This document shows, in pieces, positions 1-64,000 of a DNA stretch of 64,000 nt (position 1 is the stretch's first letter; each line of letters starts with the position of its first letter). The stretch is from Cyclobacterium plantarum (lineage in GTDB: Bacteria > Bacteroidota > Bacteroidia > Cytophagales > Cyclobacteriaceae), in the NCBI RefSeq assembly GCF_011290685.1, contig NZ_JAANYN010000009.1, forward strand, positions 1-64,000. Reading direction: 5' to 3'. The notes beneath the pieces were generated by a model. The model worked only from the letters and a program-made list of their open reading frames with translations. It had not been told where the DNA came from and searched no databases. The position numbers were made by a program, and so were the translations under genes.

Positions 1-494
1 AAACCGCTTTTCCATAACTTTCTGCTTACGCTGTCAATATACCTGCTTTTTAGTTATTGAAAAAGTGCCTTGTTCAATTAATTAAATTATACCACATAAT
101 TTGAATAAAAAAATTTTATACCTAAAATTTATTATATGTATAAGAAATCAAGTGTTAATAAAAAATTGTAAATTCTTCAAAATTTAATATTTAATAAAAA
201 ACTCTTCTTTTCATCAAATAAAAAATAATTTTTTTACTATATTTTTAAAATTAACTTTTGTTGAAATAACTAAGTAAAAAATTAAGTTTTAATTTAGTTG
301 ATAAAAAACTGCATCTTTTTGTATCTTAGCAGTTGATTTTTGTATTTCATATCAGTTGACAGACCAGGTGTTTCCTAACTGTTCAAAATAAATTGAATAA
401 AGCAAATGACCACTAAAAGAACTGAAAATTATTAAAACTAGACTATTTGAATTTAAATTATATTCTTTATAAATTTTAAAATATTTTTATAACA
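1..494. other. AT-rich intergenic region upstream of the curli locus
   Basis: No coding region is supported here. The stretch is strikingly A/T-rich compared with everything downstream, with many homopolymeric A and T runs. It precedes the regulator gene at 495 and should hold its promoter, but I found no exact TAnnTTTG -7 box, so I do not place one. Such AT-rich DNA is typical of regulatory regions bound by nucleoid proteins, which is inference here. Confidence 0.5.
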
Positions 495-1493
495 ATGACT
501 AAAACCCAAAACAACCTATTATTTATAAGTCCGCCCGAACATATAAATGAGCAAGTTATTGATCTCATGAGATCCAATGGATTCAAAGTAAATATTGTTT
601 CCGAAGTAGATGATGCCTTGAAATGTCTTCAAAATACCAAATACCAACTAACATTAAGCACGGAATTCATTGATGAGGCAAAAGGCGATCTGATTTTTCA
701 AACGCTGGAACCTGAGCTACTCTCTCAAGCAATTCCTTTTTTTTTAATATTGGAGGATTGCAAAAAAGAGGATATCATGCTTGCGTTAGAGCTTGGAATT
801 GACAATATCATTTTTCTACCATTGGACCAAGAAGCAACCATTAGGAAAGTAAATAAAGAAATCGCTAAAAAAAAGTATTTTAATTTTTTGAATACTTCTG
901 ATTTCAAATTTTATTTTAATAATTCCCATATACCTATGCTTTTGGTTGATAACGACCACATTCAGGAAGTCAACAACTCTTTTAGCTGCATTCATCAAAA
1001 AAATGGTCTGAAGGGGAAGCGTATTGATGAAGTTTTTGAATTCCCTGATTCCTCACTGGAAAAATTAAATTACAAACGGTTTGATAGCAAAATCTCAAAT
1101 TATTGTAAAATAAAGAACATTTCCTTTAAAGAGGCTAGAGAAATCAGTTTTAACATATTGATGTTTAAAGGTACTTATTTTAACCATAAGACCTACTTGA
1201 TTGAATTGTCCCCGAATCCCGAATCTGGGATGGAAATAAGTTATAATAGTAAAAGGGAAGAGCTTGGAAATTACCGAAACCCTATTCTTACACCCAGGGA
1301 GCACCAGGTATTGGAATTGTCTTCAGAGGGACTTCCAATTAAATTAATTGCAGATCGGTTGTCTGTTTCAAACCGTACGATTGAGAAGCATCGATCAAAT
1401 ATTATGGAAAAATTAGGAGTAAGGAATATTATAGAGGCAGTTTCGACAGTAAATACTCTAAGAGGGGGTAATAACCATATTGAAGCCTTATAA
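495..1493 (+). CDS. LuxR-family transcriptional regulator with pseudo-receiver and PAS-like domains (CsgD-position regulator)
   Basis: A 332-residue cytoplasmic DNA-binding protein. Residues 1-127 have the alternating strand/helix pattern of a response-regulator receiver, but the strand that should end in the phospho-acceptor Asp reads LTLST (residues 52-56), so phosphorylation is unlikely. Residues about 135-250 look PAS-like (PMLLVDNDHIQEVN). Residues 265-322 form a LuxR/GerE helix-turn-helix: LTPREHQVLEL, then SNRTIEKHRSNIMEKLGV. It sits just upstream of curlin and csgEFG genes on the same strand, the position of CsgD in enterobacteria, which also has a degenerate receiver plus LuxR HTH. 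A role as activator of this locus is inferred from position and architecture. Start ATG at 495; no Shine-Dalgarno, as usual in this phylum. Confidence 0.8.
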   Translation: MTKTQNNLLFISPPEHINEQVIDLMRSNGFKVNIVSEVDDALKCLQNTKYQLTLSTEFIDEAKGDLIFQTLEPELLSQAIPFFLILEDCKKEDIMLALELGIDNIIFLPLDQEATIRKVNKEIAKKKYFNFLNTSDFKFYFNNSHIPMLLVDNDHIQEVNNSFSCIHQKNGLKGKRIDEVFEFPDSSLEKLNYKRFDSKISNYCKIKNISFKEAREISFNILMFKGTYFNHKTYLIELSPNPESGMEISYNSKREELGNYRNPILTPREHQVLELSSEGLPIKLIADRLSVSNRTIEKHRSNIMEKLGVRNIIEAVSTVNTLRGGNNHIEAL

Positions 1494-1527
1494 AATTCTA
1501 AGGGTACTTTAACATTTTTCTTGTGTT

Positions 1528-1612
1528 TATAATTTTTCTTTAAGCGGCCACTTGGAGTCGCACATGGTTGATAGTCATCCTATTGTGTAACGGCTACGTA
1601 ATGCTCGATTTC
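1528..1612. repeat. Dispersed intergenic repeat, copy 1
   Basis: About 85 bp between the regulator and the first curlin gene. It matches 41641-41752 closely (shared core GGCTACGT then ATGCTCGATTTC, preceded by CATGGTTG and TAGTCATCC), with a roughly 24-bp internal gap relative to that copy. A more degraded copy lies at 43371-43484. It has no coding capacity I can support. Confidence 0.65.
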
Positions 1613-1672
1613 AACTGAATTTTCATACGTATTTTCACTAACACGAAATTTTTAGCCCTCGGAAATCACGCA

Positions 1673-1703
1673 TTGCCTGGGTCGATTTTTATACCTAAAT
1701 TTG
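1673..1703 (+). promoter_or_regulatory. Putative Bacteroidota-type promoter of the curlin genes
   Basis: A -7 box TAAATTTG (1696-1703) matches TAnnTTTG exactly, with TTG at 1673-1675 as a possible -33 element. Transcription would start near 1710, about 32 nt before the ATG at 1742. This argues against translation from the in-frame TTG at 1673. Confidence 0.45.
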
Positions 1704-1741
1704 TTTTAACAGAGTACGAATTACATTTTAATTATATTGAT

Positions 1742-2161
1742 ATGCATCTTTTTGTATTTAACCTTAATATGCTTTTCAGAATATTCTTTTTCCTGACCAT
1801 TGGTCTTCTACTGGCCAATTTCGCAAAATCACAAGATTTGAAAACTTCAAAAAACGTTGCTCGCGAGCAAAAACGCGATGCTCAGGAGCACGAAATCAGC
1901 ACTGTTGATAGTATTTATATCCAAACTCAAGGTAATTCGAATTTTATAAAAATTAACGATAAAACCTTTCAAAACATTAAAACCATAATGGTCAAGGATT
2001 CAGTAAGCGGGACATTAATTCAAAAAGGAGGAAAAAATTCAATAAATGTAAGCGTAAATAATGTTGAAGGCTCTTCCATCACCGTACGACAATCCGGCCA
2101 AAACAACCAAGCGACAATCAAACAGAGTACCAAAAATGAAAGACAAAAAGATGATCAATAA
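1742..2161 (+). CDS. Small secreted curlin-repeat-like protein (possible minor curli subunit)
   Basis: A 139-residue protein read from ATG 1742; an upstream in-frame TTG at 1673 is less likely because it coincides with the predicted promoter. The N-terminus is a hydrophobic signal peptide ending near AKSQ. A Lys/Arg-rich stretch follows, then two or three weak curlin-like motifs (IYIQTQGNSNFIKI, GTLIQKGGKNSINV, ITVRQSGQNNQATIKQ) with the glutamine/asparagine spacing of curlin repeats. The C-terminus is charged (KNERQKDDQ). It lies 43 bp upstream of the main curlin gene and is probably co-transcribed. A nucleator or minor subunit role, like CsgB, is plausible but rests only on repeats and context. 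Confidence 0.65.
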   Translation: MHLFVFNLNMLFRIFFFLTIGLLLANFAKSQDLKTSKNVAREQKRDAQEHEISTVDSIYIQTQGNSNFIKINDKTFQNIKTIMVKDSVSGTLIQKGGKNSINVSVNNVEGSSITVRQSGQNNQATIKQSTKNERQKDDQ

Positions 2162-2204
2162 AGATATACTAATCAATCAATTATAAACCAAAACAAAAAC
2201 AAAA

Positions 2205-3260
2205 ATGAAAAAAGCAAGTATTTTATTCTCCATGTTGTTTGCTGCAGGCATTGCCTTCGCACAGGACGATCCAAACAACACCTCTCAGATTACACAATCT
2301 GGAAACAATCAAAACGCTGATGTTGAACAATCTGGCGCAAACGAAAATTCTTCGGTGATCAACCAAGAAAATCGGGACAATGTAGCGAATGTTACTCAAA
2401 TTTCAACAAGTGCTTTTGAGGAAAACACCACGCTTTCTAACATTAACCAAATTGGACGAAACAATGAGGCCACAGTAGAACAAACCCACGACGGAGCGCT
2501 TGAATCAAGAGCTGGAGCTTTGGCGGCGTACATTACACAGTCAGGTAATAATAACGAAGCTATTCAAAGACAAGGTCCACACGGTCAGTTGGGTACAAGT
2601 ACCGCCTCCATTAACCAAAGTGGCAGTGATAACTTTGCCTCACAAAATCAGGTGAGGTATGGAAATACAGCTTCCATAGTCCAATCCGGTGATAACAATA
2701 ATGCACAGCAAGCTCAGGACATCAATATGCTTATTGATGAAGAAGGTAGTATGAACAACGGATCGATTAATCAGGCCGGAGATAATAATACGGCTACTCA
2801 AGTGCAAGACGGATGGGCCAATACCGCTACAGCCAACCAGTCTGGTAATCATAATTCAAGCACCCAAACCCAAGATGCCTGGGTAAGCACAGCCTCCGTT
2901 AATCAAGCCGGTAATGACAATAGTGCCATGCAAGATCAAACTGGAAGTCTTAACTTCGGATATATCAATCAGTACGGAAACAGGGGTACCGCAGAACAAA
3001 CTCAAAGTTCAGACCTAAGACGTTCTAGTGGATATGATCCATTAAACCTCGCAACCATCAATCAGTATGGAGTTGATAACGAGGCTTATCAAACTCAAAC
3101 TACACCTGGCGGAGATATCGTATTGAATGAAGCCATGATCCTACAGGACGGAGCTCGCAATTATGCAAACCAGATCCAAACGGGCGGAAGTAATTTTAGC
3201 AATGTGTCGCAAGTTGGTAATGACCTAACTGCAAACGTTAATCAAACTTTCGGACTGTAA
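2205..3260 (+). CDS. csgA: Major curlin-repeat amyloid subunit (CsgA-like)
   Basis: A 351-residue secreted protein with a clear signal peptide (residues 1-20, ending GIAFAQ). The mature part is almost entirely curlin repeats: I count 13 units of the form INQ-x-G-x-x-N-x-A-x-x-x-Q, for example ITQSGNNQNADVEQ, INQSGSDNFASQNQ and VNQAGNDNSAMQDQ. In E. coli CsgA (five repeats, about 150 residues) the Gln and Asn ladders stack into the amyloid beta-solenoid, so this one is more than twice as long. Spacers of 8-15 residues interrupt repeats 3-4, 6-7, 10-11 and 11-12. It is followed by a strong hairpin terminator, which would let this subunit be made in excess over CsgEFG. Expected to be secreted through the CsgG encoded downstream and polymerised at the cell surface. 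Confidence 0.9.
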   Translation: MKKASILFSMLFAAGIAFAQDDPNNTSQITQSGNNQNADVEQSGANENSSVINQENRDNVANVTQISTSAFEENTTLSNINQIGRNNEATVEQTHDGALESRAGALAAYITQSGNNNEAIQRQGPHGQLGTSTASINQSGSDNFASQNQVRYGNTASIVQSGDNNNAQQAQDINMLIDEEGSMNNGSINQAGDNNTATQVQDGWANTATANQSGNHNSSTQTQDAWVSTASVNQAGNDNSAMQDQTGSLNFGYINQYGNRGTAEQTQSSDLRRSSGYDPLNLATINQYGVDNEAYQTQTTPGGDIVLNEAMILQDGARNYANQIQTGGSNFSNVSQVGNDLTANVNQTFGL

Positions 3261-3281
3261 ACTTCGCTCCTATTTTATTTT

Positions 3282-3318
3282 AGGTTTCCATCAATTTTGT
3301 TGGTGGAAACCTATTTTT
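3282..3318 (+). terminator. Intrinsic terminator or attenuator after the major curlin gene
   Basis: A near-perfect hairpin: AGGTTTCCATCAA (3282-3294) pairs with TTGGTGGAAACCT (3300-3312), a 13-bp stem with one G-T wobble and a 5-nt loop, followed by ATTTTT. It lies 21 bp after the stop codon at 3260 and upstream of the next curlin-like gene, so it probably separates abundant subunit mRNA from the secretion genes. Confidence 0.8.
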
Positions 3319-3366
3319 AAAATAAAATCTTTTTGCAATGTCGCAAAAATTCCTTTTATTGATTCA

Positions 3367-4041
3367 ATGTCTTCTCCGATTTCATATTACTTTATTTTAT
3401 TGATCAATGTTAGTGCCATACAGGCATTTTCTCAAGAATCAATAGACCCTGAGGCAAGTATTTTACTTAATGTTCAAGCCATTGAAATGTATGAACAGCA
3501 GGAACGGAACAACAGTGTAATTATTGAGCAGGTGGGTAGCAATAGCAATGCAAGGGTATTTCAGGAAAATAAAGGAAATGGGGTTAACTTTATAATTCTG
3601 AAACAGTCAGGCAATAGCAACAGGGGATACGTAGACCAAAGTGGTAGGGGACATCGTACTGAAGTCAATCAAAATGGTGACCAAAATGAGGCCAATTTAT
3701 GGTCAATAGGAGAAGGGGTAATCACAAGTGTGCTACAAAACGGTAATGAAAACAGCATCAATAGCTATATTTTTCAGGACGGAATAACCTATAGGTCAGC
3801 GGCTTTGATACAAGAAGGGAACCGAAACAGTATTGATCTTTCATTGGTAGGAAATGGAGTTGATACCAATATAACTAATCAAAACGTACGGATTTCACAA
3901 TTTGGAAATCAAAATGAGGTAGACGCGATGATGGAAGGTTTCAGCTCATCTTTTGAAATAACACAAAATCCGGGTATAAATGGAGAGGGAATGAAAATAA
4001 ATATTTCCACATCTCAATTTAACTTTCCTATGAAAAGATAA
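3367..4041 (+). CDS. Secreted curlin-repeat protein (possible CsgB-type nucleator)
   Basis: A 224-residue protein with a signal peptide (residues 1 to about 23, SAIQAFSQ) and about six or seven degenerate curlin repeats: VIIEQVGSNSNARVFQ, LKQSGNSNRGYVDQSG, VNQNGDQNEANLW, VLQNGNENSINSYIFQ, LIQEGNRNSIDL, ISQFGNQNEVDAM. The repeats vary more than in the upstream subunit and the last 30 residues depart from the pattern, features also seen in the E. coli nucleator CsgB. The gene lies between the terminator at 3282-3318 and csgE, so it may be expressed with the secretion machinery. The nucleator role is inference; it could equally be a second structural subunit. Confidence 0.75.
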   Translation: MSSPISYYFILLINVSAIQAFSQESIDPEASILLNVQAIEMYEQQERNNSVIIEQVGSNSNARVFQENKGNGVNFIILKQSGNSNRGYVDQSGRGHRTEVNQNGDQNEANLWSIGEGVITSVLQNGNENSINSYIFQDGITYRSAALIQEGNRNSIDLSLVGNGVDTNITNQNVRISQFGNQNEVDAMMEGFSSSFEITQNPGINGEGMKINISTSQFNFPMKR

Positions 4042-4135
4042 AGAAAAAATTTAATCGCCGAAACTTCTTTTAATTTACAAAAATTTTATATTCCTTCACA
4101 GGCGGATTGGTGTAACATTTAGATTGGTATAGGAA

Positions 4136-4648
4136 ATGAAGATGTTGATAATGTATATATCGCTTTTTATATTTTTTTCTGACGATTTATTGGCACAATC
4201 TGACAGCACAAAGGTGCAAACCGGCAACGATTCTATTAAAGAAGCCCCAGAGGCCCTGATTAATTTATTGGAATCCATTACCGAAGAAGAAAAAAAACGA
4301 GCGAAGGAAGTGTCGGAGTTGGAAATAGATGGCCTGCTTATAGATGAAACAAAGACCAAAAGTGGTAGGGATTTTTTCGAATTCTTTTATAGACAATGGG
4401 AGGCACCTCAGGATGCCAGTAATTACTCCATATTTATTAAAGAAAAACCATTTCGGCTCAGTACAACTATGATTGAAATTTATATCAATGAAACGATGGT
4501 ATTTCAATCTCTATTACAACCAAGAAATGATGTTGTGGAGCAATTGGTGTCACAATCGATTGGCTCAACTTACATGTATTTGGCAAGGTATGAGGAAATA
4601 GTAAGGGAACTTGCCGGGGAAGAACGCTCTGGTTCTGGCATATTTTAA
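4136..4648 (+). CDS. csgE: Curli assembly protein CsgE
   Basis: A 170-residue periplasmic protein with an N-terminal signal peptide ending near LLAQS. The CsgE domain covers about residues 65-160: GLLIDETKTKSGRDFFEFF, an aromatic segment with RQWEAP, then INETMVFQSLLQPR, matching the E. coli order GLLTNHTVSSIGHDFY, KWES, VNQDVIFQTFLFP. In E. coli CsgE caps the periplasmic side of the CsgG channel and delivers CsgA. The protein is longer than the E. coli one because of an acidic, Lys-rich N-terminal insert (residues 20-60). It is 11 bp from csgF and clearly in an operon with csgF and csgG. Confidence 0.92.
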   Translation: MKMLIMYISLFIFFSDDLLAQSDSTKVQTGNDSIKEAPEALINLLESITEEEKKRAKEVSELEIDGLLIDETKTKSGRDFFEFFYRQWEAPQDASNYSIFIKEKPFRLSTTMIEIYINETMVFQSLLQPRNDVVEQLVSQSIGSTYMYLARYEEIVRELAGEERSGSGIF

Positions 4649-4659
4649 ACTAAACGACA

Positions 4660-5088
4660 ATGAAGAAGATTCTATTTATTTTAACTCTGTGTATTTATTA
4701 TTCGATTGGTTTTTGTGAAGCTCAGCAAATGGTATACAAGCCAAAAAACCCAGCATTTGGTGGAGAAACTTTTAATTATCAATGGATGCTAAGTTCTGCT
4801 CAGGCGCAAGATACCACCGTCGACCCTTCGCAGCAGCAAAGGACCCAAACGGGATTTTCCCAACGATCGCCACTCAATGATTTTACGGAAAGTTTGAACA
4901 GACAAATCTTAAGCAGGCTTTCCAGAGAACTGGTATTGAGACAATTCGGGGAAGATGAAATACAAGAAGGTAGTTACCAATTAGGAGATTATCAAATAGA
5001 AATTGGAAGTGGAGGTGCCGGAATTAATATCAATATAGTGGACAACAGAACCGGCGCAAGTACAGTAGTCGATGTTCCATTTTTTTAG
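4660..5088 (+). CDS. csgF: Curli assembly protein CsgF
   Basis: A 142-residue secreted protein with a signal peptide ending at about CEAQQ. The mature start MVYKPKNPAFGGETFNYQW keeps the conserved NPxFGG element of the CsgF segment that binds inside the CsgG pore. LLSSAQAQ-like residues and the C-terminal LNDFTESLNRQILSRL and DNRTGASTVVDV also follow E. coli CsgF (DNFTQAIQSQIL, DRKTGQTSTIQV). CsgF couples secretion to nucleation on the cell surface. It lies between csgE and csgG, 24 bp upstream of the latter. Confidence 0.92.
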   Translation: MKKILFILTLCIYYSIGFCEAQQMVYKPKNPAFGGETFNYQWMLSSAQAQDTTVDPSQQQRTQTGFSQRSPLNDFTESLNRQILSRLSRELVLRQFGEDEIQEGSYQLGDYQIEIGSGGAGININIVDNRTGASTVVDVPFF

Positions 5089-5112
5089 TAAGAATATTTT
5101 AACTTAGTGTTG

Positions 5113-6495
5113 ATGAAATTTTTGTGGAAGCAGTTGAATTCGTATGTCCAAATTCTAGCAGTATTAATTTTCCTGGGTGGTTGTAGCCCATTTTTTTACC
5201 AGCCTTTTGGAGACAGGGATGCTGCTCTTGGCCCTGAAACAAAAATGAAGAAGGAGCTTTTGTCCTTACCTGAGCCAAAAGAACCAGTGGTAGTGGCAGT
5301 ATACAAGTTCAGGGACCAAACAGGTCAGTACAAGGAGTCGAATGTTGGTGCCAGCTGGTCCACAGCAGTGACCCAGGGGGCAACGAATATATTGATAAGG
5401 GCATTGGAAGAGTCTGGCTGGTTTGTCCCCATAGAAAGAGAAAATATCAGTAATCTATTAAATGAAAGAAAAATAATCCGATCAAGTAGGGAGCAATATG
5501 AGGGAAACAATAACATTCTTTTGCCTCCGCTCTTATTCGCAGGTGTTCTTCTAGAAGGAGGTATTGTTTCCTATGAAACCAATGTTTTTACAGGCGGAGC
5601 AGGAATAAGGTACTTTGGTTCAAATGTTTCTTCGCAGTACAGGGAAGACAGGGTATCCATTTATTTAAGAGCTGTGTCTACAAGTAACGGAAAGGTGTTA
5701 AAAACTGTATATACCACCAAATCAATCTTGTCTCAAGAAGTGAGTACGGGCATTTTTCGGTATGTGAAATTCAAAAGATTACTGGAGGCAGAAATGGGTT
5801 ATACCCACAATGAACCCAGAGAACTGGCCATTACCGAAGCGGTGGAAAAAGCTGTTCACAGCCTGGTCATAGAAGGGATAATAGGTCGACTTTGGGAATT
5901 AAATGAACCAATCGACTCGGCACAACATATTATTGATGATTATCTGGAAGAAAAGGAAGCCAACCGTGAAATTGACTATATGGGTCAGCCCCATATTTAT
6001 CAAAACAGATCGGGATTTTATCTAAACCCCATGTTGACCACTCAAAATTACTTAGGAGATTATCCTTCAAGTGAGATTCGGGGGGGAATCAATTATTCAA
6101 TCGGATTTGGAATCAATAAATCACTTTATTTTGAAACAAGCCTTGGCTATCACCAGGTTAATGTAGAAAATTTAATGAATTCATTTGAATTCTATGGGGA
6201 TGGAAACTTGGTTTTCTTAGCTAACCCCACAGGTAAACTATCTCCCTTATTTAGTATTGGTGGGGGTACTTATTATAATTTCGGCAATGAAATAGGCCTC
6301 TCTCAAAATCAATTGTTACCATATTTTACCTACGGGGCTGGTATTGAATATTTAGTCTCACCAAAATCAGCACTTACTTTGAAGGCATACTTAAACCAAC
6401 ATATGACAGATAGTTATGATGGTGTCGTTGCAGGCTCACTTGACGATATTATAGTGGGGGCCAGAATAGGATTAAAAATTTACTTAGGAAATTGA
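5113..6495 (+). CDS. csgG: Curli secretion channel lipoprotein CsgG with extra C-terminal barrel-like domain
   Basis: A 460-residue outer-membrane lipoprotein read from ATG 5113 (GTG and TTG codons just upstream are also in frame). Lipobox LGGC gives Cys24. Residues 55-285 are the CsgG domain: VYKFRDQTGQ, WFVPIERENISNLLNERKII, LLEGGIVSYETN, GIFRYVKFKRLLEAEMGYT. CsgG forms the nonameric channel that exports curlins. E. coli CsgG is about 277 residues, while this protein continues for about 170 residues (290-460) with alternating Gly/aromatic beta strands (GFYLNPML, GFGINKSLYFETSLGYH, FSIGGGTYYNFG, YFTYGAGIEYL, IIVGARIGLKIYL) that look like an outer-membrane barrel or OmpA-like beta domain. By alignment on STAV, the E. 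coli constriction residues Tyr51, Asn55 and Phe56 correspond here to Asn77, Ser81 and Trp82. Confidence 0.92.
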   Translation: MKFLWKQLNSYVQILAVLIFLGGCSPFFYQPFGDRDAALGPETKMKKELLSLPEPKEPVVVAVYKFRDQTGQYKESNVGASWSTAVTQGATNILIRALEESGWFVPIERENISNLLNERKIIRSSREQYEGNNNILLPPLLFAGVLLEGGIVSYETNVFTGGAGIRYFGSNVSSQYREDRVSIYLRAVSTSNGKVLKTVYTTKSILSQEVSTGIFRYVKFKRLLEAEMGYTHNEPRELAITEAVEKAVHSLVIEGIIGRLWELNEPIDSAQHIIDDYLEEKEANREIDYMGQPHIYQNRSGFYLNPMLTTQNYLGDYPSSEIRGGINYSIGFGINKSLYFETSLGYHQVNVENLMNSFEFYGDGNLVFLANPTGKLSPLFSIGGGTYYNFGNEIGLSQNQLLPYFTYGAGIEYLVSPKSALTLKAYLNQHMTDSYDGVVAGSLDDIIVGARIGLKIYLGN

Positions 6496-6502
6496 TCGTA
6501 AA

Positions 6503-7138
6503 ATGAAGGTAGTTTATTATTTAATATCAGCCGGCTTGTTTATTTTTTTCACAGGATGTGAATTAGAGCATATCACCGAAGACAAATTTGGCACTATTTC
6601 CGGAATAGTGGTTGATGGAGAAAATTACGAACCATTGTCAGGGGTTCAAATTTCAACAACGCCCCCAAGTACCATCGTATTAACCGATGAAGAAGGGGCT
6701 TTTCTAATAGAAATGGTAAAAGACGGTGAAGTAGTGATTTCTGCAAGAAAAATGGATTATTTAACCGCCAGTGTGAGTGTAGCCGTAAATGAGGACCTCA
6801 ATACCTCCCTGACTTTTTTTCTTTTAGAAGATGATAATGATGTTGGAAACGTAGTCATATACGATCCAATACCAGGAAACGGGGCCGTAGGACAAACGGA
6901 AGATTTGACCCTGGAGTGGAAAGTGGATCAGGATGTCAGGTCCAGGGAACTAGAATTCAATGTTTATATCTTTGAATCAAATTCCACTACTCAAACCCTA
7001 TTGGGTGAAAATCTATTAGGAAGGGAAATAGGGGTTTCCAACTTAAAACCAAACACAACCTATTTCTGGTATGTTGTTGCCAAATACCAAGGAAGAAACG
7101 TAGCAAATAGTCCAACCTGGACTTTTAGGACTGACTAA
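6503..7138 (+). CDS. Lipoprotein with carboxypeptidase-regulatory-like and fibronectin-III-like domains
   Basis: A 211-residue lipoprotein (FFTGC, Cys19) lying 7 bp after csgG, so almost certainly in the csg operon. Residues about 30-105 have the CarboxypepD_reg-like fold pattern (TISGIVVDGENYEPLSGVQI, LTDEEGAFLIEM). Residues 115-211 resemble a fibronectin type III domain with typical endings (LKPNTTYFWYVVAKY, SPTWTFRTD). No counterpart exists in the E. coli csg operons. Position suggests an outer-membrane accessory, perhaps anchoring or organising curli fibres; this is inference. Confidence 0.75.
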   Translation: MKVVYYLISAGLFIFFTGCELEHITEDKFGTISGIVVDGENYEPLSGVQISTTPPSTIVLTDEEGAFLIEMVKDGEVVISARKMDYLTASVSVAVNEDLNTSLTFFLLEDDNDVGNVVIYDPIPGNGAVGQTEDLTLEWKVDQDVRSRELEFNVYIFESNSTTQTLLGENLLGREIGVSNLKPNTTYFWYVVAKYQGRNVANSPTWTFRTD

Positions 7139-7266
7139 ATAAAGTTTTTATTGGTATGCTTTAATTTTTGGTGAAGAACAAAATTTTTAACGATTAGATT
7201 AGTATTAGATTTTCAGTAGCATTAAATGTAGTAAGTTTTACTTGCCATTGGTACTTATTTTTGGAA

Positions 7267-9345
7267 TTATTCCAACCAGATAAATTGAGTGAAAGCACCA
7301 TTGGCCGCTATGTCCCAAACTTCTACCCTGACCCAGGATCTTCCCCGGAGGTCAATGGGGAATTCAAACTGCTGACTTCCGAATGAGTGGGTTGCCTTCA
7401 TGCTGATTTTTTTCCGGTACACCCTTTCCCCGTCCCCTGAGATGACCTCAACAAAATTAAGCGGAAATGTCCAGCTTAGATTCAGGTTCAGGTTTACATC
7501 AGCAGGGTCTTCCAATACCAAAACCTCCCCGGACCTTTTCCCATTTATGGTAAAATCCGGGATCAAAACTTCTCCGGTGGTTACAAAAAATTCACCCTTC
7601 TCCATTGCATCCAGGACCGGTTGCCAACCATCTTCAAATTTTGGCAGCTTATTCATGCGCAGGTAATTGATATTCATGTGTCCATATATTTCATATTCAG
7701 GCTCCAGTTTAAAAAGATCCGCTTCTCCTATGGCATATTTCTTATGGCCCCAATTGGCCATGTCATCCATCAAATCCAGGACCCTTTTCCCAATTCTGGG
7801 CTGAGAAAGGTCGGCGGGAATGGCTTTCCATGCGGCACCAAGGAAACGATCGGAATGAAAAAATGCCTCATCCCGGTATTGGTCGGGAAAGCCTGTGGAA
7901 CCTTTGGTACGCGCATGTGCCGTCCAGGCAAGGCCCTTCTCCTCCTCCAGTAACCTGAGCATTTCTTCTTTGTTGCCTACGCGGTATACTTTGCCATATT
8001 CGGGGTCCTCCTCCACAAAAGGCTGACCCTGTTCCCTTGACATGATCCAGTAAACGGGTTTAGGAAAAATGTTCATCCAGTGTCCGCCAAAATGACTATT
8101 GGGTTCTTCTCCCGGTAGCATTAAGAAATCCCCGGAAGAAAGCCTGGCACATTCCTCAAACATGGTGCGAAATTCTGACAACCTTCTGGGGCCATGATCT
8201 CTCGGGTTCCCTGCCAGGTGAAATTCCCCCAGGTGCATGATGTTTACACCCATATCCCGCAAAGCCCTGACATGCCCCGGAATTTCCGGAAGGGGTTTGT
8301 GGGTAAGTACATCATTTACGTGCTCCGTATGAAAATGACTCGCCATGGTTCGGTACCCCGGAAGGGGTTGATATGAATCATCATGAGTATATTTCTTTAC
8401 CTCCTCAAGCACTTGCCCGTCCTTCTCTGCACTCAACAAAAGGAAAAAATTCAATCGCTGTTCTGTACCCGGTGGAGCATTAAACCAGGGCACATGCCGC
8501 CTGTCTCCCATCAAATCCTGCCGTATCCCCAAGCCAAAACCTGGAATCAAATCCCGGTAGCCCTTGCCAAACCAGGTAAATTTAAGGTTGTAGGCGTTGT
8601 CCAGGGGATAGAAATATTGGTGCGGAGGGGGGAAGACAGCCAGGCTTCCGCCTTTACTTTCGCCAATTATTGTCCGGTATTTTACGGCAAGCTCCTTGCT
8701 TTGGCTTGATGAATCTACACTTTTAGCCTGAAGATACCCCTCCGTATTCGACCAGAAAATCTCCTCCCAAACAGGTTCCTGGCTTACCAATCCGGCATCA
8801 TAGATAATGGCCACTGAATCTTTTTTCGTTTGCATCACGGCCGCCAGATTCAAAAGGGGACTTTCTTCATACAAAGTGATTTCCAGCTTACCGGAAAAAT
8901 GATCCGCTGACATTTCAGACAAAATGATTTTTATTCGGCTGCCTTCGTTTTCTACCGTAGCATCAGTTTTTTTAATTTCTACCAAATGCGGGGTGTAGGG
9001 AAGGTAGGCTGTCCGGTCAAAAAAAATGTTCCAGCCACTATCCTTTGTCAGGTCCCTTTTGCCTTCAGTGAGTACAAAGACCGGATCAATTCCCTGGGCA
9101 ATTTCCGTATAATTCCCATCATCGGTGCTTAACTGTATGCTTTTAAATAATGGCTGACCCTCCTCCAGGTTTATTAGGAGTTTTCCCTTCTCCAGGTCAC
9201 CGGTGGGCCAGGTGACCTCCAGTACATTTTCTCTTACGGAGACGGTAGCCTCTCCCTTTTGATCAAAACCGGAAAAGTCAACCTTATTTTGGGCAGAAAG
9301 ATTCAAATTTAAAACAAGCAAACAACCTAAAAAGAAAATTTTCAT
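7267..9345 (-). CDS. Secreted CehA/McbA-type (PHP-like) metallohydrolase
   Basis: A 692-residue exported protein. ATG at 9345 begins a signal peptide (MKIFFLGCLLVLNLNLSAQ); a TTG nine codons upstream is in frame but unlikely. Residues about 25-330 form a beta-rich N-terminal region of unknown type. The C-terminal half carries metal-ligand clusters of the PHP/CehA family: HFHTEH (His337, His339, His342), GEFHLAGN, LLPGEEPNSHFGGHW, WTAHARTKGS, and TGEVLIPDF near the end. Family members hydrolyse phosphoesters or related esters, and the substrate here is unknown. It is convergent with the csg operon and divergent from the cytochrome gene at 9568. Confidence 0.7.
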   Translation of the reverse strand: MKIFFLGCLLVLNLNLSAQNKVDFSGFDQKGEATVSVRENVLEVTWPTGDLEKGKLLINLEEGQPLFKSIQLSTDDGNYTEIAQGIDPVFVLTEGKRDLTKDSGWNIFFDRTAYLPYTPHLVEIKKTDATVENEGSRIKIILSEMSADHFSGKLEITLYEESPLLNLAAVMQTKKDSVAIIYDAGLVSQEPVWEEIFWSNTEGYLQAKSVDSSSQSKELAVKYRTIIGESKGGSLAVFPPPHQYFYPLDNAYNLKFTWFGKGYRDLIPGFGLGIRQDLMGDRRHVPWFNAPPGTEQRLNFFLLLSAEKDGQVLEEVKKYTHDDSYQPLPGYRTMASHFHTEHVNDVLTHKPLPEIPGHVRALRDMGVNIMHLGEFHLAGNPRDHGPRRLSEFRTMFEECARLSSGDFLMLPGEEPNSHFGGHWMNIFPKPVYWIMSREQGQPFVEEDPEYGKVYRVGNKEEMLRLLEEEKGLAWTAHARTKGSTGFPDQYRDEAFFHSDRFLGAAWKAIPADLSQPRIGKRVLDLMDDMANWGHKKYAIGEADLFKLEPEYEIYGHMNINYLRMNKLPKFEDGWQPVLDAMEKGEFFVTTGEVLIPDFTINGKRSGEVLVLEDPADVNLNLNLSWTFPLNFVEVISGDGERVYRKKISMKATHSFGSQQFEFPIDLRGRSWVRVEVWDIAANGAFTQFIWLE

Positions 9346-9567
9346 CTGAATTCCTTTAAAACAAGTGGACAATGGAGCGTATTTTCAATTGGTCCCAGAA
9401 GCTAGGCAATCTCTATTACTTAATCAAAAAAAGTAAGTGATTTTTCTTCCTTCGAAAATTTTGAAGGTTTTTTCATTCCTCCCCAGTCTGCTTTTTCAAA
9501 ATAAAACGGGGGAACGATTTTCTAACAACAAATTAAGACTTTTTTATCTTTTTTATTAGATTTGCAT

Positions 9568-9990
9568 ATGATTTCTCAGAAGTTTGTCTTATTTCCATTA
9601 TTGACCTTATTGCTGGTCTCAGTTTTATTAGTAGGCTGTCAGAAAAACGCTCCTACCCAAGAAGAAAATAAGTCACCGAAAAAAGATTATATCCGAAAAA
9701 TAGAAGGAAAAAGTGAACACATACCAGATGAGGTGGTGGCAAAAGGAGAAGTACTGGTAGCCTATTCCGGATGCGCAGACTGTCACCGGGTGGATACCAA
9801 AGCCAAGGGACCCGCTTTCAGAGATATCGCCCAAAGGTACCCGGTTCAGCCTGCCTATGTGGACATGCTGGCCAGAAAGGTTATTTCAGGCGGTTTTGGC
9901 TCCTGGGGCAATCCCATCATGAGTCCTCATCCCCACCTGAGTATAGAAGATACCCGGACCATGGTGTATTACATCCTGTCTTTGGATTAA
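9568..9990 (+). CDS. Lipoprotein c-type cytochrome
   Basis: A 140-residue periplasmic lipoprotein with lipobox LVGC (Cys24), a Lys/Glu-rich linker and one cytochrome c domain: haem-binding CADCH (residues 69-73), GPAFRDIAQRY, and a probable axial Met118 in NPIMSPHP. The end DTRTMVYYILSLD is the usual C-terminal helix. I chose ATG 9568 over an in-frame TTG at 9562. Likely an electron carrier for a periplasmic dehydrogenase; the large cytochrome-bearing protein at 36011 is of the PVC-type class, but no direct link is shown. Confidence 0.85.
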   Translation: MISQKFVLFPLLTLLLVSVLLVGCQKNAPTQEENKSPKKDYIRKIEGKSEHIPDEVVAKGEVLVAYSGCADCHRVDTKAKGPAFRDIAQRYPVQPAYVDMLARKVISGGFGSWGNPIMSPHPHLSIEDTRTMVYYILSLD

Positions 9991-10379
9991 ATTTACACCA
10001 GGGCATTAACCTGAGATTGATCGATAAACCTTCCTTTGGAATAAATTTCAATTGCTCAAACAATTCTACCAGTGAAAATTCCTATTCAGAAAAAGAAGAT
10101 CGGGTAAAGCCTCCTTTATAAGTGGGTCCGGTGAATTATCAACCAATTATTGAATAGCAATTTTTATTAAATCCCTTTAATTCAGTTGAAACATCCTCCT
10201 GCCTTGGGTTAAAACAAGCCCTATGTAAAGAGGGGTCGCTGGAAATGGAATTCGGTTTGGTGCTTTGGTGATTTGCGGCATCAGGGGATTTTCCATTTGC
10301 CTGGGAAAGGAATGGCTCCTTCCAATCGCAATATTTTATTTTCATATCCCGGTTACATTTTTTTCCGGGAAAACATTTT
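9991..10379. other. Intergenic region, no feature supported
   Basis: A 389-bp gap between the cytochrome gene (+) and the ceramidase-fold gene (-), that is, between two converging ends. Short reading frames occur on both strands but have no domain signature or plausible start context. I saw no convincing terminator hairpin. Confidence 0.5.
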
Positions 10380-11747
10380 TCATTCATTTCCATTAATCAA
10401 TTCCAATAATTTATTTCTCAGGATTTCTTCTGCCTGCCCATCCAAATTACTGATCCGGCAACGCCAGGTTTCGTAGCCACCTCTTTCCAGTTCATGCGCT
10501 GGTGGCACATAGCCCAGATTTCCATTTGCCATACATACCGTAAAGTATGGCTTTCCCTTCAATTCCTGCTTAATCTTTAAGCCCGTTTCAGCAAAAATCT
10601 CCCCTGGCAAAGCCCCAACTCTTCCCTCTCCGATATGAAAAACCTGCACCGGACATTGGGCAATTGAATGAAACTCTGCCAATAATACCTGTTCCCTGGC
10701 ATAAAGGTATGCCCAACCCTCCTGATTGGGTTGCAGATTTTCATAATCGCCCCTGGCTACCATTTCCCTGGCCCTGGCCAGTTCTCTTTCGTTGGGAAGT
10801 CTGCGATTTACCTCCACAACTTTATAGGAGATGCCTAATTCAGGGTGGGTTTCCCATTGCAACGAGGGGATTTGTTCGGTTACTTTACCGGCAAGGTCCG
10901 CACCAATCAGTTTACTTTTGGCAAAATGGACCTTAGGATAATTTTTTTCCTTCAGAAAATCCCAGATATTGACATCCCCACTGGTGCCATTGGTAAGGAT
11001 CCCAACAAAATCTTCATTCGCACCAAGCATCTTTTTCAGTGCCCCACTGAATGTCCCAAAATAATCAGCCGTAATGGTACCGTTTTCCCAATCGCCTACA
11101 TAATGCATGGAATAGTTGGCCAGGATGCTGATCCATTCTCCTTGCACTGTCTGAACAGCCAAAAAAGCCAGTTCAGTGTCCGGACTGGATACCGGCCTGA
11201 TGATCTCCTTTTCAGCTCCAGAAGGATTGGTTTTAACTGCGTCCCGGTCTCCGGTTACGGGATTGATAGGGATATAATTCTCCTGCATCCAAAACCTCCT
11301 GCAAACCGCATGTTCCGGAGCCCTGGCGGAACCAAAAGCCAGGCGGGCGGGCTTTCTTTTTTCCCTGGCCTGGGAGACTGCCTGGGCTATCTTGCCTGGT
11401 ATTTTTCTGCGATATGCAAGGTCTGCCTGTACCAAATGTACTTCTTCCACGGCTCCTGCGGCATGGGTATGCGTACTGCAGACCATGATGCAGGAGGGAT
11501 CCAGGCCCTGCTCCTGCCGGATCTGGGCTTTGGCTTCATCTATTAACTTCTGCCCCATTACACAGATATCTACTACCACAAAGACCAGGGTAGAAACTCC
11601 ATTCTCCAGCCATAAGGCTTTGGCAAAAAGTGGATCATGGATCTCATTGGCATAATGAGTGATAAAATCACCATTGATAATGGTACCCAGTGGGGGTGTG
11701 GTGTCCACTTTGGCTGCTCCGGCCATGAATGATACGTCTGCTTTCAT
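10380..11747 (-). CDS. Neutral/alkaline ceramidase-fold hydrolase without signal peptide
   Basis: A 455-residue protein matching the N-terminal catalytic domain of neutral/alkaline ceramidases: AGAAKVDTTPPLG at the start, zinc ligands in CSTHTHAAG (His93, His95), NYSMHYVGD, and TNGTSGDVN near the nucleophile region. Classic ceramidases split the N-acyl bond of ceramides and are secreted, but no signal peptide is visible here (start MKADVSFMAG), so it may act in the cytoplasm on another N-acyl compound. Met8 (11726) is an alternative start. It is the last gene of operon B, 41 bp after the dipeptidase. The second homologue at 39140 is exported and carries an extra domain. Confidence 0.8.
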   Translation of the reverse strand: MKADVSFMAGAAKVDTTPPLGTIINGDFITHYANEIHDPLFAKALWLENGVSTLVFVVVDICVMGQKLIDEAKAQIRQEQGLDPSCIMVCSTHTHAAGAVEEVHLVQADLAYRRKIPGKIAQAVSQAREKRKPARLAFGSARAPEHAVCRRFWMQENYIPINPVTGDRDAVKTNPSGAEKEIIRPVSSPDTELAFLAVQTVQGEWISILANYSMHYVGDWENGTITADYFGTFSGALKKMLGANEDFVGILTNGTSGDVNIWDFLKEKNYPKVHFAKSKLIGADLAGKVTEQIPSLQWETHPELGISYKVVEVNRRLPNERELARAREMVARGDYENLQPNQEGWAYLYAREQVLLAEFHSIAQCPVQVFHIGEGRVGALPGEIFAETGLKIKQELKGKPYFTVCMANGNLGYVPPAHELERGGYETWRCRISNLDGQAEEILRNKLLELINGNE

Positions 11748-11788
11748 AGGTTGCCTGTTGTTGATTTTAAAATGGCTTTGGCAGGATC

Positions 11789-12874
11789 TTATTCCGGCAG
11801 GGCTTTGCGCAAAAAACGAAGCCAGTTGCCATGGAAAATATGGTCAATATCCTGACTGGAATAGCCTCTTCTATCCAGGATTTCTTCATATTTTTGAAGG
11901 TCTGCGATAGAATTCATGTCCCAGGGTGACTGCTCGGTACCGAAAATTCCATCCAGATCACTTCCTATTCCTATGTGCAGGCAATCACCCGCAAGTTGGC
12001 AAATATGATCCCAGTGGTCTACCAGCTGCTCCAGCCTGATGTCCAGTTGCCAGGGATCGGATATAGTATCAATAAAGCGGATGTCCATGGCCCAGCAATC
12101 CAACATGCCTCCGATTACAGCCCCTCTTTCTACCAGCCGTTTGATCTGTTCATCTGTCAGTTGCCGTTGGTTGGGCACGATTTTTCTTACATTGTGGTGA
12201 CTGGCCCAGACCGGACCATCATAGCTATCCAGGGCCTGATCAAATCCCTGATCCGTCAGGTGGGTGACATCCAGAATCAGCTGGTATTGTCCCATCACCT
12301 TAAGCAGTTCCTTTCCCATGGAAGTAAGATTTCCTTCCGTTTTGGTCCCCGGAGCATACCTGCCGGGACCAAAATGCGACAGCCCCAGGGCCCTCAGGCC
12401 ATAGGCGTGGGCTTTTTCCAGGTAGGAAACATCCACCAGGGAGTCTGCCCCTTCCAGGTTGAGCAGGTAGCCAATGGGCTTGTTCTCATCCGGAAAAGAA
12501 TCGTCTTTCCACAGGTCTACCATTTCGTCCAATGTTACCCGGTTGGTGATTTGTTTCATTTCTCCCAGGGCTTCCATTTCCCGGTACCAGGCCAATTGGG
12601 CCTGGGTCATGGCCCAGGCTTGCTGGGGCGATTTCCACCCTGCAAGGGCTGAATCGGGAGGAGAATACCGGGCCAGTTGGGTGGCCACCACCAAACCAAT
12701 TTTGCCTTTTCTCAATTCAGGCAGGCATACTGTACCCTTGCCCCTGTCGGGTTTGTCCGGCAGATGCATTTCTGCTTTCCGAATTTCAACCAGAGGCATG
12801 CGCAAGTCCCGGTTCCATTCAATGGCGTTCATGGCCAGGTCAAGGTGGGCATCAAAAATCAGCCTTTTTTTCAT
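11789..12874 (-). CDS. Membrane dipeptidase, peptidase family M19
   Basis: A 361-residue protein with the metal-site signatures of renal-dipeptidase-type amidohydrolases: DAHLD (His10, Asp12), LLNLEGADS with the bridging Glu, DVTHLT, ASHHNVR and GIGSDLDG. The start is fixed by an ATGA overlap with the upstream ridA-like gene (ATG 12874-12872 inside its TGA), so the longer reading from 12901 is rejected. M19 enzymes hydrolyse dipeptides, including D-amino-acid-containing ones, and some act on other amides. No signal peptide, so cytoplasmic. In operon B it probably opens an amide bond of the pathway substrate or an intermediate; this is inference. Confidence 0.85.
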   Translation of the reverse strand: MKKRLIFDAHLDLAMNAIEWNRDLRMPLVEIRKAEMHLPDKPDRGKGTVCLPELRKGKIGLVVATQLARYSPPDSALAGWKSPQQAWAMTQAQLAWYREMEALGEMKQITNRVTLDEMVDLWKDDSFPDENKPIGYLLNLEGADSLVDVSYLEKAHAYGLRALGLSHFGPGRYAPGTKTEGNLTSMGKELLKVMGQYQLILDVTHLTDQGFDQALDSYDGPVWASHHNVRKIVPNQRQLTDEQIKRLVERGAVIGGMLDCWAMDIRFIDTISDPWQLDIRLEQLVDHWDHICQLAGDCLHIGIGSDLDGIFGTEQSPWDMNSIADLQKYEEILDRRGYSSQDIDHIFHGNWLRFLRKALPE

Positions 12875-13266
12875 GTACTTTGGGGGATCCTGGCGATACA
12901 ATCAATTTCCACCTTCAAACCTTCTGCCAATACGGATTGCACGGTAATTCTGGCCGGTTTGGTCTCTTGAAAATAACCAGCATACACTTTGTTGTACCTG
13001 TCAAATTCTTTAATGTCCGCCAAATGAACCGTACATTTGACGATTTGGTCCATGCTTCCACCGGCAGCTTCCACAATGGCTTTGATATTTTCCAAAGTTT
13101 GGGTGGTTTCTTCCTCAATAGTTCCCAACCTAAATTTGGAGGTTTCAAAATCCACTGATGCCTGACCGCTGACAAAGAGAAACCCATCTACTAATATCGC
13201 ATCAGAATAAGCACCGGTATCAAAACCCTTGTCTCGTTTTGGATGAATAATTTTTTTCATGGTCAT
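12871..13266 (-). CDS. RidA/YjgF-family enamine/imine deaminase
   Basis: A 131-residue protein with the RidA trimer fold pattern. The residues linked to deaminase activity in RidA are kept: Arg106 (PARITVQ) and Glu120 (KVEIDCIA). RidA proteins hydrolyse reactive 2-aminoacrylate-type enamines/imines made by PLP enzymes. In this regulon a class III aminotransferase and several oxidoreductases could create such intermediates. It lies 25 bp after the SDR gene and overlaps the dipeptidase start by 4 bp. Confidence 0.88.
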   Translation of the reverse strand: MTMKKIIHPKRDKGFDTGAYSDAILVDGFLFVSGQASVDFETSKFRLGTIEEETTQTLENIKAIVEAAGGSMDQIVKCTVHLADIKEFDRYNKVYAGYFQETKPARITVQSVLAEGLKVEIDCIARIPQST

Positions 13267-13291
13267 TTGATTTCACTGTTAAACATAAATT

Positions 13292-14071
13292 TTACCAACC
13301 TGTCCAACCTCCATCCACCACCAGGTTATGTCCCGTAATGAAAGAAGAAATATCAGACAGCAGAAAAGCAACAGGTCCTGATACCTCACTGGCATCGCCT
13401 GTCCTCTGTAAAAAGGTTTTCTTTTCCAGCTTTGCAATAAATTCCGGATGTTTTTTCTTTACCTCCAAATTGGGGAAAGGACCCGGCGAAATACAGTTGA
13501 AGCGGACATTTTGAAGCCCATAGTACATGGCCAGGTATTTGGTCATTTGAATAATGCCTGCCTTTCCCACCCCATATTCTATGGGGTTGGGATTCATGGG
13601 CGCATCATATAATTTGGGGTCAGGAACCACCATTCCATACATGCTGCCAAAAAATACTACGCTTCCGCCCCCATGGGTTGCCATGGCCTTGCCCATTTCT
13701 TTTCCCAAGATAAAATTAGCCGTAAGGCCCGAATGATTTACCGCATCAAATTCTTCACCAGAAAGGTCCTCCATTTTTTTGACCGTAGAAGCATAAGCCA
13801 GGTTGACGAGGCCATCGGGAGGGCCGTGTTTTTTGATTTGTGTAGCAATAAATTCCATAAGGGCACTTTCATTTCCTATATCCAGGGTTTCCGGAACCAT
13901 TTTGTCTGCAAAACCATGTTCTTCGCCCAGCTTAAAGGCTTTACTCTCCAGGTCTGCGCAAATCACCTTTGCACCCAATTCGGTCAGCCGTTTCATTACA
14001 GCTACCCCAAGGTAACCCGCACCGCCTATTACCCATATCCATTTGCCCTTTAATCCGAATTGATCTTTCAT
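13292..14071 (-). CDS. Short-chain dehydrogenase/reductase, catalytically complete
   Basis: A 259-residue classical SDR: cofactor loop GGAGYLG (residues 16-22), catalytic Ser143, Tyr166 and Lys170 (EYGVGKAG), and the closing VVDGGWTGW. The acidic residue after strand 2 (CADLE, Asp40) suggests NAD(H) preference. A stretch of about 20 extra residues before the catalytic Tyr (PDPKLYDAPMNPNP) resembles the subgroup that includes PtmA-type sugar-modifying SDRs; that is my recollection, not a search. It is a close paralogue of the adjacent SDR 20 bp upstream, which lacks the catalytic Lys. Confidence 0.88.
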   Translation of the reverse strand: MKDQFGLKGKWIWVIGGAGYLGVAVMKRLTELGAKVICADLESKAFKLGEEHGFADKMVPETLDIGNESALMEFIATQIKKHGPPDGLVNLAYASTVKKMEDLSGEEFDAVNHSGLTANFILGKEMGKAMATHGGGSVVFFGSMYGMVVPDPKLYDAPMNPNPIEYGVGKAGIIQMTKYLAMYYGLQNVRFNCISPGPFPNLEVKKKHPEFIAKLEKKTFLQRTGDASEVSGPVAFLLSDISSFITGHNLVVDGGWTGW

Positions 14072-14091
14072 CGCAGCTTTTGAATTATTGT

Positions 14092-14868
14092 CTAAGCATT
14101 GAGTCCCCCATCCATCAGGATATTTTCACCATTGATGTAGGCCCCTGCGTCGGAAGCCAATAATACCGCAAGACCTTTGATGTCATCATTGTTGGCCATT
14201 CTGCCCAGAGGTACTTTTTTACAATAATTGTCCAAAAAGGCCTGTGGCTGATGGTTGAACAGCCCTCCCGGGGAAATACAATTGAATCGGATGTTTTTCC
14301 CCGCATGGATTTTAGCCAGGTAACGGCTGAGGTTAATCAGCCCGGCATTGTGGAAGAAATAATCCGGAGGTAAATCACCCATATCCGTACCTTCATAATT
14401 GGAAAGGTCAGGGCCTTTCATCCCCATCATGGAGCTAATGCTGATGACGGATCCGCCACCAGAAGCTATGATGCTTTCGATCATGGTCCGCAGCAAATCC
14501 ACCATACCGGTAGCATTCACCCGCATCGATTCGGCAAACTGCTCCAAAGGGCCATTGTAGCCCTTCATGGGACGGGATACGGCATTGTTTACAAATACAT
14601 CTAACCTCTTGTACTTTTCTTTCAAATCAGCAGCAAATTGCTTTACCGATCCGGGATCAGCCTGATCCAATTCCATGGGCTGTACGTCCAGACCCCTGCT
14701 TTGAAACAGGGCAGCAGTTTTTTCTGCAGATTGCAGGTTTCTGGAGGTGGTAATGACTGTACCCCCAGCTTCCGCCATGCCTTCTACCAGACATTTTCCA
14801 TATAATCCGGATCCTCCCGTAACCACGATTACCTTCCCCTTCAGGTTAAATAAATCCTTTATATGCAT
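14092..14868 (-). CDS. Short-chain dehydrogenase/reductase-like protein lacking the catalytic lysine
   Basis: A 258-residue SDR fold: TGGSGLYG cofactor loop (residues 17-24), VNNA (93-96), Ser145/146, Tyr170, and a C-terminal LMDGGLNA. The catalytic YxxxK motif reads YFFHN, so Lys is replaced by Asn174; the codon (AAT) is clear on the minus strand. Without the lysine, normal SDR proton relay and NAD ribose binding should be impaired. The protein shares the long insert before the Tyr with the neighbouring SDR (13292-14071), so the two may work as a heteromer or this one may bind without catalysing. It starts 1 bp after the stop of the next gene in operon B order, indicating tight coupling. Confidence 0.85.
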   Translation of the reverse strand: MHIKDLFNLKGKVIVVTGGSGLYGKCLVEGMAEAGGTVITTSRNLQSAEKTAALFQSRGLDVQPMELDQADPGSVKQFAADLKEKYKRLDVFVNNAVSRPMKGYNGPLEQFAESMRVNATGMVDLLRTMIESIIASGGGSVISISSMMGMKGPDLSNYEGTDMGDLPPDYFFHNAGLINLSRYLAKIHAGKNIRFNCISPGGLFNHQPQAFLDNYCKKVPLGRMANNDDIKGLAVLLASDAGAYINGENILMDGGLNA

Positions 14869-14869
14869 A

Positions 14870-15799
14870 TTAGTTCAATGAAAATTTTTTTCCTCCATTT
14901 TCAAAACTTTCCTGAGCTCCAATTACCGTTTGAATGATGGCCTTGGTTTTACTGAAATCCAACCTGGATGCGCCGGATTCCACCGAACGGATAAATTCGA
15001 CCAGGTTGTCCCGAAACATGGCATATGAATTTTTTATTTCCACCAGGCGCCATCCATTTGTACCAAAAAAAGAAAGCTGAAAAGTACCGCAAATATCCTG
15101 AAACAGATGGACAGTGGTTTTCAGGCCATTGGCAAATCCAATGACCACAATATCCTTGTCTTTCTCGCCCACGTGCTGTACCCATAATGGGCTGGGATCA
15201 TCCAGGGTGGCAAACAAGGCCTCCAGAAGGTGAACGCCATACTTTTTCCAATCTTTTTTGCCCACAGCTGTGACTAAATGGAGTGGACCCAAAGCCTTGA
15301 TCTCTGTTTTGATCGTCCGGCATTCTTGTGCATAGCGCATGGAAGAACAAGACATCAGGAATTTACCAGATTGATGCTGATCTTTAAAATAGGCCAGATC
15401 TTCCCATGTAAATGCCAGTGGTTTATCAATAAATAGGGGAATACCAGCTTCCAAAAAGGGTTTGGCCATGTACACATGGTTTTCGGGGTCATCCCTGGCC
15501 AGGATTACTGCATCTATCTCTCCTATCATGGATTCCATTTGCTCTACCACATGGGAAATACCCGAATGCCTGGCAATATCCGTACTGATCTTCAGGTCCT
15601 GGGTCCAAACATGACTTACCCTTGCTCCCGGAATGCCCAGGGTATCCTGATTGGCCTGAAGGTAGTCTCCAACTGCAGGATAGCCAGCCTCCGTAATGCG
15701 CTCCCGGTCAAACTCCCCATTAATTATGGCAGACCAGGAATATGGATGCGCATTCCCTGGGCTCATGCCGATCATTCCAATATTCAACATAGTGATCAT
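14870..15799 (-). CDS. Gfo/Idh/MocA-family oxidoreductase
   Basis: A 309-residue NAD(P)-dependent sugar-type dehydrogenase homologue. The N-terminal Rossmann loop is atypical (GMIGMSPGNAHPYSW) but the family lysine signature is present as IDKP (Lys126), equivalent to EKP. DAVILARDDPENHVYMA matches the usual cofactor-side helix. The C-terminal half is short compared with the usual 330-380 residues. Family members oxidise or reduce sugars, inositols and related polyols. Operon B gene 3, 5 bp after the aldo/keto reductase. ATG 15799 chosen; Met4 at 15790 is possible. Confidence 0.8.
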   Translation of the reverse strand: MITMLNIGMIGMSPGNAHPYSWSAIINGEFDRERITEAGYPAVGDYLQANQDTLGIPGARVSHVWTQDLKISTDIARHSGISHVVEQMESMIGEIDAVILARDDPENHVYMAKPFLEAGIPLFIDKPLAFTWEDLAYFKDQHQSGKFLMSCSSMRYAQECRTIKTEIKALGPLHLVTAVGKKDWKKYGVHLLEALFATLDDPSPLWVQHVGEKDKDIVVIGFANGLKTTVHLFQDICGTFQLSFFGTNGWRLVEIKNSYAMFRDNLVEFIRSVESGASRLDFSKTKAIIQTVIGAQESFENGGKKFSLN

Positions 15800-15804
15800 T
15801 TAAT

Positions 15805-16755
15805 TTATTCCAACCAACCCATACGGTCCCAATAGGGAATATCAATAAATTCCGGATCGGGAAAAGGTATCGCCCCTTCGAGCAAAGACGCTGCAATCAA
15901 CTCCATATCAGCCGTTTCCACTGCCCTATCCAGGTATTCCTGTTTGTCAATGCCGACCAATACAGCGGCAAACTGTGGCTGAGCCAGCACAAAGCGAGTG
16001 GCATATTCCGGAAGTTCCATGTGGTGACTTGCAGCCAGATTCCTGTATTTGGAAATATGCCTTTCTATTTCGGCAAGTGGAGCTTGCATATGAACGCCCC
16101 GTCGAGTCAACATGCCACGCAACAGGACTGACCTGGCCACCAGCCCAACTCCCTGATCCCCTGCCAATCCAAAAACTGCAGATTGCCTTTGGTCCAGCAA
16201 GTTGAAGGGCAACTGCACTACCTGCCAGATTCCAGACCGGATGGCCCTCTCGGATTCGGAAACCGAATAGGTAGATGCTCCAATGCTCCTTGCCCATCCT
16301 TTCTTTTGAATATCCTGGAATACCCGGCAAACGGTTTCGTGCTGCAGGATTTCCAAATCGGCCTGGTGCAACATCCATACATCCAGGTAATCCGTACGCA
16401 GGGCCTTCAGGCTTTCCTCCAGGGATTGGTAGATCAAAACAGCCAATTGCTCCGGATCAGGCAGCCGCCCTGAAGCGTCCCGCAGGTGCCGGCACTTGGA
16501 ACAAAGCACTACCTCTCCCCTGATTCCCCGGAAGGCCTCTCCCATCAGTTCCTCACTCTTTCCATACATCCTGGCCGTATCAAAAAAATTGATACCCTGA
16601 TCCAAGGCATTTCTCAGCAAATGTACGGCCTCGTTTTCGTTCAACATTTCCTGTTCATTACGGATGCCTGGTCCATAAGGTAAGCCAATTTCCACTCCGC
16701 CAAATGCTATTTCGGAAACTGAGATACCGGTATTTCCAAGTAGGTTGTATCTCAT
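15805..16755 (-). CDS. Aldo/keto reductase
   Basis: A 316-residue TIM-barrel oxidoreductase with the complete catalytic tetrad: Asp59 and Tyr64 (FFDTARMYG), Lys87 (LCSKC), His130 (WMLHQ). GQPF-type and family end motifs are in place. The closest general type is the L-fucose/D-arabinose dehydrogenase or general stress AKR group. It overlaps the upstream aldolase gene by 4 bp (ATGA), which shows translational coupling in operon B. The substrate is unknown; an aldehyde or keto-sugar from the neighbouring aldolase is a reasonable guess. Confidence 0.88.
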   Translation of the reverse strand: MRYNLLGNTGISVSEIAFGGVEIGLPYGPGIRNEQEMLNENEAVHLLRNALDQGINFFDTARMYGKSEELMGEAFRGIRGEVVLCSKCRHLRDASGRLPDPEQLAVLIYQSLEESLKALRTDYLDVWMLHQADLEILQHETVCRVFQDIQKKGWARSIGASTYSVSESERAIRSGIWQVVQLPFNLLDQRQSAVFGLAGDQGVGLVARSVLLRGMLTRRGVHMQAPLAEIERHISKYRNLAASHHMELPEYATRFVLAQPQFAAVLVGIDKQEYLDRAVETADMELIAASLLEGAIPFPDPEFIDIPYWDRMGWLE

Positions 16756-17567
16756 CCTTTGTAATATTGATCAGCAGGACCACCATTCTGTTCCTCATCC
16801 TTAAAACCAGTCAACAGCCCCTTACAATATTGTGTCAGGGCGATAACGTCAGCACCAATGCTGATAAACTGATAACCCATGGACTGATAGGCCTGTACTT
16901 TGTCCGGGGTTCCGGTGGTACCGGCAAATTTCCCGTATTTCAGTGCCACCTCCACTACCTTTTTCCTGGCGGAAACAATCTCAGGATGATTCATTTCTCC
17001 AGGAGCGCCTATGGCCTGGCTAAAATCTCCGGGGCCAAAAAAAAGCATGTCGTAACCCTCAAGGCGGGCAATGTCTTCCAATCCTTCCAGCGCTTCAGGA
17101 TCCTCAATCTGAAGGATCACAAAACGCTGCTGATTGGCATCCTTCAGGTATTGCTTGAAATCAGCAGCAGTATATGCCCCATCAGCATTGCCCCCGTCAA
17201 TGGCCCGCATGCCCAATGGATGAAACCGGGTCATGCCCACCACCTTTCGGGCATCGGCCACATTCATCACATGAGGGACCATGATTCCCGTGGCATCCAT
17301 TTCCAGGGGCTTGACATAATCACTGTAACTGCCCCTGCACACTCTCACCAGTGTATCCTTATTTTGAGATTTGGCCGCCCAAATCTGAGCAGCAAGGATA
17401 GACCAGTCCTGCCCTATGTGCTCCTGATCCAGCCAGATGCAGTCAAAGCCGGCAAGGGCTGCGATTTCCACTACACGGGCATCGGCCAGATTCACTTTAA
17501 AACAAGCCACATTTTCACCGGACCGCAATTTTTGCAGGACCAGGCTGGGTTTCATGGATACAGTCAT
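16752..17567 (-). CDS. HpcH/HpaI-family aldolase
   Basis: A 271-residue class II aldolase of the HpcH/HpaI/citrate-lyase-beta type. Key residues: His50 in WLDQEH, Arg75/Arg78 in VRVCRG, the metal ligands Glu155 (QIEDPEA) and Asp181 (FGPGDFS). The family cleaves 2-keto-3-deoxy acids or 4-hydroxy-2-oxo acids to pyruvate or glyoxylate plus an aldehyde. First gene of operon B: 55 nt upstream lies the operator module shared with operon A. Met5 (17555) is an alternative start that would give a more usual leader length. Confidence 0.87.
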   Translation of the reverse strand: MTVSMKPSLVLQKLRSGENVACFKVNLADARVVEIAALAGFDCIWLDQEHIGQDWSILAAQIWAAKSQNKDTLVRVCRGSYSDYVKPLEMDATGIMVPHVMNVADARKVVGMTRFHPLGMRAIDGGNADGAYTAADFKQYLKDANQQRFVILQIEDPEALEGLEDIARLEGYDMLFFGPGDFSQAIGAPGEMNHPEIVSARKKVVEVALKYGKFAGTTGTPDKVQAYQSMGYQFISIGADVIALTQYCKGLLTGFKDEEQNGGPADQYYKG

Positions 17568-17584
17568 ATAGGTTTTTGCTTGAT

Positions 17585-17648
17585 CAAATGTAAGGCTGTC
17601 GCTACACCATAACTATTACTTTTATCTGGAAAGATGGTACTTTTTTTC
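17585..17648 (-). promoter_or_regulatory. Operon B promoter and putative AraC-type operator
   Basis: On the minus strand, TACATTTG (17592 to 17585) matches the Bacteroidota -7 box exactly; transcription would start near 17578. The block 17610-17648 matches 26196-26234, upstream of operon A, at 31 of 39 positions by my count, including TTATCTGGAA and TGGTACT. In both promoters the TTATCTGG element starts exactly 37 nt from the -7 box (17622 versus 17585; 26208 versus 26171). The remaining gap, 17568-17894, holds nothing else I can support. Confidence 0.65.
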
Positions 17649-17894
17649 CAATCCGTAAAGAACAAGGACCTGCCTGAACTCCAAATTACCAGATTGATAT
17701 GAATAAAAAAAATCGGCCTTGCCTGGCTCGAACTTCAAATCCAAATTAACTGGTGGAAATATAAATATCTATTTCGGCAAGCTGAAGCCCAAGGAGTTTA
17801 AATCCGGGAATAGTTAATTTTTCCATTATTTTCAAGGCGTTGATTGGTTACATTTGAAGTGTTCGGATTGAAGCAGAATACCGCTTACGGAAAT

Positions 17895-19178
17895 TTACCT
17901 GCTAAACGAGGCATTGGGGCGGGTCCAGCGGATTTTGGCCACATAGACGCTGCCATCGCTGCCCTGCTTTTCCACTCCCTCAGGCTGCATCCATTCCGAT
18001 ACCGTTACCCAGGTTTCATCCGGGCTAACTGCGGTCACTCCGAAATTACCCAGTCGCGCTCCTCTTTCGGGAACCAGGATCCTTTCTGTATGGCGAATCA
18101 CCTCCAGCTTTTCGGGATCTACCCTGGCCATAAAGAGGGGTGCCCGGTGTCGGAACACATGGTCATTGCCTGCTCCACGGCGGGTATAGACCAGGTAAAG
18201 TGCTTCGCTATGCATCACCCAGTGCTGCTGGGTATTGTAATTGCCCAAATCCGTACCATCATCGAATTTCCAGGGCTGAATAGGTGCGTAATGTAAACCA
18301 TCATCACTATGGGTAACAAACCCCTGATTGTCATTCCGGATGGTAAGGAAATATTTACCCTGAAAGTGTGTCAACGAAGGTTCGTGCAGCCCCCTGCTAT
18401 CATCGTCAATGGACAAGTCATTGCCTTGTTCCAAAAAGCGGAGCGCTTTCCCATCAAAAGCACATCTGGTTACCGTTACCTGGGAGTTGCTTCCCGGGGG
18501 TGTAAAATAAATGGGTAAAAGGATGTTCCCATCAGGTTCATCCCACCGCTGCACGCAACCTGCGCCCGCATTTTGAAATTTTTCATTGTCTCCCATGTCC
18601 AATTTCTCCCAATCAGACCAAAGGTTTCGGTCCGGTTCATATACGGCAAATGCGGTATGGCGGGGTCTTGGGTGGGCCACTTTCCAGTCCTTGGTATAGA
18701 CAATTGTATGCCCGGTACCCAATAGGGTTTTGCTGTCCTTGTGCCAGGTGGGCCAGAAATCACTGGCTGCTACCGGTCGATCCTCTCCCTCCACCTGTTC
18801 GAACCTGGGAGCCAGGGATGGCAGGGCTTCCGGTGCTGTCCAGTTGGCCCCTCCATCATCCGAATGCATGCCAAACATCCCTTTAAACACATCGCTCCCG
18901 GAAAGATCCAGGGTATTCATCGTCATCACCATGCGGGGCATACCCTCTTTTACAGCTTCAGGAACGACCCCTGCTCTGGGATGCACCCAGCATTTTTCTC
19001 CATCAAACAAACGGGTAGGAACCTGTAGGTCAAGGCTGTAATTCAGTGCCTCCTGTACTGGAAAAGACCTGTCCTTATTGGCAAAAAGGGAAAGCGGAGC
19101 CATACCGGAAAGTGTTATTCCTGCGATCAGGCTATCCTTTACAAAAGATCTTCGGCTTTTTGGGCTGGCATGGTTCAT
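17895..19178 (-). CDS. Tat-exported sialidase-fold (BNR/Asp-box) protein
   Basis: A 427-residue protein with a twin-arginine signal (SRRSFVKDSLIAGITLSG) and a beta-propeller with Asp-box-like turns (SDDGGANWTAP, HSDDGLHYAP). RDN and glutamate/tyrosine residues typical of sialidases are hinted at but I cannot assign a full active site. Tat export implies folding before export. It sits between operons A and B with its own 391-bp upstream and 327-bp downstream gaps, and I found no copy of the shared operator near it. It probably releases or binds a glycan-linked substrate in the periplasm; sialidase activity is not shown. Confidence 0.7.
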   Translation of the reverse strand: MNHASPKSRRSFVKDSLIAGITLSGMAPLSLFANKDRSFPVQEALNYSLDLQVPTRLFDGEKCWVHPRAGVVPEAVKEGMPRMVMTMNTLDLSGSDVFKGMFGMHSDDGGANWTAPEALPSLAPRFEQVEGEDRPVAASDFWPTWHKDSKTLLGTGHTIVYTKDWKVAHPRPRHTAFAVYEPDRNLWSDWEKLDMGDNEKFQNAGAGCVQRWDEPDGNILLPIYFTPPGSNSQVTVTRCAFDGKALRFLEQGNDLSIDDDSRGLHEPSLTHFQGKYFLTIRNDNQGFVTHSDDGLHYAPIQPWKFDDGTDLGNYNTQQHWVMHSEALYLVYTRRGAGNDHVFRHRAPLFMARVDPEKLEVIRHTERILVPERGARLGNFGVTAVSPDETWVTVSEWMQPEGVEKQGSDGSVYVAKIRWTRPNASFSR

Positions 19179-19569
19179 AAGGTATTCCGGGATTTTGATT
19201 TAAGAGTTAAAATACAAATTTTATTCTTTACCTCTAAGATTGTGTTGCAGTTGTTCCAAGGCTTTTTTCAGGGTTATTAAATTCTAAGGTAATTCATTTA
19301 GTTTTTAATTCTATTGGATGTACAAGAAAAATTTGGCTAACCGACGGGCATATTTACTCAACCCAAAATTTGCATTAATTATTCTCCTTGATTCCCTTCT
19401 GGCATCACGTTGGATTACTTCAGGCAGTTTTCCTGAATCACCTAAAAAAATATTTTCAATCAATCAAAGTAATTGTCCACCTGATTAATTATTTTTTACT
19501 AAGCCTTAAAACCAAAACGGTAACCTTGAAAAAAGGGCTGATTAGCAACTTTCCCTTTTTCAATACGCA
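19179..19569. other. Intergenic region between the symporter and Tat propeller genes
   Basis: A 391-bp AT-rich gap that should contain the promoter of the propeller gene at 19178 and the end of operon A. I saw no exact -7 box, no copy of the operon A/B operator and no clear terminator. A + strand frame of 92 codons crosses into the symporter gene and is not credible. Confidence 0.45.
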
Positions 19570-22086
19570 CTATTGTTGGCTTTCTCTGGAGGCTTTGAAA
19601 ATAGCCGCTTCCCTGCTTCTTTTGGCCATGGTCTCTTTGTTTCCCAATAGCCAGTGGTCGAAATAACTGAAAATGGATCCCGATACCATTCCTACAATAA
19701 GCGATACCGGCAGGATAAAAAGCACCTCAATGCCCATAATTTTATAAAATGAGATGGCCACAGCGACAGCTACACTGAGAAGCCCGCCCACAAAGGTGCC
19801 CCTGGCCGTGGCAAAGGGCACAAACAGGGCCATGAAAAACAGGACAAATAAAGGTGAAACAAATAAATTCACCACCTTGACGATCACATCGTACAGGTTT
19901 CCCTCCACCTTGCTGATCAACACGCTGAGGAACAGGGCAAATATCCCCACAAAGAAAGAAAGATTGCGCACCCTTGACATTTGGTTTTTAGGGGCTTTGT
20001 AATTTTTTGTAAACCTTTTGATCAGGTCTTCGGAAATTACGGAAGAGGTGCTGTTCAGTCCGGAAGAAAGACTGGACATGGCCGCTGCCAGTATGCCTGC
20101 AGCCACCAGGCCGGAAATACCCACAGGCAGGCCTACCAGGATAAATTTAGGGAACAACTGGTCGGCATGGCTGGCTACCGTTTCTCCTGGATTCAGGTAT
20201 TGGGGAAATTCAATAAAATAAGCCAGTACAGCAAGCCCCACCAGGCCAAGTAGAAATTGGACAACAAAGTTGGTGAGCAGGGAAACCCCAAAGGTTTTTC
20301 TGGCAGTATGTAAATTTTCGGTGGCCAAAAATCGCTGAATGGACATCTGGTCTGAGCCAGAGGAAGCCACATACCAAATAAAGGTAGTCAGCAGGGCATT
20401 GCCTATGGTCAGCCGCTCCATGGCATCCAATCCTAATTTTAGCTCTCCCCAGTGCCCCAACCACTCACCGGGAATCCAGGAGGTAAAAGATCCCAGGGAA
20501 TAACTGACCACCAGCAAGGTAAGGATGGCTCCTCCCATTAACACGCCGGATTGGATCACATCGGTAAAAACCACCGCTTTCAGGCCTCCCAGGGTGGTGT
20601 AAAATATGGTTATCCCCATCAGCAAAATACTGATCAGCAGGGTATATTTGGAATCAAATCCGAAAATGGCCAATATGGCAGTATGGACGGTAATGAAAAT
20701 TATGGTACCCATCCAAAGAAAACGCAGGGACAGGAAAAAGAAAGTGGCCAGCAAACGGATGCTGACACCCAGGTTGATTTCCAGGATCTCATAGGCACTG
20801 GTGACCCGCAATTTCATGAATTTGGGAATCAAAAACCAGCCTACCACATAATACACCAAAGGAAACACCAATATTCCGGATAGGATCACCGGCCCATATT
20901 TTACCATTTCACCCGGATAGGAAAGGTAGCTTAGGGAGCTTAACAAGGTGGCAAATAGGGACAATCCAACTGCGACAGGATTCATCTTTCCTCCTCCCAA
21001 AAAATAGTCTTTTTCATTTTTGTTTTTTTTGGAAAAATAATAGCCGATACCCAACATGCCACCCAGATAGCACAGCACCACCAGCCAATCACCAAATGCC
21101 AGGCTGTATGTCTGACTTCGTTCAAGTGTCAATATACCATAGGCAGCAGTAGCCCTGATATCTGCCTGATCCTCTGGTTTAATGATCGCATTATCTCTCT
21201 TACCCTCCTCCAATGGGGGGTATTTATTTTCCAGCAGCTCCACCAATACCGGTAAATCTTCCGGCAGGCCACTCTTTCCCAGTGCAATGGCCATTTCCAT
21301 TCGCTCTGCTTTGCCTGGAGATTTCGCATAGGCCAGCAATTCGTCCCTTATAGATTTCCAGGTTCCCCCTCCTTTTTCTGATACAGGTGCATGGATATAG
21401 GCCGCTGACAAAAGGTATACCTTCTCCATTGCCCCCTCAGGCAGTGCCCGTGCTTCCGCTGCAAGTTCCTTCCATTGAGTAATATTTCCCTCATTTCTCA
21501 GGGCATAAGCCGCTTGCATGCGGACGAGATCTCCCAATTCCCTGTCCAGAGCCAAGTCCATCAATGCCGAAACACCAGCTGCCGACGCAGTACCCTGAAG
21601 TGTGCTCCAGAGGGTGTAAACATACAGCGAGTTGATAGGACCGGCCAATACCTCCCTTGTGGCCTCCGGAGCCCATTCGTTCAGGTTTTGACCCAATTTG
21701 GCCATGGTTTCGGCTGCATGTACCCTGTCCGTTCCCTGCCTGTCCTGAAAAGCCTTGGTGATTTTCTCCAGGTACTCGTTGGCTAATGCCGGATCGGATT
21801 GGGCCAAAACACGCCAAATTCCTATCCTGTACGGGGATTGGGAGCCCCTTTGCCGCTGCTCTTCCAAAAATGCCTCCTTTACGCCCTCCGGATATCCCAA
21901 CCCAATTTTGTATTCTGCTGCATGCACCGTCACCCAGGATTCCTGGTTTTCCATCACACTGTCCAGTTCCTGCACAGCGTTTTGCCTCAATGATTCAGAA
22001 AGCATTGCACCTTTATTGTTACAGCAAAAAGCCATAAACAGCCAGAAAAAAAGCAGGAATCCAGAAATTGGGTTTTTTAAGGTCAT
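19570..22086 (-). CDS. HEAT-like periplasmic domain fused to sodium:solute symporter
   Basis: An 838-residue inner-membrane protein. Residues 1-22 are a hydrophobic leader with Cys21-Cys22 (MAFCCNN). Residues about 28-325 are alpha-helical repeats of HEAT type (MQAAYALRNEGN, RMEMAIALGKSGLPEDLPVL, IRATAAYGILT). From about residue 333 a typical SSS transporter begins: GDWLVVLCYLGGMLGIGYYF, KDYFLGGGKMNPVAVGLSLFA, then about 13 membrane segments, including AAGILAAAMSSLSSGLNS, the conserved SSS segment near the Na site. Ordinary SSS proteins lack the N-terminal domain. It starts inside the stop of the PhyH gene (TGATG). As the operon A transporter it should import the regulon substrate with Na+; the HEAT domain may dock a protein or ligand outside the membrane. 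Confidence 0.85.
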   Translation of the reverse strand: MTLKNPISGFLLFFWLFMAFCCNNKGAMLSESLRQNAVQELDSVMENQESWVTVHAAEYKIGLGYPEGVKEAFLEEQRQRGSQSPYRIGIWRVLAQSDPALANEYLEKITKAFQDRQGTDRVHAAETMAKLGQNLNEWAPEATREVLAGPINSLYVYTLWSTLQGTASAAGVSALMDLALDRELGDLVRMQAAYALRNEGNITQWKELAAEARALPEGAMEKVYLLSAAYIHAPVSEKGGGTWKSIRDELLAYAKSPGKAERMEMAIALGKSGLPEDLPVLVELLENKYPPLEEGKRDNAIIKPEDQADIRATAAYGILTLERSQTYSLAFGDWLVVLCYLGGMLGIGYYFSKKNKNEKDYFLGGGKMNPVAVGLSLFATLLSSLSYLSYPGEMVKYGPVILSGILVFPLVYYVVGWFLIPKFMKLRVTSAYEILEINLGVSIRLLATFFFLSLRFLWMGTIIFITVHTAILAIFGFDSKYTLLISILLMGITIFYTTLGGLKAVVFTDVIQSGVLMGGAILTLLVVSYSLGSFTSWIPGEWLGHWGELKLGLDAMERLTIGNALLTTFIWYVASSGSDQMSIQRFLATENLHTARKTFGVSLLTNFVVQFLLGLVGLAVLAYFIEFPQYLNPGETVASHADQLFPKFILVGLPVGISGLVAAGILAAAMSSLSSGLNSTSSVISEDLIKRFTKNYKAPKNQMSRVRNLSFFVGIFALFLSVLISKVEGNLYDVIVKVVNLFVSPLFVLFFMALFVPFATARGTFVGGLLSVAVAVAISFYKIMGIEVLFILPVSLIVGMVSGSIFSYFDHWLLGNKETMAKRSREAAIFKASRESQQ

Positions 22087-22823
22087 CAGGTGCTTTGGTT
22101 CAATGCTTTCACATAGGCCGCTTTGGCAGCAACATCCTCCATGGCAGAATCACCAAAATAAATCAGGCCCAAGGCCTTGCGGCTTCTTTTGCTACTGGTA
22201 TTTGGGCTGGCCCGGTGGATCGTCAAAGCATGATGTACGAGTAGGTCTCCGGGTTCCGCAGGAAAATACACTTCATTTTCCAAATCTGAAGGCAAACCAA
22301 AATCAGGAATTCCTTGTGAAAAACCGGGGGTTTGGGTGAGCGAATGGTCCCGCATGCCCTTTTTGTGTGAACCCCGCACATAACTTACCCAGCCGTTTTC
22401 CTGATCCACCTCCTCCAGAGCCATCCACATGGTAACCGCCGACATTGGATTTAGCATAAAATAATAACCATCCTGATGCGGAGGAGTCGCTTTTCCTATT
22501 TTGGGAGGTTTGTTAAAATACTCCAGTGTTTTACCGATTACCTTTTCTTCAAGTAGTACTTCAGCAAGCCTCGTGAAGGTACTTTCAAAGAGAATATCTG
22601 CAAAAAAGGTATCGTATAGCTGCAAGTCCTGCAGCATTTTTAAAGTTGATGGATCGCCTTTTGCTTCAAACTTGACGTGTTCAGGGGGCAGTTTGGAAAT
22701 TTTTGAAATTATGAAAGCCTTTAGCTTTTGGTTGATTTCTGCTACCTGATCCCTTTTCAAAAAACCGGGCATATGCAGGTATCCATCTTCGTCAAATGAT
22801 CTTTTTATTTTTAAGGCATCCAT
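22086..22823 (-). CDS. Phytanoyl-CoA dioxygenase (PhyH) family Fe(II)/2-oxoglutarate oxygenase
   Basis: A 245-residue jelly-roll dioxygenase. The iron triad is visible: His116 and Asp118 (PPHQDGYYF) and distal His203 (TIHRASPN). The 2-oxoglutarate-binding Arg is probably in SKRSRKAL. GSHKKG and PGDLLVHHALT are also family features. Members hydroxylate a wide range of small molecules, often next to a carboxylate, amine or CoA ester. Third-to-last step in operon A order, 5 bp after the dehydrogenase-like gene and overlapping the symporter by 1 nt. Its substrate is unknown, but its place suggests that it hydroxylates the imported compound. Confidence 0.87.
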   Translation of the reverse strand: MDALKIKRSFDEDGYLHMPGFLKRDQVAEINQKLKAFIISKISKLPPEHVKFEAKGDPSTLKMLQDLQLYDTFFADILFESTFTRLAEVLLEEKVIGKTLEYFNKPPKIGKATPPHQDGYYFMLNPMSAVTMWMALEEVDQENGWVSYVRGSHKKGMRDHSLTQTPGFSQGIPDFGLPSDLENEVYFPAEPGDLLVHHALTIHRASPNTSSKRSRKALGLIYFGDSAMEDVAAKAAYVKALNQST

Positions 22824-22828
22824 TTTTT

Positions 22829-23809
22829 TTACTTTTTGTGGTTATTGCTGGTATTTTTCTGCTTAGCGGTAACCCCCACTTCTTCCGGATAATCCCCTTT
22901 GGGAAAAGGGTACCTGTCCATAAGGCTTCTCATCTCCCGGCTGAATTCCAAAAAGGATAATTCCAGCTTTTCGTTTTCATCAACCGTATGGGTATAAAAT
23001 CCCTGGGAAGTTCTACCTTGATCGAGGGATATCTCCATCAAACTATTGAATTGATCAGGTATTTCCCTGGCCCTGGACAATTCTGGATTGAGGTCTTCCA
23101 TGACAATACCGTAAATAAAAGTACCCATCAGGTCCATGTAGCGGCAATTTCCGGCAAAAGGAAGGTAATATCCCGGATCATTTCTGCAGGCCCGGTCAAT
23201 ATCAGCGACTTCTACGTACCCCTGATCTACAAGAAAAAAAGCTTCCCTGGCCATGGCAGCCATTAAGCGGCTGCGAATCCCCATTCCTCTTTTCAACAAG
23301 TAGGGGTCCTTATCCCAGGTTTCACGTACCAATGTCATCAGGTTTTCTGTCATTTCGGTATCAGTTTGCTGATTGGCAATAACCTCGGCAAAAAGGGTTT
23401 GGTGTGCAGGATAAGTCCAGTTTAAACCCACTAATCTTGAGGGTAACTGCATTTGGTCCTGCAATTGGTCCAGGGTTATGCTTTCTGAATTCAGCGCTAT
23501 TAAAGTATCCTGATTGGCGACTTTTTCAATCTTTCTAAGCATGGCCGCCTTTTCTTCCATCTTTTCCGGAGTCAGGGCCACCACAATGGCGCAATCTGCC
23601 AATTCGGGATGCCCTTCAAGGTTTTTCTCCCATTCCCCGTTGCCCAAACAGGAAAAGCCGGCAATTTCCGCCAGCCGCCTCACCTCACCGGCAGGGTCCC
23701 GTGAAGTAAAGGATTTTACCTGGTGCCCTGCCCTGAGCAGACAACAGACCACGGAGGGGATCATATTGCCCTCGCCAATTACTGCCACTTTACATTTCAG
23801 GTAATTCAT
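22829..23809 (-). CDS. 3-hydroxyacyl-CoA dehydrogenase-like protein lacking the catalytic histidine
   Basis: A 326-residue protein with the two-domain layout of the 3-hydroxyacyl-CoA/L-gulonate dehydrogenase family. It is clearly paralogous to the gene at 25126 (for example GIRSRLMAAMAREAFFLVDQG versus the matching helix there). Its catalytic region reads VGLNWTYPA, so the family His is Asn130. The cofactor loop is IGEGNMIPS, missing the third Gly, and the SNTS motif reads LNSES. It is therefore either inactive as a dehydrogenase, a regulatory partner of the active paralogue, or has another reaction. It overlaps the aminotransferase by 4 bp (ATGA). Confidence 0.75.
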   Translation of the reverse strand: MNYLKCKVAVIGEGNMIPSVVCCLLRAGHQVKSFTSRDPAGEVRRLAEIAGFSCLGNGEWEKNLEGHPELADCAIVVALTPEKMEEKAAMLRKIEKVANQDTLIALNSESITLDQLQDQMQLPSRLVGLNWTYPAHQTLFAEVIANQQTDTEMTENLMTLVRETWDKDPYLLKRGMGIRSRLMAAMAREAFFLVDQGYVEVADIDRACRNDPGYYLPFAGNCRYMDLMGTFIYGIVMEDLNPELSRAREIPDQFNSLMEISLDQGRTSQGFYTHTVDENEKLELSFLEFSREMRSLMDRYPFPKGDYPEEVGVTAKQKNTSNNHKK

Positions 23810-25116
23810 ATGTCTTGTGCAGTTAATACTTCTCTGGCCAACCCCAGGGCCTGGTCAATTTCCTCCTCAGTGTGTACCGCGCTGATATACCAGAGCCCGC
23901 GACCAATGACCCTCAGACCACGGTCATGCAAGCGGGAAACAAATGTTTTTAATTTTGTTGTATCAAATTGAAGCACATCCCGGAAATCTACTGCTTTTTC
24001 CTGGCTGGTAAAACCTGTATGCACCACAGGGCCAATACCCGAGACCAACAGCTGATGGCCGGTTTCTTTGGCAATTTTGCGGAGGCCCTGCCTGAGTCTT
24101 TCTCCCAGAGCAAACATTGCGGGGTAGGGATTCTCCCTTTCCAGAATGCTTATGGTGGCAAGCGCAGCCGCCACGGTGGGATTTCCGGTGTTCATGGTCC
24201 CGGCATGAATGACCCTGGCTGTAGAAATTTCCTCCATCCATTCCTTTTTACCAACAATGGCACTGATGGGATATCCACTCCCTATGGCCTTGGCAAAAAC
24301 GGCCATGTCCGGTTTAACTCCAAAAAATGCCTGCGCCCCACCCAGGCCAAGCCGAAAACCGGTAATGACCTCATCAAAAATAAGGGCAATCCCATAATCG
24401 CTGCACAACGCTCTCAGTCCCTGCAGGAAACCCTCTTTGGGAGGAATGCAGCCATTGTTGCACATGACCGGTTCCGTAATAATGGCAGCCATTTCCTGAT
24501 GGTGTTTTGCCACATGCTGCTTTACCAGATCCAAATCATTCCAGGGCAACAGAAAGCTTTCCTCCTTCGCACCATCGGGCAAACCCTGAGTCCAGGGATG
24601 CATTTGGGGACTCTCCCGGGGACCCATGGCCTCCGGTGAAGGGCTGGAAATACCAAAGCAAACGTTATCCAGCCAGCCATGGTAATGCCCTTCAAAGCGT
24701 AAAAACTTTTGCTTCCCGGTTTTGGCCCTGGCCACCCTCAGGGCAGTTTGTACCGCTTCCGAGCCGTCCAGGCAAAAACGCATCAGCTCGGCAGCAGGGA
24801 TGATTGCTTGCAGCTTTTCTGCCAATTCAATTTCTTTGGCATGCTGCCCTGCATACAATTGCCCCTGTAAAGATTCCTGGTGAACTGCCTCCAGCACTTC
24901 TGGATGGGAATGCCCAAGGATCAGGGGACCCTGGCTCAGGGTGAAGTCCAGGTATTCATTGCCATCTACATCATAGATTTTGCTGCCTTTGCCGTGGGTA
25001 TAGAAAAGGGCATGGGGGTGATTGTATTTTCTAAACTCGGAGGAAACCCCTGCGGCCAGTACTTTTTTTGCCCTTTCCAGCCAGGCTGCAGATGATGAAT
25101 AGCTAAACTTTGTCAT
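23806..25116 (-). CDS. Class III PLP aminotransferase (glutamate-1-semialdehyde-aminomutase-like)
   Basis: A 436-residue cytosolic fold-type I enzyme. PLP residues are intact: LDGSEAVQTALR (phosphate site), HYHGW, FDEVITGFR with Asp248, and Schiff-base Lys276 in FAKAIGSGYP. Overall it resembles glutamate-1-semialdehyde 2,1-aminomutase, but genuine HemL genes lie among haem genes, and the catabolic operon here argues for an omega- or amino-sugar-type aminotransferase instead. It lies between two dehydrogenase paralogues, 9 bp after the first and overlapping the second. Likely reaction: removal of an amino group to give an aldehyde or ketone for the neighbouring oxidoreductases (inference). Confidence 0.87.
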   Translation of the reverse strand: MTKFSYSSSAAWLERAKKVLAAGVSSEFRKYNHPHALFYTHGKGSKIYDVDGNEYLDFTLSQGPLILGHSHPEVLEAVHQESLQGQLYAGQHAKEIELAEKLQAIIPAAELMRFCLDGSEAVQTALRVARAKTGKQKFLRFEGHYHGWLDNVCFGISSPSPEAMGPRESPQMHPWTQGLPDGAKEESFLLPWNDLDLVKQHVAKHHQEMAAIITEPVMCNNGCIPPKEGFLQGLRALCSDYGIALIFDEVITGFRLGLGGAQAFFGVKPDMAVFAKAIGSGYPISAIVGKKEWMEEISTARVIHAGTMNTGNPTVAAALATISILERENPYPAMFALGERLRQGLRKIAKETGHQLLVSGIGPVVHTGFTSQEKAVDFRDVLQFDTTKLKTFVSRLHDRGLRVIGRGLWYISAVHTEEEIDQALGLAREVLTAQDI

Positions 25117-25125
25117 AATAAAACC

Positions 25126-26094
25126 TTATTCGTTTTTTATTTTTTGGTAATTATCTGCCAGCTGGTAAATCTCTTTATTGAATTTCGCAAAGGCATTTTC
25201 CCATGCCCTGGCCTCCTCAGGGCTATAGGCGTACAATCCCCTGGCTTGCTGAACACCTCTCACCTTTCCCGCCACCATTTCCTGCATCATTTCAGGTACC
25301 CTGGAAGTATTGCTCAATTTCGGAAAAACCCGCTGAAATGTTTCCCTAAAATCGGATAATCCCATTTGATCCATCCTTTCGAATATCCCCATAAAAGTCA
25401 TCCATGAACCGGCATCATAACGGAAAGCTTTATCTGTGTCTTCTATACTGGTTTCACCGGATTCGATCAAATGGAAAATTTCCCGGTAAACGGCATACAT
25501 CAGGCGGTTGGTAACAAATCCCCGGATATCCTTTTGCAAAAAGGTAGGTTCTTTCCCCCACAAATGAGCCAATTCATAGACCCAGTTGGCATGGCTATCC
25601 GCTGTTTTCTCTCCTTTGGTAATTTCCATAAATCGGGTCATGTAAGCCGGTTCTGCCCAATGGATTCCCAAAAAACGCCCAGGTTCGGGTACCATATCCT
25701 GCAAAATACTTACCGGAATGGCAGATGTGTTGCTGGAAATCACGGTATCCACTTTGGTTTGGTCTGCAATTTTTTGGTAAACTCGGGATTTCGCATTTTT
25801 GTCTTCAATCACGCACTCCTGAACCAACCGGCAGTTTTGCAATATGCTATAATCCTCTGAAAGGGTTATTCTTTTCCAATAATGAGGCTTGGATTGCTGC
25901 AAAAGTCCACTGTCAGCTGCATGCTGTAGCAGCTGGGCAATGGTTTTTTTTGCATTTTCTAATTCATTTTTCACAGGAGCCACCGCTTTTACCGGGTGAC
26001 CTGCAATACATAGTGCCACCGCGATACTGCTGCCCATCATTCCCAAACCTACCACTCCTGTTTCTATTTCGGAAATATCCATTGGCTTCCTCAT
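25126..26094 (-). CDS. 3-hydroxyacyl-CoA dehydrogenase/L-gulonate-3-dehydrogenase-family oxidoreductase
   Basis: A 322-residue NAD-binding enzyme read from ATG 26094 (one codon after an in-frame TTG). Rossmann loop GLGMMG; family motif ISSNTSAIPVS; catalytic-pair residues His145 (GIHWAEP) and Glu157 (FMEIT). The C-terminal helical dimerisation domain follows (FVTNRLMYAVYREIFHLIESG). The family covers 3-hydroxyacyl-CoA, L-gulonate and carnitine dehydrogenases, so a small hydroxy acid is possible as well as an acyl-CoA. First gene of operon A. Its paralogue at 22829 lacks the catalytic His. Confidence 0.85.
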   Translation of the reverse strand: MRKPMDISEIETGVVGLGMMGSSIAVALCIAGHPVKAVAPVKNELENAKKTIAQLLQHAADSGLLQQSKPHYWKRITLSEDYSILQNCRLVQECVIEDKNAKSRVYQKIADQTKVDTVISSNTSAIPVSILQDMVPEPGRFLGIHWAEPAYMTRFMEITKGEKTADSHANWVYELAHLWGKEPTFLQKDIRGFVTNRLMYAVYREIFHLIESGETSIEDTDKAFRYDAGSWMTFMGIFERMDQMGLSDFRETFQRVFPKLSNTSRVPEMMQEMVAGKVRGVQQARGLYAYSPEEARAWENAFAKFNKEIYQLADNYQKIKNE

Positions 26095-26170
26095 CAATAC
26101 CTTTTCATTAATTTAAAAATTATACCTGCTATGATTGAATTTGCACTTAGCGGATGGTTTAAAATGTAAT

Positions 26171-26234
26171 CAAAATTATCAGGAACATCGAAAACTTACT
26201 ATTCATATTATCTGGAATGCTGGTACTATCTTTC
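26171..26234 (-). promoter_or_regulatory. Operon A promoter and putative AraC-type operator
   Basis: On the minus strand, TAATTTTG (26178 to 26171) is a TAnnTTTG -7 box, giving a start near 26164 and a 70-nt leader. The block 26196-26234 contains two direct TTACTATT/TGGTACTAT half-sites (TACTAT at 26197 and 26224) and matches the operon B block at 17610-17648 at 31 of 39 positions, at the same 37-nt distance from the -7 box. Confidence 0.65.
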
Positions 26235-26352
26235 ATAAAGGGTCAACCGCATTTTATTATTGCTGGCAGCAAATGGGTTAAAAAGTTGCGACATTTTCTT
26301 AAATTACTGACATCCATTCAAATAAAGTGATGGTAAAACCATACTTCAACTG

Positions 26353-26386
26353 TTACTATTCTTTATATTTATGGTACTATTTTTCA
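26353..26386. promoter_or_regulatory. Third copy of the putative AraC-type site, upstream of araC
   Basis: TTACTATTC (26353-26361) and TGGTACTATTTTTC (26373-26386) repeat the half-sites of the operon A operator, with TACTAT starts 21 nt apart (26354 and 26375), two helical turns. It lies about 70 nt upstream of the araC ATG at 26455 and may serve autoregulation. I found no exact -7 box on the + strand. Confidence 0.55.
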
Positions 26387-26454
26387 GATGACGAACCTTA
26401 TCCTTTTATGTATTCATACTTTATTTTATATTAATAAGCCAAAAGAAGGACCCT

Positions 26455-27333
26455 ATGAAATCGATAGAAGTAAGATTACCCCAGGATTTCGATAAATCCT
26501 TTATCGTGTTTAAAGAAAAAGGGCAATATTTCCCCTGTCCCTGGCATTACCATCCGGAGTATGAGTTGGTTTTGGTACTCAAGAGTCAGGGTAGAAGGAT
26601 GGTGGGTGACCATATCGGCTACTTCCAGGAGGGAGATTTGGTATGCATGGGCCCCTATCTGCCCCATGTCTGGGTCAATGAACCCAATTTTGTAAATGGA
26701 CAGGCCGGCTATGAGGCAGAGGCCATTGTGATTCACTTTCAAAAAGATTTTTTGGGCGAAGATTTTCTGAAAATCCCTGAAATGGAAACCTTGAAAAATT
26801 TTCTGAGATTGTCAAAGCGGGGCCTGGCCTTACAAGGTAAAGCCAAAGAGCAAATTAATGCCTTGATGAAAGAAATGATACATATGAATGGCATTCAGCG
26901 CTTGTCCAGCTTGCTTTCCATATTTGATATCCTTTCCCAAACCAGGGAATATGAACTGCTGGCCAGCCCGGGTTACCTGAATCAGATTGACCCCCAGGGC
27001 TCAGACCGGCTGGATAAAATAAAGGCCTATATTCATAAAAATTTCGACAAGGACATCTCCTTACCGGAAGCAGCAGCCATGGCCAATATGGCCGTGACCA
27101 CTTTTTGTAATTTCTTTAAGGAACAATACCGGATTACCTTTGTAGAATACCTGCATACGGTCCGGCTGGGTCATGCCTGTAGAATGCTTTCGGAAACGGA
27201 CATGAACATAGTAGAAGTGGCCTTCGAATGTGGTTTTAACAACCTGGCGAATTTTAACCGGCAATTCAAAAAGTATAAAAAAATGACACCCACTCATTTT
27301 CGGAAAATGGTCAACATGCAGGAGGTGGCGTAG
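26455..27333 (+). CDS. AraC-family regulator with N-terminal cupin sensor
   Basis: A 292-residue regulator divergent from operon A. Residues about 20-120 form a cupin-type ligand pocket (CPWHYHPEYELVLVLKSQG, GDLVCMGPYLPHVW). Residues about 188-288 are the double helix-turn-helix of AraC/XylS: SLPEAAAMANMAVTTFCNFF, FVEYLHTVRLGHACRML, IVEVAFECGFNNLANFNRQF, ending KKMTPTHFRKM. The conserved operator copies before operon A, operon B and its own gene make it the obvious candidate regulator. The inducer is unknown; a sugar-like ligand fits the cupin. The gene is followed directly by the repeat block that starts at 27351. Confidence 0.88.
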   Translation: MKSIEVRLPQDFDKSFIVFKEKGQYFPCPWHYHPEYELVLVLKSQGRRMVGDHIGYFQEGDLVCMGPYLPHVWVNEPNFVNGQAGYEAEAIVIHFQKDFLGEDFLKIPEMETLKNFLRLSKRGLALQGKAKEQINALMKEMIHMNGIQRLSSLLSIFDILSQTREYELLASPGYLNQIDPQGSDRLDKIKAYIHKNFDKDISLPEAAAMANMAVTTFCNFFKEQYRITFVEYLHTVRLGHACRMLSETDMNIVEVAFECGFNNLANFNRQFKKYKKMTPTHFRKMVNMQEVA

Positions 27334-27350
27334 GAAGCTGTCCTTATTTT

Positions 27351-28960
27351 GGGCTAAAGCCCATCAATTTTCATAGTTTTCTCTGGAACGAGCTATTTCC
27401 TATTGAATATTTATATCAATTTCCTAATAGCTGTAGGCAATAATTCATTCGCCAGCATCATTGGCTTTAGCCAAAACTTTATCCCCAAACCATAAAATCC
27501 AAATTTACAGTTCAACCTGTGGATGGGGCAATTACCTATTGAGGGCTAATGATTTGCTGGTGTTATTCCCAGCAATTTTGGCTAAAGCCAGAGATTGGAA
27601 ATCTATAATTAGGAATGGGCTAAAGCCCAATCCTATTGAGGTAGGTTTGGATTCCGGGAGTCTGCAAATTTATTTATAAGCCAAAATCACGCTGCTATTT
27701 TGGAATCAGCATTCTTTTGGTTCAATTGCCTCCTGCTTTAGCTGGAGGCAATATGGGATTTTAATACCTCCCTTGGCTTTAGCCAAAACTTTATCCCCAA
27801 AGCCTAAAATCCAATTTTACAGTTCAACCTGTGGATGGGGCAATTACCTATTGAGGGCTAATGATTTGCTGGTGTTATTCCCAGCAATTTTGGCTAAAGC
27901 CAGAGATTGGAAATCTATAATTAGGAATGGGCTAAAGCCCAATCCTATTGAGGTAGGTTTGGATTCCGGGAGTCTGCAAATTTATTTATAAGCCAAAATC
28001 ACGCTGCTATTTTGGAATCAGCATTCTTTTGGTTCAATTGCCTCCTGCTTTACCTGGAGGCAATATGGGATTTTAACACCTTCCTTGGCTTTAGCCAAAA
28101 CTTTATCCCCAAACCCTAATATCCCAATTTACAATTCAACCTGTGGATGGGGCAATTACCTATTGAGAGGACTAATGATTTGCTGGTGTTATTCCCAGCA
28201 ATTTTGGCTAAAGCCTGGGATTGGAAATCTATAATTAGGAATGGGCTAAAGCCCACTCCTATTGAGGATTGTTCGGTTAATGACAGATCCATCATGATCC
28301 GGAACCAGCTTTACCTTTCATCAATTGCTTAAAAGCTGTAGACAATCGGATTATTGTCCGCATCCCTGGTTTTAGCCAAACCTAGATAACCTTACATTTG
28401 CCCGATCCAATAGTTTGGCCTAAAGCCCAGAAATTTTGATTGCTATTTTTTATGGAATGGGCTATTTCCTATTGAAGAGGGATCGCCCATTGATTTCGGC
28501 CCTAATTTGGAATCAGGGGTTTTTTGGTTCAATTGCCTCCTGCTTTAGCTGGAGGAAATATGGGATTTTAACACCTTCTTTGGCTTTAGCCAAAACTTTA
28601 TCCCCAAAGCCTAAAATCCAATTTTACAGTTCAACCTGTGGATGGGGCAATTACCTATTGAGGGCTAATGATTTGCTGGTGTTAATCCCAGCAATTTTGG
28701 CTAAAGCCAGGGGATTGGAAATCTATAATTAGGAATGGGCTAAAGCCCAGAAATTTTGATTGCTATTTTTTATGGAATGGGCTATTTCCTATTGAGGAGG
28801 GATCGCCCATAGATTTCAGCCATAATTTGGAATCAGGGGTTTTTTGGTTCAATTGCCTCCTGCTTTAGCTGGAGGCAATGTTGAATTTATTGATATCTCC
28901 GGCTTTAGCCAAACAATTTATACCTAACAGCTAAAATCCCGATTTCACATTAAATGCTCT
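27351..28960. repeat. Palindrome-rich repeat block 1 (312-bp period plus partial 495-bp units)
   Basis: A noncoding block made of repeated segments. Elements GGCTTTAGCC(AAAA) at 27463, 27775 and 28087 are exactly 312 bp apart, and each pairs with an inverted TTTTGGCTAAAGCC about 113 bp later (27576 for the first). Further short inverted repeats are GGGCT-AA-AGCCC and CCTCC-TGCTTTAGCT-GGAGG. All share a GCTTTAGC or GCTAAAGC core. The second half of the block (28147-28960) mixes this with the 495-bp-type unit seen in block 3. Short reading frames in the units are conserved only as repeats and look non-coding. Function unknown. Confidence 0.85.
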
Positions 28961-28992
28961 GCCTCCCTCATGAACAGAAAAAAACCAAAATG

Positions 28993-29238
28993 CTATTCGC
29001 TAATCGCCAACCTGACAAACCCCATTTCATCTTCCATTTTTTCATAAATCCATATCTTCCCATCCTTGGCAAAATGTCTCGCAGGTTTTTTTCTCAATTG
29101 GGGGACTAAAATTTCTCCCAGCATGTTTAAGTCCTTGTCAAATGCGGTTAAATACACCTTTGTTTCGCTCTCATTTTCCTCATAGGTAACCAATAAAATT
29201 ATGGCGAGGTAACATTCATTCCATATCTCGTATTTGTT
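28993..29238 (-). pseudogene. C-terminal fragment of a propeller lipoprotein gene
   Basis: An open stretch of about 81 codons with no start near a promoter and a stop immediately upstream (29239-29241). The product ends KDGKIWIYEKMEDEMGF then VRLAISE, closely matching the end of the lipoprotein at 31384 (KNGKLWVFQNVDDELGF then IRLDISE). It is the remnant of another copy of that gene family, lying between repeat block 1 and the intact paralogue at 29245. Confidence 0.75.
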
Positions 29239-29244
29239 TTAAAA

Positions 29245-30432
29245 TCAATCCAAGCTATTCTTATTCGCCACCCTGAGTTCCACCCGAAAAAGTCGGAAAT
29301 AATCTCGCTCTTCTTCTTTATCCGGTTTTTCTTGCATCCATAGCTCATTATTTCTGAGCAACATGCTTTGAGGAATCAATCCCTCGGGCACAAAATCTCC
29401 AATGGTGTTGCCTAAAGTGTCTAAAACGGCTATCCTTTTGGCATATTTATTCAGCATTCTTTCCCGGAATAGTAGGTTTTCCTGCTGGGTTTTATTCTCG
29501 TTTTCCGCTTCCTTATCTGCATCCGAATACCCGGGGAAATAGGCGATCACAAAATACCCATCTACCTTCTTTATATTCAAAATATTGCCAGAAGTGAACA
29601 TTAAGGTGTGATCTACGGAATTATCGATTGAACCCCTGAAATACCGGTAATCTGCCAGATCAAGTGGAATACTTGAAAGCAAAGAATAGGGTTTTTTTAA
29701 GCTGTAAACATAGATCACTGGTTCGGCTCCAAACACCACATATATCCGGTCATCGGCCAGTGTAAAAGAAGGTGCCCAGGAATCCCTAAAAAAGTATTTT
29801 CCACTTTTAAATATACTGCTTTCGGGAAATTGGATAAAGGGTTCCTTCTCTCCTGTTTCCGGATCCAGCCAATTCAATAATCTCATTTCATTGTAAGCCT
29901 CTATGCTACTGTAGTCGATATCCTGGGATCCCTGATCTACATATAAATATTTGCTTTTCCATTTTTCCATTCCAAATCCCATCGCCTTCCGTGTAAAATT
30001 TGGAACCCGAAATTCTTTCAGTTTTACCCGTGATTGAAGTTCTCCGGTAAAATCATAAGTCATAAAACCATTGTATCCGTAGGCCAGAAAAGTTTTGTCA
30101 TCAAGTATTCTTAATGTTGACATCAACTTTCCATACCCATCGGGGACATCTCCCAATTTGGAGAAGGATGCGAGGATTTCTCCTTCAAAATCAGCCCCCA
30201 TGATGTCTTCTGATGATTGCCTATGTTCCATAAACAGGATGGTACCTGACTTAGGGTCAAGGTCATGTACGGAGGGGTTTCCCAGGTAGTCAATCCGAAT
30301 GCTGTCCAGTTTTTCAAAATACACGGCCGTATTTGAACCTTCGATTTCTTTATTACCGCCTTTATCCTTATTCCCAGAATCACAGGAAAACAACAAAAGG
30401 ACAATCCAATAGGGATACAATAAACGAAGCAT
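29245..30432 (-). CDS. Propeller lipoprotein (DUF4221/6-bladed-propeller type), paralogue 1
   Basis: A 395-residue lipoprotein from ATG 30432 (MLRLLYPYWIVLLLFSC, Cys17); longer readings from 30471 or 30453 would put extra residues before the signal peptide. The body is beta-rich with repeated strand-turn units typical of Bacteroidota propeller lipoproteins (VYFEKLDSIRIDYLG, LASFSKLGDVPDGYG, DKTFLAYGYNGFMTYD). The end LFRVELRVANKN differs from the other two paralogues. Outer-membrane or periplasmic location is expected; the function is unknown. Similar lipoproteins are at 31384 and 34473. Confidence 0.72.
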   Translation of the reverse strand: MLRLLYPYWIVLLLFSCDSGNKDKGGNKEIEGSNTAVYFEKLDSIRIDYLGNPSVHDLDPKSGTILFMEHRQSSEDIMGADFEGEILASFSKLGDVPDGYGKLMSTLRILDDKTFLAYGYNGFMTYDFTGELQSRVKLKEFRVPNFTRKAMGFGMEKWKSKYLYVDQGSQDIDYSSIEAYNEMRLLNWLDPETGEKEPFIQFPESSIFKSGKYFFRDSWAPSFTLADDRIYVVFGAEPVIYVYSLKKPYSLLSSIPLDLADYRYFRGSIDNSVDHTLMFTSGNILNIKKVDGYFVIAYFPGYSDADKEAENENKTQQENLLFRERMLNKYAKRIAVLDTLGNTIGDFVPEGLIPQSMLLRNNELWMQEKPDKEEERDYFRLFRVELRVANKNSLD

Positions 30433-30574
30433 GGCTGGTGAATTTTTCACCATAGAAAAGGGATGGCTCATTTACACTACCTGGGATATGGTTTAAAAAC
30501 GCTTTTTCAACTATTAATTTATTAATTAAAATTTTAAAATCAAACTTTTCTTATGGGTTAAATTAGATTTAAGA

Positions 30575-31350
30575 TTTGCCGATCCGAAATTTGGGCTAAA
30601 GCCCGGGACCTTTAATTGCTAATTTTTTTTGAATGGGCTAAAGCCGCATTCCTATTGAGGAGATTTGGTTTTTGAATTATAGACAAAATTTGGAAACCAG
30701 ATTCATTTAAATCAATTCTCTAATAGCTGAAGGCAATCTGGAATTTGCTATCATCCCAGGCATTAGCTAAATCTGGATTACCCTACACTTGTCTTTTCCC
30801 AAATTTGGCCTAAAGCCCATGAACATTGATTGCTATTTTTTATGGAATGGGCTATTTCCTATTGAAGAGGGATCGCCAATTGATTTCAGTTCTAATTTGG
30901 AATCAGGGTTCTTTTGGTTCAATTGCCTCCTGCTTTAGCTGGAGGCAATATGGGATTTTGACTCCTTCCTTGGCTTTAGCCAAAACTTTATCCCCAAACC
31001 ATAAAATCCAAATTTACAGTTCAACCTGTGGATTGGGCATTTACGTATTGAGAGGACTAATGATTTGCTGGTGTTCTTCCCAGCAATTTTGGCTAAAGCC
31101 AGAGATTGGAAATCTATAATTAGGAATGGGCTAAAGCCCAATCCTATTGAGGTAGGTTTGGATTCCGGGAGTCTGCAAATTTATTTATAAGCCAAAATCA
31201 GGCTGCTATTTTGGAATCAGCATTCTTTTGGTTCAATTGCCTCCTGCTTTAGCTGGAGGCAATGTTGAATTTATCGATGTCCCCGGCTTTAGCCAAACCA
31301 TTTATCCCTGAAAGCTCAAATCCCAATTTCACCATAAATGCTCCGCCTCT
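30575..31350. repeat. Palindrome-rich repeat block 2
   Basis: The same family as block 1: GGCTTTAGCCAAAA at 30972, matching TTTTGGCTAAAGCC near 31088, GGGCTAAAGCCC at 30592 and 31129, and CTCCTGCTTTAGCTGGAGG near 30930 and 31240. It fills the gap between paralogues 1 and 2. Confidence 0.82.
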
Positions 31351-31383
31351 CAACTGGAATAGGTACAGGATAATGTAATGATT

Positions 31384-32526
31384 TCATTCACTTATGTCCA
31401 GCCTGATAAAGCCCAACTCATCATCCACATTCTGAAACACCCATAGCTTCCCATTTTTGGAAAAGTACTTTACATAGTCAGTACTCAATTCAGGAATAGC
31501 TGTTTCAGCAATTAAATTGAACGCTTCATCAAAAACGGAAACGTATACCACAACTTCTTTTATCTCCGGTAGAAATGCTCCTTCTTCCCGAATGTCTGAG
31601 AAAATCCTTTTTGCTGATAAACGCAGGTACCGTTTTTTTGCCTTATCCCACACCGGGGGGCCAAACCTTACCTGCTCCAAAAGCTTTTGATATTCCGTTT
31701 CAATATGATCATAGGAGCTAATGGTTGTTGTGCTAAGATCTCTGGCCCGCTCAGGAGTCATTTCAGGCTTATAATTAACCATTTTAATAAATTCTCCTAT
31801 CAAATTAAACAGGTATAGTTCATTTGAAAATTGATGGCTCACCAGGACAAAATCATTTTCAAAACTCAGGTATACAATAGGATCCAGATAGGTGTAATCT
31901 TTCGGATCGTCCACCGTTAAGACGAAATGGTGATAGGACTTTTCGGAGTCTATATCGTATCGCTTAATAGAATTTTCACCAACCGACAATACATCAAGAA
32001 AGACATTCTTGTTTTTTCGGTCATAGTTTAACCCAAATACTTTCAAGTCTCTGAAATTAGTGGCAACCTCATTTTGAGGCGTTCCCGAATAATCCATTCC
32101 ATTAGAATCAATGGCATTACCCCAGTCAATTCTTTCCACAAGGTCTCCATTCTTTGCGAATAAACCGGACCTACCGAAGGATTTAATAAAAATCAAACTG
32201 TCATTTAAAAAATTGATATAATTAACGTGCTCACCTGTTCCATTTGGTCCCTCGGTTTCCAAAGGGTAATTATTTGTAATTCTAAACTGATCAAGGTTTA
32301 CCTCATCAATTGAATGATCAAACCCATTATATAAAAAGATAGCACTTTCGTCATCATTCAAATCTGAGTTCCATATACCTCTTTTCAAATCCAAAAGCCG
32401 ATCCTTGGAATCAATAATGACAGTATCAACACTGTAAACAATTGATTCTACGCTAGCGGAGTCTTGCGATTTTCCACAGGAAAAACTTACTATAAGTAAA
32501 ATGCCAAGGAAAATTCTGTTGTACAT
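31384..32526 (-). CDS. Propeller lipoprotein (DUF4221/6-bladed-propeller type), paralogue 2
   Basis: A 380-residue lipoprotein with lipobox VSFSC (Cys17). The mature part is a beta-propeller-type sequence with repeated YSVDTVIIDSKDRLLDL, FLYNGFDHSIDEVNLD and DGDLVERIDWGNA-like strands. The C-terminal region VFDEAFNLIAETAIPEL plus NGKLWVFQNVDDELGFIRLD is shared with the pseudogene fragment at 28993. Repeat blocks flank it on both sides. Surface or periplasmic location, function unknown. Confidence 0.75.
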   Translation of the reverse strand: MYNRIFLGILLIVSFSCGKSQDSASVESIVYSVDTVIIDSKDRLLDLKRGIWNSDLNDDESAIFLYNGFDHSIDEVNLDQFRITNNYPLETEGPNGTGEHVNYINFLNDSLIFIKSFGRSGLFAKNGDLVERIDWGNAIDSNGMDYSGTPQNEVATNFRDLKVFGLNYDRKNKNVFLDVLSVGENSIKRYDIDSEKSYHHFVLTVDDPKDYTYLDPIVYLSFENDFVLVSHQFSNELYLFNLIGEFIKMVNYKPEMTPERARDLSTTTISSYDHIETEYQKLLEQVRFGPPVWDKAKKRYLRLSAKRIFSDIREEGAFLPEIKEVVVYVSVFDEAFNLIAETAIPELSTDYVKYFSKNGKLWVFQNVDDELGFIRLDISE

Positions 32527-32639
32527 CGGATTTAAAGGTGTATATAATAAAAGTAAAGCAACATTCCCTAAACCTATTCATTTTAAGCACATAATGGAAG
32601 TAAAATGATTTAGTTTAACCATTTTTAACCCCAAATCAT

Positions 32640-34410
32640 GGACAGATAAATTGGAATAGGCGATTCCCTATTTAATATTTATATCAATTACCTAATAGCT
32701 GTAGGCAATAATGAATTCGCCAGCATCCTTGGCTTTAGCCAAAACTTTATCTCCAAACCCTAAAATCCCAATTTACAATTCAACCTGTGGATGGGGCAAT
32801 TACCTATTGAGAGGACTAATGATTTGCTGGTGTTATTCCCAGCAATTTTGGCTAAAGCCAGAGATTGGAAATCTATAATTAGGAATGGGCTAAAGCCCAA
32901 TCATATTGAGGATTGTTCGGTTAATGACAGATCCATCATGATCCAGAACCAGCTTTATCTTTCATCAATTGCTTAAAAGCTGTAGACAATCGGATTGTTG
33001 TTCGCATTCCTGGCTTTAGCCAAACCTGGATTAGCCTACATTTGCCCGATCCAATAGTTTGGCCTAAAGCCCAGAAATTTTGATTGCTATTTTTTATGGA
33101 ATGGGCTATTTCCTATTGAGGAAGGATCGCCCATAGATTTCAGCCCTAATTTGGAATCAGGGGTTTTTTGGTTCAATTGCCTCCTGCTTTAGCTGGAGGA
33201 AATATGGGATTTTAACACCTTCCTTGGCTTTAGCCAAAACTTTATCCCCAAACCCTAATATCCCAATTTACAATTCAACCTGTGGATGGGGCAATTACCT
33301 ATTGAGAGGACTAATGATTTGCTGGTGTTATTCCCAGCAATTTTGGCTAAAGCCTGGGATTGGAAATCTATAATTAGGAATGGGCTAAAGCCCACTCCTA
33401 TTGAGGATTGTTCGGTTAATGACAGATCCATCATGATCCGGAACCAGCTTTACCTTTCATCAATTGCTTAAAAGCTGTAGACAATCGGATTATTGTCCGC
33501 ATCCCTGGTTTTAGCCAAACCTAGATAACCTTACATTTGTCCGATCCTATAGTTTGGCCTAAAGCCCAGAAATTTTGATTGCTATTTTTTATGGAATGGG
33601 CTATTTCCTATTGAGGAGGGATCGCCCATTGATTTCGGCCCTAATTTGGAATCAGGGGTTTTTTGGTTCAATTGCCTCCTGCTTTAGCTGGAGGAAATAT
33701 GGGATTTTAACACCTTCCTTGGCTTTAGCCAAAACTTTATCCCCAAACCCTAATATCCCAATTTACAGTTCAACCTGTGGATGGGGCAATTACCTATTGA
33801 GAGGACTAATGATTTGCTGGTGTTATTCCCAGCAATTTTGGCTAAAGCCTGGGATTGGAAATCTATAATTAGGAATGGGCTAAAGCCCACTCCTATTGAT
33901 GATTGTTCGGTTAATGACAGATCCATCATGATCCGGAACCAGCTTTACCTATCATCAATTGTTTAATAGCTGTAGGCAATCGGATTGTTGTTCGCATTCC
34001 TGGCTTTAGCCAAACCTGGATAACCTTACATTTGTCCGATCCTATAGTTTGGCCTAAAGCCCAGAAATTTTGATTGCTATTTTTTATGGAATGGGCTATT
34101 TCCTATTGAGGAGGGATCGCCCATTGATTTCGGCCCTAATTTGGAATCAGGGGTTTTTTGGTTCAATTGCCTCCGGCTTTAGCTGGAGGAAATATGGGAT
34201 TTTGACTCCTTCCTTGGCTTTAGCCAAAACTTTATCCCCAAAGCCTAACATCCCAATTTACAGTTCAACCTGTGGATGGGGCAATTACCTATTGAGGGCT
34301 AATGATTTGCTGGTGTTAATCCCAGCAATTTTGGCTAAAGCCAGGGGATTGGAAATCTATAATTAGGAATGGGAAAAAGCCGCATTCCTATTGAGGGAAA
34401 TTGAGATTGC
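32640..34410. repeat. Palindrome-rich repeat block 3 (495-bp tandem units)
   Basis: The longest block. Identical frames starting at 32791, 33286 and 33781 show an exact 495-bp period; 33575 and 34070 repeat at the same spacing. Each unit holds GGCTTTAGCCAAAAC, TTTTGGCTAAAGCC, GGGCTAAAGCCC, GGCCTAAAGCCC and the CCTCC/GGAGG palindrome, plus a segment (GACAGATCCATCATGATCC) absent from the 312-bp units. Divergence between units is low, pointing to recent tandem duplication. It fills the gap between paralogues 2 and 3. Confidence 0.88.
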
Positions 34411-34472
34411 GGGAGGTCCAAATTATTATGTATTAGCCAATACCTCCATTAAATTTAAAAATATAATTCCGG

Positions 34473-35627
34473 TCAAATATCCGACTTTAACTCATAAACC
34501 GAATAGGTGGAGTAGGTAGGTTCATCCTCTCCCCTATATTTGTCCCTCAGCAGAAATCGCTTGCCTGGCAAGGAAAGGACCTCAGAATGGGGCCCACAAC
34601 CCGCTGGAAAGACAATCTCTTCCTTTTGTTGTACCCCATCCTGAAGAAGTATGAAATGGTACAATCCGGGATCCTTAAAAGGGAAATATTCCGGGTCATT
34701 GGCTTTTCTCGCCCCGGTGGCCGCCTCGGAAAGGCCTTCGAAATAAAGTACCCCGACGAGATCATCCTCAAAATTAAACAAGGCCTTATTTTTAGCATTA
34801 TTAATAGCAGAAAAACGCCGATGCTCGAAATGGAGCATCTCTTGCAGCCCGAAATCCTGGTCCATATCGTAAACTCCAATAGTATTTGACCGATCGTAGG
34901 TCAGGTACAAGCGATTGGCTGCTCTGTCCAGCGCAAATACCTGTGTGGGCTTCTCCTGATCGGTTCCTGGATCTTCCATAATCTGGGGAAGCGACCCGGG
35001 ATCTTTGGCTAAGCCCCATTCCAGGCTTTCTTTATTGGAATTGTAAAACTCGATCAGGTTATCAGAGGCGTTGCCTTCATTCATTCCACGCACAGCGTTA
35101 TTTACACCAGAGAAAAAATTGGTAAAAAAATACGGCTTTAATTCATCCTCAAACCGGAAATAGGGAACTTTAAACCTCGGACCTGAATAAAATCTGATGA
35201 ATACAGAAGGGGTAAATCGTGCCCTTTCTTCCACCTCCCAATCCGGGTTATACCACAAAAATTCACCTGAACTTTGTAGAAAATAGCCTCCTGCTTCCTG
35301 ATTGAAGGAAGCTGCCAACAAACTGCTGTTGTACTCATTGGGACCCTCTCCTATCCGATAAACTGCTTCCAAAAGCTCACCTTTTCCATCCAACACTAAA
35401 AACTCCTCCGTAATTTGGTCATATGCCAGAAAACGATCTTCAATTGGGTGATAGTCAAGAATGGTAACCCTATTTTCTCGCGCTATACGGATGGAGTCCA
35501 CCTTTTCCAGATAGTAGGTAGTACCTATACCCATTTCCTCTTCTGACTTACTGCTTGTATTACAGGAAATTAAGACTGGCATTGCCATAATGATAAAGAC
35601 TCCCGTTATGTGTTTTTTCTTTAGCAT
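34473..35627 (-). CDS. Propeller lipoprotein (DUF4221/6-bladed-propeller type), paralogue 3
   Basis: A 384-residue lipoprotein with lipobox LISC (Cys22). Strand pattern similar to paralogues 1 and 2: TYYLEKVDSIRIARENR, RFLAYDQITEEFLVLDGKG, EAVYRIGEGPNEY. The last residues YSVYELKSDI differ from the others. First of the group from the right, preceded by an AT-rich region (35628-35700). Function unknown. Confidence 0.75.
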   Translation of the reverse strand: MLKKKHITGVFIIMAMPVLISCNTSSKSEEEMGIGTTYYLEKVDSIRIARENRVTILDYHPIEDRFLAYDQITEEFLVLDGKGELLEAVYRIGEGPNEYNSSLLAASFNQEAGGYFLQSSGEFLWYNPDWEVEERARFTPSVFIRFYSGPRFKVPYFRFEDELKPYFFTNFFSGVNNAVRGMNEGNASDNLIEFYNSNKESLEWGLAKDPGSLPQIMEDPGTDQEKPTQVFALDRAANRLYLTYDRSNTIGVYDMDQDFGLQEMLHFEHRRFSAINNAKNKALFNFEDDLVGVLYFEGLSEAATGARKANDPEYFPFKDPGLYHFILLQDGVQQKEEIVFPAGCGPHSEVLSLPGKRFLLRDKYRGEDEPTYSTYSVYELKSDI

Positions 35628-35689
35628 GCTTATTGGTTTTAAAGATAGTTTTAATAAATATACACCTGATAAATAAGTTAAAAAATTGT

Positions 35690-35990
35690 TTTATCAGTTA
35701 TTTTACTAAATTTTTATTATTTACTTTTAAACCCTGATTATTCATTAGGCTTCGTAGCAGCCTGTCCCGACCAAGGACGGGAAGGGCTTTAAACGCAGGA
35801 AAATCAGTCACTTTGGAGAGTGATGCGTAGCCACCCCTCGGTGAGCTCGAAAAGTGAAGCGAAGCAGCTGATTTTGTCCGCCGCAGCGGAAAGTCCACAG
35901 TAGATGTTCTCATGCATATTTCGGGTTAAACCTCAACCTTTTAAAAAGGGTCCCACAAGTTGAAAAAAGGCGAGAAATTGGACAATCGAT
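35690..35990. other. Unassigned GC-richer intergenic segment
   Basis: Between paralogue 3 and the PVC-type gene lies a segment richer in G+C than its surroundings (roughly 35755-35915), with an imperfect hairpin near TCCCGACC/GGACGGGA (35765-35785). The frame on the minus strand, 35698-35913, lacks any domain or leader and I do not call it. It may be a remnant of a repeated element. Confidence 0.4.
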
Positions 35991-36010
35991 TTGATCTTCC
36001 TGTGAAAAAG

Positions 36011-39000
36011 CTATAACCCACCTGACTTTAGAAAAGCAATCAGGTTGGCCATATCCTCCTCTGTCATCTGCTGCTCCAAACCATCCGGCATCAAAGAAAG
36101 CCCTGAATGGTGGATGGTTTCAATGTTAGCTCTTAAAATGGATTCATCGGTGCCGAAAGCTGTCCGAAGGGTGATACTGTTATCGGACTCGGCAGCTATC
36201 CATCCGGAGAGGGATTTCCCATCTTTGCTGCTGATGGAAACGGCCTGATAAGCCGGCAACACTTCATAATTGGGTACAAGGGTATGCAGCAGCAACGCAT
36301 CCAGAGGTTGGTTTTTGACGCCGGTAAGGTCCGGCCCCACTTCTCCACCCTCTCCTGCATAGGTATGGCAGGAAGAACAGGTTTTGTCAAAAACCACCTT
36401 TCCCAGGCCAGGGTCAGCGGGAAGGTCCAGTACCTCAAGATATGCGTCATATACCGCCATCCGGCCTCCTGATTCCAACTCATTGAAAAGAAGAGCAGCT
36501 TTTTCCTTTACATTGTTATTTTTATCATTCATCAGGCGCTGTCTTGTCATGGAAGGAATCTCTGCCGGTTTCACTACATTTTCCTCAATGGCTGCAAATA
36601 ACCAAAGCACTGTAGACCTTCTGGCTACCATTGCCGATATCACGGCAGATTTAACCCGGGGAGTATAGGCAGCCCAGGTTTCACCGGAGAGCAATAGGAG
36701 AGCAGCCCCGGGTTCATTTTGTCTGCCAAGTGACTTTACTGCCTCAAGTTGGATTTCCACCGGGTTTCCGGGCTTCAGCAGTTGCTTTAATTCATTTTTC
36801 ACCCAGTCAAATGGGGGGAACCCCAGTAGGGCAGTGGCCACAACCCTGGATGCCAGGGATTCCTTTTCATCCAAAGCCCTTATGGCCACCTGGTCAATAA
36901 AGTCCCTTTTTGCTACCACCTGCAGGTCAGGGGAAGTAGCTGTTGCCAGGGCATAAAAAAGTCCATTTTCCGATAGTTGCACATCCCTTACTCCCAACCC
37001 GTTCAACAAGCCAAGGACCGTGGCCATCCTCCACCCTAGATCTCCTTCCGAAGTAACCATATCATGCAACAACTCACGGCAGTCGGAAATATCGGCCGCA
37101 TTCCCAAATAATTCCCCCAGTTCCTGCATCATCAAAGGAAACGCCGGATAGGCCACGGGATCCATTTTTCGAAAACTTTGTAAAAAGGCGGACAGCTGAC
37201 CCCCAACGCCACTCAATACAGCTGCCCTTGTCCATTGGTTCACCCCATCCCGGGCAGCTAACCCGGCGAGGGCATGAATGACTTTTTCTCCTTTCACCGA
37301 TCCCAACTCCAAAGCGGAAAGGTACCTGACCCGGATATCCCCATCAGTAGTAGCAGCCATCAATAGTTGGATCAGATCCGGATATTTCCCCAAAAGTTTT
37401 CCTGATAGCAATACCGCCTGTTCCCTGACACCTGCTTCCTTATCCCTGATGGCCTCCTGAAGCAAGGGAATATCCAAAGCCTCCAGGCCATATAGAAGCC
37501 ACAATGCTCTTGCCCTGCCTTCAGCCCTTTTGCCATTGGTAGCCATATTGCTCAGTAGGGGAACAGTACTTTTATCCGATCGCTCCAGTAGCAAGCGATG
37601 AGCAGTGGATCTTTCCCACTCTTCCTCTGAGGCCAATAAATTGACCAAATTCTGCTTGCCGGATAAGGATCCCATGAAATTTTTGCCAGGGTTGCGGTTT
37701 TGTATAAAATCTTTTTTTGTGATCCTGTAAATCCTGCCCTTGTCTTTACCACTTTCAAAATCCAGTCCTGCTCTGGCACTTTCCGGTACATAGGAGGGGT
37801 GATCGATCACTCTTCGATGCATATCGGCCAGATATAGTGCACCACCAGGCCCATGGGAAAGGAATACGGGGTTGAACCAACTGTCAGCCGATGCCAAAAA
37901 CTCCCGGTTTTCATAGGCGGGCGAAGATCGGAAAGATACATTTTCAGGGCTGATGACTTGTCTTTGTACCAGGTTTTGGGCCGGTTCACATATAAAGGCA
38001 TTGCCCAAATGTTCGTCTTTCAATGCAGTGCCATTATAAATTACCGGACCACAGGCAGAAGTAAATGTACCCTTATGGGAAAGCCCCATCAATTTTGGGA
38101 TAAAGTCAGCAGTTGTTACGGACTGACTGATGGGATAGACTGTGGCCGCTGCTTCGGAGCTGGCAACATCCTGAATCGTCTGGTTAAACAGCAAATGTGG
38201 ATTGCGTTCCAAATACCAGGGTTCCAGGACCACATGCTGCAAAGGATGCCTGTTGGATGTCCCGAAGCGACGGCCATAAGCATCAAATGCCAACCCAAAT
38301 TGACTTTTGCCTCCTGTGGTCTGAAATTCCAGGGTTTCCGGATGAAAACGGCCATCCGAGGGCGAAAAAATAACGGTATCCCGTTCCGGATGCTCGGGAG
38401 AATATACCTTTCCACCATTCAGACCGCTGGTAATATAGATCCAGCCATCCATGCCCATTGTGGGGTGGCTGGTTCGGATCTGGGCGGTTTTGTCGGCATT
38501 GAAACCGGTGAGCACCACCTTTTTCTCATCGGCAATACCATCTCCATCGGTATCTTTAAGGTAGTAAATATCGGGAGCACAGGTAACAAAAACACCCCCT
38601 TTCCATACCATGATCCCATTGGGATAGGTGAGCCCCGTAGCAAATTCGGTCCTGTGGTCGTATTTGCCATCGCCATCCCGGTCCTCCAGCCTGGCAATTC
38701 TACCCAGATGGGTCGGCTTTCCTCCCTCAGCAGGGTCCGGATAACCCCTGTTTTCCGCCACATACAGCACACCATTCTCATCAAAAGCAAAGGCTGCCGG
38801 ATCAATCACCAGGGGTTCTGCGGCAATTAATTCTATCCGCAAGCCCGGCTCCAACTGGAAACTGCCCATGGCTTCTTTGAGTGCAGCCGAATCGGGATAC
38901 GTATACAAGGGGGAATTCACAGGAGCATCTTGCAATTCAAACACTACTTCTCCATTTTGGACCCCTTCCCTATTTTTGTTCTTACAAGCCCAAAAAATAA

Positions 39001-39061
39001 TTAATGGAAGAAAGCCCAACAAAAAGCACCTCAAGAATAGATCTTTGATCATCGAAATCAT
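36011..39061 (-). CDS. PVC-type membrane-bound dehydrogenase/HEAT/cytochrome c lipoprotein
   Basis: A 1016-residue exported lipoprotein-type protein (hydrophobic leader ending FWACKNK). Residues about 45-430 are the quinoprotein-like propeller of PVC-type proteins (EDRDGDGKYDHRTEFATGLT, DTDGDGIADEKKVVLTGF, LYLADMHRRVIDHP). Residues about 450-860 are HEAT-like helical repeats. A c-type haem motif CSSCH is at 895-899, followed by GEVGPDLTGVKNQP, and the end is a LAFLKSGG-type helix. Such proteins are common in planctomycetes and Bacteroidota and are thought to oxidise sugars in the periplasm. Last gene of the PUL-like cluster; 78 bp from the ceramidase fusion gene. The Met at 39052 is an equally possible start. 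Confidence 0.83.
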   Translation of the reverse strand: MISMIKDLFLRCFLLGFLPLIIFWACKNKNREGVQNGEVVFELQDAPVNSPLYTYPDSAALKEAMGSFQLEPGLRIELIAAEPLVIDPAAFAFDENGVLYVAENRGYPDPAEGGKPTHLGRIARLEDRDGDGKYDHRTEFATGLTYPNGIMVWKGGVFVTCAPDIYYLKDTDGDGIADEKKVVLTGFNADKTAQIRTSHPTMGMDGWIYITSGLNGGKVYSPEHPERDTVIFSPSDGRFHPETLEFQTTGGKSQFGLAFDAYGRRFGTSNRHPLQHVVLEPWYLERNPHLLFNQTIQDVASSEAAATVYPISQSVTTADFIPKLMGLSHKGTFTSACGPVIYNGTALKDEHLGNAFICEPAQNLVQRQVISPENVSFRSSPAYENREFLASADSWFNPVFLSHGPGGALYLADMHRRVIDHPSYVPESARAGLDFESGKDKGRIYRITKKDFIQNRNPGKNFMGSLSGKQNLVNLLASEEEWERSTAHRLLLERSDKSTVPLLSNMATNGKRAEGRARALWLLYGLEALDIPLLQEAIRDKEAGVREQAVLLSGKLLGKYPDLIQLLMAATTDGDIRVRYLSALELGSVKGEKVIHALAGLAARDGVNQWTRAAVLSGVGGQLSAFLQSFRKMDPVAYPAFPLMMQELGELFGNAADISDCRELLHDMVTSEGDLGWRMATVLGLLNGLGVRDVQLSENGLFYALATATSPDLQVVAKRDFIDQVAIRALDEKESLASRVVATALLGFPPFDWVKNELKQLLKPGNPVEIQLEAVKSLGRQNEPGAALLLLSGETWAAYTPRVKSAVISAMVARRSTVLWLFAAIEENVVKPAEIPSMTRQRLMNDKNNNVKEKAALLFNELESGGRMAVYDAYLEVLDLPADPGLGKVVFDKTCSSCHTYAGEGGEVGPDLTGVKNQPLDALLLHTLVPNYEVLPAYQAVSISSKDGKSLSGWIAAESDNSITLRTAFGTDESILRANIETIHHSGLSLMPDGLEQQMTEEDMANLIAFLKSGGL

Positions 39062-39139
39062 ATTACAATAATATCTTGAAAGGGAATCTCAGACTGGTTG
39101 CCATCAGCAAGCAGGTTTCGAAAAAACCCTTACTCATTT

Positions 39140-41428
39140 TTATAGAATGGGACTGAGGTCCACCCTTCTCACCAACATTTCCGCAGCCTCGGATTGGATC
39201 TGGATTTTTCCTCTTCTGGGTTTTACTTCCAGGGCCTTGTTCACCAAAACCCCATTCAGGTAAACCGCGATTTCTCCGTCCAAAACATGGCATTCCAATG
39301 TATTCCACTCGCCTACCGGATTTTCCACATCATTGACTCCTCTAAAGTCAATTTCATCCTTCCATTCAGGGTCCCTTCCAAACCAGTTGACCCTTCCGCC
39401 ATGAACGGTTATCGGGTCCCCATCAGGTTGGTAAACGAAGGCTCCGCCCACTTTTTCTGGGGCTACCGGACAGGTAATCGCAAACTGCTCCGTGCCGTCT
39501 CCCACCACAATAAAATCACCCGTACCACCTTCGATGATCTGGCATTCGATGGAATTCATCCAGGTACCCGAATAGTTTCCATCCTTACCCTGGGAATGAA
39601 GCAAAACCCCGCTGTCCCTGGCTTTCTCCAGTCGGGGCTCGTGGGTTCCTCCACCCCATTTAAACTCCACCACCAATTTATAGTCCTCAAATTCTTCTTC
39701 AGTGGTGATACAGCCCCACTCCTCCCCGGAAATGTGAATGATGCCGTCTTTTACTGTGAAAACTTCTTTAGGGTCATTATTTTTCCCTCTATCTTTCAGA
39801 AAGGTATACCAACCCTTCAGGTTTTGGCCATTGAATAATTTTACTGTTTCACCCAAATCCAGTTCATCGGCATTCAGGGGTTGGGAATACCTGGATGTAG
39901 CAGGGGATGATTTTAATTGCCCCAGCAAATCCAGGAGGTTATCTAAAACTTTAATGGAAGCCTCCTTTTCCAGGTAACTGGACCTGGCCCTCCAGGTTTC
40001 ATAGCCACCCAGGGCATGGTGTTCTGGAGTAGGCAGGTACCCATGATACCCATTGGCCAGGGAGACGCTAAAAGTCTGGTCAAAGGGGCTCTTCTCTTTG
40101 ATCTCCAAACCAATCTCTACAAAAACCTCACAGGGGATAGCTGTGATGGCCAATTCCCCCAACCGGATGGCCTGCAGAAGGATATTTTCCCGCTCCGGAT
40201 AATCATTTATCAATATGGTCTCTCTGGCATAGATTTCCTCCCGAGTAAGCATTTGGGGACCTTTGGCATCGGATATGATCTTTTCTGCCCTTTGCAATTC
40301 CTCAGCTGAAGGCTTCCTTACCCCAAGGGAAATTTCCTTTTGAGCAACAGCCAACGGTACCCAATCCTTATATTCGATGTTTTGATAAACCTTAAAGGCC
40401 TCGGCTGCGATGGTGTTGGCCACTATTTCCATTTTGGCATATGGGGGCATGGGTTTGGGTGCCTCTCCTCCAAAATTGATATTATTGATATCTCCACTTG
40501 TGCCGTTGGACATCATCCCCACAAAGGGAGGATCCTGATGGTCTGCTCCTATCATTTGTTTGATTTTTTCAGCGAATATCCCAAAATAATCTGCAGATAT
40601 TTCTCCATTTCCTGTCCCCCCTACATAATGCAAGGAGTAGTTGGCCATTATCGCAAGCGGACGGCCATCAGCAGACTGAATAGCAATTACCGGGAGTCGA
40701 GGGTCTACGGGTCCGGCAGGTTCCAGCAAATCAGGATTCCCTATCCCGGGGTTCATCTTCACCTGATCCTCCCCTCCAAAGGGATTGGACCTATCAGCTC
40801 CTGACTTCATTTTCCACCTTCGGTTAAACACCTGGCTGGATTCATGACCAAAACCCCAGCCGATTCTTGCCGGCTCAAGGTTATTGTTGGCCCGGATAAT
40901 GGCATCGGCAGCCCGTTCCTCCAAAAATGCCAGGTATGCCGAATCCGGATCACTCTGAAATACAGAACAGGCCGTTCCTCCGGAATGGGTATGGGTAGCT
41001 GAGATCAACATGTTTTCAACAGGAATAGCGGTAAACTCATGGGCCCTCAACTTGGCCTTATCGATGGTCTCTCTGTAGGCCATGCATAGATCCAGGGTGA
41101 CGATGGCCAGTTTAGTAATCCCATCATCCAACACCAGGCTTCGCGCATGGGTATCGTCATGGACATGAAGTACTGACCGGTCCTGGAAGCCTCCATTGAT
41201 GGAAGTACCTATTTTAGGCGTTATGCTACTCATCGCAGCTCCTGCCCGGAAAACTTTTATGGCGGGGTTTTTCTCCTGCCCAGCCTGCTGCCCATATGTT
41301 TCCAAATTAAATGAGGCCAGCAGAAAGCCGATGATAAAAATTAAACCTGGTCCCAAAATTGGAAAAGGAACTGAAAATTTAAAAAAATCAGCTTGTTCGT
41401 TTATGGTGGGTTTTCTATGCTGCTTCAT
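39140..41428 (-). CDS. Ceramidase-fold domain fused to DUF1080 (3-keto-disaccharide hydrolase-like) domain
   Basis: A 762-residue protein with an N-terminal membrane/signal segment (residues about 21-47, PILGPGLIFIIGFLLASF). Residues about 55-500 are a neutral ceramidase-type domain: MSSITPKIGTSINGGF, ATHTHSGGTAC, NYSLHYVGG, SNGTSGDINN. Residues about 515-762 are a DUF1080 jelly-roll (LFNGQNLKGWYTFLKDRG, GVLLHSQGKDGNYSG, MNSIECQIIEGG). Fusion of these two modules is unusual to me. A secreted amide- and glycoside-directed enzyme for glycolipids or N-acyl amino sugars would fit, but this is inference. It has a homologue lacking the second domain at 10380. Confidence 0.83.
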   Translation of the reverse strand: MKQHRKPTINEQADFFKFSVPFPILGPGLIFIIGFLLASFNLETYGQQAGQEKNPAIKVFRAGAAMSSITPKIGTSINGGFQDRSVLHVHDDTHARSLVLDDGITKLAIVTLDLCMAYRETIDKAKLRAHEFTAIPVENMLISATHTHSGGTACSVFQSDPDSAYLAFLEERAADAIIRANNNLEPARIGWGFGHESSQVFNRRWKMKSGADRSNPFGGEDQVKMNPGIGNPDLLEPAGPVDPRLPVIAIQSADGRPLAIMANYSLHYVGGTGNGEISADYFGIFAEKIKQMIGADHQDPPFVGMMSNGTSGDINNINFGGEAPKPMPPYAKMEIVANTIAAEAFKVYQNIEYKDWVPLAVAQKEISLGVRKPSAEELQRAEKIISDAKGPQMLTREEIYARETILINDYPERENILLQAIRLGELAITAIPCEVFVEIGLEIKEKSPFDQTFSVSLANGYHGYLPTPEHHALGGYETWRARSSYLEKEASIKVLDNLLDLLGQLKSSPATSRYSQPLNADELDLGETVKLFNGQNLKGWYTFLKDRGKNNDPKEVFTVKDGIIHISGEEWGCITTEEEFEDYKLVVEFKWGGGTHEPRLEKARDSGVLLHSQGKDGNYSGTWMNSIECQIIEGGTGDFIVVGDGTEQFAITCPVAPEKVGGAFVYQPDGDPITVHGGRVNWFGRDPEWKDEIDFRGVNDVENPVGEWNTLECHVLDGEIAVYLNGVLVNKALEVKPRRGKIQIQSEAAEMLVRRVDLSPIL

Positions 41429-41884
41429 TATTTTCCATTAAAGGTTTACCGCTAAATATCCGTTACAATATAGCAATCAATTCTGCGCTATGCTATACCC
41501 GCCCGAACTTCGTAGGAGGATGTTCTGACTTCATCAACCAGATTCAATTCATTCTTATTAGCAAGGTAAAATAATTGAGTAAGGTTTTTTCTGAAACATA
41601 TACTTCTGCCTTATTGGATGAAAATCATGTTTCATCTGTTTATAATTTGTTTTTAGCGGTCAGATGCCCGCCCGGCTGACGCCAGTCGGACGGGGAATCT
41701 CGCATGGTTGTTAGTCATCCCAGTGTGTGACGGCTACGTCATGCTCGATTTCCTGTGTTAATAACTGTCTTTAGAGGTCACATGCCCGACTGATAACTCG
41801 TACTTCAATCGGCCAAAACTCCATTTGAACTAACCGTTCAGCACAGATTGCTTCCAACTTAAGGCTTAGGATTTCCGATTCCGG
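41429..41884. other. Intergenic region containing a dispersed repeat
   Basis: A 456-bp gap between the ceramidase fusion and the propeller gene. Its only recognisable content is the repeat at 41641-41752. A further fragment (41770-41810, TTTAGAGGTCACATGCCCGA) looks like a second, partial copy. No -7 box found. Confidence 0.5.
41641..41752. repeat. Dispersed intergenic repeat, copy 2
   Basis: Best-preserved copy of the element also at 1528-1612 and 43371-43484: TATAATTT, GCGGTCAGATGCCCG, CGCATGGTTG, TAGTCATCCCAGTGTGTGA, CGGCTACGTCATGCTCGATT. The 24-bp piece missing in copy 1 contains an inverted GGCTGACGCCAGTCGG. Confidence 0.65.
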
Positions 41885-43333
41885 TTAGTAAAACCTGAAA
41901 GAATACAAATCGGCATCCTTTAGGTAGACCCGCATTCTGATAGGTTTCCCGGATAAATCAGAAACATCACTGCTGCCATTCCACAACACTTTTCTTGAGA
42001 TTTCATTGCCGATAACCAGCTGGCCTTCCTCCATGGAATAACCTGGCAGCTTATTCCCATCCCCATCCAACAATTCTATTCTGATTTCCCCCGCTGCAGA
42101 GGTGGAATAATTGAGTTCCAGATTTTCCCCTTCAAAGACAAAGGGTTTCGTGAGCATTTCACCTCCTTCATATCCGGCGGATAGGGAAGCGAACCCATCC
42201 AAACGCAGGCTATATCGGCGCAGGTGAGCGGAGGCCTGGGCATAATCCTGGTTGACATAAATGGACATTTCGGTTTCTCCGGTTTGCACCACGTTCAAGG
42301 CGGGGTAATTGGAGCGGGAAACCCAATTCTCCAAGCCTATCCCAGGTCTGATAAAGGATTCCATAAACTGCCGCTCATATTGGTCCCCTCCCCGGGTTGA
42401 CATCAGGATTACATCTGAACAGTCGTTGTAATATTTCGGATCCACTCCCAATTTTTCAGCTTCAGCATCCGAAACCACTTTGCGGTTGGGCATGAACCGG
42501 GCACCGATGGCCAGGTATATGTGTGGTGCACGGAAATAGGGGCTGGTTTGTTGGGTGTACAGGTGTTCGTAGGGCGTATTCCCAAAGCCCATGGGCTCGG
42601 GATCTGTCCAGTGAATAAAATCCTTTGAAGTGGTTCGGCTTACCGAGCGGAAACCATTGTATCCCTTACCTGTCCAGGAGCGGAAATAACAGACATATTG
42701 ATTTTCACTTTCCGACCAAAAAGATACATTCTGTGAATCAAATACCCCTTGGGTGAATACCGGTTCTTCCTGAAGTCTCTTCCAGTTTTTACCATCCGCA
42801 GAAGTAAAGGCCACCAGTCCGCTTTTGGAGGTTCCGCCAAGGGCTTTGAATTTTTCATTGGGTTTTGCCGAGGGGTTGCTGTCCAAAAAAGGGCTGAAAT
42901 TATGGGTGAGTGGAGCGGCATTAGCCAGGATGACATTGTTATTTTTGCTACCTGATATTTCATAGATACCCAGGTCGGGCTTTTCCCAATGGATGCCGTC
43001 GCTGGATTCGGCATAGCAGGTCACTTCGGCACTATTGCCATCTTTACCAGCTGTCGGAACACCTCTGTAATAGGCTCTAAAAAAGCCATCTTCTTCAATT
43101 ACCGTGACATAAGCAGAAAATGCGCCCTCCCAGGGGAGGTCAAAATCCAATACTTTCCCCTTGTCCTCTGGGTGATGCATCCTGATGGTTGCCTTGTCCA
43201 GCCTCTCTATCAGATATGGATCGACAAAAAGCTCCCTGTCGCTTCCTATCGGTAAGGGCTCCGCCATTTGGCCATAGGACCCTGCGGAAGCAAATGTCAG
43301 AATAATTAAAGTGAAAATCAGGTACTTATTCAT
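41885..43333 (-). CDS. Secreted five-bladed-propeller glycosidase-like protein
   Basis: A 482-residue exported protein (signal MNKYLIFTLIILTFASAGSYG). The body resembles glycoside hydrolases with five-bladed beta-propellers (GH32/43/117 type): GSDRELFVDPYLIERL, YYRGVPTAGKDGNSAEVTCY, ESSDGIHWEKPDLGIYE, SWTGKGYNGFRSV. The C-terminal part (about 370-480) is a jelly-roll (ELNYSTSAAGEIRIELLDGDG). Catalytic residues cannot be fixed without a model. Likely acts on a glycan fragment imported or displayed by the SusCD pair. Confidence 0.72.
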   Translation of the reverse strand: MNKYLIFTLIILTFASAGSYGQMAEPLPIGSDRELFVDPYLIERLDKATIRMHHPEDKGKVLDFDLPWEGAFSAYVTVIEEDGFFRAYYRGVPTAGKDGNSAEVTCYAESSDGIHWEKPDLGIYEISGSKNNNVILANAAPLTHNFSPFLDSNPSAKPNEKFKALGGTSKSGLVAFTSADGKNWKRLQEEPVFTQGVFDSQNVSFWSESENQYVCYFRSWTGKGYNGFRSVSRTTSKDFIHWTDPEPMGFGNTPYEHLYTQQTSPYFRAPHIYLAIGARFMPNRKVVSDAEAEKLGVDPKYYNDCSDVILMSTRGGDQYERQFMESFIRPGIGLENWVSRSNYPALNVVQTGETEMSIYVNQDYAQASAHLRRYSLRLDGFASLSAGYEGGEMLTKPFVFEGENLELNYSTSAAGEIRIELLDGDGNKLPGYSMEEGQLVIGNEISRKVLWNGSSDVSDLSGKPIRMRVYLKDADLYSFRFY

Positions 43334-43370
43334 CGCTGTATATTTGTTTCTTACTGGTATCTGCTTGCCT

Positions 43371-43484
43371 CAGGTCTAAATGCCCAAAACCAGATTTGGG
43401 TGAGTCCCGCATACTTGAACAGCCTGATTCTATCGGTGCTATCGGGACATCTTTCCTTCTGTCTGTCTCGTCATGCTCGATTTC
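43371..43484. repeat. Dispersed intergenic repeat, copy 3 (degraded)
   Basis: A diverged copy of the repeat at 41641-41752: CAGGTCTAAATGCCC, CCCGCATACTTG and the ending CTCGTCATGCTCGATTTC align; the middle differs. It lies between two propeller genes. Confidence 0.5.
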
Positions 43485-43568
43485 ATGGCAAATAATAGCT
43501 TTTGGGCCAATTTTGGGAGGCTAAACTTTTTTAATACCCCTTACAATGCTTTAATGCCAGCAATTTAC

Positions 43569-44762
43569 CTAAAATTCTATGATGGTACCAGCAATATGTC
43601 GGGTGCCATTGTCAATATTGAAGTAATAAGTCACCAGAGCATGGTGGTCATCCAGCACTACGGCCCAGGGATAACCGATATCTCCGCTGCCTCCATCTTC
43701 CCTAAGGACAATTTCTTCTGCAGTGGCGAAATCCGTGCATTCCGAATTCAAAATTCTGGCCCTGATCCCATAGGGTTCATGCCGGTATCCATAGACCAGA
43801 AGCACCCTGTCATCCGACAATCTTGTTGCCTGAAGGGGATGTCCCTGAAATCCCATAGACTGCCATTGTCCAAAGCTTTTCCCTCCGTCAGTGGACCTGG
43901 CAATGACGGCCTGATCTTCGTAGTTAGCGGTACGGATAAACGCCACCAAATCTCCTTTGGGTGTTTCGTAGATGGATGCTTCATTGAATATGACCTCCTC
44001 ATCTTTGGCAACGGTCGATAGGTGCTCCCAATTTTTACCTTTATCGTCCGAAACGAGCAGGTAATTGGAGGTTCGGCGGGGTGTTTCCTGGTCATTTGCT
44101 GCGACCACCCAATAGATGCGCCCGCTTTTCCCTTCGTACATGGCTCCCCGATTGTAGGCGGGAACCGGATTTCCCATCGGAGTAAAATTGATCTCCGGTT
44201 CTATGTGTGGGGGGTATATCGGTTCGGACCAATTTCTCCCGCCGTCAATAGAACGTAACAGGTATCCACCCAAAAATACGGATCCATCGCGATTCTGGAA
44301 ATGGGGATCTGGCAGGTTTTCCAGACCATCCTCCCGCAAAAATGCCCAACCGTAGCTGGCACAAAGCAGCGTTCCATCACGAAGGTGAAGCAGACAAGGA
44401 TCCTGTGAGCCACCAAAATCATGGGCATAGAGCAGCTCCGGTTCGCTTTCCCAGGTAAGGCCGTCTTTTGAAGTCATGCTTACCAGGTAACTATTCGGAT
44501 CTACATGATTATTGCCACTTTCGCCAAAGACAACCCTCCTGTTCGGAGCACGTCGAAACGAAAGGAGGTACCCGCCATCTGCTTTCTGCACGATGGATGG
44601 AAACGTTGCGTAATAATTTGGGTCTTCATAAATAACCAGATCCCGGATTTTGGTTACCGAAGACCTGCTTTTGCCTGGGGATGGCTGCTGTGCAAGAAGC
44701 GGTAAAGAAACCAATAACAGTCCCAGAGTTGGGAAAATAGATGTTCTCATAATGCTATTCAT
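43569..44762 (-). CDS. Sialidase-fold (BNR/Asp-box) secreted protein
   Basis: A 397-residue exported protein (signal ends SLPLLAQQ). Asp-box turns are frequent: SKDGLTWESEP, SIDGGRNWSEP, SDDKGKNWEHL, STDGGKSFGQW. Conserved FRRAPNRR and DPCLLHLRDGTLL match the exo-sialidase superfamily propeller. The hallmark FRIP motif is not present in that form. Part of the PUL-like cluster; 128 bp from the next propeller gene upstream. Real sialidase activity is possible but not demonstrated; a lyase or other propeller hydrolase is an alternative. Confidence 0.72.
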   Translation of the reverse strand: MNSIMRTSIFPTLGLLLVSLPLLAQQPSPGKSRSSVTKIRDLVIYEDPNYYATFPSIVQKADGGYLLSFRRAPNRRVVFGESGNNHVDPNSYLVSMTSKDGLTWESEPELLYAHDFGGSQDPCLLHLRDGTLLCASYGWAFLREDGLENLPDPHFQNRDGSVFLGGYLLRSIDGGRNWSEPIYPPHIEPEINFTPMGNPVPAYNRGAMYEGKSGRIYWVVAANDQETPRRTSNYLLVSDDKGKNWEHLSTVAKDEEVIFNEASIYETPKGDLVAFIRTANYEDQAVIARSTDGGKSFGQWQSMGFQGHPLQATRLSDDRVLLVYGYRHEPYGIRARILNSECTDFATAEEIVLREDGGSGDIGYPWAVVLDDHHALVTYYFNIDNGTRHIAGTIIEF

Positions 44763-44889
44763 TTAGTCATGATACTTAGTAAAAGCGGAAAAGGCCATTT
44801 CCTTATCCTTTTGGGTAAGATACCAGAAAAAAAACCTACCTGCATTCTTTAGAATTTTGCGAGTAGACAGTTTAAACATGTTTACCTGT

Positions 44890-45894
44890 TTATTTCCGGA
44901 GCGACTTCAATGGAATCTTTGAAAGGTAAATACTCGTCTTGTCTTCGTGACTGGAATAATAGACCATCCACAGCTTGTTCTTATAATACAACATACCGGG
45001 GTAACTGGTGTCGCCTCCACTAGGAAATTCGATCGTCTTTTCAATATTCCCTTCCCGGTCTGTTCGGTGTAGGACGGTTTTGGCGCCGGTATCCCGGTAA
45101 TCCCGGGTGCCGATCAACAAGTCATTTTTTCCAAAAAATAAAAAATTAGGACCTCCCAGACGAACAGTAAGTTTGGTAAAATCCCAATTGGTATAGGGAT
45201 AGGCACTTTTTGCCAGTACACCCATCTTGTCGGAAGTTTCCCGTCTGACCAAAACAACCATCTTACCTTCTTTATCAAATCTAATGGTGGATTCATTGGG
45301 ATTGCCATCGATGGGTAGCTGAGAAACATGTTCAAAGTCGATGCCATTTTTGGTTTTTAACAAATGCACTTCCCAACCTCCGGGTTTAATCTGGTAAACT
45401 ATACCGTAACCAATCTCCTCATGCCAGGTAAGGCTCCAAATCCAATCCAGTGACGGTTTCATATCCATAGTGGCTTTTTGAAGCGGTGAGAAACTCCCAC
45501 CATCAGCATTAGAAAAAGAGACCATGGGGTACAATACCTTGTATCCTTTATCATAAATACCCACCGCAGTCAACACCATAATTTTACCTTCCGGTGTTAC
45601 CGACAGCCGTGCTTCACGGACATCCATGTCTTCCTTTTCAAGCAAGCCCACCTTTTCCCATTCATCTCCGTCTTTTGACCGTATTATTTGTATCCTTCCA
45701 CTATTGTCAGGCATGTGGTTATTTCCTTCCCGAACCGCCACATAAAAGTGGTCCTGAAACCGGATCATGTCCGGAAATGCATTGTGCGGGGCCTCATCCC
45801 ATATCTTTGTGATATTCAAACTTTCCTCGTTTTGGGCAAAGCCGGTTAGAAGGCTTATAAGAATCAAAATCAGGAATAAAAATGCTTGCTTCAT
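44890..45894 (-). CDS. Sialidase-fold exported protein
   Basis: A 334-residue protein read from ATG 45894, which begins a clean signal peptide (MKQAFLFLILILISLLTGFAQ). An upstream ATG at 45924 overlaps the DapA-like stop codon (TAATG) and would add ten polar residues; it is less likely. The propeller includes SKDGDEWEKVGLL, FSNADGGSFSPL, RTDREGNIEKTIEFP and IYLSKIPL. Close in type to the other BNR proteins of the cluster. Function unknown beyond carbohydrate processing. Confidence 0.7.
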   Translation of the reverse strand: MKQAFLFLILILISLLTGFAQNEESLNITKIWDEAPHNAFPDMIRFQDHFYVAVREGNNHMPDNSGRIQIIRSKDGDEWEKVGLLEKEDMDVREARLSVTPEGKIMVLTAVGIYDKGYKVLYPMVSFSNADGGSFSPLQKATMDMKPSLDWIWSLTWHEEIGYGIVYQIKPGGWEVHLLKTKNGIDFEHVSQLPIDGNPNESTIRFDKEGKMVVLVRRETSDKMGVLAKSAYPYTNWDFTKLTVRLGGPNFLFFGKNDLLIGTRDYRDTGAKTVLHRTDREGNIEKTIEFPSGGDTSYPGMLYYKNKLWMVYYSSHEDKTSIYLSKIPLKSLRK

Positions 45895-45923
45895 CGTATT
45901 TTGGTATTGATTGGTTCCATTCA

Positions 45924-46853
45924 TTATTGAAATAAACCGGGAAGTATCCCTTCCAGTTGTTTTCTTTTTTCTTGCGCCAGTGCTACCGGGATTCCCTGGT
46001 ATGGCCAGCGCAATCGGGTACCGATCTCGGCCCAGTCTCCGATGGCTGCCAGAAACTTATCCACGGCCGTATCGGAATACCCGTCCTTTTGGATTAGCGG
46101 AAAAATCGCTTCCTGGAAGAAAAACCCCAGTTTTTCTTCCCATACCTTTGCTGTGATTGGGTCGGACATAATCATTTTGTGCCATTTTAGCGCCCCCTTG
46201 GGGTGTAGGCAGGCAATATTGGAATAGGAACCTTTGGCTCCTTGCTTAATGCCGGAAGCGAGCCGGTGACCCGGGACAAAATAAGAAAAAGGAAAGGGAA
46301 GGGATCGCATTTTTTCGTACCAGCGATCATCCCCTCCTGCCGTTTTGCAGCCCACAATCGGAAAGCCTTCCAATAAAAGATCCCTATAATCCTCAGGCCT
46401 CAGTTGCTTTTTAGCATGAGGCGGATTGTAAATCACCAGCCCAACAGGATCCGCCACACTGGCCATTTTTTCGATGTACCGGAATAACTCCGCCCGATTC
46501 GGAGCGACCCAATCCGGCAAAATAATCTGTATGGCCCCTGGTTGAAGGGATTTTGCGCGTTTTACCCGCTCCATGGAGGCAAGTGGCAATGGGTGGGCAC
46601 AGCCTAATTGAAAGGGAACTCCTTTTAATTCCGCAGCAGCCGCCAGCTTTTCACTAAGTGTATCAAATTCACTTTCAGTCTGATTGTAAAACTCACCGGC
46701 TGTACCGTTGGTATAGATGCCATGAAGTCCCGACTCAAGCAAGACTGCGATTTCCTCGTCCAGGCGGCCCCAATCAATGGCTTCATCCTCCTGAACAGGT
46801 AACAAAACAGTCCCCCATACACCCACAATTTCTTCAGCTCGAAGTGGCTTCAT
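45924..46853 (-). CDS. Dihydrodipicolinate synthase/N-acetylneuraminate lyase-family protein
   Basis: A 309-residue class I aldolase read from ATG 46853 (a longer start at 46904 would overlap the neighbouring gene by 44 bp). Schiff-base Lys170 (VGCKTAGG) and Tyr142 (VIYNPPH) are present; the substrate-carboxylate motif reads NGTAGEF (residues 49-55). No signal peptide, so cytoplasmic. DapA homologues in catabolic clusters cleave sialic acid or 2-keto-3-deoxy acids. Surrounding sialidase-fold proteins make a sialic-acid-like or keto-deoxy acid substrate reasonable. Confidence 0.85.
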   Translation of the reverse strand: MKPLRAEEIVGVWGTVLLPVQEDEAIDWGRLDEEIAVLLESGLHGIYTNGTAGEFYNQTESEFDTLSEKLAAAAELKGVPFQLGCAHPLPLASMERVKRAKSLQPGAIQIILPDWVAPNRAELFRYIEKMASVADPVGLVIYNPPHAKKQLRPEDYRDLLLEGFPIVGCKTAGGDDRWYEKMRSLPFPFSYFVPGHRLASGIKQGAKGSYSNIACLHPKGALKWHKMIMSDPITAKVWEEKLGFFFQEAIFPLIQKDGYSDTAVDKFLAAIGDWAEIGTRLRWPYQGIPVALAQEKRKQLEGILPGLFQ

Positions 46854-46860
46854 CAGGCAA

Positions 46861-47991
46861 TTATGGTTTTTTCCAAATAACAGTTCCCATATGGTAACGG
46901 TCATGCACCGAATTTCCGTTTGAATAATAAGCAGTCATGATGCTTCCATCCGGCAGCTGTACACTGGAAGGATAGCCACAATCGCGGCTTTTCAGGTCAT
47001 CCACCACCAGAAATTCGTTGGACCAGGTTTTGCCCTGATCCGAACTGAATTTAACCGCCACTCCGTATTCTCCTGGGATTCGATTGCCGTAGGTCAAGAG
47101 CAGTTCTCCATTCTTTAAAGAGGTAATGTGTCCGGGGTGCTGGCTTTCTTCGGTTAACTGCCTAAGGTATTGCCAACTTGCCCCATCGTCCTCGCTTGTA
47201 AATAAATCCATGGCTGCCCCTGCCTTCCACCTTCTGGCCGCCGCGATCCAGGTCTCAGGTCCGGTTTGATAAAAAGCCGTCTCATTATGTCCCCCGGCAA
47301 AAGCAGTATGTCCGCTGGCATCACTCAGATGAGATACCCAGCGCCAGTTTTTTCCCTGATCATCGCTTCGGAACATGGAAACTTTATTGACAGCCTTGTC
47401 CAGGGATTGGGCGTAGGCAAGTACACGTAAACTTCCGTCCATGGCTTCCAGGACGTCACCAAAGGGGATGAATTCAGTCATTCCTTCCTCGGCTCCCGGG
47501 AAGCCGTTTTTGTAGGTTTTCCATTTTTCCCCCCCGTCTTTCGATATGCTGGTCCAGGCCCGCAATACACCTACCAAATCCATTCGGGCATCTTCGGATT
47601 CTCCCGGCTTTAGCTCCCAACCCGAAGCTACAACCACCAACTCTCCGCTACCGTTTTTCCCGGCAGCGACATTCATGCGGTTGGTTCCAGGATCGTGAGC
47701 GGCCGCCACCCCAGACTTTTCCCAAAAATGCCCCCCATCAGTAGTAGACCATACCTCCACGCTTCCCTCCATCCGCGCATGACTGGGCTGGTTGAATATA
47801 CTCGCATGAATACTTCCATCCTCTAGCCGGGTAAGGTTGGGCCAGGCGCATACGTTGTCGATGGACACCCATCGATGAAGGACCTCTACGGTTTTCTTTT
47901 CTCCTGGCAGGGGATCGGGATTGTCAATGGCCGGGAGGGCCAGCAGGTGGGCCAGTATCAGCGTAGAAGTGATTATCCAATTGTGAATCAT
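46861..47991 (-). CDS. Sialidase-fold (BNR/Asp-box) secreted protein
   Basis: A 376-residue exported protein with a hydrophobic leader (residues 1 to about 22). Four Asp-box-like turns are clear: TTDGGHFWEKS, SKDGGEKWKTY, SDDQGKNWRWV, SSDQGKTWSNE. The start WPNLTRLEDGSIHASIF is typical of the six-bladed sialidase fold. It lies just after susD and is probably co-transcribed with it. Specific activity unknown. Confidence 0.75.
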   Translation of the reverse strand: MIHNWIITSTLILAHLLALPAIDNPDPLPGEKKTVEVLHRWVSIDNVCAWPNLTRLEDGSIHASIFNQPSHARMEGSVEVWSTTDGGHFWEKSGVAAAHDPGTNRMNVAAGKNGSGELVVVASGWELKPGESEDARMDLVGVLRAWTSISKDGGEKWKTYKNGFPGAEEGMTEFIPFGDVLEAMDGSLRVLAYAQSLDKAVNKVSMFRSDDQGKNWRWVSHLSDASGHTAFAGGHNETAFYQTGPETWIAAARRWKAGAAMDLFTSEDDGASWQYLRQLTEESQHPGHITSLKNGELLLTYGNRIPGEYGVAVKFSSDQGKTWSNEFLVVDDLKSRDCGYPSSVQLPDGSIMTAYYSNGNSVHDRYHMGTVIWKKP

Positions 47992-48022
47992 CTGTTTTCT
48001 AATTTTTATGATTATAGTAAAT

Positions 48023-49495
48023 TTAATATCCGGGATTTTGCTCTATCAAAGGTTCCTGACTCAGTACCGAATTGGAAATGGGGAAAAGCAACAAATGATC
48101 CTCTCCAAGTCTGTCCTGCAGGGCCGGGACCATTTCAAAAGCCTTCCCAAACCGGACTAAATCCCACCACCTTTTTCCTTCGTGCAACAATTCTAGCAGG
48201 CGCTCTTTCAGGATGGCTGCATCATTGGTTTCCCTACCCTGATCAACAAACTCCCTTCCCGCAAATTGATCACCATAAGCCCTCTCTCTGATTTGGTTGA
48301 TTTCCTGGGATGGATCCATATCCAGTCCATTTTTGGCCTCTGCCTTCATCAGCAATACATCAGCATAGCGATACAAAATCGGGTCACTCAGGAAAACCCG
48401 GTTTCCTCCGATAATGGTCCCCTGGAATTTTTGCTGAATATTGGTCAGGTAATCCCTGCCTCCGTTTTCGTCAATGGTGTAAATATCAAAAAAAGAAGCC
48501 TCACGTCGGGAATCTTCTGCTTCAAATTGATTTCGTACCAGGTCGGAAGTCACCATCAGACCCTGTCCTCCTCCTATGGGAAAAATCTTATCCCGGGTGT
48601 CCTGGTCTATATTGCTGGGTACCCCGGCGCCTATGATCCACATAAACCACAAATAATTTCCCGGCTCCAGGTCCTGGTGCCGGATGCTCATTAGAATTTC
48701 CCGGTTTCCTTTGTTTTCAAAATCAAAAACCTCCTGAAAATCATCCAGGAGCCCCACATCGGCCTGGTCTACTTCCTCCAGGGCGTTCAAGGCTTTCTGC
48801 AAGTCTTCGGCTCCTCCACCCAATAGTTTACCTGTCCAAAGGTATACTTCTCCTTTCAATGCATTGGTTGCAGGCCTGGACCAAACAGATCTCCCAATCG
48901 TAAACCCATCGTCAGGAAACAATTGCAGCGCTTCCTCTATATCCTGTTTGATCAATTGAAACACCTGGGATTGTGGGGACCTTTCCCTTTGGGTGACTTC
49001 GGCTCCAAATCCTTCAGTTGGCTCCTCCCTGATGATCAGGTCACCCCAGGTACGGGTCATCACAAAATACACATAGGCCCTCATGGCATGGGCTTGTGCC
49101 AACATCTGATTTTTTCTGGCTTCAGAGGAAAAAGTAATTCCGGGCACATATTTCAGAATAAGATTTGCGGTGTTGATCACTCGGTAAAATCCACTCCAAT
49201 CTGGATGACCTGGTGTATCGGCATTCATTTGGTTACGGTGTAAAATGAAGACTCCTTCTCCAAAAAGGCCTGGCGAGAGCACCTCACTGCGGTGTTCTCC
49301 AAGTTGGTGCAAGCCCTGGGAAAGGCTTCTCAATTCCACATACATGGCCATTAATGCTCCTTCTGCATCATTTTCACTCTGCCAAAAAGAATTGGTAGTA
49401 ATGACACTGGTAGGCTTCACCTCAAGAGTTTCCGTACACGCCCAGCCCAATATTAATGAAAGGGATATGGCAAAATATTTTTTTATTGCTTTCAT
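48023..49495 (-). CDS. SusD/RagB-family glycan-binding lipoprotein
   Basis: A 490-residue outer-membrane lipoprotein from ATG 49495 (Cys20 in GWAC; an in-frame TTG is three codons upstream). The alpha-helical SusD fold is seen in NSFWQSENDAEGALMAMY, RAYVYFVMTRTWGDL and the C-terminal RLLELLHEGKRWWDLVRFGK, a diagnostic SusD element. It covers the SusC pore from outside and binds oligosaccharides. Separated from susC by 17 bp. The substrate is not known. Confidence 0.92.
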   Translation of the reverse strand: MKAIKKYFAISLSLILGWACTETLEVKPTSVITTNSFWQSENDAEGALMAMYVELRSLSQGLHQLGEHRSEVLSPGLFGEGVFILHRNQMNADTPGHPDWSGFYRVINTANLILKYVPGITFSSEARKNQMLAQAHAMRAYVYFVMTRTWGDLIIREEPTEGFGAEVTQRERSPQSQVFQLIKQDIEEALQLFPDDGFTIGRSVWSRPATNALKGEVYLWTGKLLGGGAEDLQKALNALEEVDQADVGLLDDFQEVFDFENKGNREILMSIRHQDLEPGNYLWFMWIIGAGVPSNIDQDTRDKIFPIGGGQGLMVTSDLVRNQFEAEDSRREASFFDIYTIDENGGRDYLTNIQQKFQGTIIGGNRVFLSDPILYRYADVLLMKAEAKNGLDMDPSQEINQIRERAYGDQFAGREFVDQGRETNDAAILKERLLELLHEGKRWWDLVRFGKAFEMVPALQDRLGEDHLLLFPISNSVLSQEPLIEQNPGY

Positions 49496-49512
49496 GACTT
49501 TCAAATTTTTGA

Positions 49513-52500
49513 TTAAAAGGTAATATTGGCTCCGAAAATAAAGTTTTTGGGTATAGCATATCTGCCATCATCCCTGCCTCCTTCTTCCGGGTTTAGTCCC
49601 TTGTAGCGGGTAAAATAATGCAGGTTATTGCCAGTAACATTTAATCTCAATCCACTGATTTTTATCCGCTCAAGTATGGTTCGTGGTACCGAATAACTAA
49701 GGGTAAGTTCTCTAATGGCAAGAAAATCCCCGGACTCAAAAAATACAGAGTTGCCAGAGGAGGCTGTTCCGTTAAAGTTGTTTCGCTGTATCCTTTCCCC
49801 TCCCCAGTAAAACCTGGAATATTGGGCGATGTCTCCCTGTTCTTTCCAGGAATTATCCACCTTATCCTGGGTCATGTTATTGTCAGCAAATAAATTGGTA
49901 TCGATAAACATCTTTGCCCAATTGAAAATCGTATGGCCGGTGGTATAGTCCATCCTTAAGTAGAGGTTGAAATTTTTAAAACTAACGGAATTGGAAATTC
50001 CACCGGTCCAGACGGGAAATTCCTGGCCCATATACACCTGATCCCGGCTGTCGATAATTCCATTGCCATCCAGGTCCTGCCAGTTGGTATCCCCTCCATA
50101 TTTGGTTTTATCAGCTGATACAATGTAATTGTCTGTTGGAGCATTACTTGCTTCCTCATCAGTCGCATAAATGCTTAACTGGTTTCTACTATACATTTCT
50201 CCAAGCCTACCGCCTTCCTGAAGTCCTCCTTTCCATACATAATCTTCCTGTGTGGGATCCCATACCAAAACCCCTCCAACCCGGTTGTTTTCCACTCCAT
50301 TGGGTGGAAGCCTCAGGATCTTATTTCTTACTTTGGATGCATTTAGGGATAAATTCCAGGTTACCGGACTGCCCTCCGGCAATAGGCTTGCCCCCATTTC
50401 CAGCTCAAAGCCCCTGTTTTCCAGGCTGCCCAAATTGGTCAATACACTGGAAAAACCGGTGGACTGTGGAAGGGGTAGGCTTGTGATCAGATTATCCGTT
50501 ACCCTACGGTACACATCCACAATAAAATTCACCCTTTGATTGAACAAACTGAAGTCTGCCCCAATATCCACCGTTCGGGATTGTTCCCACTGCAGGTTGG
50601 GATTGGGTATGACCGTATTTTGAATGGCAGATATACCAGCATACCTGGTGCCTACCCCATAAGCTCCCTGAGCAGCAAAATCACTCAATCCCCCTATATT
50701 TCCATTTTCGCCATAACTTGCCCTAATTTTCATCCTGAATAGATTTTCCGGGAAGGTATTTTTCCAAAAATCTTCACGGTGCAAGTTCCAACCAGCAGAA
50801 ATCCCAGGGAAAAAACCCCATTTGTTATCCGCACCAAGGTTAGAGGCACCATCATACCGCATGTTGAGGGAAAATAGATATTTCTGTCCCAAATCGTAAT
50901 TTACCCTGGCAAAGTAGCCTAAAATCACCTGGTCAGTGATGCTACTGCTCACGCCAGTAGGCTCAGTAGCTGCATTCAGTGTTGGGATCAAATCTGTAGA
51001 TGCCCCCCTTCCAGATGCGCTAAGCGTGGAAATATTTCTATCGTAATAGGCAAAACCCAATTTGGCATCTAAATTATGGTTTTCACCCAAGGTCTTACCA
51101 TAAGAAAAAACAAAATCTGCCTGATTTTGCCTCCACTGGTAGTTGGAAGCACTAGCATTCCGGGTATCTACAAAGTTGAGAGGCCCGTTCAGAAACCCGG
51201 GTTGGAAATTATAACTGTCATTATTGACATTGTACATAGACAATTGAGGGTCAAATGACAAGCCCGGCAATATATCCCAATGAGCTCCCACTGTAAAGGT
51301 TGATTTTTCGGCAGTACTTTCGGCTACCCGATTATTAAGGAAATACAAGGGATTTCCAATATTGGCAGCAGTACCGGGAGCAAGGCTGCCATCTTCAAAG
51401 TAGATCTTGGCTGTAGGAGCAAGGCCAGCAGACCGGTAGAACGTGACGGCTGTGGATTGTCCTGTGGTATTGGTGGTATTATAGGTATAAAGAACCCTTC
51501 CAAATACACTTAAATTCTCCTTTACCTGTAATTCACCGTTTAAATTAAAAGTAAGGCGATCATAAGCGGTAGTGACTACCGTCCCTTCATTGGACAAATA
51601 ACCCAGGCCAGCATTAAAAGTAGCTTTATCTGTACCTCCTTGTATTCCCACATGATGATTGTGTGATACTCCTGTCTGATAAATTAGAGATTGAATGTCG
51701 TTATCCTGAAAAATGAGCGTCCGGGAAGGATCAACAGGGTCAGGCATACTTTCCCAACCCTCGTTGAGTTTGTATTCATTTTCGGACGTAAGGTATTGGG
51801 TGGTAAATGCCGTATTGTTAGTCAGGTCATTTCCTGTTCCAAAACCATTCGGCAGGCCTAATCTCACCGTTTCATCCGGAAATTTATCAGGCCTGATATG
51901 GCCCAATCTAAACATGGTCAGGTAATCCCGGGCATTGGCCATTTCATACAGTTTACCAGGTTCGGATAAGGTCAGGTCATACCGGTATGTTATCCTGGAT
52001 TGTCCTGACTTCCCGGTTTTGGTTGTAATAATCACCACACCATTTGACCCCCTGGCGCCATAAATAGAGGTGGCTGCTGCATCTTTTAATACCTGCATGG
52101 AAGCGATATCATCAGCGGAAATATCATTCATGTCCGGACGAATTACCCCATCTACTATATACAAAGGTGCGGCTCCATTGGGATTATTGATGGAAGTACC
52201 TCCTCTTACAATGATTCTGGGTGCAGCTCCGGGCTGACCCGAGGTACTTTGTACCCTGACTCCAGATACAGAACCCTGTAATGCTGAAGCAGCATTTGGA
52301 AACGGTACACTTTCCAAAACCTTTTCATCCACTTTAGTAATGGATGTGGTCAGGGTTTCTCTGGATTGTTCCCCATAACCAATCACCACCACTTCCTCCA
52401 TATCCGAAAGCGAAGGAAATAAAACCAGGTCCAGCGTATTGCTGTTGCTTACTCCTACTTCCCTGGTGGCATAACCAATAAAAGAAAATACAAGTGTATT

Positions 52501-52731
52501 ACTTCCTTCGGGAACATTGATTGCATAACTTCCATCAATATCGGTAATGGTACCGACAGAGGTGCCCTTGACCAAAACATTTACCCCGGGAATGGTTTCT
52601 CCGGATTCATCGGTAACTTTCCCCTTTACTTGTCTGCTGGTTTGGGAAAATGCCTGCAGACCATTCAGCAATAAGATCAGCATCGTGACCAGCAAGCAAA
52701 AATGACGCAGTGGTTGTATGAATATCTTCAT
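49513..52731 (-). CDS. SusC/RagA-family TonB-dependent transporter
   Basis: A 1072-residue outer-membrane transporter read from ATG 52731; upstream TTG/ATG codons (52761, 52755) precede the signal peptide and are unlikely. Signal residues 1-30 (LNGLQAFSQ), carboxypeptidase-regulatory domain 35-110 (VKGKVTDESGETIPGVNVLVKG), TonB-linked plug (VVVIGYGEQSRETL, TSIYGARGSNGVVIITTK), then the 22-strand barrel ending FIFGANITF. There is no N-terminal STN domain, so it is not a FecA-like signalling transporter. A -7 box lies at 52770-52777. It imports oligosaccharides together with SusD. Confidence 0.93.
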   Translation of the reverse strand: MKIFIQPLRHFCLLVTMLILLLNGLQAFSQTSRQVKGKVTDESGETIPGVNVLVKGTSVGTITDIDGSYAINVPEGSNTLVFSFIGYATREVGVSNSNTLDLVLFPSLSDMEEVVVIGYGEQSRETLTTSITKVDEKVLESVPFPNAASALQGSVSGVRVQSTSGQPGAAPRIIVRGGTSINNPNGAAPLYIVDGVIRPDMNDISADDIASMQVLKDAAATSIYGARGSNGVVIITTKTGKSGQSRITYRYDLTLSEPGKLYEMANARDYLTMFRLGHIRPDKFPDETVRLGLPNGFGTGNDLTNNTAFTTQYLTSENEYKLNEGWESMPDPVDPSRTLIFQDNDIQSLIYQTGVSHNHHVGIQGGTDKATFNAGLGYLSNEGTVVTTAYDRLTFNLNGELQVKENLSVFGRVLYTYNTTNTTGQSTAVTFYRSAGLAPTAKIYFEDGSLAPGTAANIGNPLYFLNNRVAESTAEKSTFTVGAHWDILPGLSFDPQLSMYNVNNDSYNFQPGFLNGPLNFVDTRNASASNYQWRQNQADFVFSYGKTLGENHNLDAKLGFAYYDRNISTLSASGRGASTDLIPTLNAATEPTGVSSSITDQVILGYFARVNYDLGQKYLFSLNMRYDGASNLGADNKWGFFPGISAGWNLHREDFWKNTFPENLFRMKIRASYGENGNIGGLSDFAAQGAYGVGTRYAGISAIQNTVIPNPNLQWEQSRTVDIGADFSLFNQRVNFIVDVYRRVTDNLITSLPLPQSTGFSSVLTNLGSLENRGFELEMGASLLPEGSPVTWNLSLNASKVRNKILRLPPNGVENNRVGGVLVWDPTQEDYVWKGGLQEGGRLGEMYSRNQLSIYATDEEASNAPTDNYIVSADKTKYGGDTNWQDLDGNGIIDSRDQVYMGQEFPVWTGGISNSVSFKNFNLYLRMDYTTGHTIFNWAKMFIDTNLFADNNMTQDKVDNSWKEQGDIAQYSRFYWGGERIQRNNFNGTASSGNSVFFESGDFLAIRELTLSYSVPRTILERIKISGLRLNVTGNNLHYFTRYKGLNPEEGGRDDGRYAIPKNFIFGANITF

Positions 52732-52769
52732 GGAATAATGATTAAAATGACACATTAACAATTACCTAC

Positions 52770-52777
52770 CAAAGATA
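52770..52777 (-). promoter_or_regulatory. -7 promoter box of the susC operon
   Basis: CAAAGATA on the + strand reads TATCTTTG on the minus strand, an exact TAnnTTTG -7 box, 39 nt upstream of the susC ATG. No clear -33 element is visible. Confidence 0.45.
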
Positions 52778-53333
52778 TTATATGACACTTCCTCGCTCTT
52801 CTACTTTCTTTTTAAATTACAATACGATATTACGGTATCACAAAATCCCTAAAACCATCTCACAAATTAAATAGAATCAGCACGTTAACTGTACGGAACT
52901 TTGTCCGGATTTTTCTACCAATCCAAAAATCAAGTCCCCGGATCAATGCCGGCCAGTACGATGACAATTGCCATATGGATAAAAGGAAAAGCCAGGCCCT
53001 CTTTCAACACTGCCCTGGTAATCAGTAACAACCTGTTTTGTAATGATCACTGCTTCCGGATATCCTGCTCTGTATGTCCGATGCTAATGCCGGAAATTCG
53101 GCTGCCTAAAAATAGCCTAAAAAACCCACCTGTAAAGGCAAAGCCCTCACGGACAAGAGAATGGTTTATTTATTTCAAACATTTTAAAAAATTCCTTCAG
53201 TCCTTCAATAGTGTTCTGCTTCAAAACGCTGGCAAAAAATTGCGTTTGCTATTAGAAAAATAAACAAGACTGTCCCGTTCGAAAAATTACAAAGGATTTT
53301 TCTCCACAATACAAGTAATGCTGCCATTGCAGC
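52778..53333. other. Intergenic region with possible decayed gene
   Basis: A 556-bp gap between susC and the ECF sigma gene, where a FecR anti-sigma gene (about 1 kb) would usually be found in PULs. On the minus strand, about 53150 to 52910 reads as protein-like segments (GFAFTGGFFRLFLG, then, after a stop and frame change, LAFPFIHMAIVIVLAGI), which suggest a broken gene. I could not identify it. A + strand frame at 52901-53263 has no leader or domain. Confidence 0.35.
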
Positions 53334-53861
53334 CTATTCCATTTCCTTTCTCAGGATAAATTTTGCTTTTACCAACTGGTTCTTCACGGTGTTTTTGGAA
53401 ATCATCAGAATATCGGCAATCTCATTATAAGACTTCTTTTCAAAATAGTTCATTTCAAGAATTTTCCGCCTTTTCGGTGAGAGGTTTTGAATAATGCTTT
53501 CCATTCTGGTGAGTTGCTCCTCTTTTGCCTTACCACATTCATCTTCCTCCTGATGGATCTTTTCCCAAAATTGTTCCTTAAGACTATTGTTTTTATTCAA
53601 AGCCTTCAGGTAATCAAAAATTTCGTTTTTCACCGAAGTAAAAACGTAGGAATTAAAATTCAACTCCGGCTTGATGTTTTTTCTTCGTTTGAGGATTTTC
53701 ATGAAAACCTCGTGGTAAATGTTCTCCGCCTCCTGCTCATCCTTGATAATGGAAACACTGAAACGGATCACAGGTATCCTGTAATATTGGTAAATCTTTT
53801 CAAAGGCCTTTCGGTCTCCGTTTCGAAAACCATCCAGTAAATTTTTGTCAGGTTGTTCCAT
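53334..53861 (-). CDS. ECF (RpoE-type) RNA polymerase sigma factor
   Basis: A 175-residue sigma-70 family protein: region 2 (FEKIYQYYRIPVIRFSVSII, ENIYHEVFMKILKRR) and region 4 (LSPKRRKILEMNYFEKKSYN, EIADILMISKNTVKNQLV). It lies upstream of the susC/susD pair on the same strand. In PULs such sigma factors usually pair with a FecR anti-sigma and an STN-bearing SusC; neither exists here, so its control of the cluster is uncertain. The AT-rich upstream region (53862-54335) contains no exact -7 box. Confidence 0.88.
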   Translation of the reverse strand: MEQPDKNLLDGFRNGDRKAFEKIYQYYRIPVIRFSVSIIKDEQEAENIYHEVFMKILKRRKNIKPELNFNSYVFTSVKNEIFDYLKALNKNNSLKEQFWEKIHQEEDECGKAKEEQLTRMESIIQNLSPKRRKILEMNYFEKKSYNEIADILMISKNTVKNQLVKAKFILRKEME

Positions 53862-54335
53862 ATCCCAAGTGATTTAGTTGTATTAAAATTTTTGGTCAAC
53901 GGCCAAAGCATTTTATTTGGATTGGCCCGCCTTATTTTTTTATGAATATCAAGGTTTAAAACCACAGTTTCTGCGCAAATCACGTATATAAATCTTCAAT
54001 TTGCGAATTTAACAGAAGCATTATAGATTGAAAATGAATGAATTATCCATTCATTCATAAAAAATTCATGGAATATTTAAGAATGACATCACAAAATGAA
54101 CCTCACATTATAATTGTGTTAACTTTCAGCCTATTTGATGTTAATTTCTTGAAATCTGATTTTTTCAAAATTTATTGTATTATCCGTAAGAAAAATTTAT
54201 TTGGATAAAATGCTGGAAAATTTATTGTTTTAAAATTAAATTTTAAAAAATTAAAAAATAAAATTTAACTCACTTAAAAAAGGTGAAAAAATCAATTCAA
54301 TCAGAATATTATTAAAATTGCTTTCCCCACATGGA
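53862..54335. other. AT-rich intergenic region
   Basis: A 474-bp very AT-rich stretch (A/T runs at 54150-54300) between the ECF sigma gene and the downstream end of the hexosaminidase gene. It must hold the sigma gene promoter. No coding sequence or repeat was recognised. Confidence 0.5.
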
Positions 54336-56963
54336 TCAAGGCCTCACCATAAGCGTTCTGCTTGCCCTTCCCGCAGGATCAATTGCCCTGATCTTTACAG
54401 GACCATCAATCTCAATCGGGTCTTCATACAAATATGAATTTTTATCAGGCTCACTATTATCTGTAGAGTACCTGATTTCTAAGCCTGGGAAATTGGTATT
54501 GGCATGCAACTTACCATCAATTATTTTTACTCCGGGAGGGGCGATTCTATAGGCATATCCTCCGTTCCAATGAGCCAATTTAGGATATTCTCTCGCTGCA
54601 ATGGTACCGGCAAACCGATTCCAGCCTTTTTCTATTTCCCAATCCATTATTGCCAGGTCTTTTTCCTGTTCCCAATTCCGAGCTTTGGCCCAGGCACTTT
54701 CGGCAAAGCCCAGTAATTTGGGGAAAATGTAATATTCGGCCATATCTCCTCCTTTTACGGTCTCTCCCCATAGCTGGGCCTCCAGACCAATGATGTTGTC
54801 TTTTGCCTCTGGATTTATCCGAACCATGTCCTTGAAATACGCTTCCCTGTCCAATGGCTTGCCCATATTTGATTTGTAGGTGGTTTTAAACCAATCGAAT
54901 GGAGCAAAGGTCCAGGCATTTTTCGTATTGACAAATCCTGCCCAATACAATCCCGGTTCGACTGGATCATTTGAATAGGCCAGGTCAAAGTAAAAATTGG
55001 ACACATTGCAAAGCACCACCTCGTAGCCCTGATTGGCCAGTTGGTAACCCAAATCGGGGTAATCAAACATGTTGTTCCATATATAAGGTATGACCTTCCT
55101 TCCTACAAATTCCGGATTGGGCCTCAAAGTGCCTGTTTCATCCCTTTTCAATGCCATTTCCTCCCATACATGGACTTCCAGGTCGCGCTTTTCTAATCGC
55201 TTCAATAATTCACGAAAGAAAAAAGCCTGTAGGTTATCCATATCTCCTATAACAGGTAATTCTTCCAGCAACAATTCCGAATTGGGTGATTCTCCCGGAG
55301 ACTCCTCCAACAACTCCGCCACCATAGGAGATTGTGTCCAGGAGCCCACAGGAACTTCATCTCCCCCAGCATGCATTTTTTTCATTTCCAGACCAGCCTC
55401 AGCATACATCGCAGCCAATTCATCTACTACCTTTTCATAAAAGCGATAGGTAGATTCCCGCACTACGCTGACCACATTATCCTTATATGCCTGTGCGGAA
55501 AGATACTCAGATTGGTCAGCCGGGTCGATCAAGCGGTATTCTTCTGCAGCAACCTCATCCCCCGCTTCCATGAATTTCAAATACCTGGCCTCCATGGACT
55601 TGATGGCCGCACGGGCATGTCCCGGGAAATTTAACTCCGGAATGATCGTAATGTGCCGGTCCCTGGCGTATTTGAGGATGTCTATAAACTCCTCACGGGT
55701 ATAAAATCCGCTGCCATGACTGCCTTCGCTGTAAGCTTCCGGACCGGACCCATATCCCGGATGCAGGGCTGCCGCATCCATTCCAGCTACATGCTGCCGC
55801 TGTGCGCCCACTGCTGTCAATTCGGGTAAACCTGGAATTTCTACCCGCCAACCCTCATCTTCAGAGGTATAAAACAGGAAGTGGTTCAATTTGTAATGGG
55901 CCATCATATCCAATGCCTTTTTGATGGTTCCCTTTGTTTGAAAATTCCTGGCGACATCCACATGTAAACTTCTGAATCCAAACCGTGGAACGTCCTCAAT
56001 ATAAACGAAAGGCAGTTCCACAGCTGATGTGTCACTCAGGTAAACCTCTGGCCCCATCAGTGCCAGCAGGCTTTGCACACCGTAAAAGACCCCTGCGGCA
56101 TCTCCTCCGGTAATAGAAATGCCCTCTCCCTCAATCTCCAGTCGGTAGGCTTCTTTTTGTTTGCCATCCACCCTGATATCAGACAGGCTAAGGTAAATGG
56201 CCGCATTTGCCCCATTTGCCGCGTTACTACCAAGATTTACTCCTGTAAGACTTTCCAGTTTTTCATTCAGGTAGCCTGCTTCATTTTCAAGTCCCTCCTG
56301 ATAGGCAATGGTCATTCCGGTTTCTATTTTAAATATCCCATCCCTTTTTTCCAACCGGTAAGGGGAAGGGATTATGGGTAAGAGTTCCGACGAAATGAGG
56401 GCTTCCCTCTTATCATTGGCTTCAAATTGGCTGGCCGGGCTGTAGGGAATTTCCTCATCCATGGCACCCCGGAGCAACTGTTCTTTTCTTTCAAAAGGTC
56501 TTACCTTCCAATTGCTCACAGGGATGGTAGCCAGCTCCTGATCCTCCTGGCTATAAAATACCATGTATAAACCCATTGGTGCATCGGTCTCTTTGATGAC
56601 ACCTTCAATTCCCGTGTAGGTGATTTCCAGTTGTTCCCCGGCACCCAGATAAAAACCATCCCTTGGACTAAGTTTATACCAATCTCCATTGATGTGCGTA
56701 ATATCTGCCTGGGTACTACTTACAATCCTTCTTGGAGACATGTTGAAAAACAGGGCCCAACCCTCATCTCTCAAAGCATCTCCCCCTTTATTTTCCATGA
56801 TAAAGCGTGCTTCAAACTGCCCTTCCTCCCCAACAAAGTTACTGACCAACTCCCATTCCAAATGAAGCTGCTCTACCCTATTTAGCCAGGAAGTCTCTTG
56901 CTGGCAGCTGTTAAAAAAAATAATAATGGAGAGAAACAGAAAGTAAGTATTCCTTTTATTCAT
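54336..56963 (-). CDS. Beta-N-acetylhexosaminidase, GH20, chitobiase-type lipoprotein
   Basis: An 875-residue exported lipoprotein (NSC, Cys20). Residues about 30-155 form the chitobiase-type carbohydrate-binding domain, 195-322 the GH20b domain and 325-770 the GH20 TIM barrel: VDVARNFQTKGTIKKALDMM, FYTSEDEGWRVEIPGLPEL, IIPELNFPGHARA and the catalytic pair Asp535-Glu536 in HAGGDEVPVGSW. A chitobiase-type C-terminal domain (about 790-875, IRYSTDNSEPD) ends the protein. It removes terminal GlcNAc or GalNAc from glycans outside the cytoplasm. Divergent from the NagX-like gene across a 78-bp gap. Confidence 0.93.
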   Translation of the reverse strand: MNKRNTYFLFLSIIIFFNSCQQETSWLNRVEQLHLEWELVSNFVGEEGQFEARFIMENKGGDALRDEGWALFFNMSPRRIVSSTQADITHINGDWYKLSPRDGFYLGAGEQLEITYTGIEGVIKETDAPMGLYMVFYSQEDQELATIPVSNWKVRPFERKEQLLRGAMDEEIPYSPASQFEANDKREALISSELLPIIPSPYRLEKRDGIFKIETGMTIAYQEGLENEAGYLNEKLESLTGVNLGSNAANGANAAIYLSLSDIRVDGKQKEAYRLEIEGEGISITGGDAAGVFYGVQSLLALMGPEVYLSDTSAVELPFVYIEDVPRFGFRSLHVDVARNFQTKGTIKKALDMMAHYKLNHFLFYTSEDEGWRVEIPGLPELTAVGAQRQHVAGMDAAALHPGYGSGPEAYSEGSHGSGFYTREEFIDILKYARDRHITIIPELNFPGHARAAIKSMEARYLKFMEAGDEVAAEEYRLIDPADQSEYLSAQAYKDNVVSVVRESTYRFYEKVVDELAAMYAEAGLEMKKMHAGGDEVPVGSWTQSPMVAELLEESPGESPNSELLLEELPVIGDMDNLQAFFFRELLKRLEKRDLEVHVWEEMALKRDETGTLRPNPEFVGRKVIPYIWNNMFDYPDLGYQLANQGYEVVLCNVSNFYFDLAYSNDPVEPGLYWAGFVNTKNAWTFAPFDWFKTTYKSNMGKPLDREAYFKDMVRINPEAKDNIIGLEAQLWGETVKGGDMAEYYIFPKLLGFAESAWAKARNWEQEKDLAIMDWEIEKGWNRFAGTIAAREYPKLAHWNGGYAYRIAPPGVKIIDGKLHANTNFPGLEIRYSTDNSEPDKNSYLYEDPIEIDGPVKIRAIDPAGRASRTLMVRP

Positions 56964-57041
56964 AATTCAAAAGATTTAAATAGCCTTATTATTACCCCTG
57001 AAGGTATTAAATTGACTATTAAAAACACATAATTTTATTCT

Positions 57042-58139
57042 ATGAAGCCTACGATTTCCCGATTGATATCCCTGGATGCCTTAAGAGGGTTTACCATTGC
57101 AGCCATGATCCTGGTTAATTATCCCGGGTCCTGGAGCCATGTATACCCCCCACTCCTCCATGCCTCCTGGAATGGTCTTACCATGACGGATTTCATCTAT
57201 CCCTTTTTTCTTTTTATTGTCGGTGTCTCTATTGCCTTTGCCTACACCAAAAGACTTCAAGGGGGTTTTCCCAAGAATGAAATGTATAAAAAAATACTGG
57301 TTCGATCCCTGAAAATTTTCCTTGTAGGTGTATTTCTTAACCTCATCCCTGATTTTGATTTTTCTGACATGCGTATTGCCGGGGTATTGCAGCGTATTGC
57401 TGTGGTGTTTTTGGTTTGTGCCTTTCTTTTCCTGAACACAGACTGGAAAAAGCAAGCCTACCTGGCGGGCAGCTTATTGTTCTTTTACTGGCTTGCCATG
57501 ACCTTAATTCCCACTCCGGACGAGGGAGTAGTCATGCTTGAACCCGGCAGAAATCTGGCAGCCTGGATAGATCGCATCCTCCTGCCCGGAAAAATGTGGG
57601 AGGGCACCTGGGATCCTGAAGGTCTATTCAGCACCATCCCTGCGATCGTTACCGGCATTCTAGGCTTGTTGGCAGGGAAAATACTTCTTGAGGGAAATAA
57701 CGGAAATCTAAAAGCCAACTACCTGATGGCCACAGGCGTTCCTTTGGTATTGCTGGGTTTACTCTGGGCGCAGGTTTTTCCTATCAATAAACATCTCTGG
57801 ACCAGCTCCTTTACCCTGATTACCGGTGGGACAGCATTTATTGCATTGGGGGCCTGCTATTTTCTGGTAGACATTCTGGGCAAACAAAAGGGCACCAGCG
57901 TGGGTATCATCTTTGGAGCTAATGCCATTACTGTCTACGTACTGGCCGATGTGCTGTCATTGGTATTTTATTATATAGAATTTGGGGGACAGTCTCTGAA
58001 CACCCACTTTATGAACGGAATAACTGCCATAGGCATCTCCTCCAAACTGGCCAGCCTCCTTTATGCCCTTTTATTTGTAGGCATTAATTTTATACCTGCC
58101 TATTGGCTGTACAAACGAAAAATATTCATCAAACTTTGA
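57042..58139 (+). CDS. NagX/HGSNAT-type membrane acetyltransferase (DUF5009-like)
   Basis: A 365-residue polytopic membrane protein with about ten predicted helices. It starts SLDALRGFTIAAMILVN, the signature of heparan-alpha-glucosaminide N-acetyltransferase relatives, followed by HASWNGLTMTDFIYPFF with the conserved His40. The family transfers acetyl groups across a membrane or occurs next to amino-sugar catabolic genes (nagX). Divergent from the GH20 gene and 4 bp from the following gene, which suggests shared expression. A role in amino-sugar uptake is plausible. Confidence 0.85.
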   Translation: MKPTISRLISLDALRGFTIAAMILVNYPGSWSHVYPPLLHASWNGLTMTDFIYPFFLFIVGVSIAFAYTKRLQGGFPKNEMYKKILVRSLKIFLVGVFLNLIPDFDFSDMRIAGVLQRIAVVFLVCAFLFLNTDWKKQAYLAGSLLFFYWLAMTLIPTPDEGVVMLEPGRNLAAWIDRILLPGKMWEGTWDPEGLFSTIPAIVTGILGLLAGKILLEGNNGNLKANYLMATGVPLVLLGLLWAQVFPINKHLWTSSFTLITGGTAFIALGACYFLVDILGKQKGTSVGIIFGANAITVYVLADVLSLVFYYIEFGGQSLNTHFMNGITAIGISSKLASLLYALLFVGINFIPAYWLYKRKIFIKL

Positions 58140-58143
58140 ATTC

Positions 58144-60003
58144 ATGTTTACTCTCCGCCTTCCAGCAACCTTTCTAATAGCTATCATTTACTGCTCTTCC
58201 CTGAGTGTATTGGCGCAAACAGGCAGTCAGCACGAGCCGGTAAGGTATATCGGGGGAAACAGCATTGATCCTGACCGGCACGAAGGCCGGTTGCGGTATG
58301 CCATTGGGGTGGAAAGCAGGCAAACCTTACGCGTAAACAGGTCCCATCCGGAACTCGCCGATGGTCATGGCTGGACCTATAACCATGCCTCCAACCTGGC
58401 CTACTGGGAGGGGAAATTTTACCAGCAGTACCTGAGCAACCCTGTAGATGAACACATTGCACCGGGTCAGACTTTGATGATCACATCAGAAGACGGCAGG
58501 CGCTGGTCAGCTCCAAAGCTACTATTTCCTCCCTATCCGGCACCGGAAGGAACAAAAATACCGGAAGGTTACGATGGATATATGATGCACCAGCGGATGG
58601 GCTTTTATACCAGTAAAAACGGAAAGTTACTTACCCTGGCTTTTTACGGACATACAGAGGATCCTTTTGAGGAGGGGGGTATCGGCCGGGTAGTCAGAGA
58701 AGTTAGAAAAGATGGCAGTTTAGGCCCCATTTATTTTATCCGGTACAGCAGCCATACCGATTGGGATGAAAGCAACACTGCTTTCCCTTTTTACCAATCC
58801 TCTCCCGACAGTGGGTTCATTGAGGCTTGCGAGGAATTGCTGGCCAACACCCTCATCACACTTCAGTGGAGGGATGAAGACAATGGCTTGGATGGCTTCT
58901 ATAACGGAGAAAGGAAGGGGTCGGCTTTCTCATTCTTTACCAGAAAAGATGGTAAAACCGTCGGATTGTGGAAACGCTCCATGACCGCGCTATCAGATGA
59001 GGGAGGCGAGAACTTTACCACCGCCGTAAAAGTGCCTACCCTTACCATGGCTGGCGGCAAAGTCTGGGGTCAGCAAACCCGGGATGGCCGCTTTGCCATG
59101 GTATATAATCCCATAGATATTGACGAATACCGCTATCCACTGATTGTCATCAGTTCAGACGATGGTATCATTTTTGACGATATGGTGCTGGTACAGGGAG
59201 AAGTCCCGCCCAGAAGATTCTATGGCAGGTGGAAGGATTTCGGACCTTGCTATGTGCGGGGAATTGTTCCGGGAAACGGCGTGCCAGCCGGAGAAGACAT
59301 GTGGCTTACCTACAGCATGAATAAGGAAGACATGTGGGTCAGCCGTGTCCCCAGCCCTATCCGCCATACCTTCCATGGTCCGGTGGATGACGATTTTGAC
59401 CAATTGAAAGAATTCGGCGCAGTACCCGATTGGAACATTTATGCTCCATTATGGGCTCCGGTAAACCTTGTAAATGATCCTGTAGGTTCTGGCCTGTCGC
59501 TTGAGCTGAAAGATGAGGACCCCTACGATTATGCCCGGGCCATAAGGGTTTTTAAAGAGTCTAAAGAAGTCAATGTAGAATGGACAGTAATGGTCGCTCC
59601 GGAAAATGCAGGATTGCTGGAAATGGATGTAGTGGACCAATATGGCAACCGGCCCATCCGAATTAAAATCAGCCCTGAAAATCAATTAACCTATATGGCA
59701 GGCCACATTGAAAAAAATATGCGAGAAATAAAAGCCGGTGCCTGGCAAACCTTCAGGCTTGAAATCGATGCTCAGCCCTTTGGTTCTTATAATTTGTACC
59801 GGAACGGGCAGTTGGTAGCTGAAAAAATCCCGCTGACCGAGGCAGTCAAATCGGTGGAAAGGATTTCCTTTCGGACTGGTCCTTACCGAAACCTTCCGAA
59901 CCGAAAAACTCCCAATGAAAATCCTGTTCCTCCATTGCCAGGGGCAGATGAAAAGGAGGCGTTGGGATTGTTTTATATTGACAATGTGAAAGTTTCAAAT
60001 TAA
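58144..60003 (+). CDS. Secreted sialidase-fold protein with C-terminal jelly-roll
   Basis: A 619-residue exported protein (signal MFTLRLPATFLIAIIYCSS, ending VLAQ). The N-terminal 420 residues look like a propeller: NHASNLAYWEGKFYQQYLSN, TSEDGRRWSAPKLL, YTSKNGKLLTLAFYG, MVYNPIDIDEYRYPLIVISS. Residues about 440-619 form a concanavalin-like domain (VNVEWTVMVAPENAGLLEMD, WQTFRLEIDAQPFG). It follows the NagX-like gene by 4 bp and is probably co-transcribed. No active-site residues can be assigned; it likely processes or binds the same glycan as the GH20 enzyme. Confidence 0.7.
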   Translation: MFTLRLPATFLIAIIYCSSLSVLAQTGSQHEPVRYIGGNSIDPDRHEGRLRYAIGVESRQTLRVNRSHPELADGHGWTYNHASNLAYWEGKFYQQYLSNPVDEHIAPGQTLMITSEDGRRWSAPKLLFPPYPAPEGTKIPEGYDGYMMHQRMGFYTSKNGKLLTLAFYGHTEDPFEEGGIGRVVREVRKDGSLGPIYFIRYSSHTDWDESNTAFPFYQSSPDSGFIEACEELLANTLITLQWRDEDNGLDGFYNGERKGSAFSFFTRKDGKTVGLWKRSMTALSDEGGENFTTAVKVPTLTMAGGKVWGQQTRDGRFAMVYNPIDIDEYRYPLIVISSDDGIIFDDMVLVQGEVPPRRFYGRWKDFGPCYVRGIVPGNGVPAGEDMWLTYSMNKEDMWVSRVPSPIRHTFHGPVDDDFDQLKEFGAVPDWNIYAPLWAPVNLVNDPVGSGLSLELKDEDPYDYARAIRVFKESKEVNVEWTVMVAPENAGLLEMDVVDQYGNRPIRIKISPENQLTYMAGHIEKNMREIKAGAWQTFRLEIDAQPFGSYNLYRNGQLVAEKIPLTEAVKSVERISFRTGPYRNLPNRKTPNENPVPPLPGADEKEALGLFYIDNVKVSN

Positions 60004-60020
60004 CCTTCCCAAGAAGGGAA

Positions 60021-60710
60021 TCAGTGCTTCAGTGGAAAGGATTGCAAGGTTTTGACCATTTCATTCCGCTGATACCAGTCGTTAAAAACAAATTCTACCT
60101 GATCAAACACCTGTTCTCCAAAAAAACAATCCTTAAATTGCTCCAGAATGTCTAAAATCTTTTCCGGTTGATTTACTTTTTGCCGAAACCGGATCACCGT
60201 ACTGTGCGCCGTGATCAATTTATATCTTTTATCCAAAGATTGCTCTAAATGAGTAGTTGCAAAAGCTGCCCGCAGGTTTTCCCTGCAATGTTCCAGTTCA
60301 CTGTTGACCGGAAAACCTCGAATCAGTAGACAGGAAGGGGAAGCCATCACTCCTTCAAACCTGATTTGCATTTTCCTGACAGGTTTCAGGGCCTTGCGGA
60401 TAAGTGAAATGTAACCAGACAGGTCCAGGGATTCCTTGTTAAATCCAGGGTAACAGGAAATTATCGGCATGATGGTCACATGGATATCAGCGGGGGGATA
60501 GAAATATTGATCCGGATCCGTGGTTTTCACTGCCGTTATAAACCTGCCAAAGCTTGCTTTTAGTTCTTCATCAGGCCGTAGCAACAGGGTCAAGCCCCTC
60601 CTGTTATCCTTTGGATCCTCCAAGGCGGTGTCATAAGAAAACCCCTCCCGTGCTATATGTTTTAGGGCTTCTTCATGAAGTTGACTGTAATGGGACTGAA
60701 GTGCCGTCAA
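60021..60710 (-). CDS. 2H phosphoesterase/2'-5' RNA ligase-like protein
   Basis: A 229-residue cytosolic protein with the two HxT/S motifs of the 2H superfamily: HVTI (His77) and HSTV (His169). The only good start is TTG at 60710, overlapping the upstream stop by 4 nt (TTGA); no ATG lies before residue 80. Family members act on cyclic phosphates of RNA or nucleotides, and the true substrate here is unknown. Convergent with the gene ending at 60003. Confidence 0.78.
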   Translation of the reverse strand: MTALQSHYSQLHEEALKHIAREGFSYDTALEDPKDNRRGLTLLLRPDEELKASFGRFITAVKTTDPDQYFYPPADIHVTIMPIISCYPGFNKESLDLSGYISLIRKALKPVRKMQIRFEGVMASPSCLLIRGFPVNSELEHCRENLRAAFATTHLEQSLDKRYKLITAHSTVIRFRQKVNQPEKILDILEQFKDCFFGEQVFDQVEFVFNDWYQRNEMVKTLQSFPLKH

Positions 60711-61780
60711 TCCTCTTCCCCGTCAAACTTTCTGAAAACCAGCTGTAGCAATTCCTGCACTTCCTCAGATTGCACATCCCAGTTAAGCGTATGCACGAAA
60801 CTCTGGTTCAGCAAATTCACTGCATCAAAAAAACTATCTGCTGCATTGAGTTCATCCATGGTCTGATCCAGCAAATCCTGATTGCCCTGAAAAAGTCTTT
60901 TCGTAAACATGATGCGTTGATTGATGCCCATTCCTTCTCTCAGGTGACCTATACTTCCTTTCATATAGGTGTACTCTTCTGCTTCAAATTTTGCCCATGC
61001 CAGGGCCGGGTCAATCTCGGTAAGGCCATCATTCATGGGCTCATCCGACCCTTCCTTGGAAATCGATTCATCTTCAGGTTGTTCATCTTCCGCGGAATTA
61101 TCTTCCACATCGGATATTGATTCCTGTGTATCTTCTTCCCAGGGAGCTACAGTTTTTTGCGTCCAAAATTGTTCCCAATCAATCGGCATCTGCTCATCCA
61201 GGGGTTTAAGCAGGTTTTCGGCCGATGCTAGCGTTGACCGATTGTTTTCAAAGGCATCTTCCAATTCCTGAACCCATCCCGAGCCTTCCCGGTGATCTTC
61301 CAAAGAAGCCGCTACTGGTCGCCAGACGTTTACATGCCATTTGATGTATTTTTCCAGGTCCTTGAAATAACCGGGCGGCTTGGCTGCTTCGCCTGCCCAC
61401 TCCTGCTTAAAATAACTTACCGGATCTGCTCCCAATTGCAAGGTCAGTTTTACTGCTTTACTCAGCAGAGGTTCAAAATCTGCCTTTTGGATTTTGATGG
61501 CCCTGGACAATGCATTCATGAATTGAGTCAAGGCCTCCCCTACGTTGTGGTCCCTGAAATCAAAATAAGGATTTTGGGCCATGGCCTCTAACTGCTGCTG
61601 CCAGTTATCAAAAAGTATTTTGATCAGCATCAGATTCAATTGCCTGGATTGTGTGAGCTGAATGATTTCCTGACCACTCATGTATTGCTTGTGGGTAAAA
61701 TATTCCTCACATAATTTTTTGGAAAAGTCTTCCGAATACCCCTCTGCGTATGCTTGATTTAAAATCCTATGAATTGCCAT
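60707..61780 (-). CDS. Uncharacterised acidic protein
   Basis: A 357-residue protein read from ATG 61780 (MAIHRILNQAYAEGYSEDF); longer readings begin with a TTG at 61873 and a nonsensical hydrophobic lead. I do not recognise a domain. The N-terminal 200 residues look helical; residues about 218-250 are a low-complexity acidic stretch (SISDVEDNSAEDEQPEDES); the C-terminal 90 residues are helical again (SIGHLREGMGINQRIMFTKR, LFQGNQDLLDQTMDELNAAD), resembling Bacteroidota proteins of unknown function. It is divergent from tdk and co-transcribed with the 2H phosphoesterase. Confidence 0.75.
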   Translation of the reverse strand: MAIHRILNQAYAEGYSEDFSKKLCEEYFTHKQYMSGQEIIQLTQSRQLNLMLIKILFDNWQQQLEAMAQNPYFDFRDHNVGEALTQFMNALSRAIKIQKADFEPLLSKAVKLTLQLGADPVSYFKQEWAGEAAKPPGYFKDLEKYIKWHVNVWRPVAASLEDHREGSGWVQELEDAFENNRSTLASAENLLKPLDEQMPIDWEQFWTQKTVAPWEEDTQESISDVEDNSAEDEQPEDESISKEGSDEPMNDGLTEIDPALAWAKFEAEEYTYMKGSIGHLREGMGINQRIMFTKRLFQGNQDLLDQTMDELNAADSFFDAVNLLNQSFVHTLNWDVQSEEVQELLQLVFRKFDGEED

Positions 61781-62003
61781 CTGACTTGTTTTTTCCGTTA
61801 AAAGTAAAAGTAAAGTTAGGCATTTTATCCTTAATGTAAACGGGGTTTCCTGTTCGGATACCCTTAATCCCAACCCTTAATTTTCATAAATAAGAAGAAA
61901 ACCCTTAATTTCGTGAAATGAAGGCCGGAAAATGAATGATGGTCTCAATCCTTTTTTTTAGAAGGTGAAATGAATGGCCTCACTATGATCGTTTAACAAA
62001 AAA

Positions 62004-62588
62004 ATGTTTTTAGAACCTCCAATAGGAAACCAAAATTATTCCGGCAAAAAAGGCCAGATAGAAGTTATTTGTGGTTCTATGTTTTCCGGAAAAACAGAGG
62101 AGCTGATCAGGAGATTAAACCGCGCTATCATTGCACGCCAAAAGGTGGAAATTTTTAAACCCTCGGTAGACAAAAGATATGATGAAAAAAATGTGGTATC
62201 TCACAATGAAAGTATCATCCGTTCCACTCCGGTTCAGTTTGCGAATGACATTCTTTTATTGGCAGACAATTGCGATGTGGTGGGCATTGATGAGGTCCAG
62301 TTTTTTGACGAACAGATTATTCAGGTGGCAGAAAAGCTGGCCCGTTCTGGTGTCAGGGTAATTTTGGCAGGACTGGACATGGACTTCGAAGGCAAGCCTT
62401 TTGAACCCATGCCACAACTTCTGGCCATTGCGGAATATGTAACCAAGGTACATGCCATCTGCATGAAATGTGGAGACCTCGCCTCCTTCAGTTACCGACT
62501 GACAGCTGAAAAGTCGAAGGTGGTACTGGGAGAAAAAGAAAGCTATGAAGCCAGATGCAGGCGGTGTTTCTATGATGACCAGGCATAA
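62004..62588 (+). CDS. tdk: Thymidine kinase
   Basis: A 194-residue cytosolic type II thymidine kinase, which phosphorylates thymidine to dTMP. Walker A GSMFSGKT (residues 24-31), GIDEVQFF (the catalytic Asp/Glu region), and the zinc cysteines in CMKCGD and CRRC. Length is normal for the family. Housekeeping gene 12 bp upstream of recO. Divergent promoter region 61781-62003. Confidence 0.95.
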
Positions 62589-62600
62589 AAAAGGGAATAC

Positions 62601-63287
62601 ATGCTTAAAAAAACCGCAGGCATAGTTATCAATTATACCAAATTCAGGGAAACCTCTATTATCACCAAGATTTTTACCCGTGACCTGGGGCTTAAGACTT
62701 ACCTGATAAATGGTGTAAGAAGCAATAAATCCAAAACCAAAATGGCCCATTTCCAACCATTGACCTTGTTGGATCTGGTGGTATATGAAAAAGAAAACGC
62801 CAATATCAACAGGCTTTCAGAAGTAAAACTCGCCAGGGCTTTTCACCGGATTCCATTTGATTTTTACCGATCTGGAATAAGTATGTTTATGGGAGAGGTT
62901 CTGGGAAAGATCATTTTTGACAATTACCAGAACGAGCAGTTTTTTGATTTCCTGTTTGAGGAAATTTCGGCCTTGGACAGTGAAAATTTTCAGCCAGGCT
63001 TGTTTATCTTACTTTTCTTGATGAAAACTTCCCGGTTCCTGGGCTTTGAACCCAGCGATGCAGCTGACTTCTATCTACAGCTGCCCCTGAACCAGACCGG
63101 AAAGGCCTATGAAGACAAAAAAAACTACCTGGACCGGCTCATGCTTTCAACTGCAGATACCTTACCAACTATTCCCGGAAAAATAAAAAGTACGCTGATG
63201 GATGACTGGCTCCTTTTTTACAAAATACATATGGAAGGTTTCGGCGAGGTCAAATCCCTGGCTGTATTAAGGACCATGACAGGCTAA
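62601..63287 (+). CDS. recO: DNA repair protein RecO
   Basis: A 228-residue protein with the N-terminal OB-fold of RecO (KTAGIVINYTKFRETSIITK, FTRDLGLKTYLINGVR), followed by a helical domain. It helps RecR and RecF load RecA on SSB-coated DNA. Slightly shorter than E. coli RecO (242). It starts 12 bp after tdk, so probably in one transcript. Confidence 0.92.
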   Translation: MLKKTAGIVINYTKFRETSIITKIFTRDLGLKTYLINGVRSNKSKTKMAHFQPLTLLDLVVYEKENANINRLSEVKLARAFHRIPFDFYRSGISMFMGEVLGKIIFDNYQNEQFFDFLFEEISALDSENFQPGLFILLFLMKTSRFLGFEPSDAADFYLQLPLNQTGKAYEDKKNYLDRLMLSTADTLPTIPGKIKSTLMDDWLLFYKIHMEGFGEVKSLAVLRTMTG

Positions 63288-63459
63288 CTGCCTGTTGCAT
63301 TTTCTCTGCCTTTTATTTTGGCAAGGTTTCACTGGGCCAGGATTCTTAAAAAAACCAGCCCATTATCCTCAGGGCAATTTTTAGGCAATCGGCTTTTAAA
63401 ATTTTGATGGTATTTAAATTTATCCTAAAAAAAATTACCTTGCAGCAAATTACCAGTCA

Positions 63460-64000
63460 ATGAGCGAAATATTATTTGATGAAATCCCATCTCTTGATCT
63501 GGCTGACTTTGTTTCCGGCGACCGGGATAAAAAAGCGGCATTTGTAAGGAACCTGGGGGATGCCTATGAAAATATTGGCTTTGTAGCCATCAAAAACCAT
63601 GGCCTTCACCAAGCCATGCAAGATGAGTTGTATGCGGCCATCCAAAAATTCTTTTCTTTACCTGATGAGGTGAAGGCCAAATATGAAAAGCCGGAAATTG
63701 GCTTCCAGAGAGGATATACCGGCAAAGGGAAGGAACATGCCAAGGGTAGAAATACAGGCGACCTGAAGGAATTTTACCATGTTGGTCAGGCCATGGATCA
63801 CATTCCCAATGATGATGCAGTAAATGAAGATTACCCCCAAAACGTATGGCCTGCAGAAGTGCCTGGGTTTCGGGAAGTTTCTTTACAGGTTTTCAGCACC
63901 ATTGAAGAAGCAGGAAAGCAAATGCTCCGTGCCATAGCTTTGAATCTGGGACTGGAAGAGACCTATTTTGATGATAAGGTTACTTACGGTAACTCTATTT
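63460..64000 (+). CDS. Isopenicillin-N-synthase-family 2OG-Fe(II) oxygenase (partial)
   Basis: The first 180 codons of a gene cut by the window end. The start ATG at 63460 follows an AT-rich leader. Product: MSEILFDEIPSLDLADF, NIGFVAIKNHGLHQAM, FFSLPDEVKAKYE, IGFQRGYTGKGKEH, the N-terminal domain and region before the Fe site of isopenicillin-N-synthase-like dioxygenases. The Fe-binding HxD and downstream His are beyond the window. Substrate unknown. Confidence 0.85.
   Translation, partial: MSEILFDEIPSLDLADFVSGDRDKKAAFVRNLGDAYENIGFVAIKNHGLHQAMQDELYAAIQKFFSLPDEVKAKYEKPEIGFQRGYTGKGKEHAKGRNTGDLKEFYHVGQAMDHIPNDDAVNEDYPQNVWPAEVPGFREVSLQVFSTIEEAGKQMLRAIALNLGLEETYFDDKVTYGNSI

Follow-up and report, generated by a model that had tools for sequence, protein, structure and literature searches.

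Our analysis of a 64,000-nucleotide stretch of Cyclobacterium plantarum DNA (contig NZ_JAANYN010000009.1, positions 1 to 64,000; the window) indicates that two operons and the gene of an AraC-family regulator share a conserved operator. From the conservation of the sites, their geometry, the linkage of the genes and a DNA-binding helix that differs between homologues that have a site and those that lack one, all of which were directly observed, we infer that this AraC protein is very likely the binder and activator at both operons, that it regulates its own gene, and that the 13 operon genes belong to one catabolic pathway. Its activity would be under the control of a ligand. The features are listed in Table 1.

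Table 1. Genes, operators and promoter elements of the proposed regulon (positions in the window)
Feature	Position	Strand	Details
Operon B gene 8, neutral-ceramidase-N-domain-like, marginal	10380..11747	-	PF04734, 32.2 bits (cut-off 32.1)
Operon B gene 7, M19 membrane-dipeptidase family hydrolase	11789..12868	-	PF01244
Operon B gene 6, RidA family (Rid family detoxifying hydrolase)	12871..13266	-	PF01042, TIGR00004
Operon B gene 5, short-chain dehydrogenase	13292..14071	-	PF13561
Operon B gene 4, short-chain dehydrogenase	14092..14868	-	PF13561
Operon B gene 3, Gfo/Idh/MocA oxidoreductase	14870..15799	-	PF01408
Operon B gene 2, aldo/keto reductase	15805..16755	-	PF00248
Operon B gene 1, HpcH/HpaI aldolase	16752..17567	-	PF03328
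Operon B -7 box	17585..17592	-	TACATTTG; predicted transcription start ~17580
Operon B operator	17611..17649	+	Direct repeat, half-sites 21 nt apart: TATTACTTTTAT (proximal, 17614-17625) and TGGTACTTTTTTTCC (distal core, 17635-17649)
Operon A gene 5, HEAT-repeat and sodium:solute symporter	19570..22086	-	PF00474, PF13646
Operon A gene 4, phytanoyl-CoA dioxygenase family	22086..22823	-	PF05721
Operon A gene 3, second 3HCDH-type dehydrogenase	22829..23809	-	PF02737, PF00725
Operon A gene 2, class III aminotransferase	23806..25116	-	PF00202
Operon A gene 1, 3-hydroxyacyl-CoA-dehydrogenase (3HCDH)-type dehydrogenase	25126..26082	-	PF02737, PF00725
Operon A -7 box	26171..26178	-	TAATTTTG; predicted transcription start ~26166
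Operon A operator	26197..26235	+	Core TGGTACTATCTTTCA 26221-26235; half-sites strong at 27 nt (7/7), weak at 21 nt (5/7)
araC-proximal operator	26351..26386	+	TGTTACTATTCTTTA ... TGGTACTATTTTTCA, half-sites 21 nt apart; probable autoregulation site
araC, AraC-family regulator, 292 aa	26455..27333	+	PF12833 HTH_18, 1.7e-23

Operators and promoter layout

The first-pass annotation had described a 39-nt block shared by the regions upstream of the two operons (17610-17648 and 26196-26234), and the 31 equal positions out of 39 were confirmed. When block 1 was used as a query across the window, the best match was block 2 (31), followed by a score of 28 at 26347, which is the third site, and then by 23. 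Over 200 Markov-shuffled versions of the window, the best block match had a mean of 23.7 and a maximum of 28. The match of 31 exceeded all 200 shuffles, and the identity of the blocks is therefore above chance, which a score of 28 alone would not be. The block is thus real, but it is not the conserved unit as drawn. What more distant relatives retain is CTnnTACTTTTAT followed by TGRTACTATYTTTCA, and TTATCTGGAA is conserved only at the level of the clade and is not retained beyond near relatives. The same annotation had placed the block at an equal offset from the TAnnTTTG -7 box of each operon and had noted a third site before araC. Both observations were reproduced, with TTATCTGGAA starting 37 nt above the low end of the box in both operons.

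A motif, cTgATACTATtTTtCA, was learned without a seed from 45 upstream regions of araC orthologs outside the clade of the window. It scored 401 bits versus 95.5-104.2 bits in three Markov shuffles (60 versus 40 random starts), and it ranked the three sites first to third in the window, with 23.2 bits for operon A, 22.0 for the araC-proximal site and 12.6 for operon B; the next match scored 10.1. The operon B site is the weakest of the three. Its core matches the consensus at 13/15 positions (two departures), and an extra TACTATT-like half (6/7) lies 27 nt from the core. A -7 box (CAAAnnTA) was found at 49 or 50 nt from the site in 54 of the 143 sites of the loci retrieved (41 at 49 nt and 13 at 50 nt), which come from related species and are not independent, and this distance was seen in 0-1 of 143 under 20 column-permuted motifs. 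Among these 54 promoter-type sites, a half-site matching at 6/7 positions or better occurred 21 nt away in 39 cases and 27 nt away in 12. The 27-nt half-site was mostly found in Cyclobacterium and Lunatimonas, whose operon A sites have a weak 21-nt half. Half-sites in direct repeat, 21 nt apart or at some sites 27 nt apart, make up the conserved unit.

The -7 box is numbered from T-12 to G-5 as in an excerpt of PMC6847099. On the operon side of the araC-proximal site no -7 box was present at 49 or 50 nt, and inspection of the window by eye gave no clear TAnnTTTG from this site to the start codon of araC. A sigma-70 promoter scan found 28 promoters against 28.0 expected, which is chance, and such a scan does not cover the promoters of this phylum. 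TAnnTTTG on the opposite strand peaked at 17 nt (7/143 sites) and was rejected as a promoter, since the half-site TACTTTTG itself fits TAnnTTTG there.

Conservation of the sites and the identity of the regulator

All 12 Cyclobacterium genomes searched have the site upstream of operon B, which is decayed in one of them, and all 10 that have operon A carry the site upstream of it. The exact core gave 16 matches in the 12 genomes of the genus versus 0 for a reversed control, and 15 of the 16 lay at operon A, operon B or araC. The araC gene (at least 75% identity) and operon A gene 1 (at least 53%) occurred together in 10 of the 12 genomes and were both absent in the other 2. Both operons carry a site in four genomes (G001, G004, G005 and G010), in which araC (75-77%) does not adjoin the operons and has no site within 400 nt. 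According to the first-pass annotation, absence of the block upstream of orthologous operons would refute a common regulon. In relatives the conserved core was present upstream of these operons, and in further Bacteroidota genera it was found upstream of the same genes with the same offset from the -7 box. In Larkinella, Dyadobacter, Spirosoma and Rhabdobacter, the genes of operons A and B are intermingled beside the same araC, and in 24 of the 56 loci of close araC orthologs, genes from both operons are found close to that araC. The proposal that both operons and the cupin-AraC gene form one regulon is thus supported by site conservation at orthologous operons and by gene linkage.

It would still be conceivable that the shared blocks are chance similarity or duplicated sequence without function. 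There were just two copies originally, and the looser patterns in the organism's own genome are little or not above their controls. This explanation is extremely improbable, because the sites are conserved at orthologous genes, keep a fixed distance from the box and were recovered by an independent motif.

The AraC protein contains an AraC-type helix-turn-helix domain (PF00165, 1.2e-10, above the cut-off like PF12833), and its residues 174-289 match AraC-type PDB chains. The N-terminal cupin is a weak PF07883 match (E 6.3e-4; 19.8 bits, where the curated cut-off is 27.2). Of 56 araC orthologs with 54% identity or more, 45 had a site in the 500 nt upstream of the gene (36/45 training and 9/11 non-training), and the remaining 11 had no site above 12.5 bits in this interval. 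Only 1 of 24 araC homologues below 50% identity had an upstream site. Residues T215, C218, N219 and F220 of the DNA-binding helix are kept in close orthologs and are mostly different in distant homologues.

The sites could form one regulon and still be bound at operon B mainly by another AraC-family protein, for example a 34-37% paralog. Two genomes of the genus, G007 and G011, keep the operon B site, and their best full-length AraC homologues are only 37% and 34% identical, respectively; a full-length homologue in this range also exists in the own genome of the window. Because the operon B site occurs in 2 of 12 genus genomes without a close araC, the identity of the binder is something that we infer. 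Against another binder, the core precedes araC in most close orthologs and hardly ever in distant homologues, and the DNA-binding helix differs in the distant homologues as a group, in an alignment without the genus paralog. Operon B of G007 is internally deleted, which fits decay after loss of the regulator. We regard another main binder as quite unlikely, and the AraC protein encoded beside operon A as the better candidate.

The own genome was also searched for further targets. The core with at most two mismatches gave 130 matches versus 84 for the reversed control. Thirty of these loci were retrieved, two window sites and 28 others (L083 and L086-L112). None of the 28 had a -7 box at 49 or 50 nt. 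A stop-free stretch of at least 200 codons enclosed 22 of them, and the one exact match, L083, lay inside a stretch of 844 codons. The half-site pair pattern gave 9 matches (4 of them the three window sites) versus 15 for the reversed control, and is thus not above chance by itself. In the 12 genomes the box-plus-core pattern gave 34 matches, of which 22 belong to operons A and B, versus 24 for the reversed control, so that the 12 matches at other places do not, taken together, exceed chance. Among the matches examined in the own genome, no further target stood out.

Proposed regulation and possible pathway

The AraC-family protein, probably in dimeric form, would bind direct repeats of the type CTnnTACTTTTAT - CTGRTACTATYTTTCA spaced 21 nt apart (27 nt at some promoters). 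At operons A and B the site is placed just upstream of the TAnnTTTG -7 box, with the proximal half at the position expected for a -33 element. When ligand is present, the regulator bound there most likely brings in RNA polymerase by class II-type activation. The third site, before araC and without an operon-side -7 box, most likely serves autoregulation. A repressor acting on the operons from these sites is unlikely, as the site does not overlap the -7 box but precedes it at a constant distance of 49-50 nt. An operator upstream of the -7 box at a fixed distance is a usual layout for AraC-family activators. In addition, the rhamnose genes of Bacteroides thetaiotaomicron are positively controlled by an AraC-family regulator, according to excerpts of PMC3870299. 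The apparent lack of a -33 element counts for less in the light of an excerpt on johnsoniae (PMC7366714), which makes activation slightly less and repression slightly more probable; activation is still rated as very likely and repression as unlikely.

The intergenic region between operon A and araC contains two sites in the window and in near relatives, and DNA looping between them might control both divergent promoters. Such looping between sites controls divergent promoters at araBAD of E. coli. However, the core-to-core distance varies among the 9 sequences compared (83, 151, 174, 232 and 319 nt) without a constant helical phase. Looping of fixed phase was therefore rejected, and control of the two promoters by a loop is improbable.

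More tentatively, and with somewhat less than even confidence, the regulon may represent an undescribed catabolic pathway distributed over several Bacteroidota families, with an activator that reads a phylum-specific promoter layout and a composite 21 + 27 nt operator in Cyclobacterium and Lunatimonas. The enzymes of this possible pathway would be the class III aminotransferase, RidA, the M19 hydrolase, the ceramidase-like protein, two 3HCDH-type and two short-chain dehydrogenases, the Gfo/Idh and aldo/keto reductase proteins, the HpcH aldolase and PhyH, and uptake would be through the symporter, MFS or SusC/SusD proteins. The substrate is perhaps an amino- or amide-bearing sugar-acid-like compound. 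Among the NCBIfam matches listed for the operon genes (at most 25 per protein), two models reached their cut-offs, the general RidA subfamily and the sodium/solute symporter superfamily, and in the open-access literature we found no paper on the gene set or on a Cyclobacterium AraC regulon. The core with a -7 box at 49-50 nt is a sequence handle by which genes of many Bacteroidota may be assigned to a single uncharacterised pathway, among them various transporters and targets that do not lie beside the regulator gene. Its substrate could be searched for as the compound that induces these promoters. For comparative work, the promoter set also illustrates clearly how operators are placed on TAnnTTTG promoters.

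Comparison with known systems

In class II activation by AraC and RhaS of E. coli, the promoter-proximal half-site lies at the upstream promoter element. The operators described here appear similar in this position, and they differ from the E. coli systems in the Bacteroidota TAnnTTTG promoter and in showing no sign of a fixed-phase loop. Excerpts of PMC3870299 describe RhaR of Bacteroides as an AraC-family sugar regulator with 21-bp direct-repeat operators. Compared with the RhaR rhamnose regulon by its description, none of 17 Pfam-scanned proteins of the region belongs to the rhamnose isomerase, kinase or rhamnulose-phosphate aldolase families. For the AraC-like hybrid two-component regulators (HTCS) of B. 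thetaiotaomicron, excerpts of PMC3878776 give predicted direct repeats averaging 21 bp and predicted regulons of catabolic and SusC/SusD-like genes. The window protein shares the AraC-type DNA-binding domain with these HTCS, but it has only 292 aa, and Pfam finds in it no kinase, receiver or other sensor domain beyond the weak cupin match. The AraC-type catabolic regulon is a known kind of system, and this instance of it is new.

Shared blocks in the window and a motif learned from relatives

The regions in front of operons A and B each hold a copy of a 39-nt block, and the first-pass annotation was right both on their identity (31 of 39 positions) and on their equal offset from a TAnnTTTG box. 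The offset of 37 nt given there, as counted by hand, runs from the first base of TTATCTGGAA to the low-coordinate end of the -7 box. When block 1 was used as a query in the window, block 2 was the best match (31) and the site before the regulator gene araC was second (28, register 26347), followed by a match of 23. In 200 Markov shuffles of the window, the best match of block 1 averaged 23.7 and peaked at 28. The half-sites of this third site are 21 nt apart as claimed, but its extent is that listed in the table and not 26353-26386.

Homologues of araC and their surroundings were fetched from genome contigs, and the best 80 of 575 are referred to as loci L003-L082. The initial motif run took its seed from the window. 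An unseeded run was then trained on the upstream sequence, at most 350 nt each, of 45 orthologs (L011-L056 except L047), with Cyclobacterium, Lunatimonas and Lunatibacter loci left out. It returned cTgATACTATtTTtCA with 401 bits (60 random starts), and three Markov-shuffled control sets gave 98.7, 95.5 and 104.2 bits (40 starts each). In a scan of both strands of the window, the three sites named earlier were the top three matches, and rank 4 had 10.1 bits. Because the motif was learned without the window's clade, the sites were recovered independently of that clade.

Coordinates of features in the window
Feature	Position	Strand	Remark
Operon A	19570..26082	-	five genes
Operon B	10380..17567	-	eight genes
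araC	26455..27333	+	AraC-family regulator, weak N-terminal cupin match
Block 1	17610-17648		before operon B
Block 2	26196-26234		before operon A
Third site	26351-26386		before araC
-7 box, operon B	17592-17585	-	TAnnTTTG
-7 box, operon A	26178-26171	-	TAnnTTTG
Motif match, rank 1	26220		23.2 bits
Motif match, rank 2	26371		22.0 bits
Motif match, rank 3	17634		12.6 bits
Predicted start, operon B	near 17580		
Predicted start, operon A	near 26166		
BNR-repeat gene	17895-19178	-	weak match, below cut-off
CehA/McbA metallohydrolase match	7267-9372		below cut-off, beyond operon B
Cytochrome c gene	9562-9990		beyond operon B

Promoter geometry and proposed mechanism

Sites above 12.5 bits in the window and L003-L082 (n=143) were compared with respect to the -7 box, which reads CAAAnnTA from the opposite strand. 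In 41 sites the box starts 49 nt ahead of the 16-mer and in 13 sites 50 nt ahead, and every other distance occurs in at most 3 of the 143. In total, 54/143 sites have the box at one of these two distances, and 20 column-permuted matrices gave 0 or 1 such box among their top 143 matches; the 54 boxed sites are spread over 39 related, non-independent sequences. Read in the orientation of the motif, the consensus is CAAAa.TA ... ttCT..TAcTtTtat.t..AtT..TGaTACTATtTTTCA. A TACTWTT-like half-site (at least 6/7) lies 21 nt away in 39 of the 54 and 27 nt away in 12, with overlap possible between these counts. In Cyclobacterium and Lunatimonas, the second half-site at operon A is stronger at 27 nt than at 21 nt. 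TTG or TTTG precedes the box by 17-27 nt in only 4/54 sites, a count without a control. PMC7366714 and PMC6847099 give TTTG/TAnnTTTG as the -33/-7 consensus, and the latter numbers the -7 element from T-12 to G-5. By this numbering, transcription should start near the two tabulated positions, and the proximal half-site of operon B would span roughly -34 to -45.

At both operons, the direct repeat in the -33 region is predicted to be bound by the AraC protein, which would then activate transcription in a ligand-controlled manner. The data show the site, its spacing, the box distance and the gene linkage, while binding, activation, the ligand and autoregulation are inferred. Class II-type activation of this kind, together with an autoregulatory site before araC, is the most likely mechanism. 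Looping is not supported, since the distances vary. An inverted core lies 20-30 nt before araC in Dyadobacter and Sphingobacterium (L036, L037, L039, L044, L046, L048, L050-L052), possibly for autorepression. Loci L037-L040, L044 and L045 have a core-like match, mostly CTRATACTATATTTCA, about 28-64 nt past the end of the araC match; in Dyadobacter this type of match has no -7 box and is flanked by the 3' ends of araC and the ceramidase-like gene.

Conservation of the site and the protein that probably reads it

The exact core TGRTACTATYTTTCA has 16 matches in 12 Cyclobacterium genomes and is present in 7 of them; its reversed control has none. Fifteen of these precede operon A, operon B (one copy decayed) or araC, and the remaining one, in the window's own genome, is inside an 844-codon stop-free stretch. 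With the weight matrix, a site was found before gene 1 of operon B in 12/12 genomes (12.6-22.0 bits; 66-67 nt from match start to gene 1) and before gene 1 of operon A (at least 53% identity) in 10/10 (15.3-23.2 bits), including four in which araC is not adjacent. In the other two genomes, loci of operon A gene 1 homologues of 38-40% hold no site above 10 bits. In genome G002, operon B is on a separate contig from operon A and araC, and the site is still there. Gene 1 of operon B is a remnant in G007, yet this genome is among the 12 with a site. Pieces of B1, B4, B7 and B8 follow in series on its contig C44 (L116, L157), where the operon is apparently internally deleted; this decayed operon still stands behind an operator with its -7 box, and G007 has neither a close araC nor a close operon A gene 1.

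Of 56 close orthologs, 45 have a site above 12.5 bits in the 500 nt before araC (36 of the 45 in motif training and 9 of the 11 outside it). Of 24 distant homologues, 1 has such a site, with a background in their loci of about 0.01 per 500 nt. The first HTH region of the close group, which we take to contain the recognition helix as in AraC/MarA structures, reads T-x-F-C-N-F-F-K (T215 100%, C218 96%, N219 93%, F220 98%); the distant group has a different majority residue at these four positions. Within the genus, araC (at least 75%) and operon A (at least 53%) occur together in 10/12 genomes, and both are absent in G007 and G011. The operon B site persists in these two, behind which the operon is internally deleted in G007 and apparently intact as far as visible in G011, and this is the main result against this AraC protein being the sole reader. 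The four genus genomes with an araC of 75-77% have no site within 400 nt of it. Genomes G001 (C1:431737-431796) and G005 (C110:13058-13117) carry a -7 box with a 21-nt-spaced core variant, TATACTTTT...AGATACTATC, and also a second araC paralog (68%); the variant possibly belongs to a paralogous regulon.

Gene linkage, putative pathway and known systems

Linkage was tested by tblastn (operon A genes at least 40%, operon B genes at least 45%, fetched stretch up to about 21 kb). Loci with an araC at least 54% identical (n=56) hold genes of both operons in 24 cases, of B only in 14, of A only in 8 and of neither in 10; for an araC below 50% (n=24) both occur in 1, A only in 1 and neither in 22. 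Larkinella, Dyadobacter, Spirosoma and Rhabdobacter carry A and B genes interspersed in a single cluster beside araC. By the genus names in the locus records, the spread presumably covers several families. In relatives, the genes behind a site and -7 box include those for SusC/SusD pairs, an MFS transporter, a HisD-family dehydrogenase and a sodium symporter, the first three named from one member per sequence cluster (L015, L030, L037). The linkage and the varied transporters support a putative single pathway with exchangeable uptake systems. The combination of an aldolase, sugar-type dehydrogenases, an aminotransferase, RidA and amide-hydrolase-like proteins points tentatively to a sugar-acid-like substrate with an amino or amide group.

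In Dyadobacter L037, L039 and L044 the boxed site (4942, 6506 and 4934, respectively) precedes a histidinol-dehydrogenase-family protein (family from L037), a relative of which comes after SusC/SusD in Spirosoma L034. The BNR-repeat gene between the operons begins 391 nt after the symporter gene and has no site in front of it among the window's 12 best motif matches. In four other members of the genus Cyclobacterium, too, a cytochrome c gene (57-61% identity) occurs, directly before the araC of 75-77%.

Among the open-access papers searched, none deals with this gene set. Bacteroides RhaR is an AraC-type regulator with 21-bp direct repeats (PMC3870299), and such repeats also serve the AraC-type regulators of Bacteroides hybrid two-component systems (PMC3878776). 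The plan of the window's system matches that of both, but its gene set is its own.
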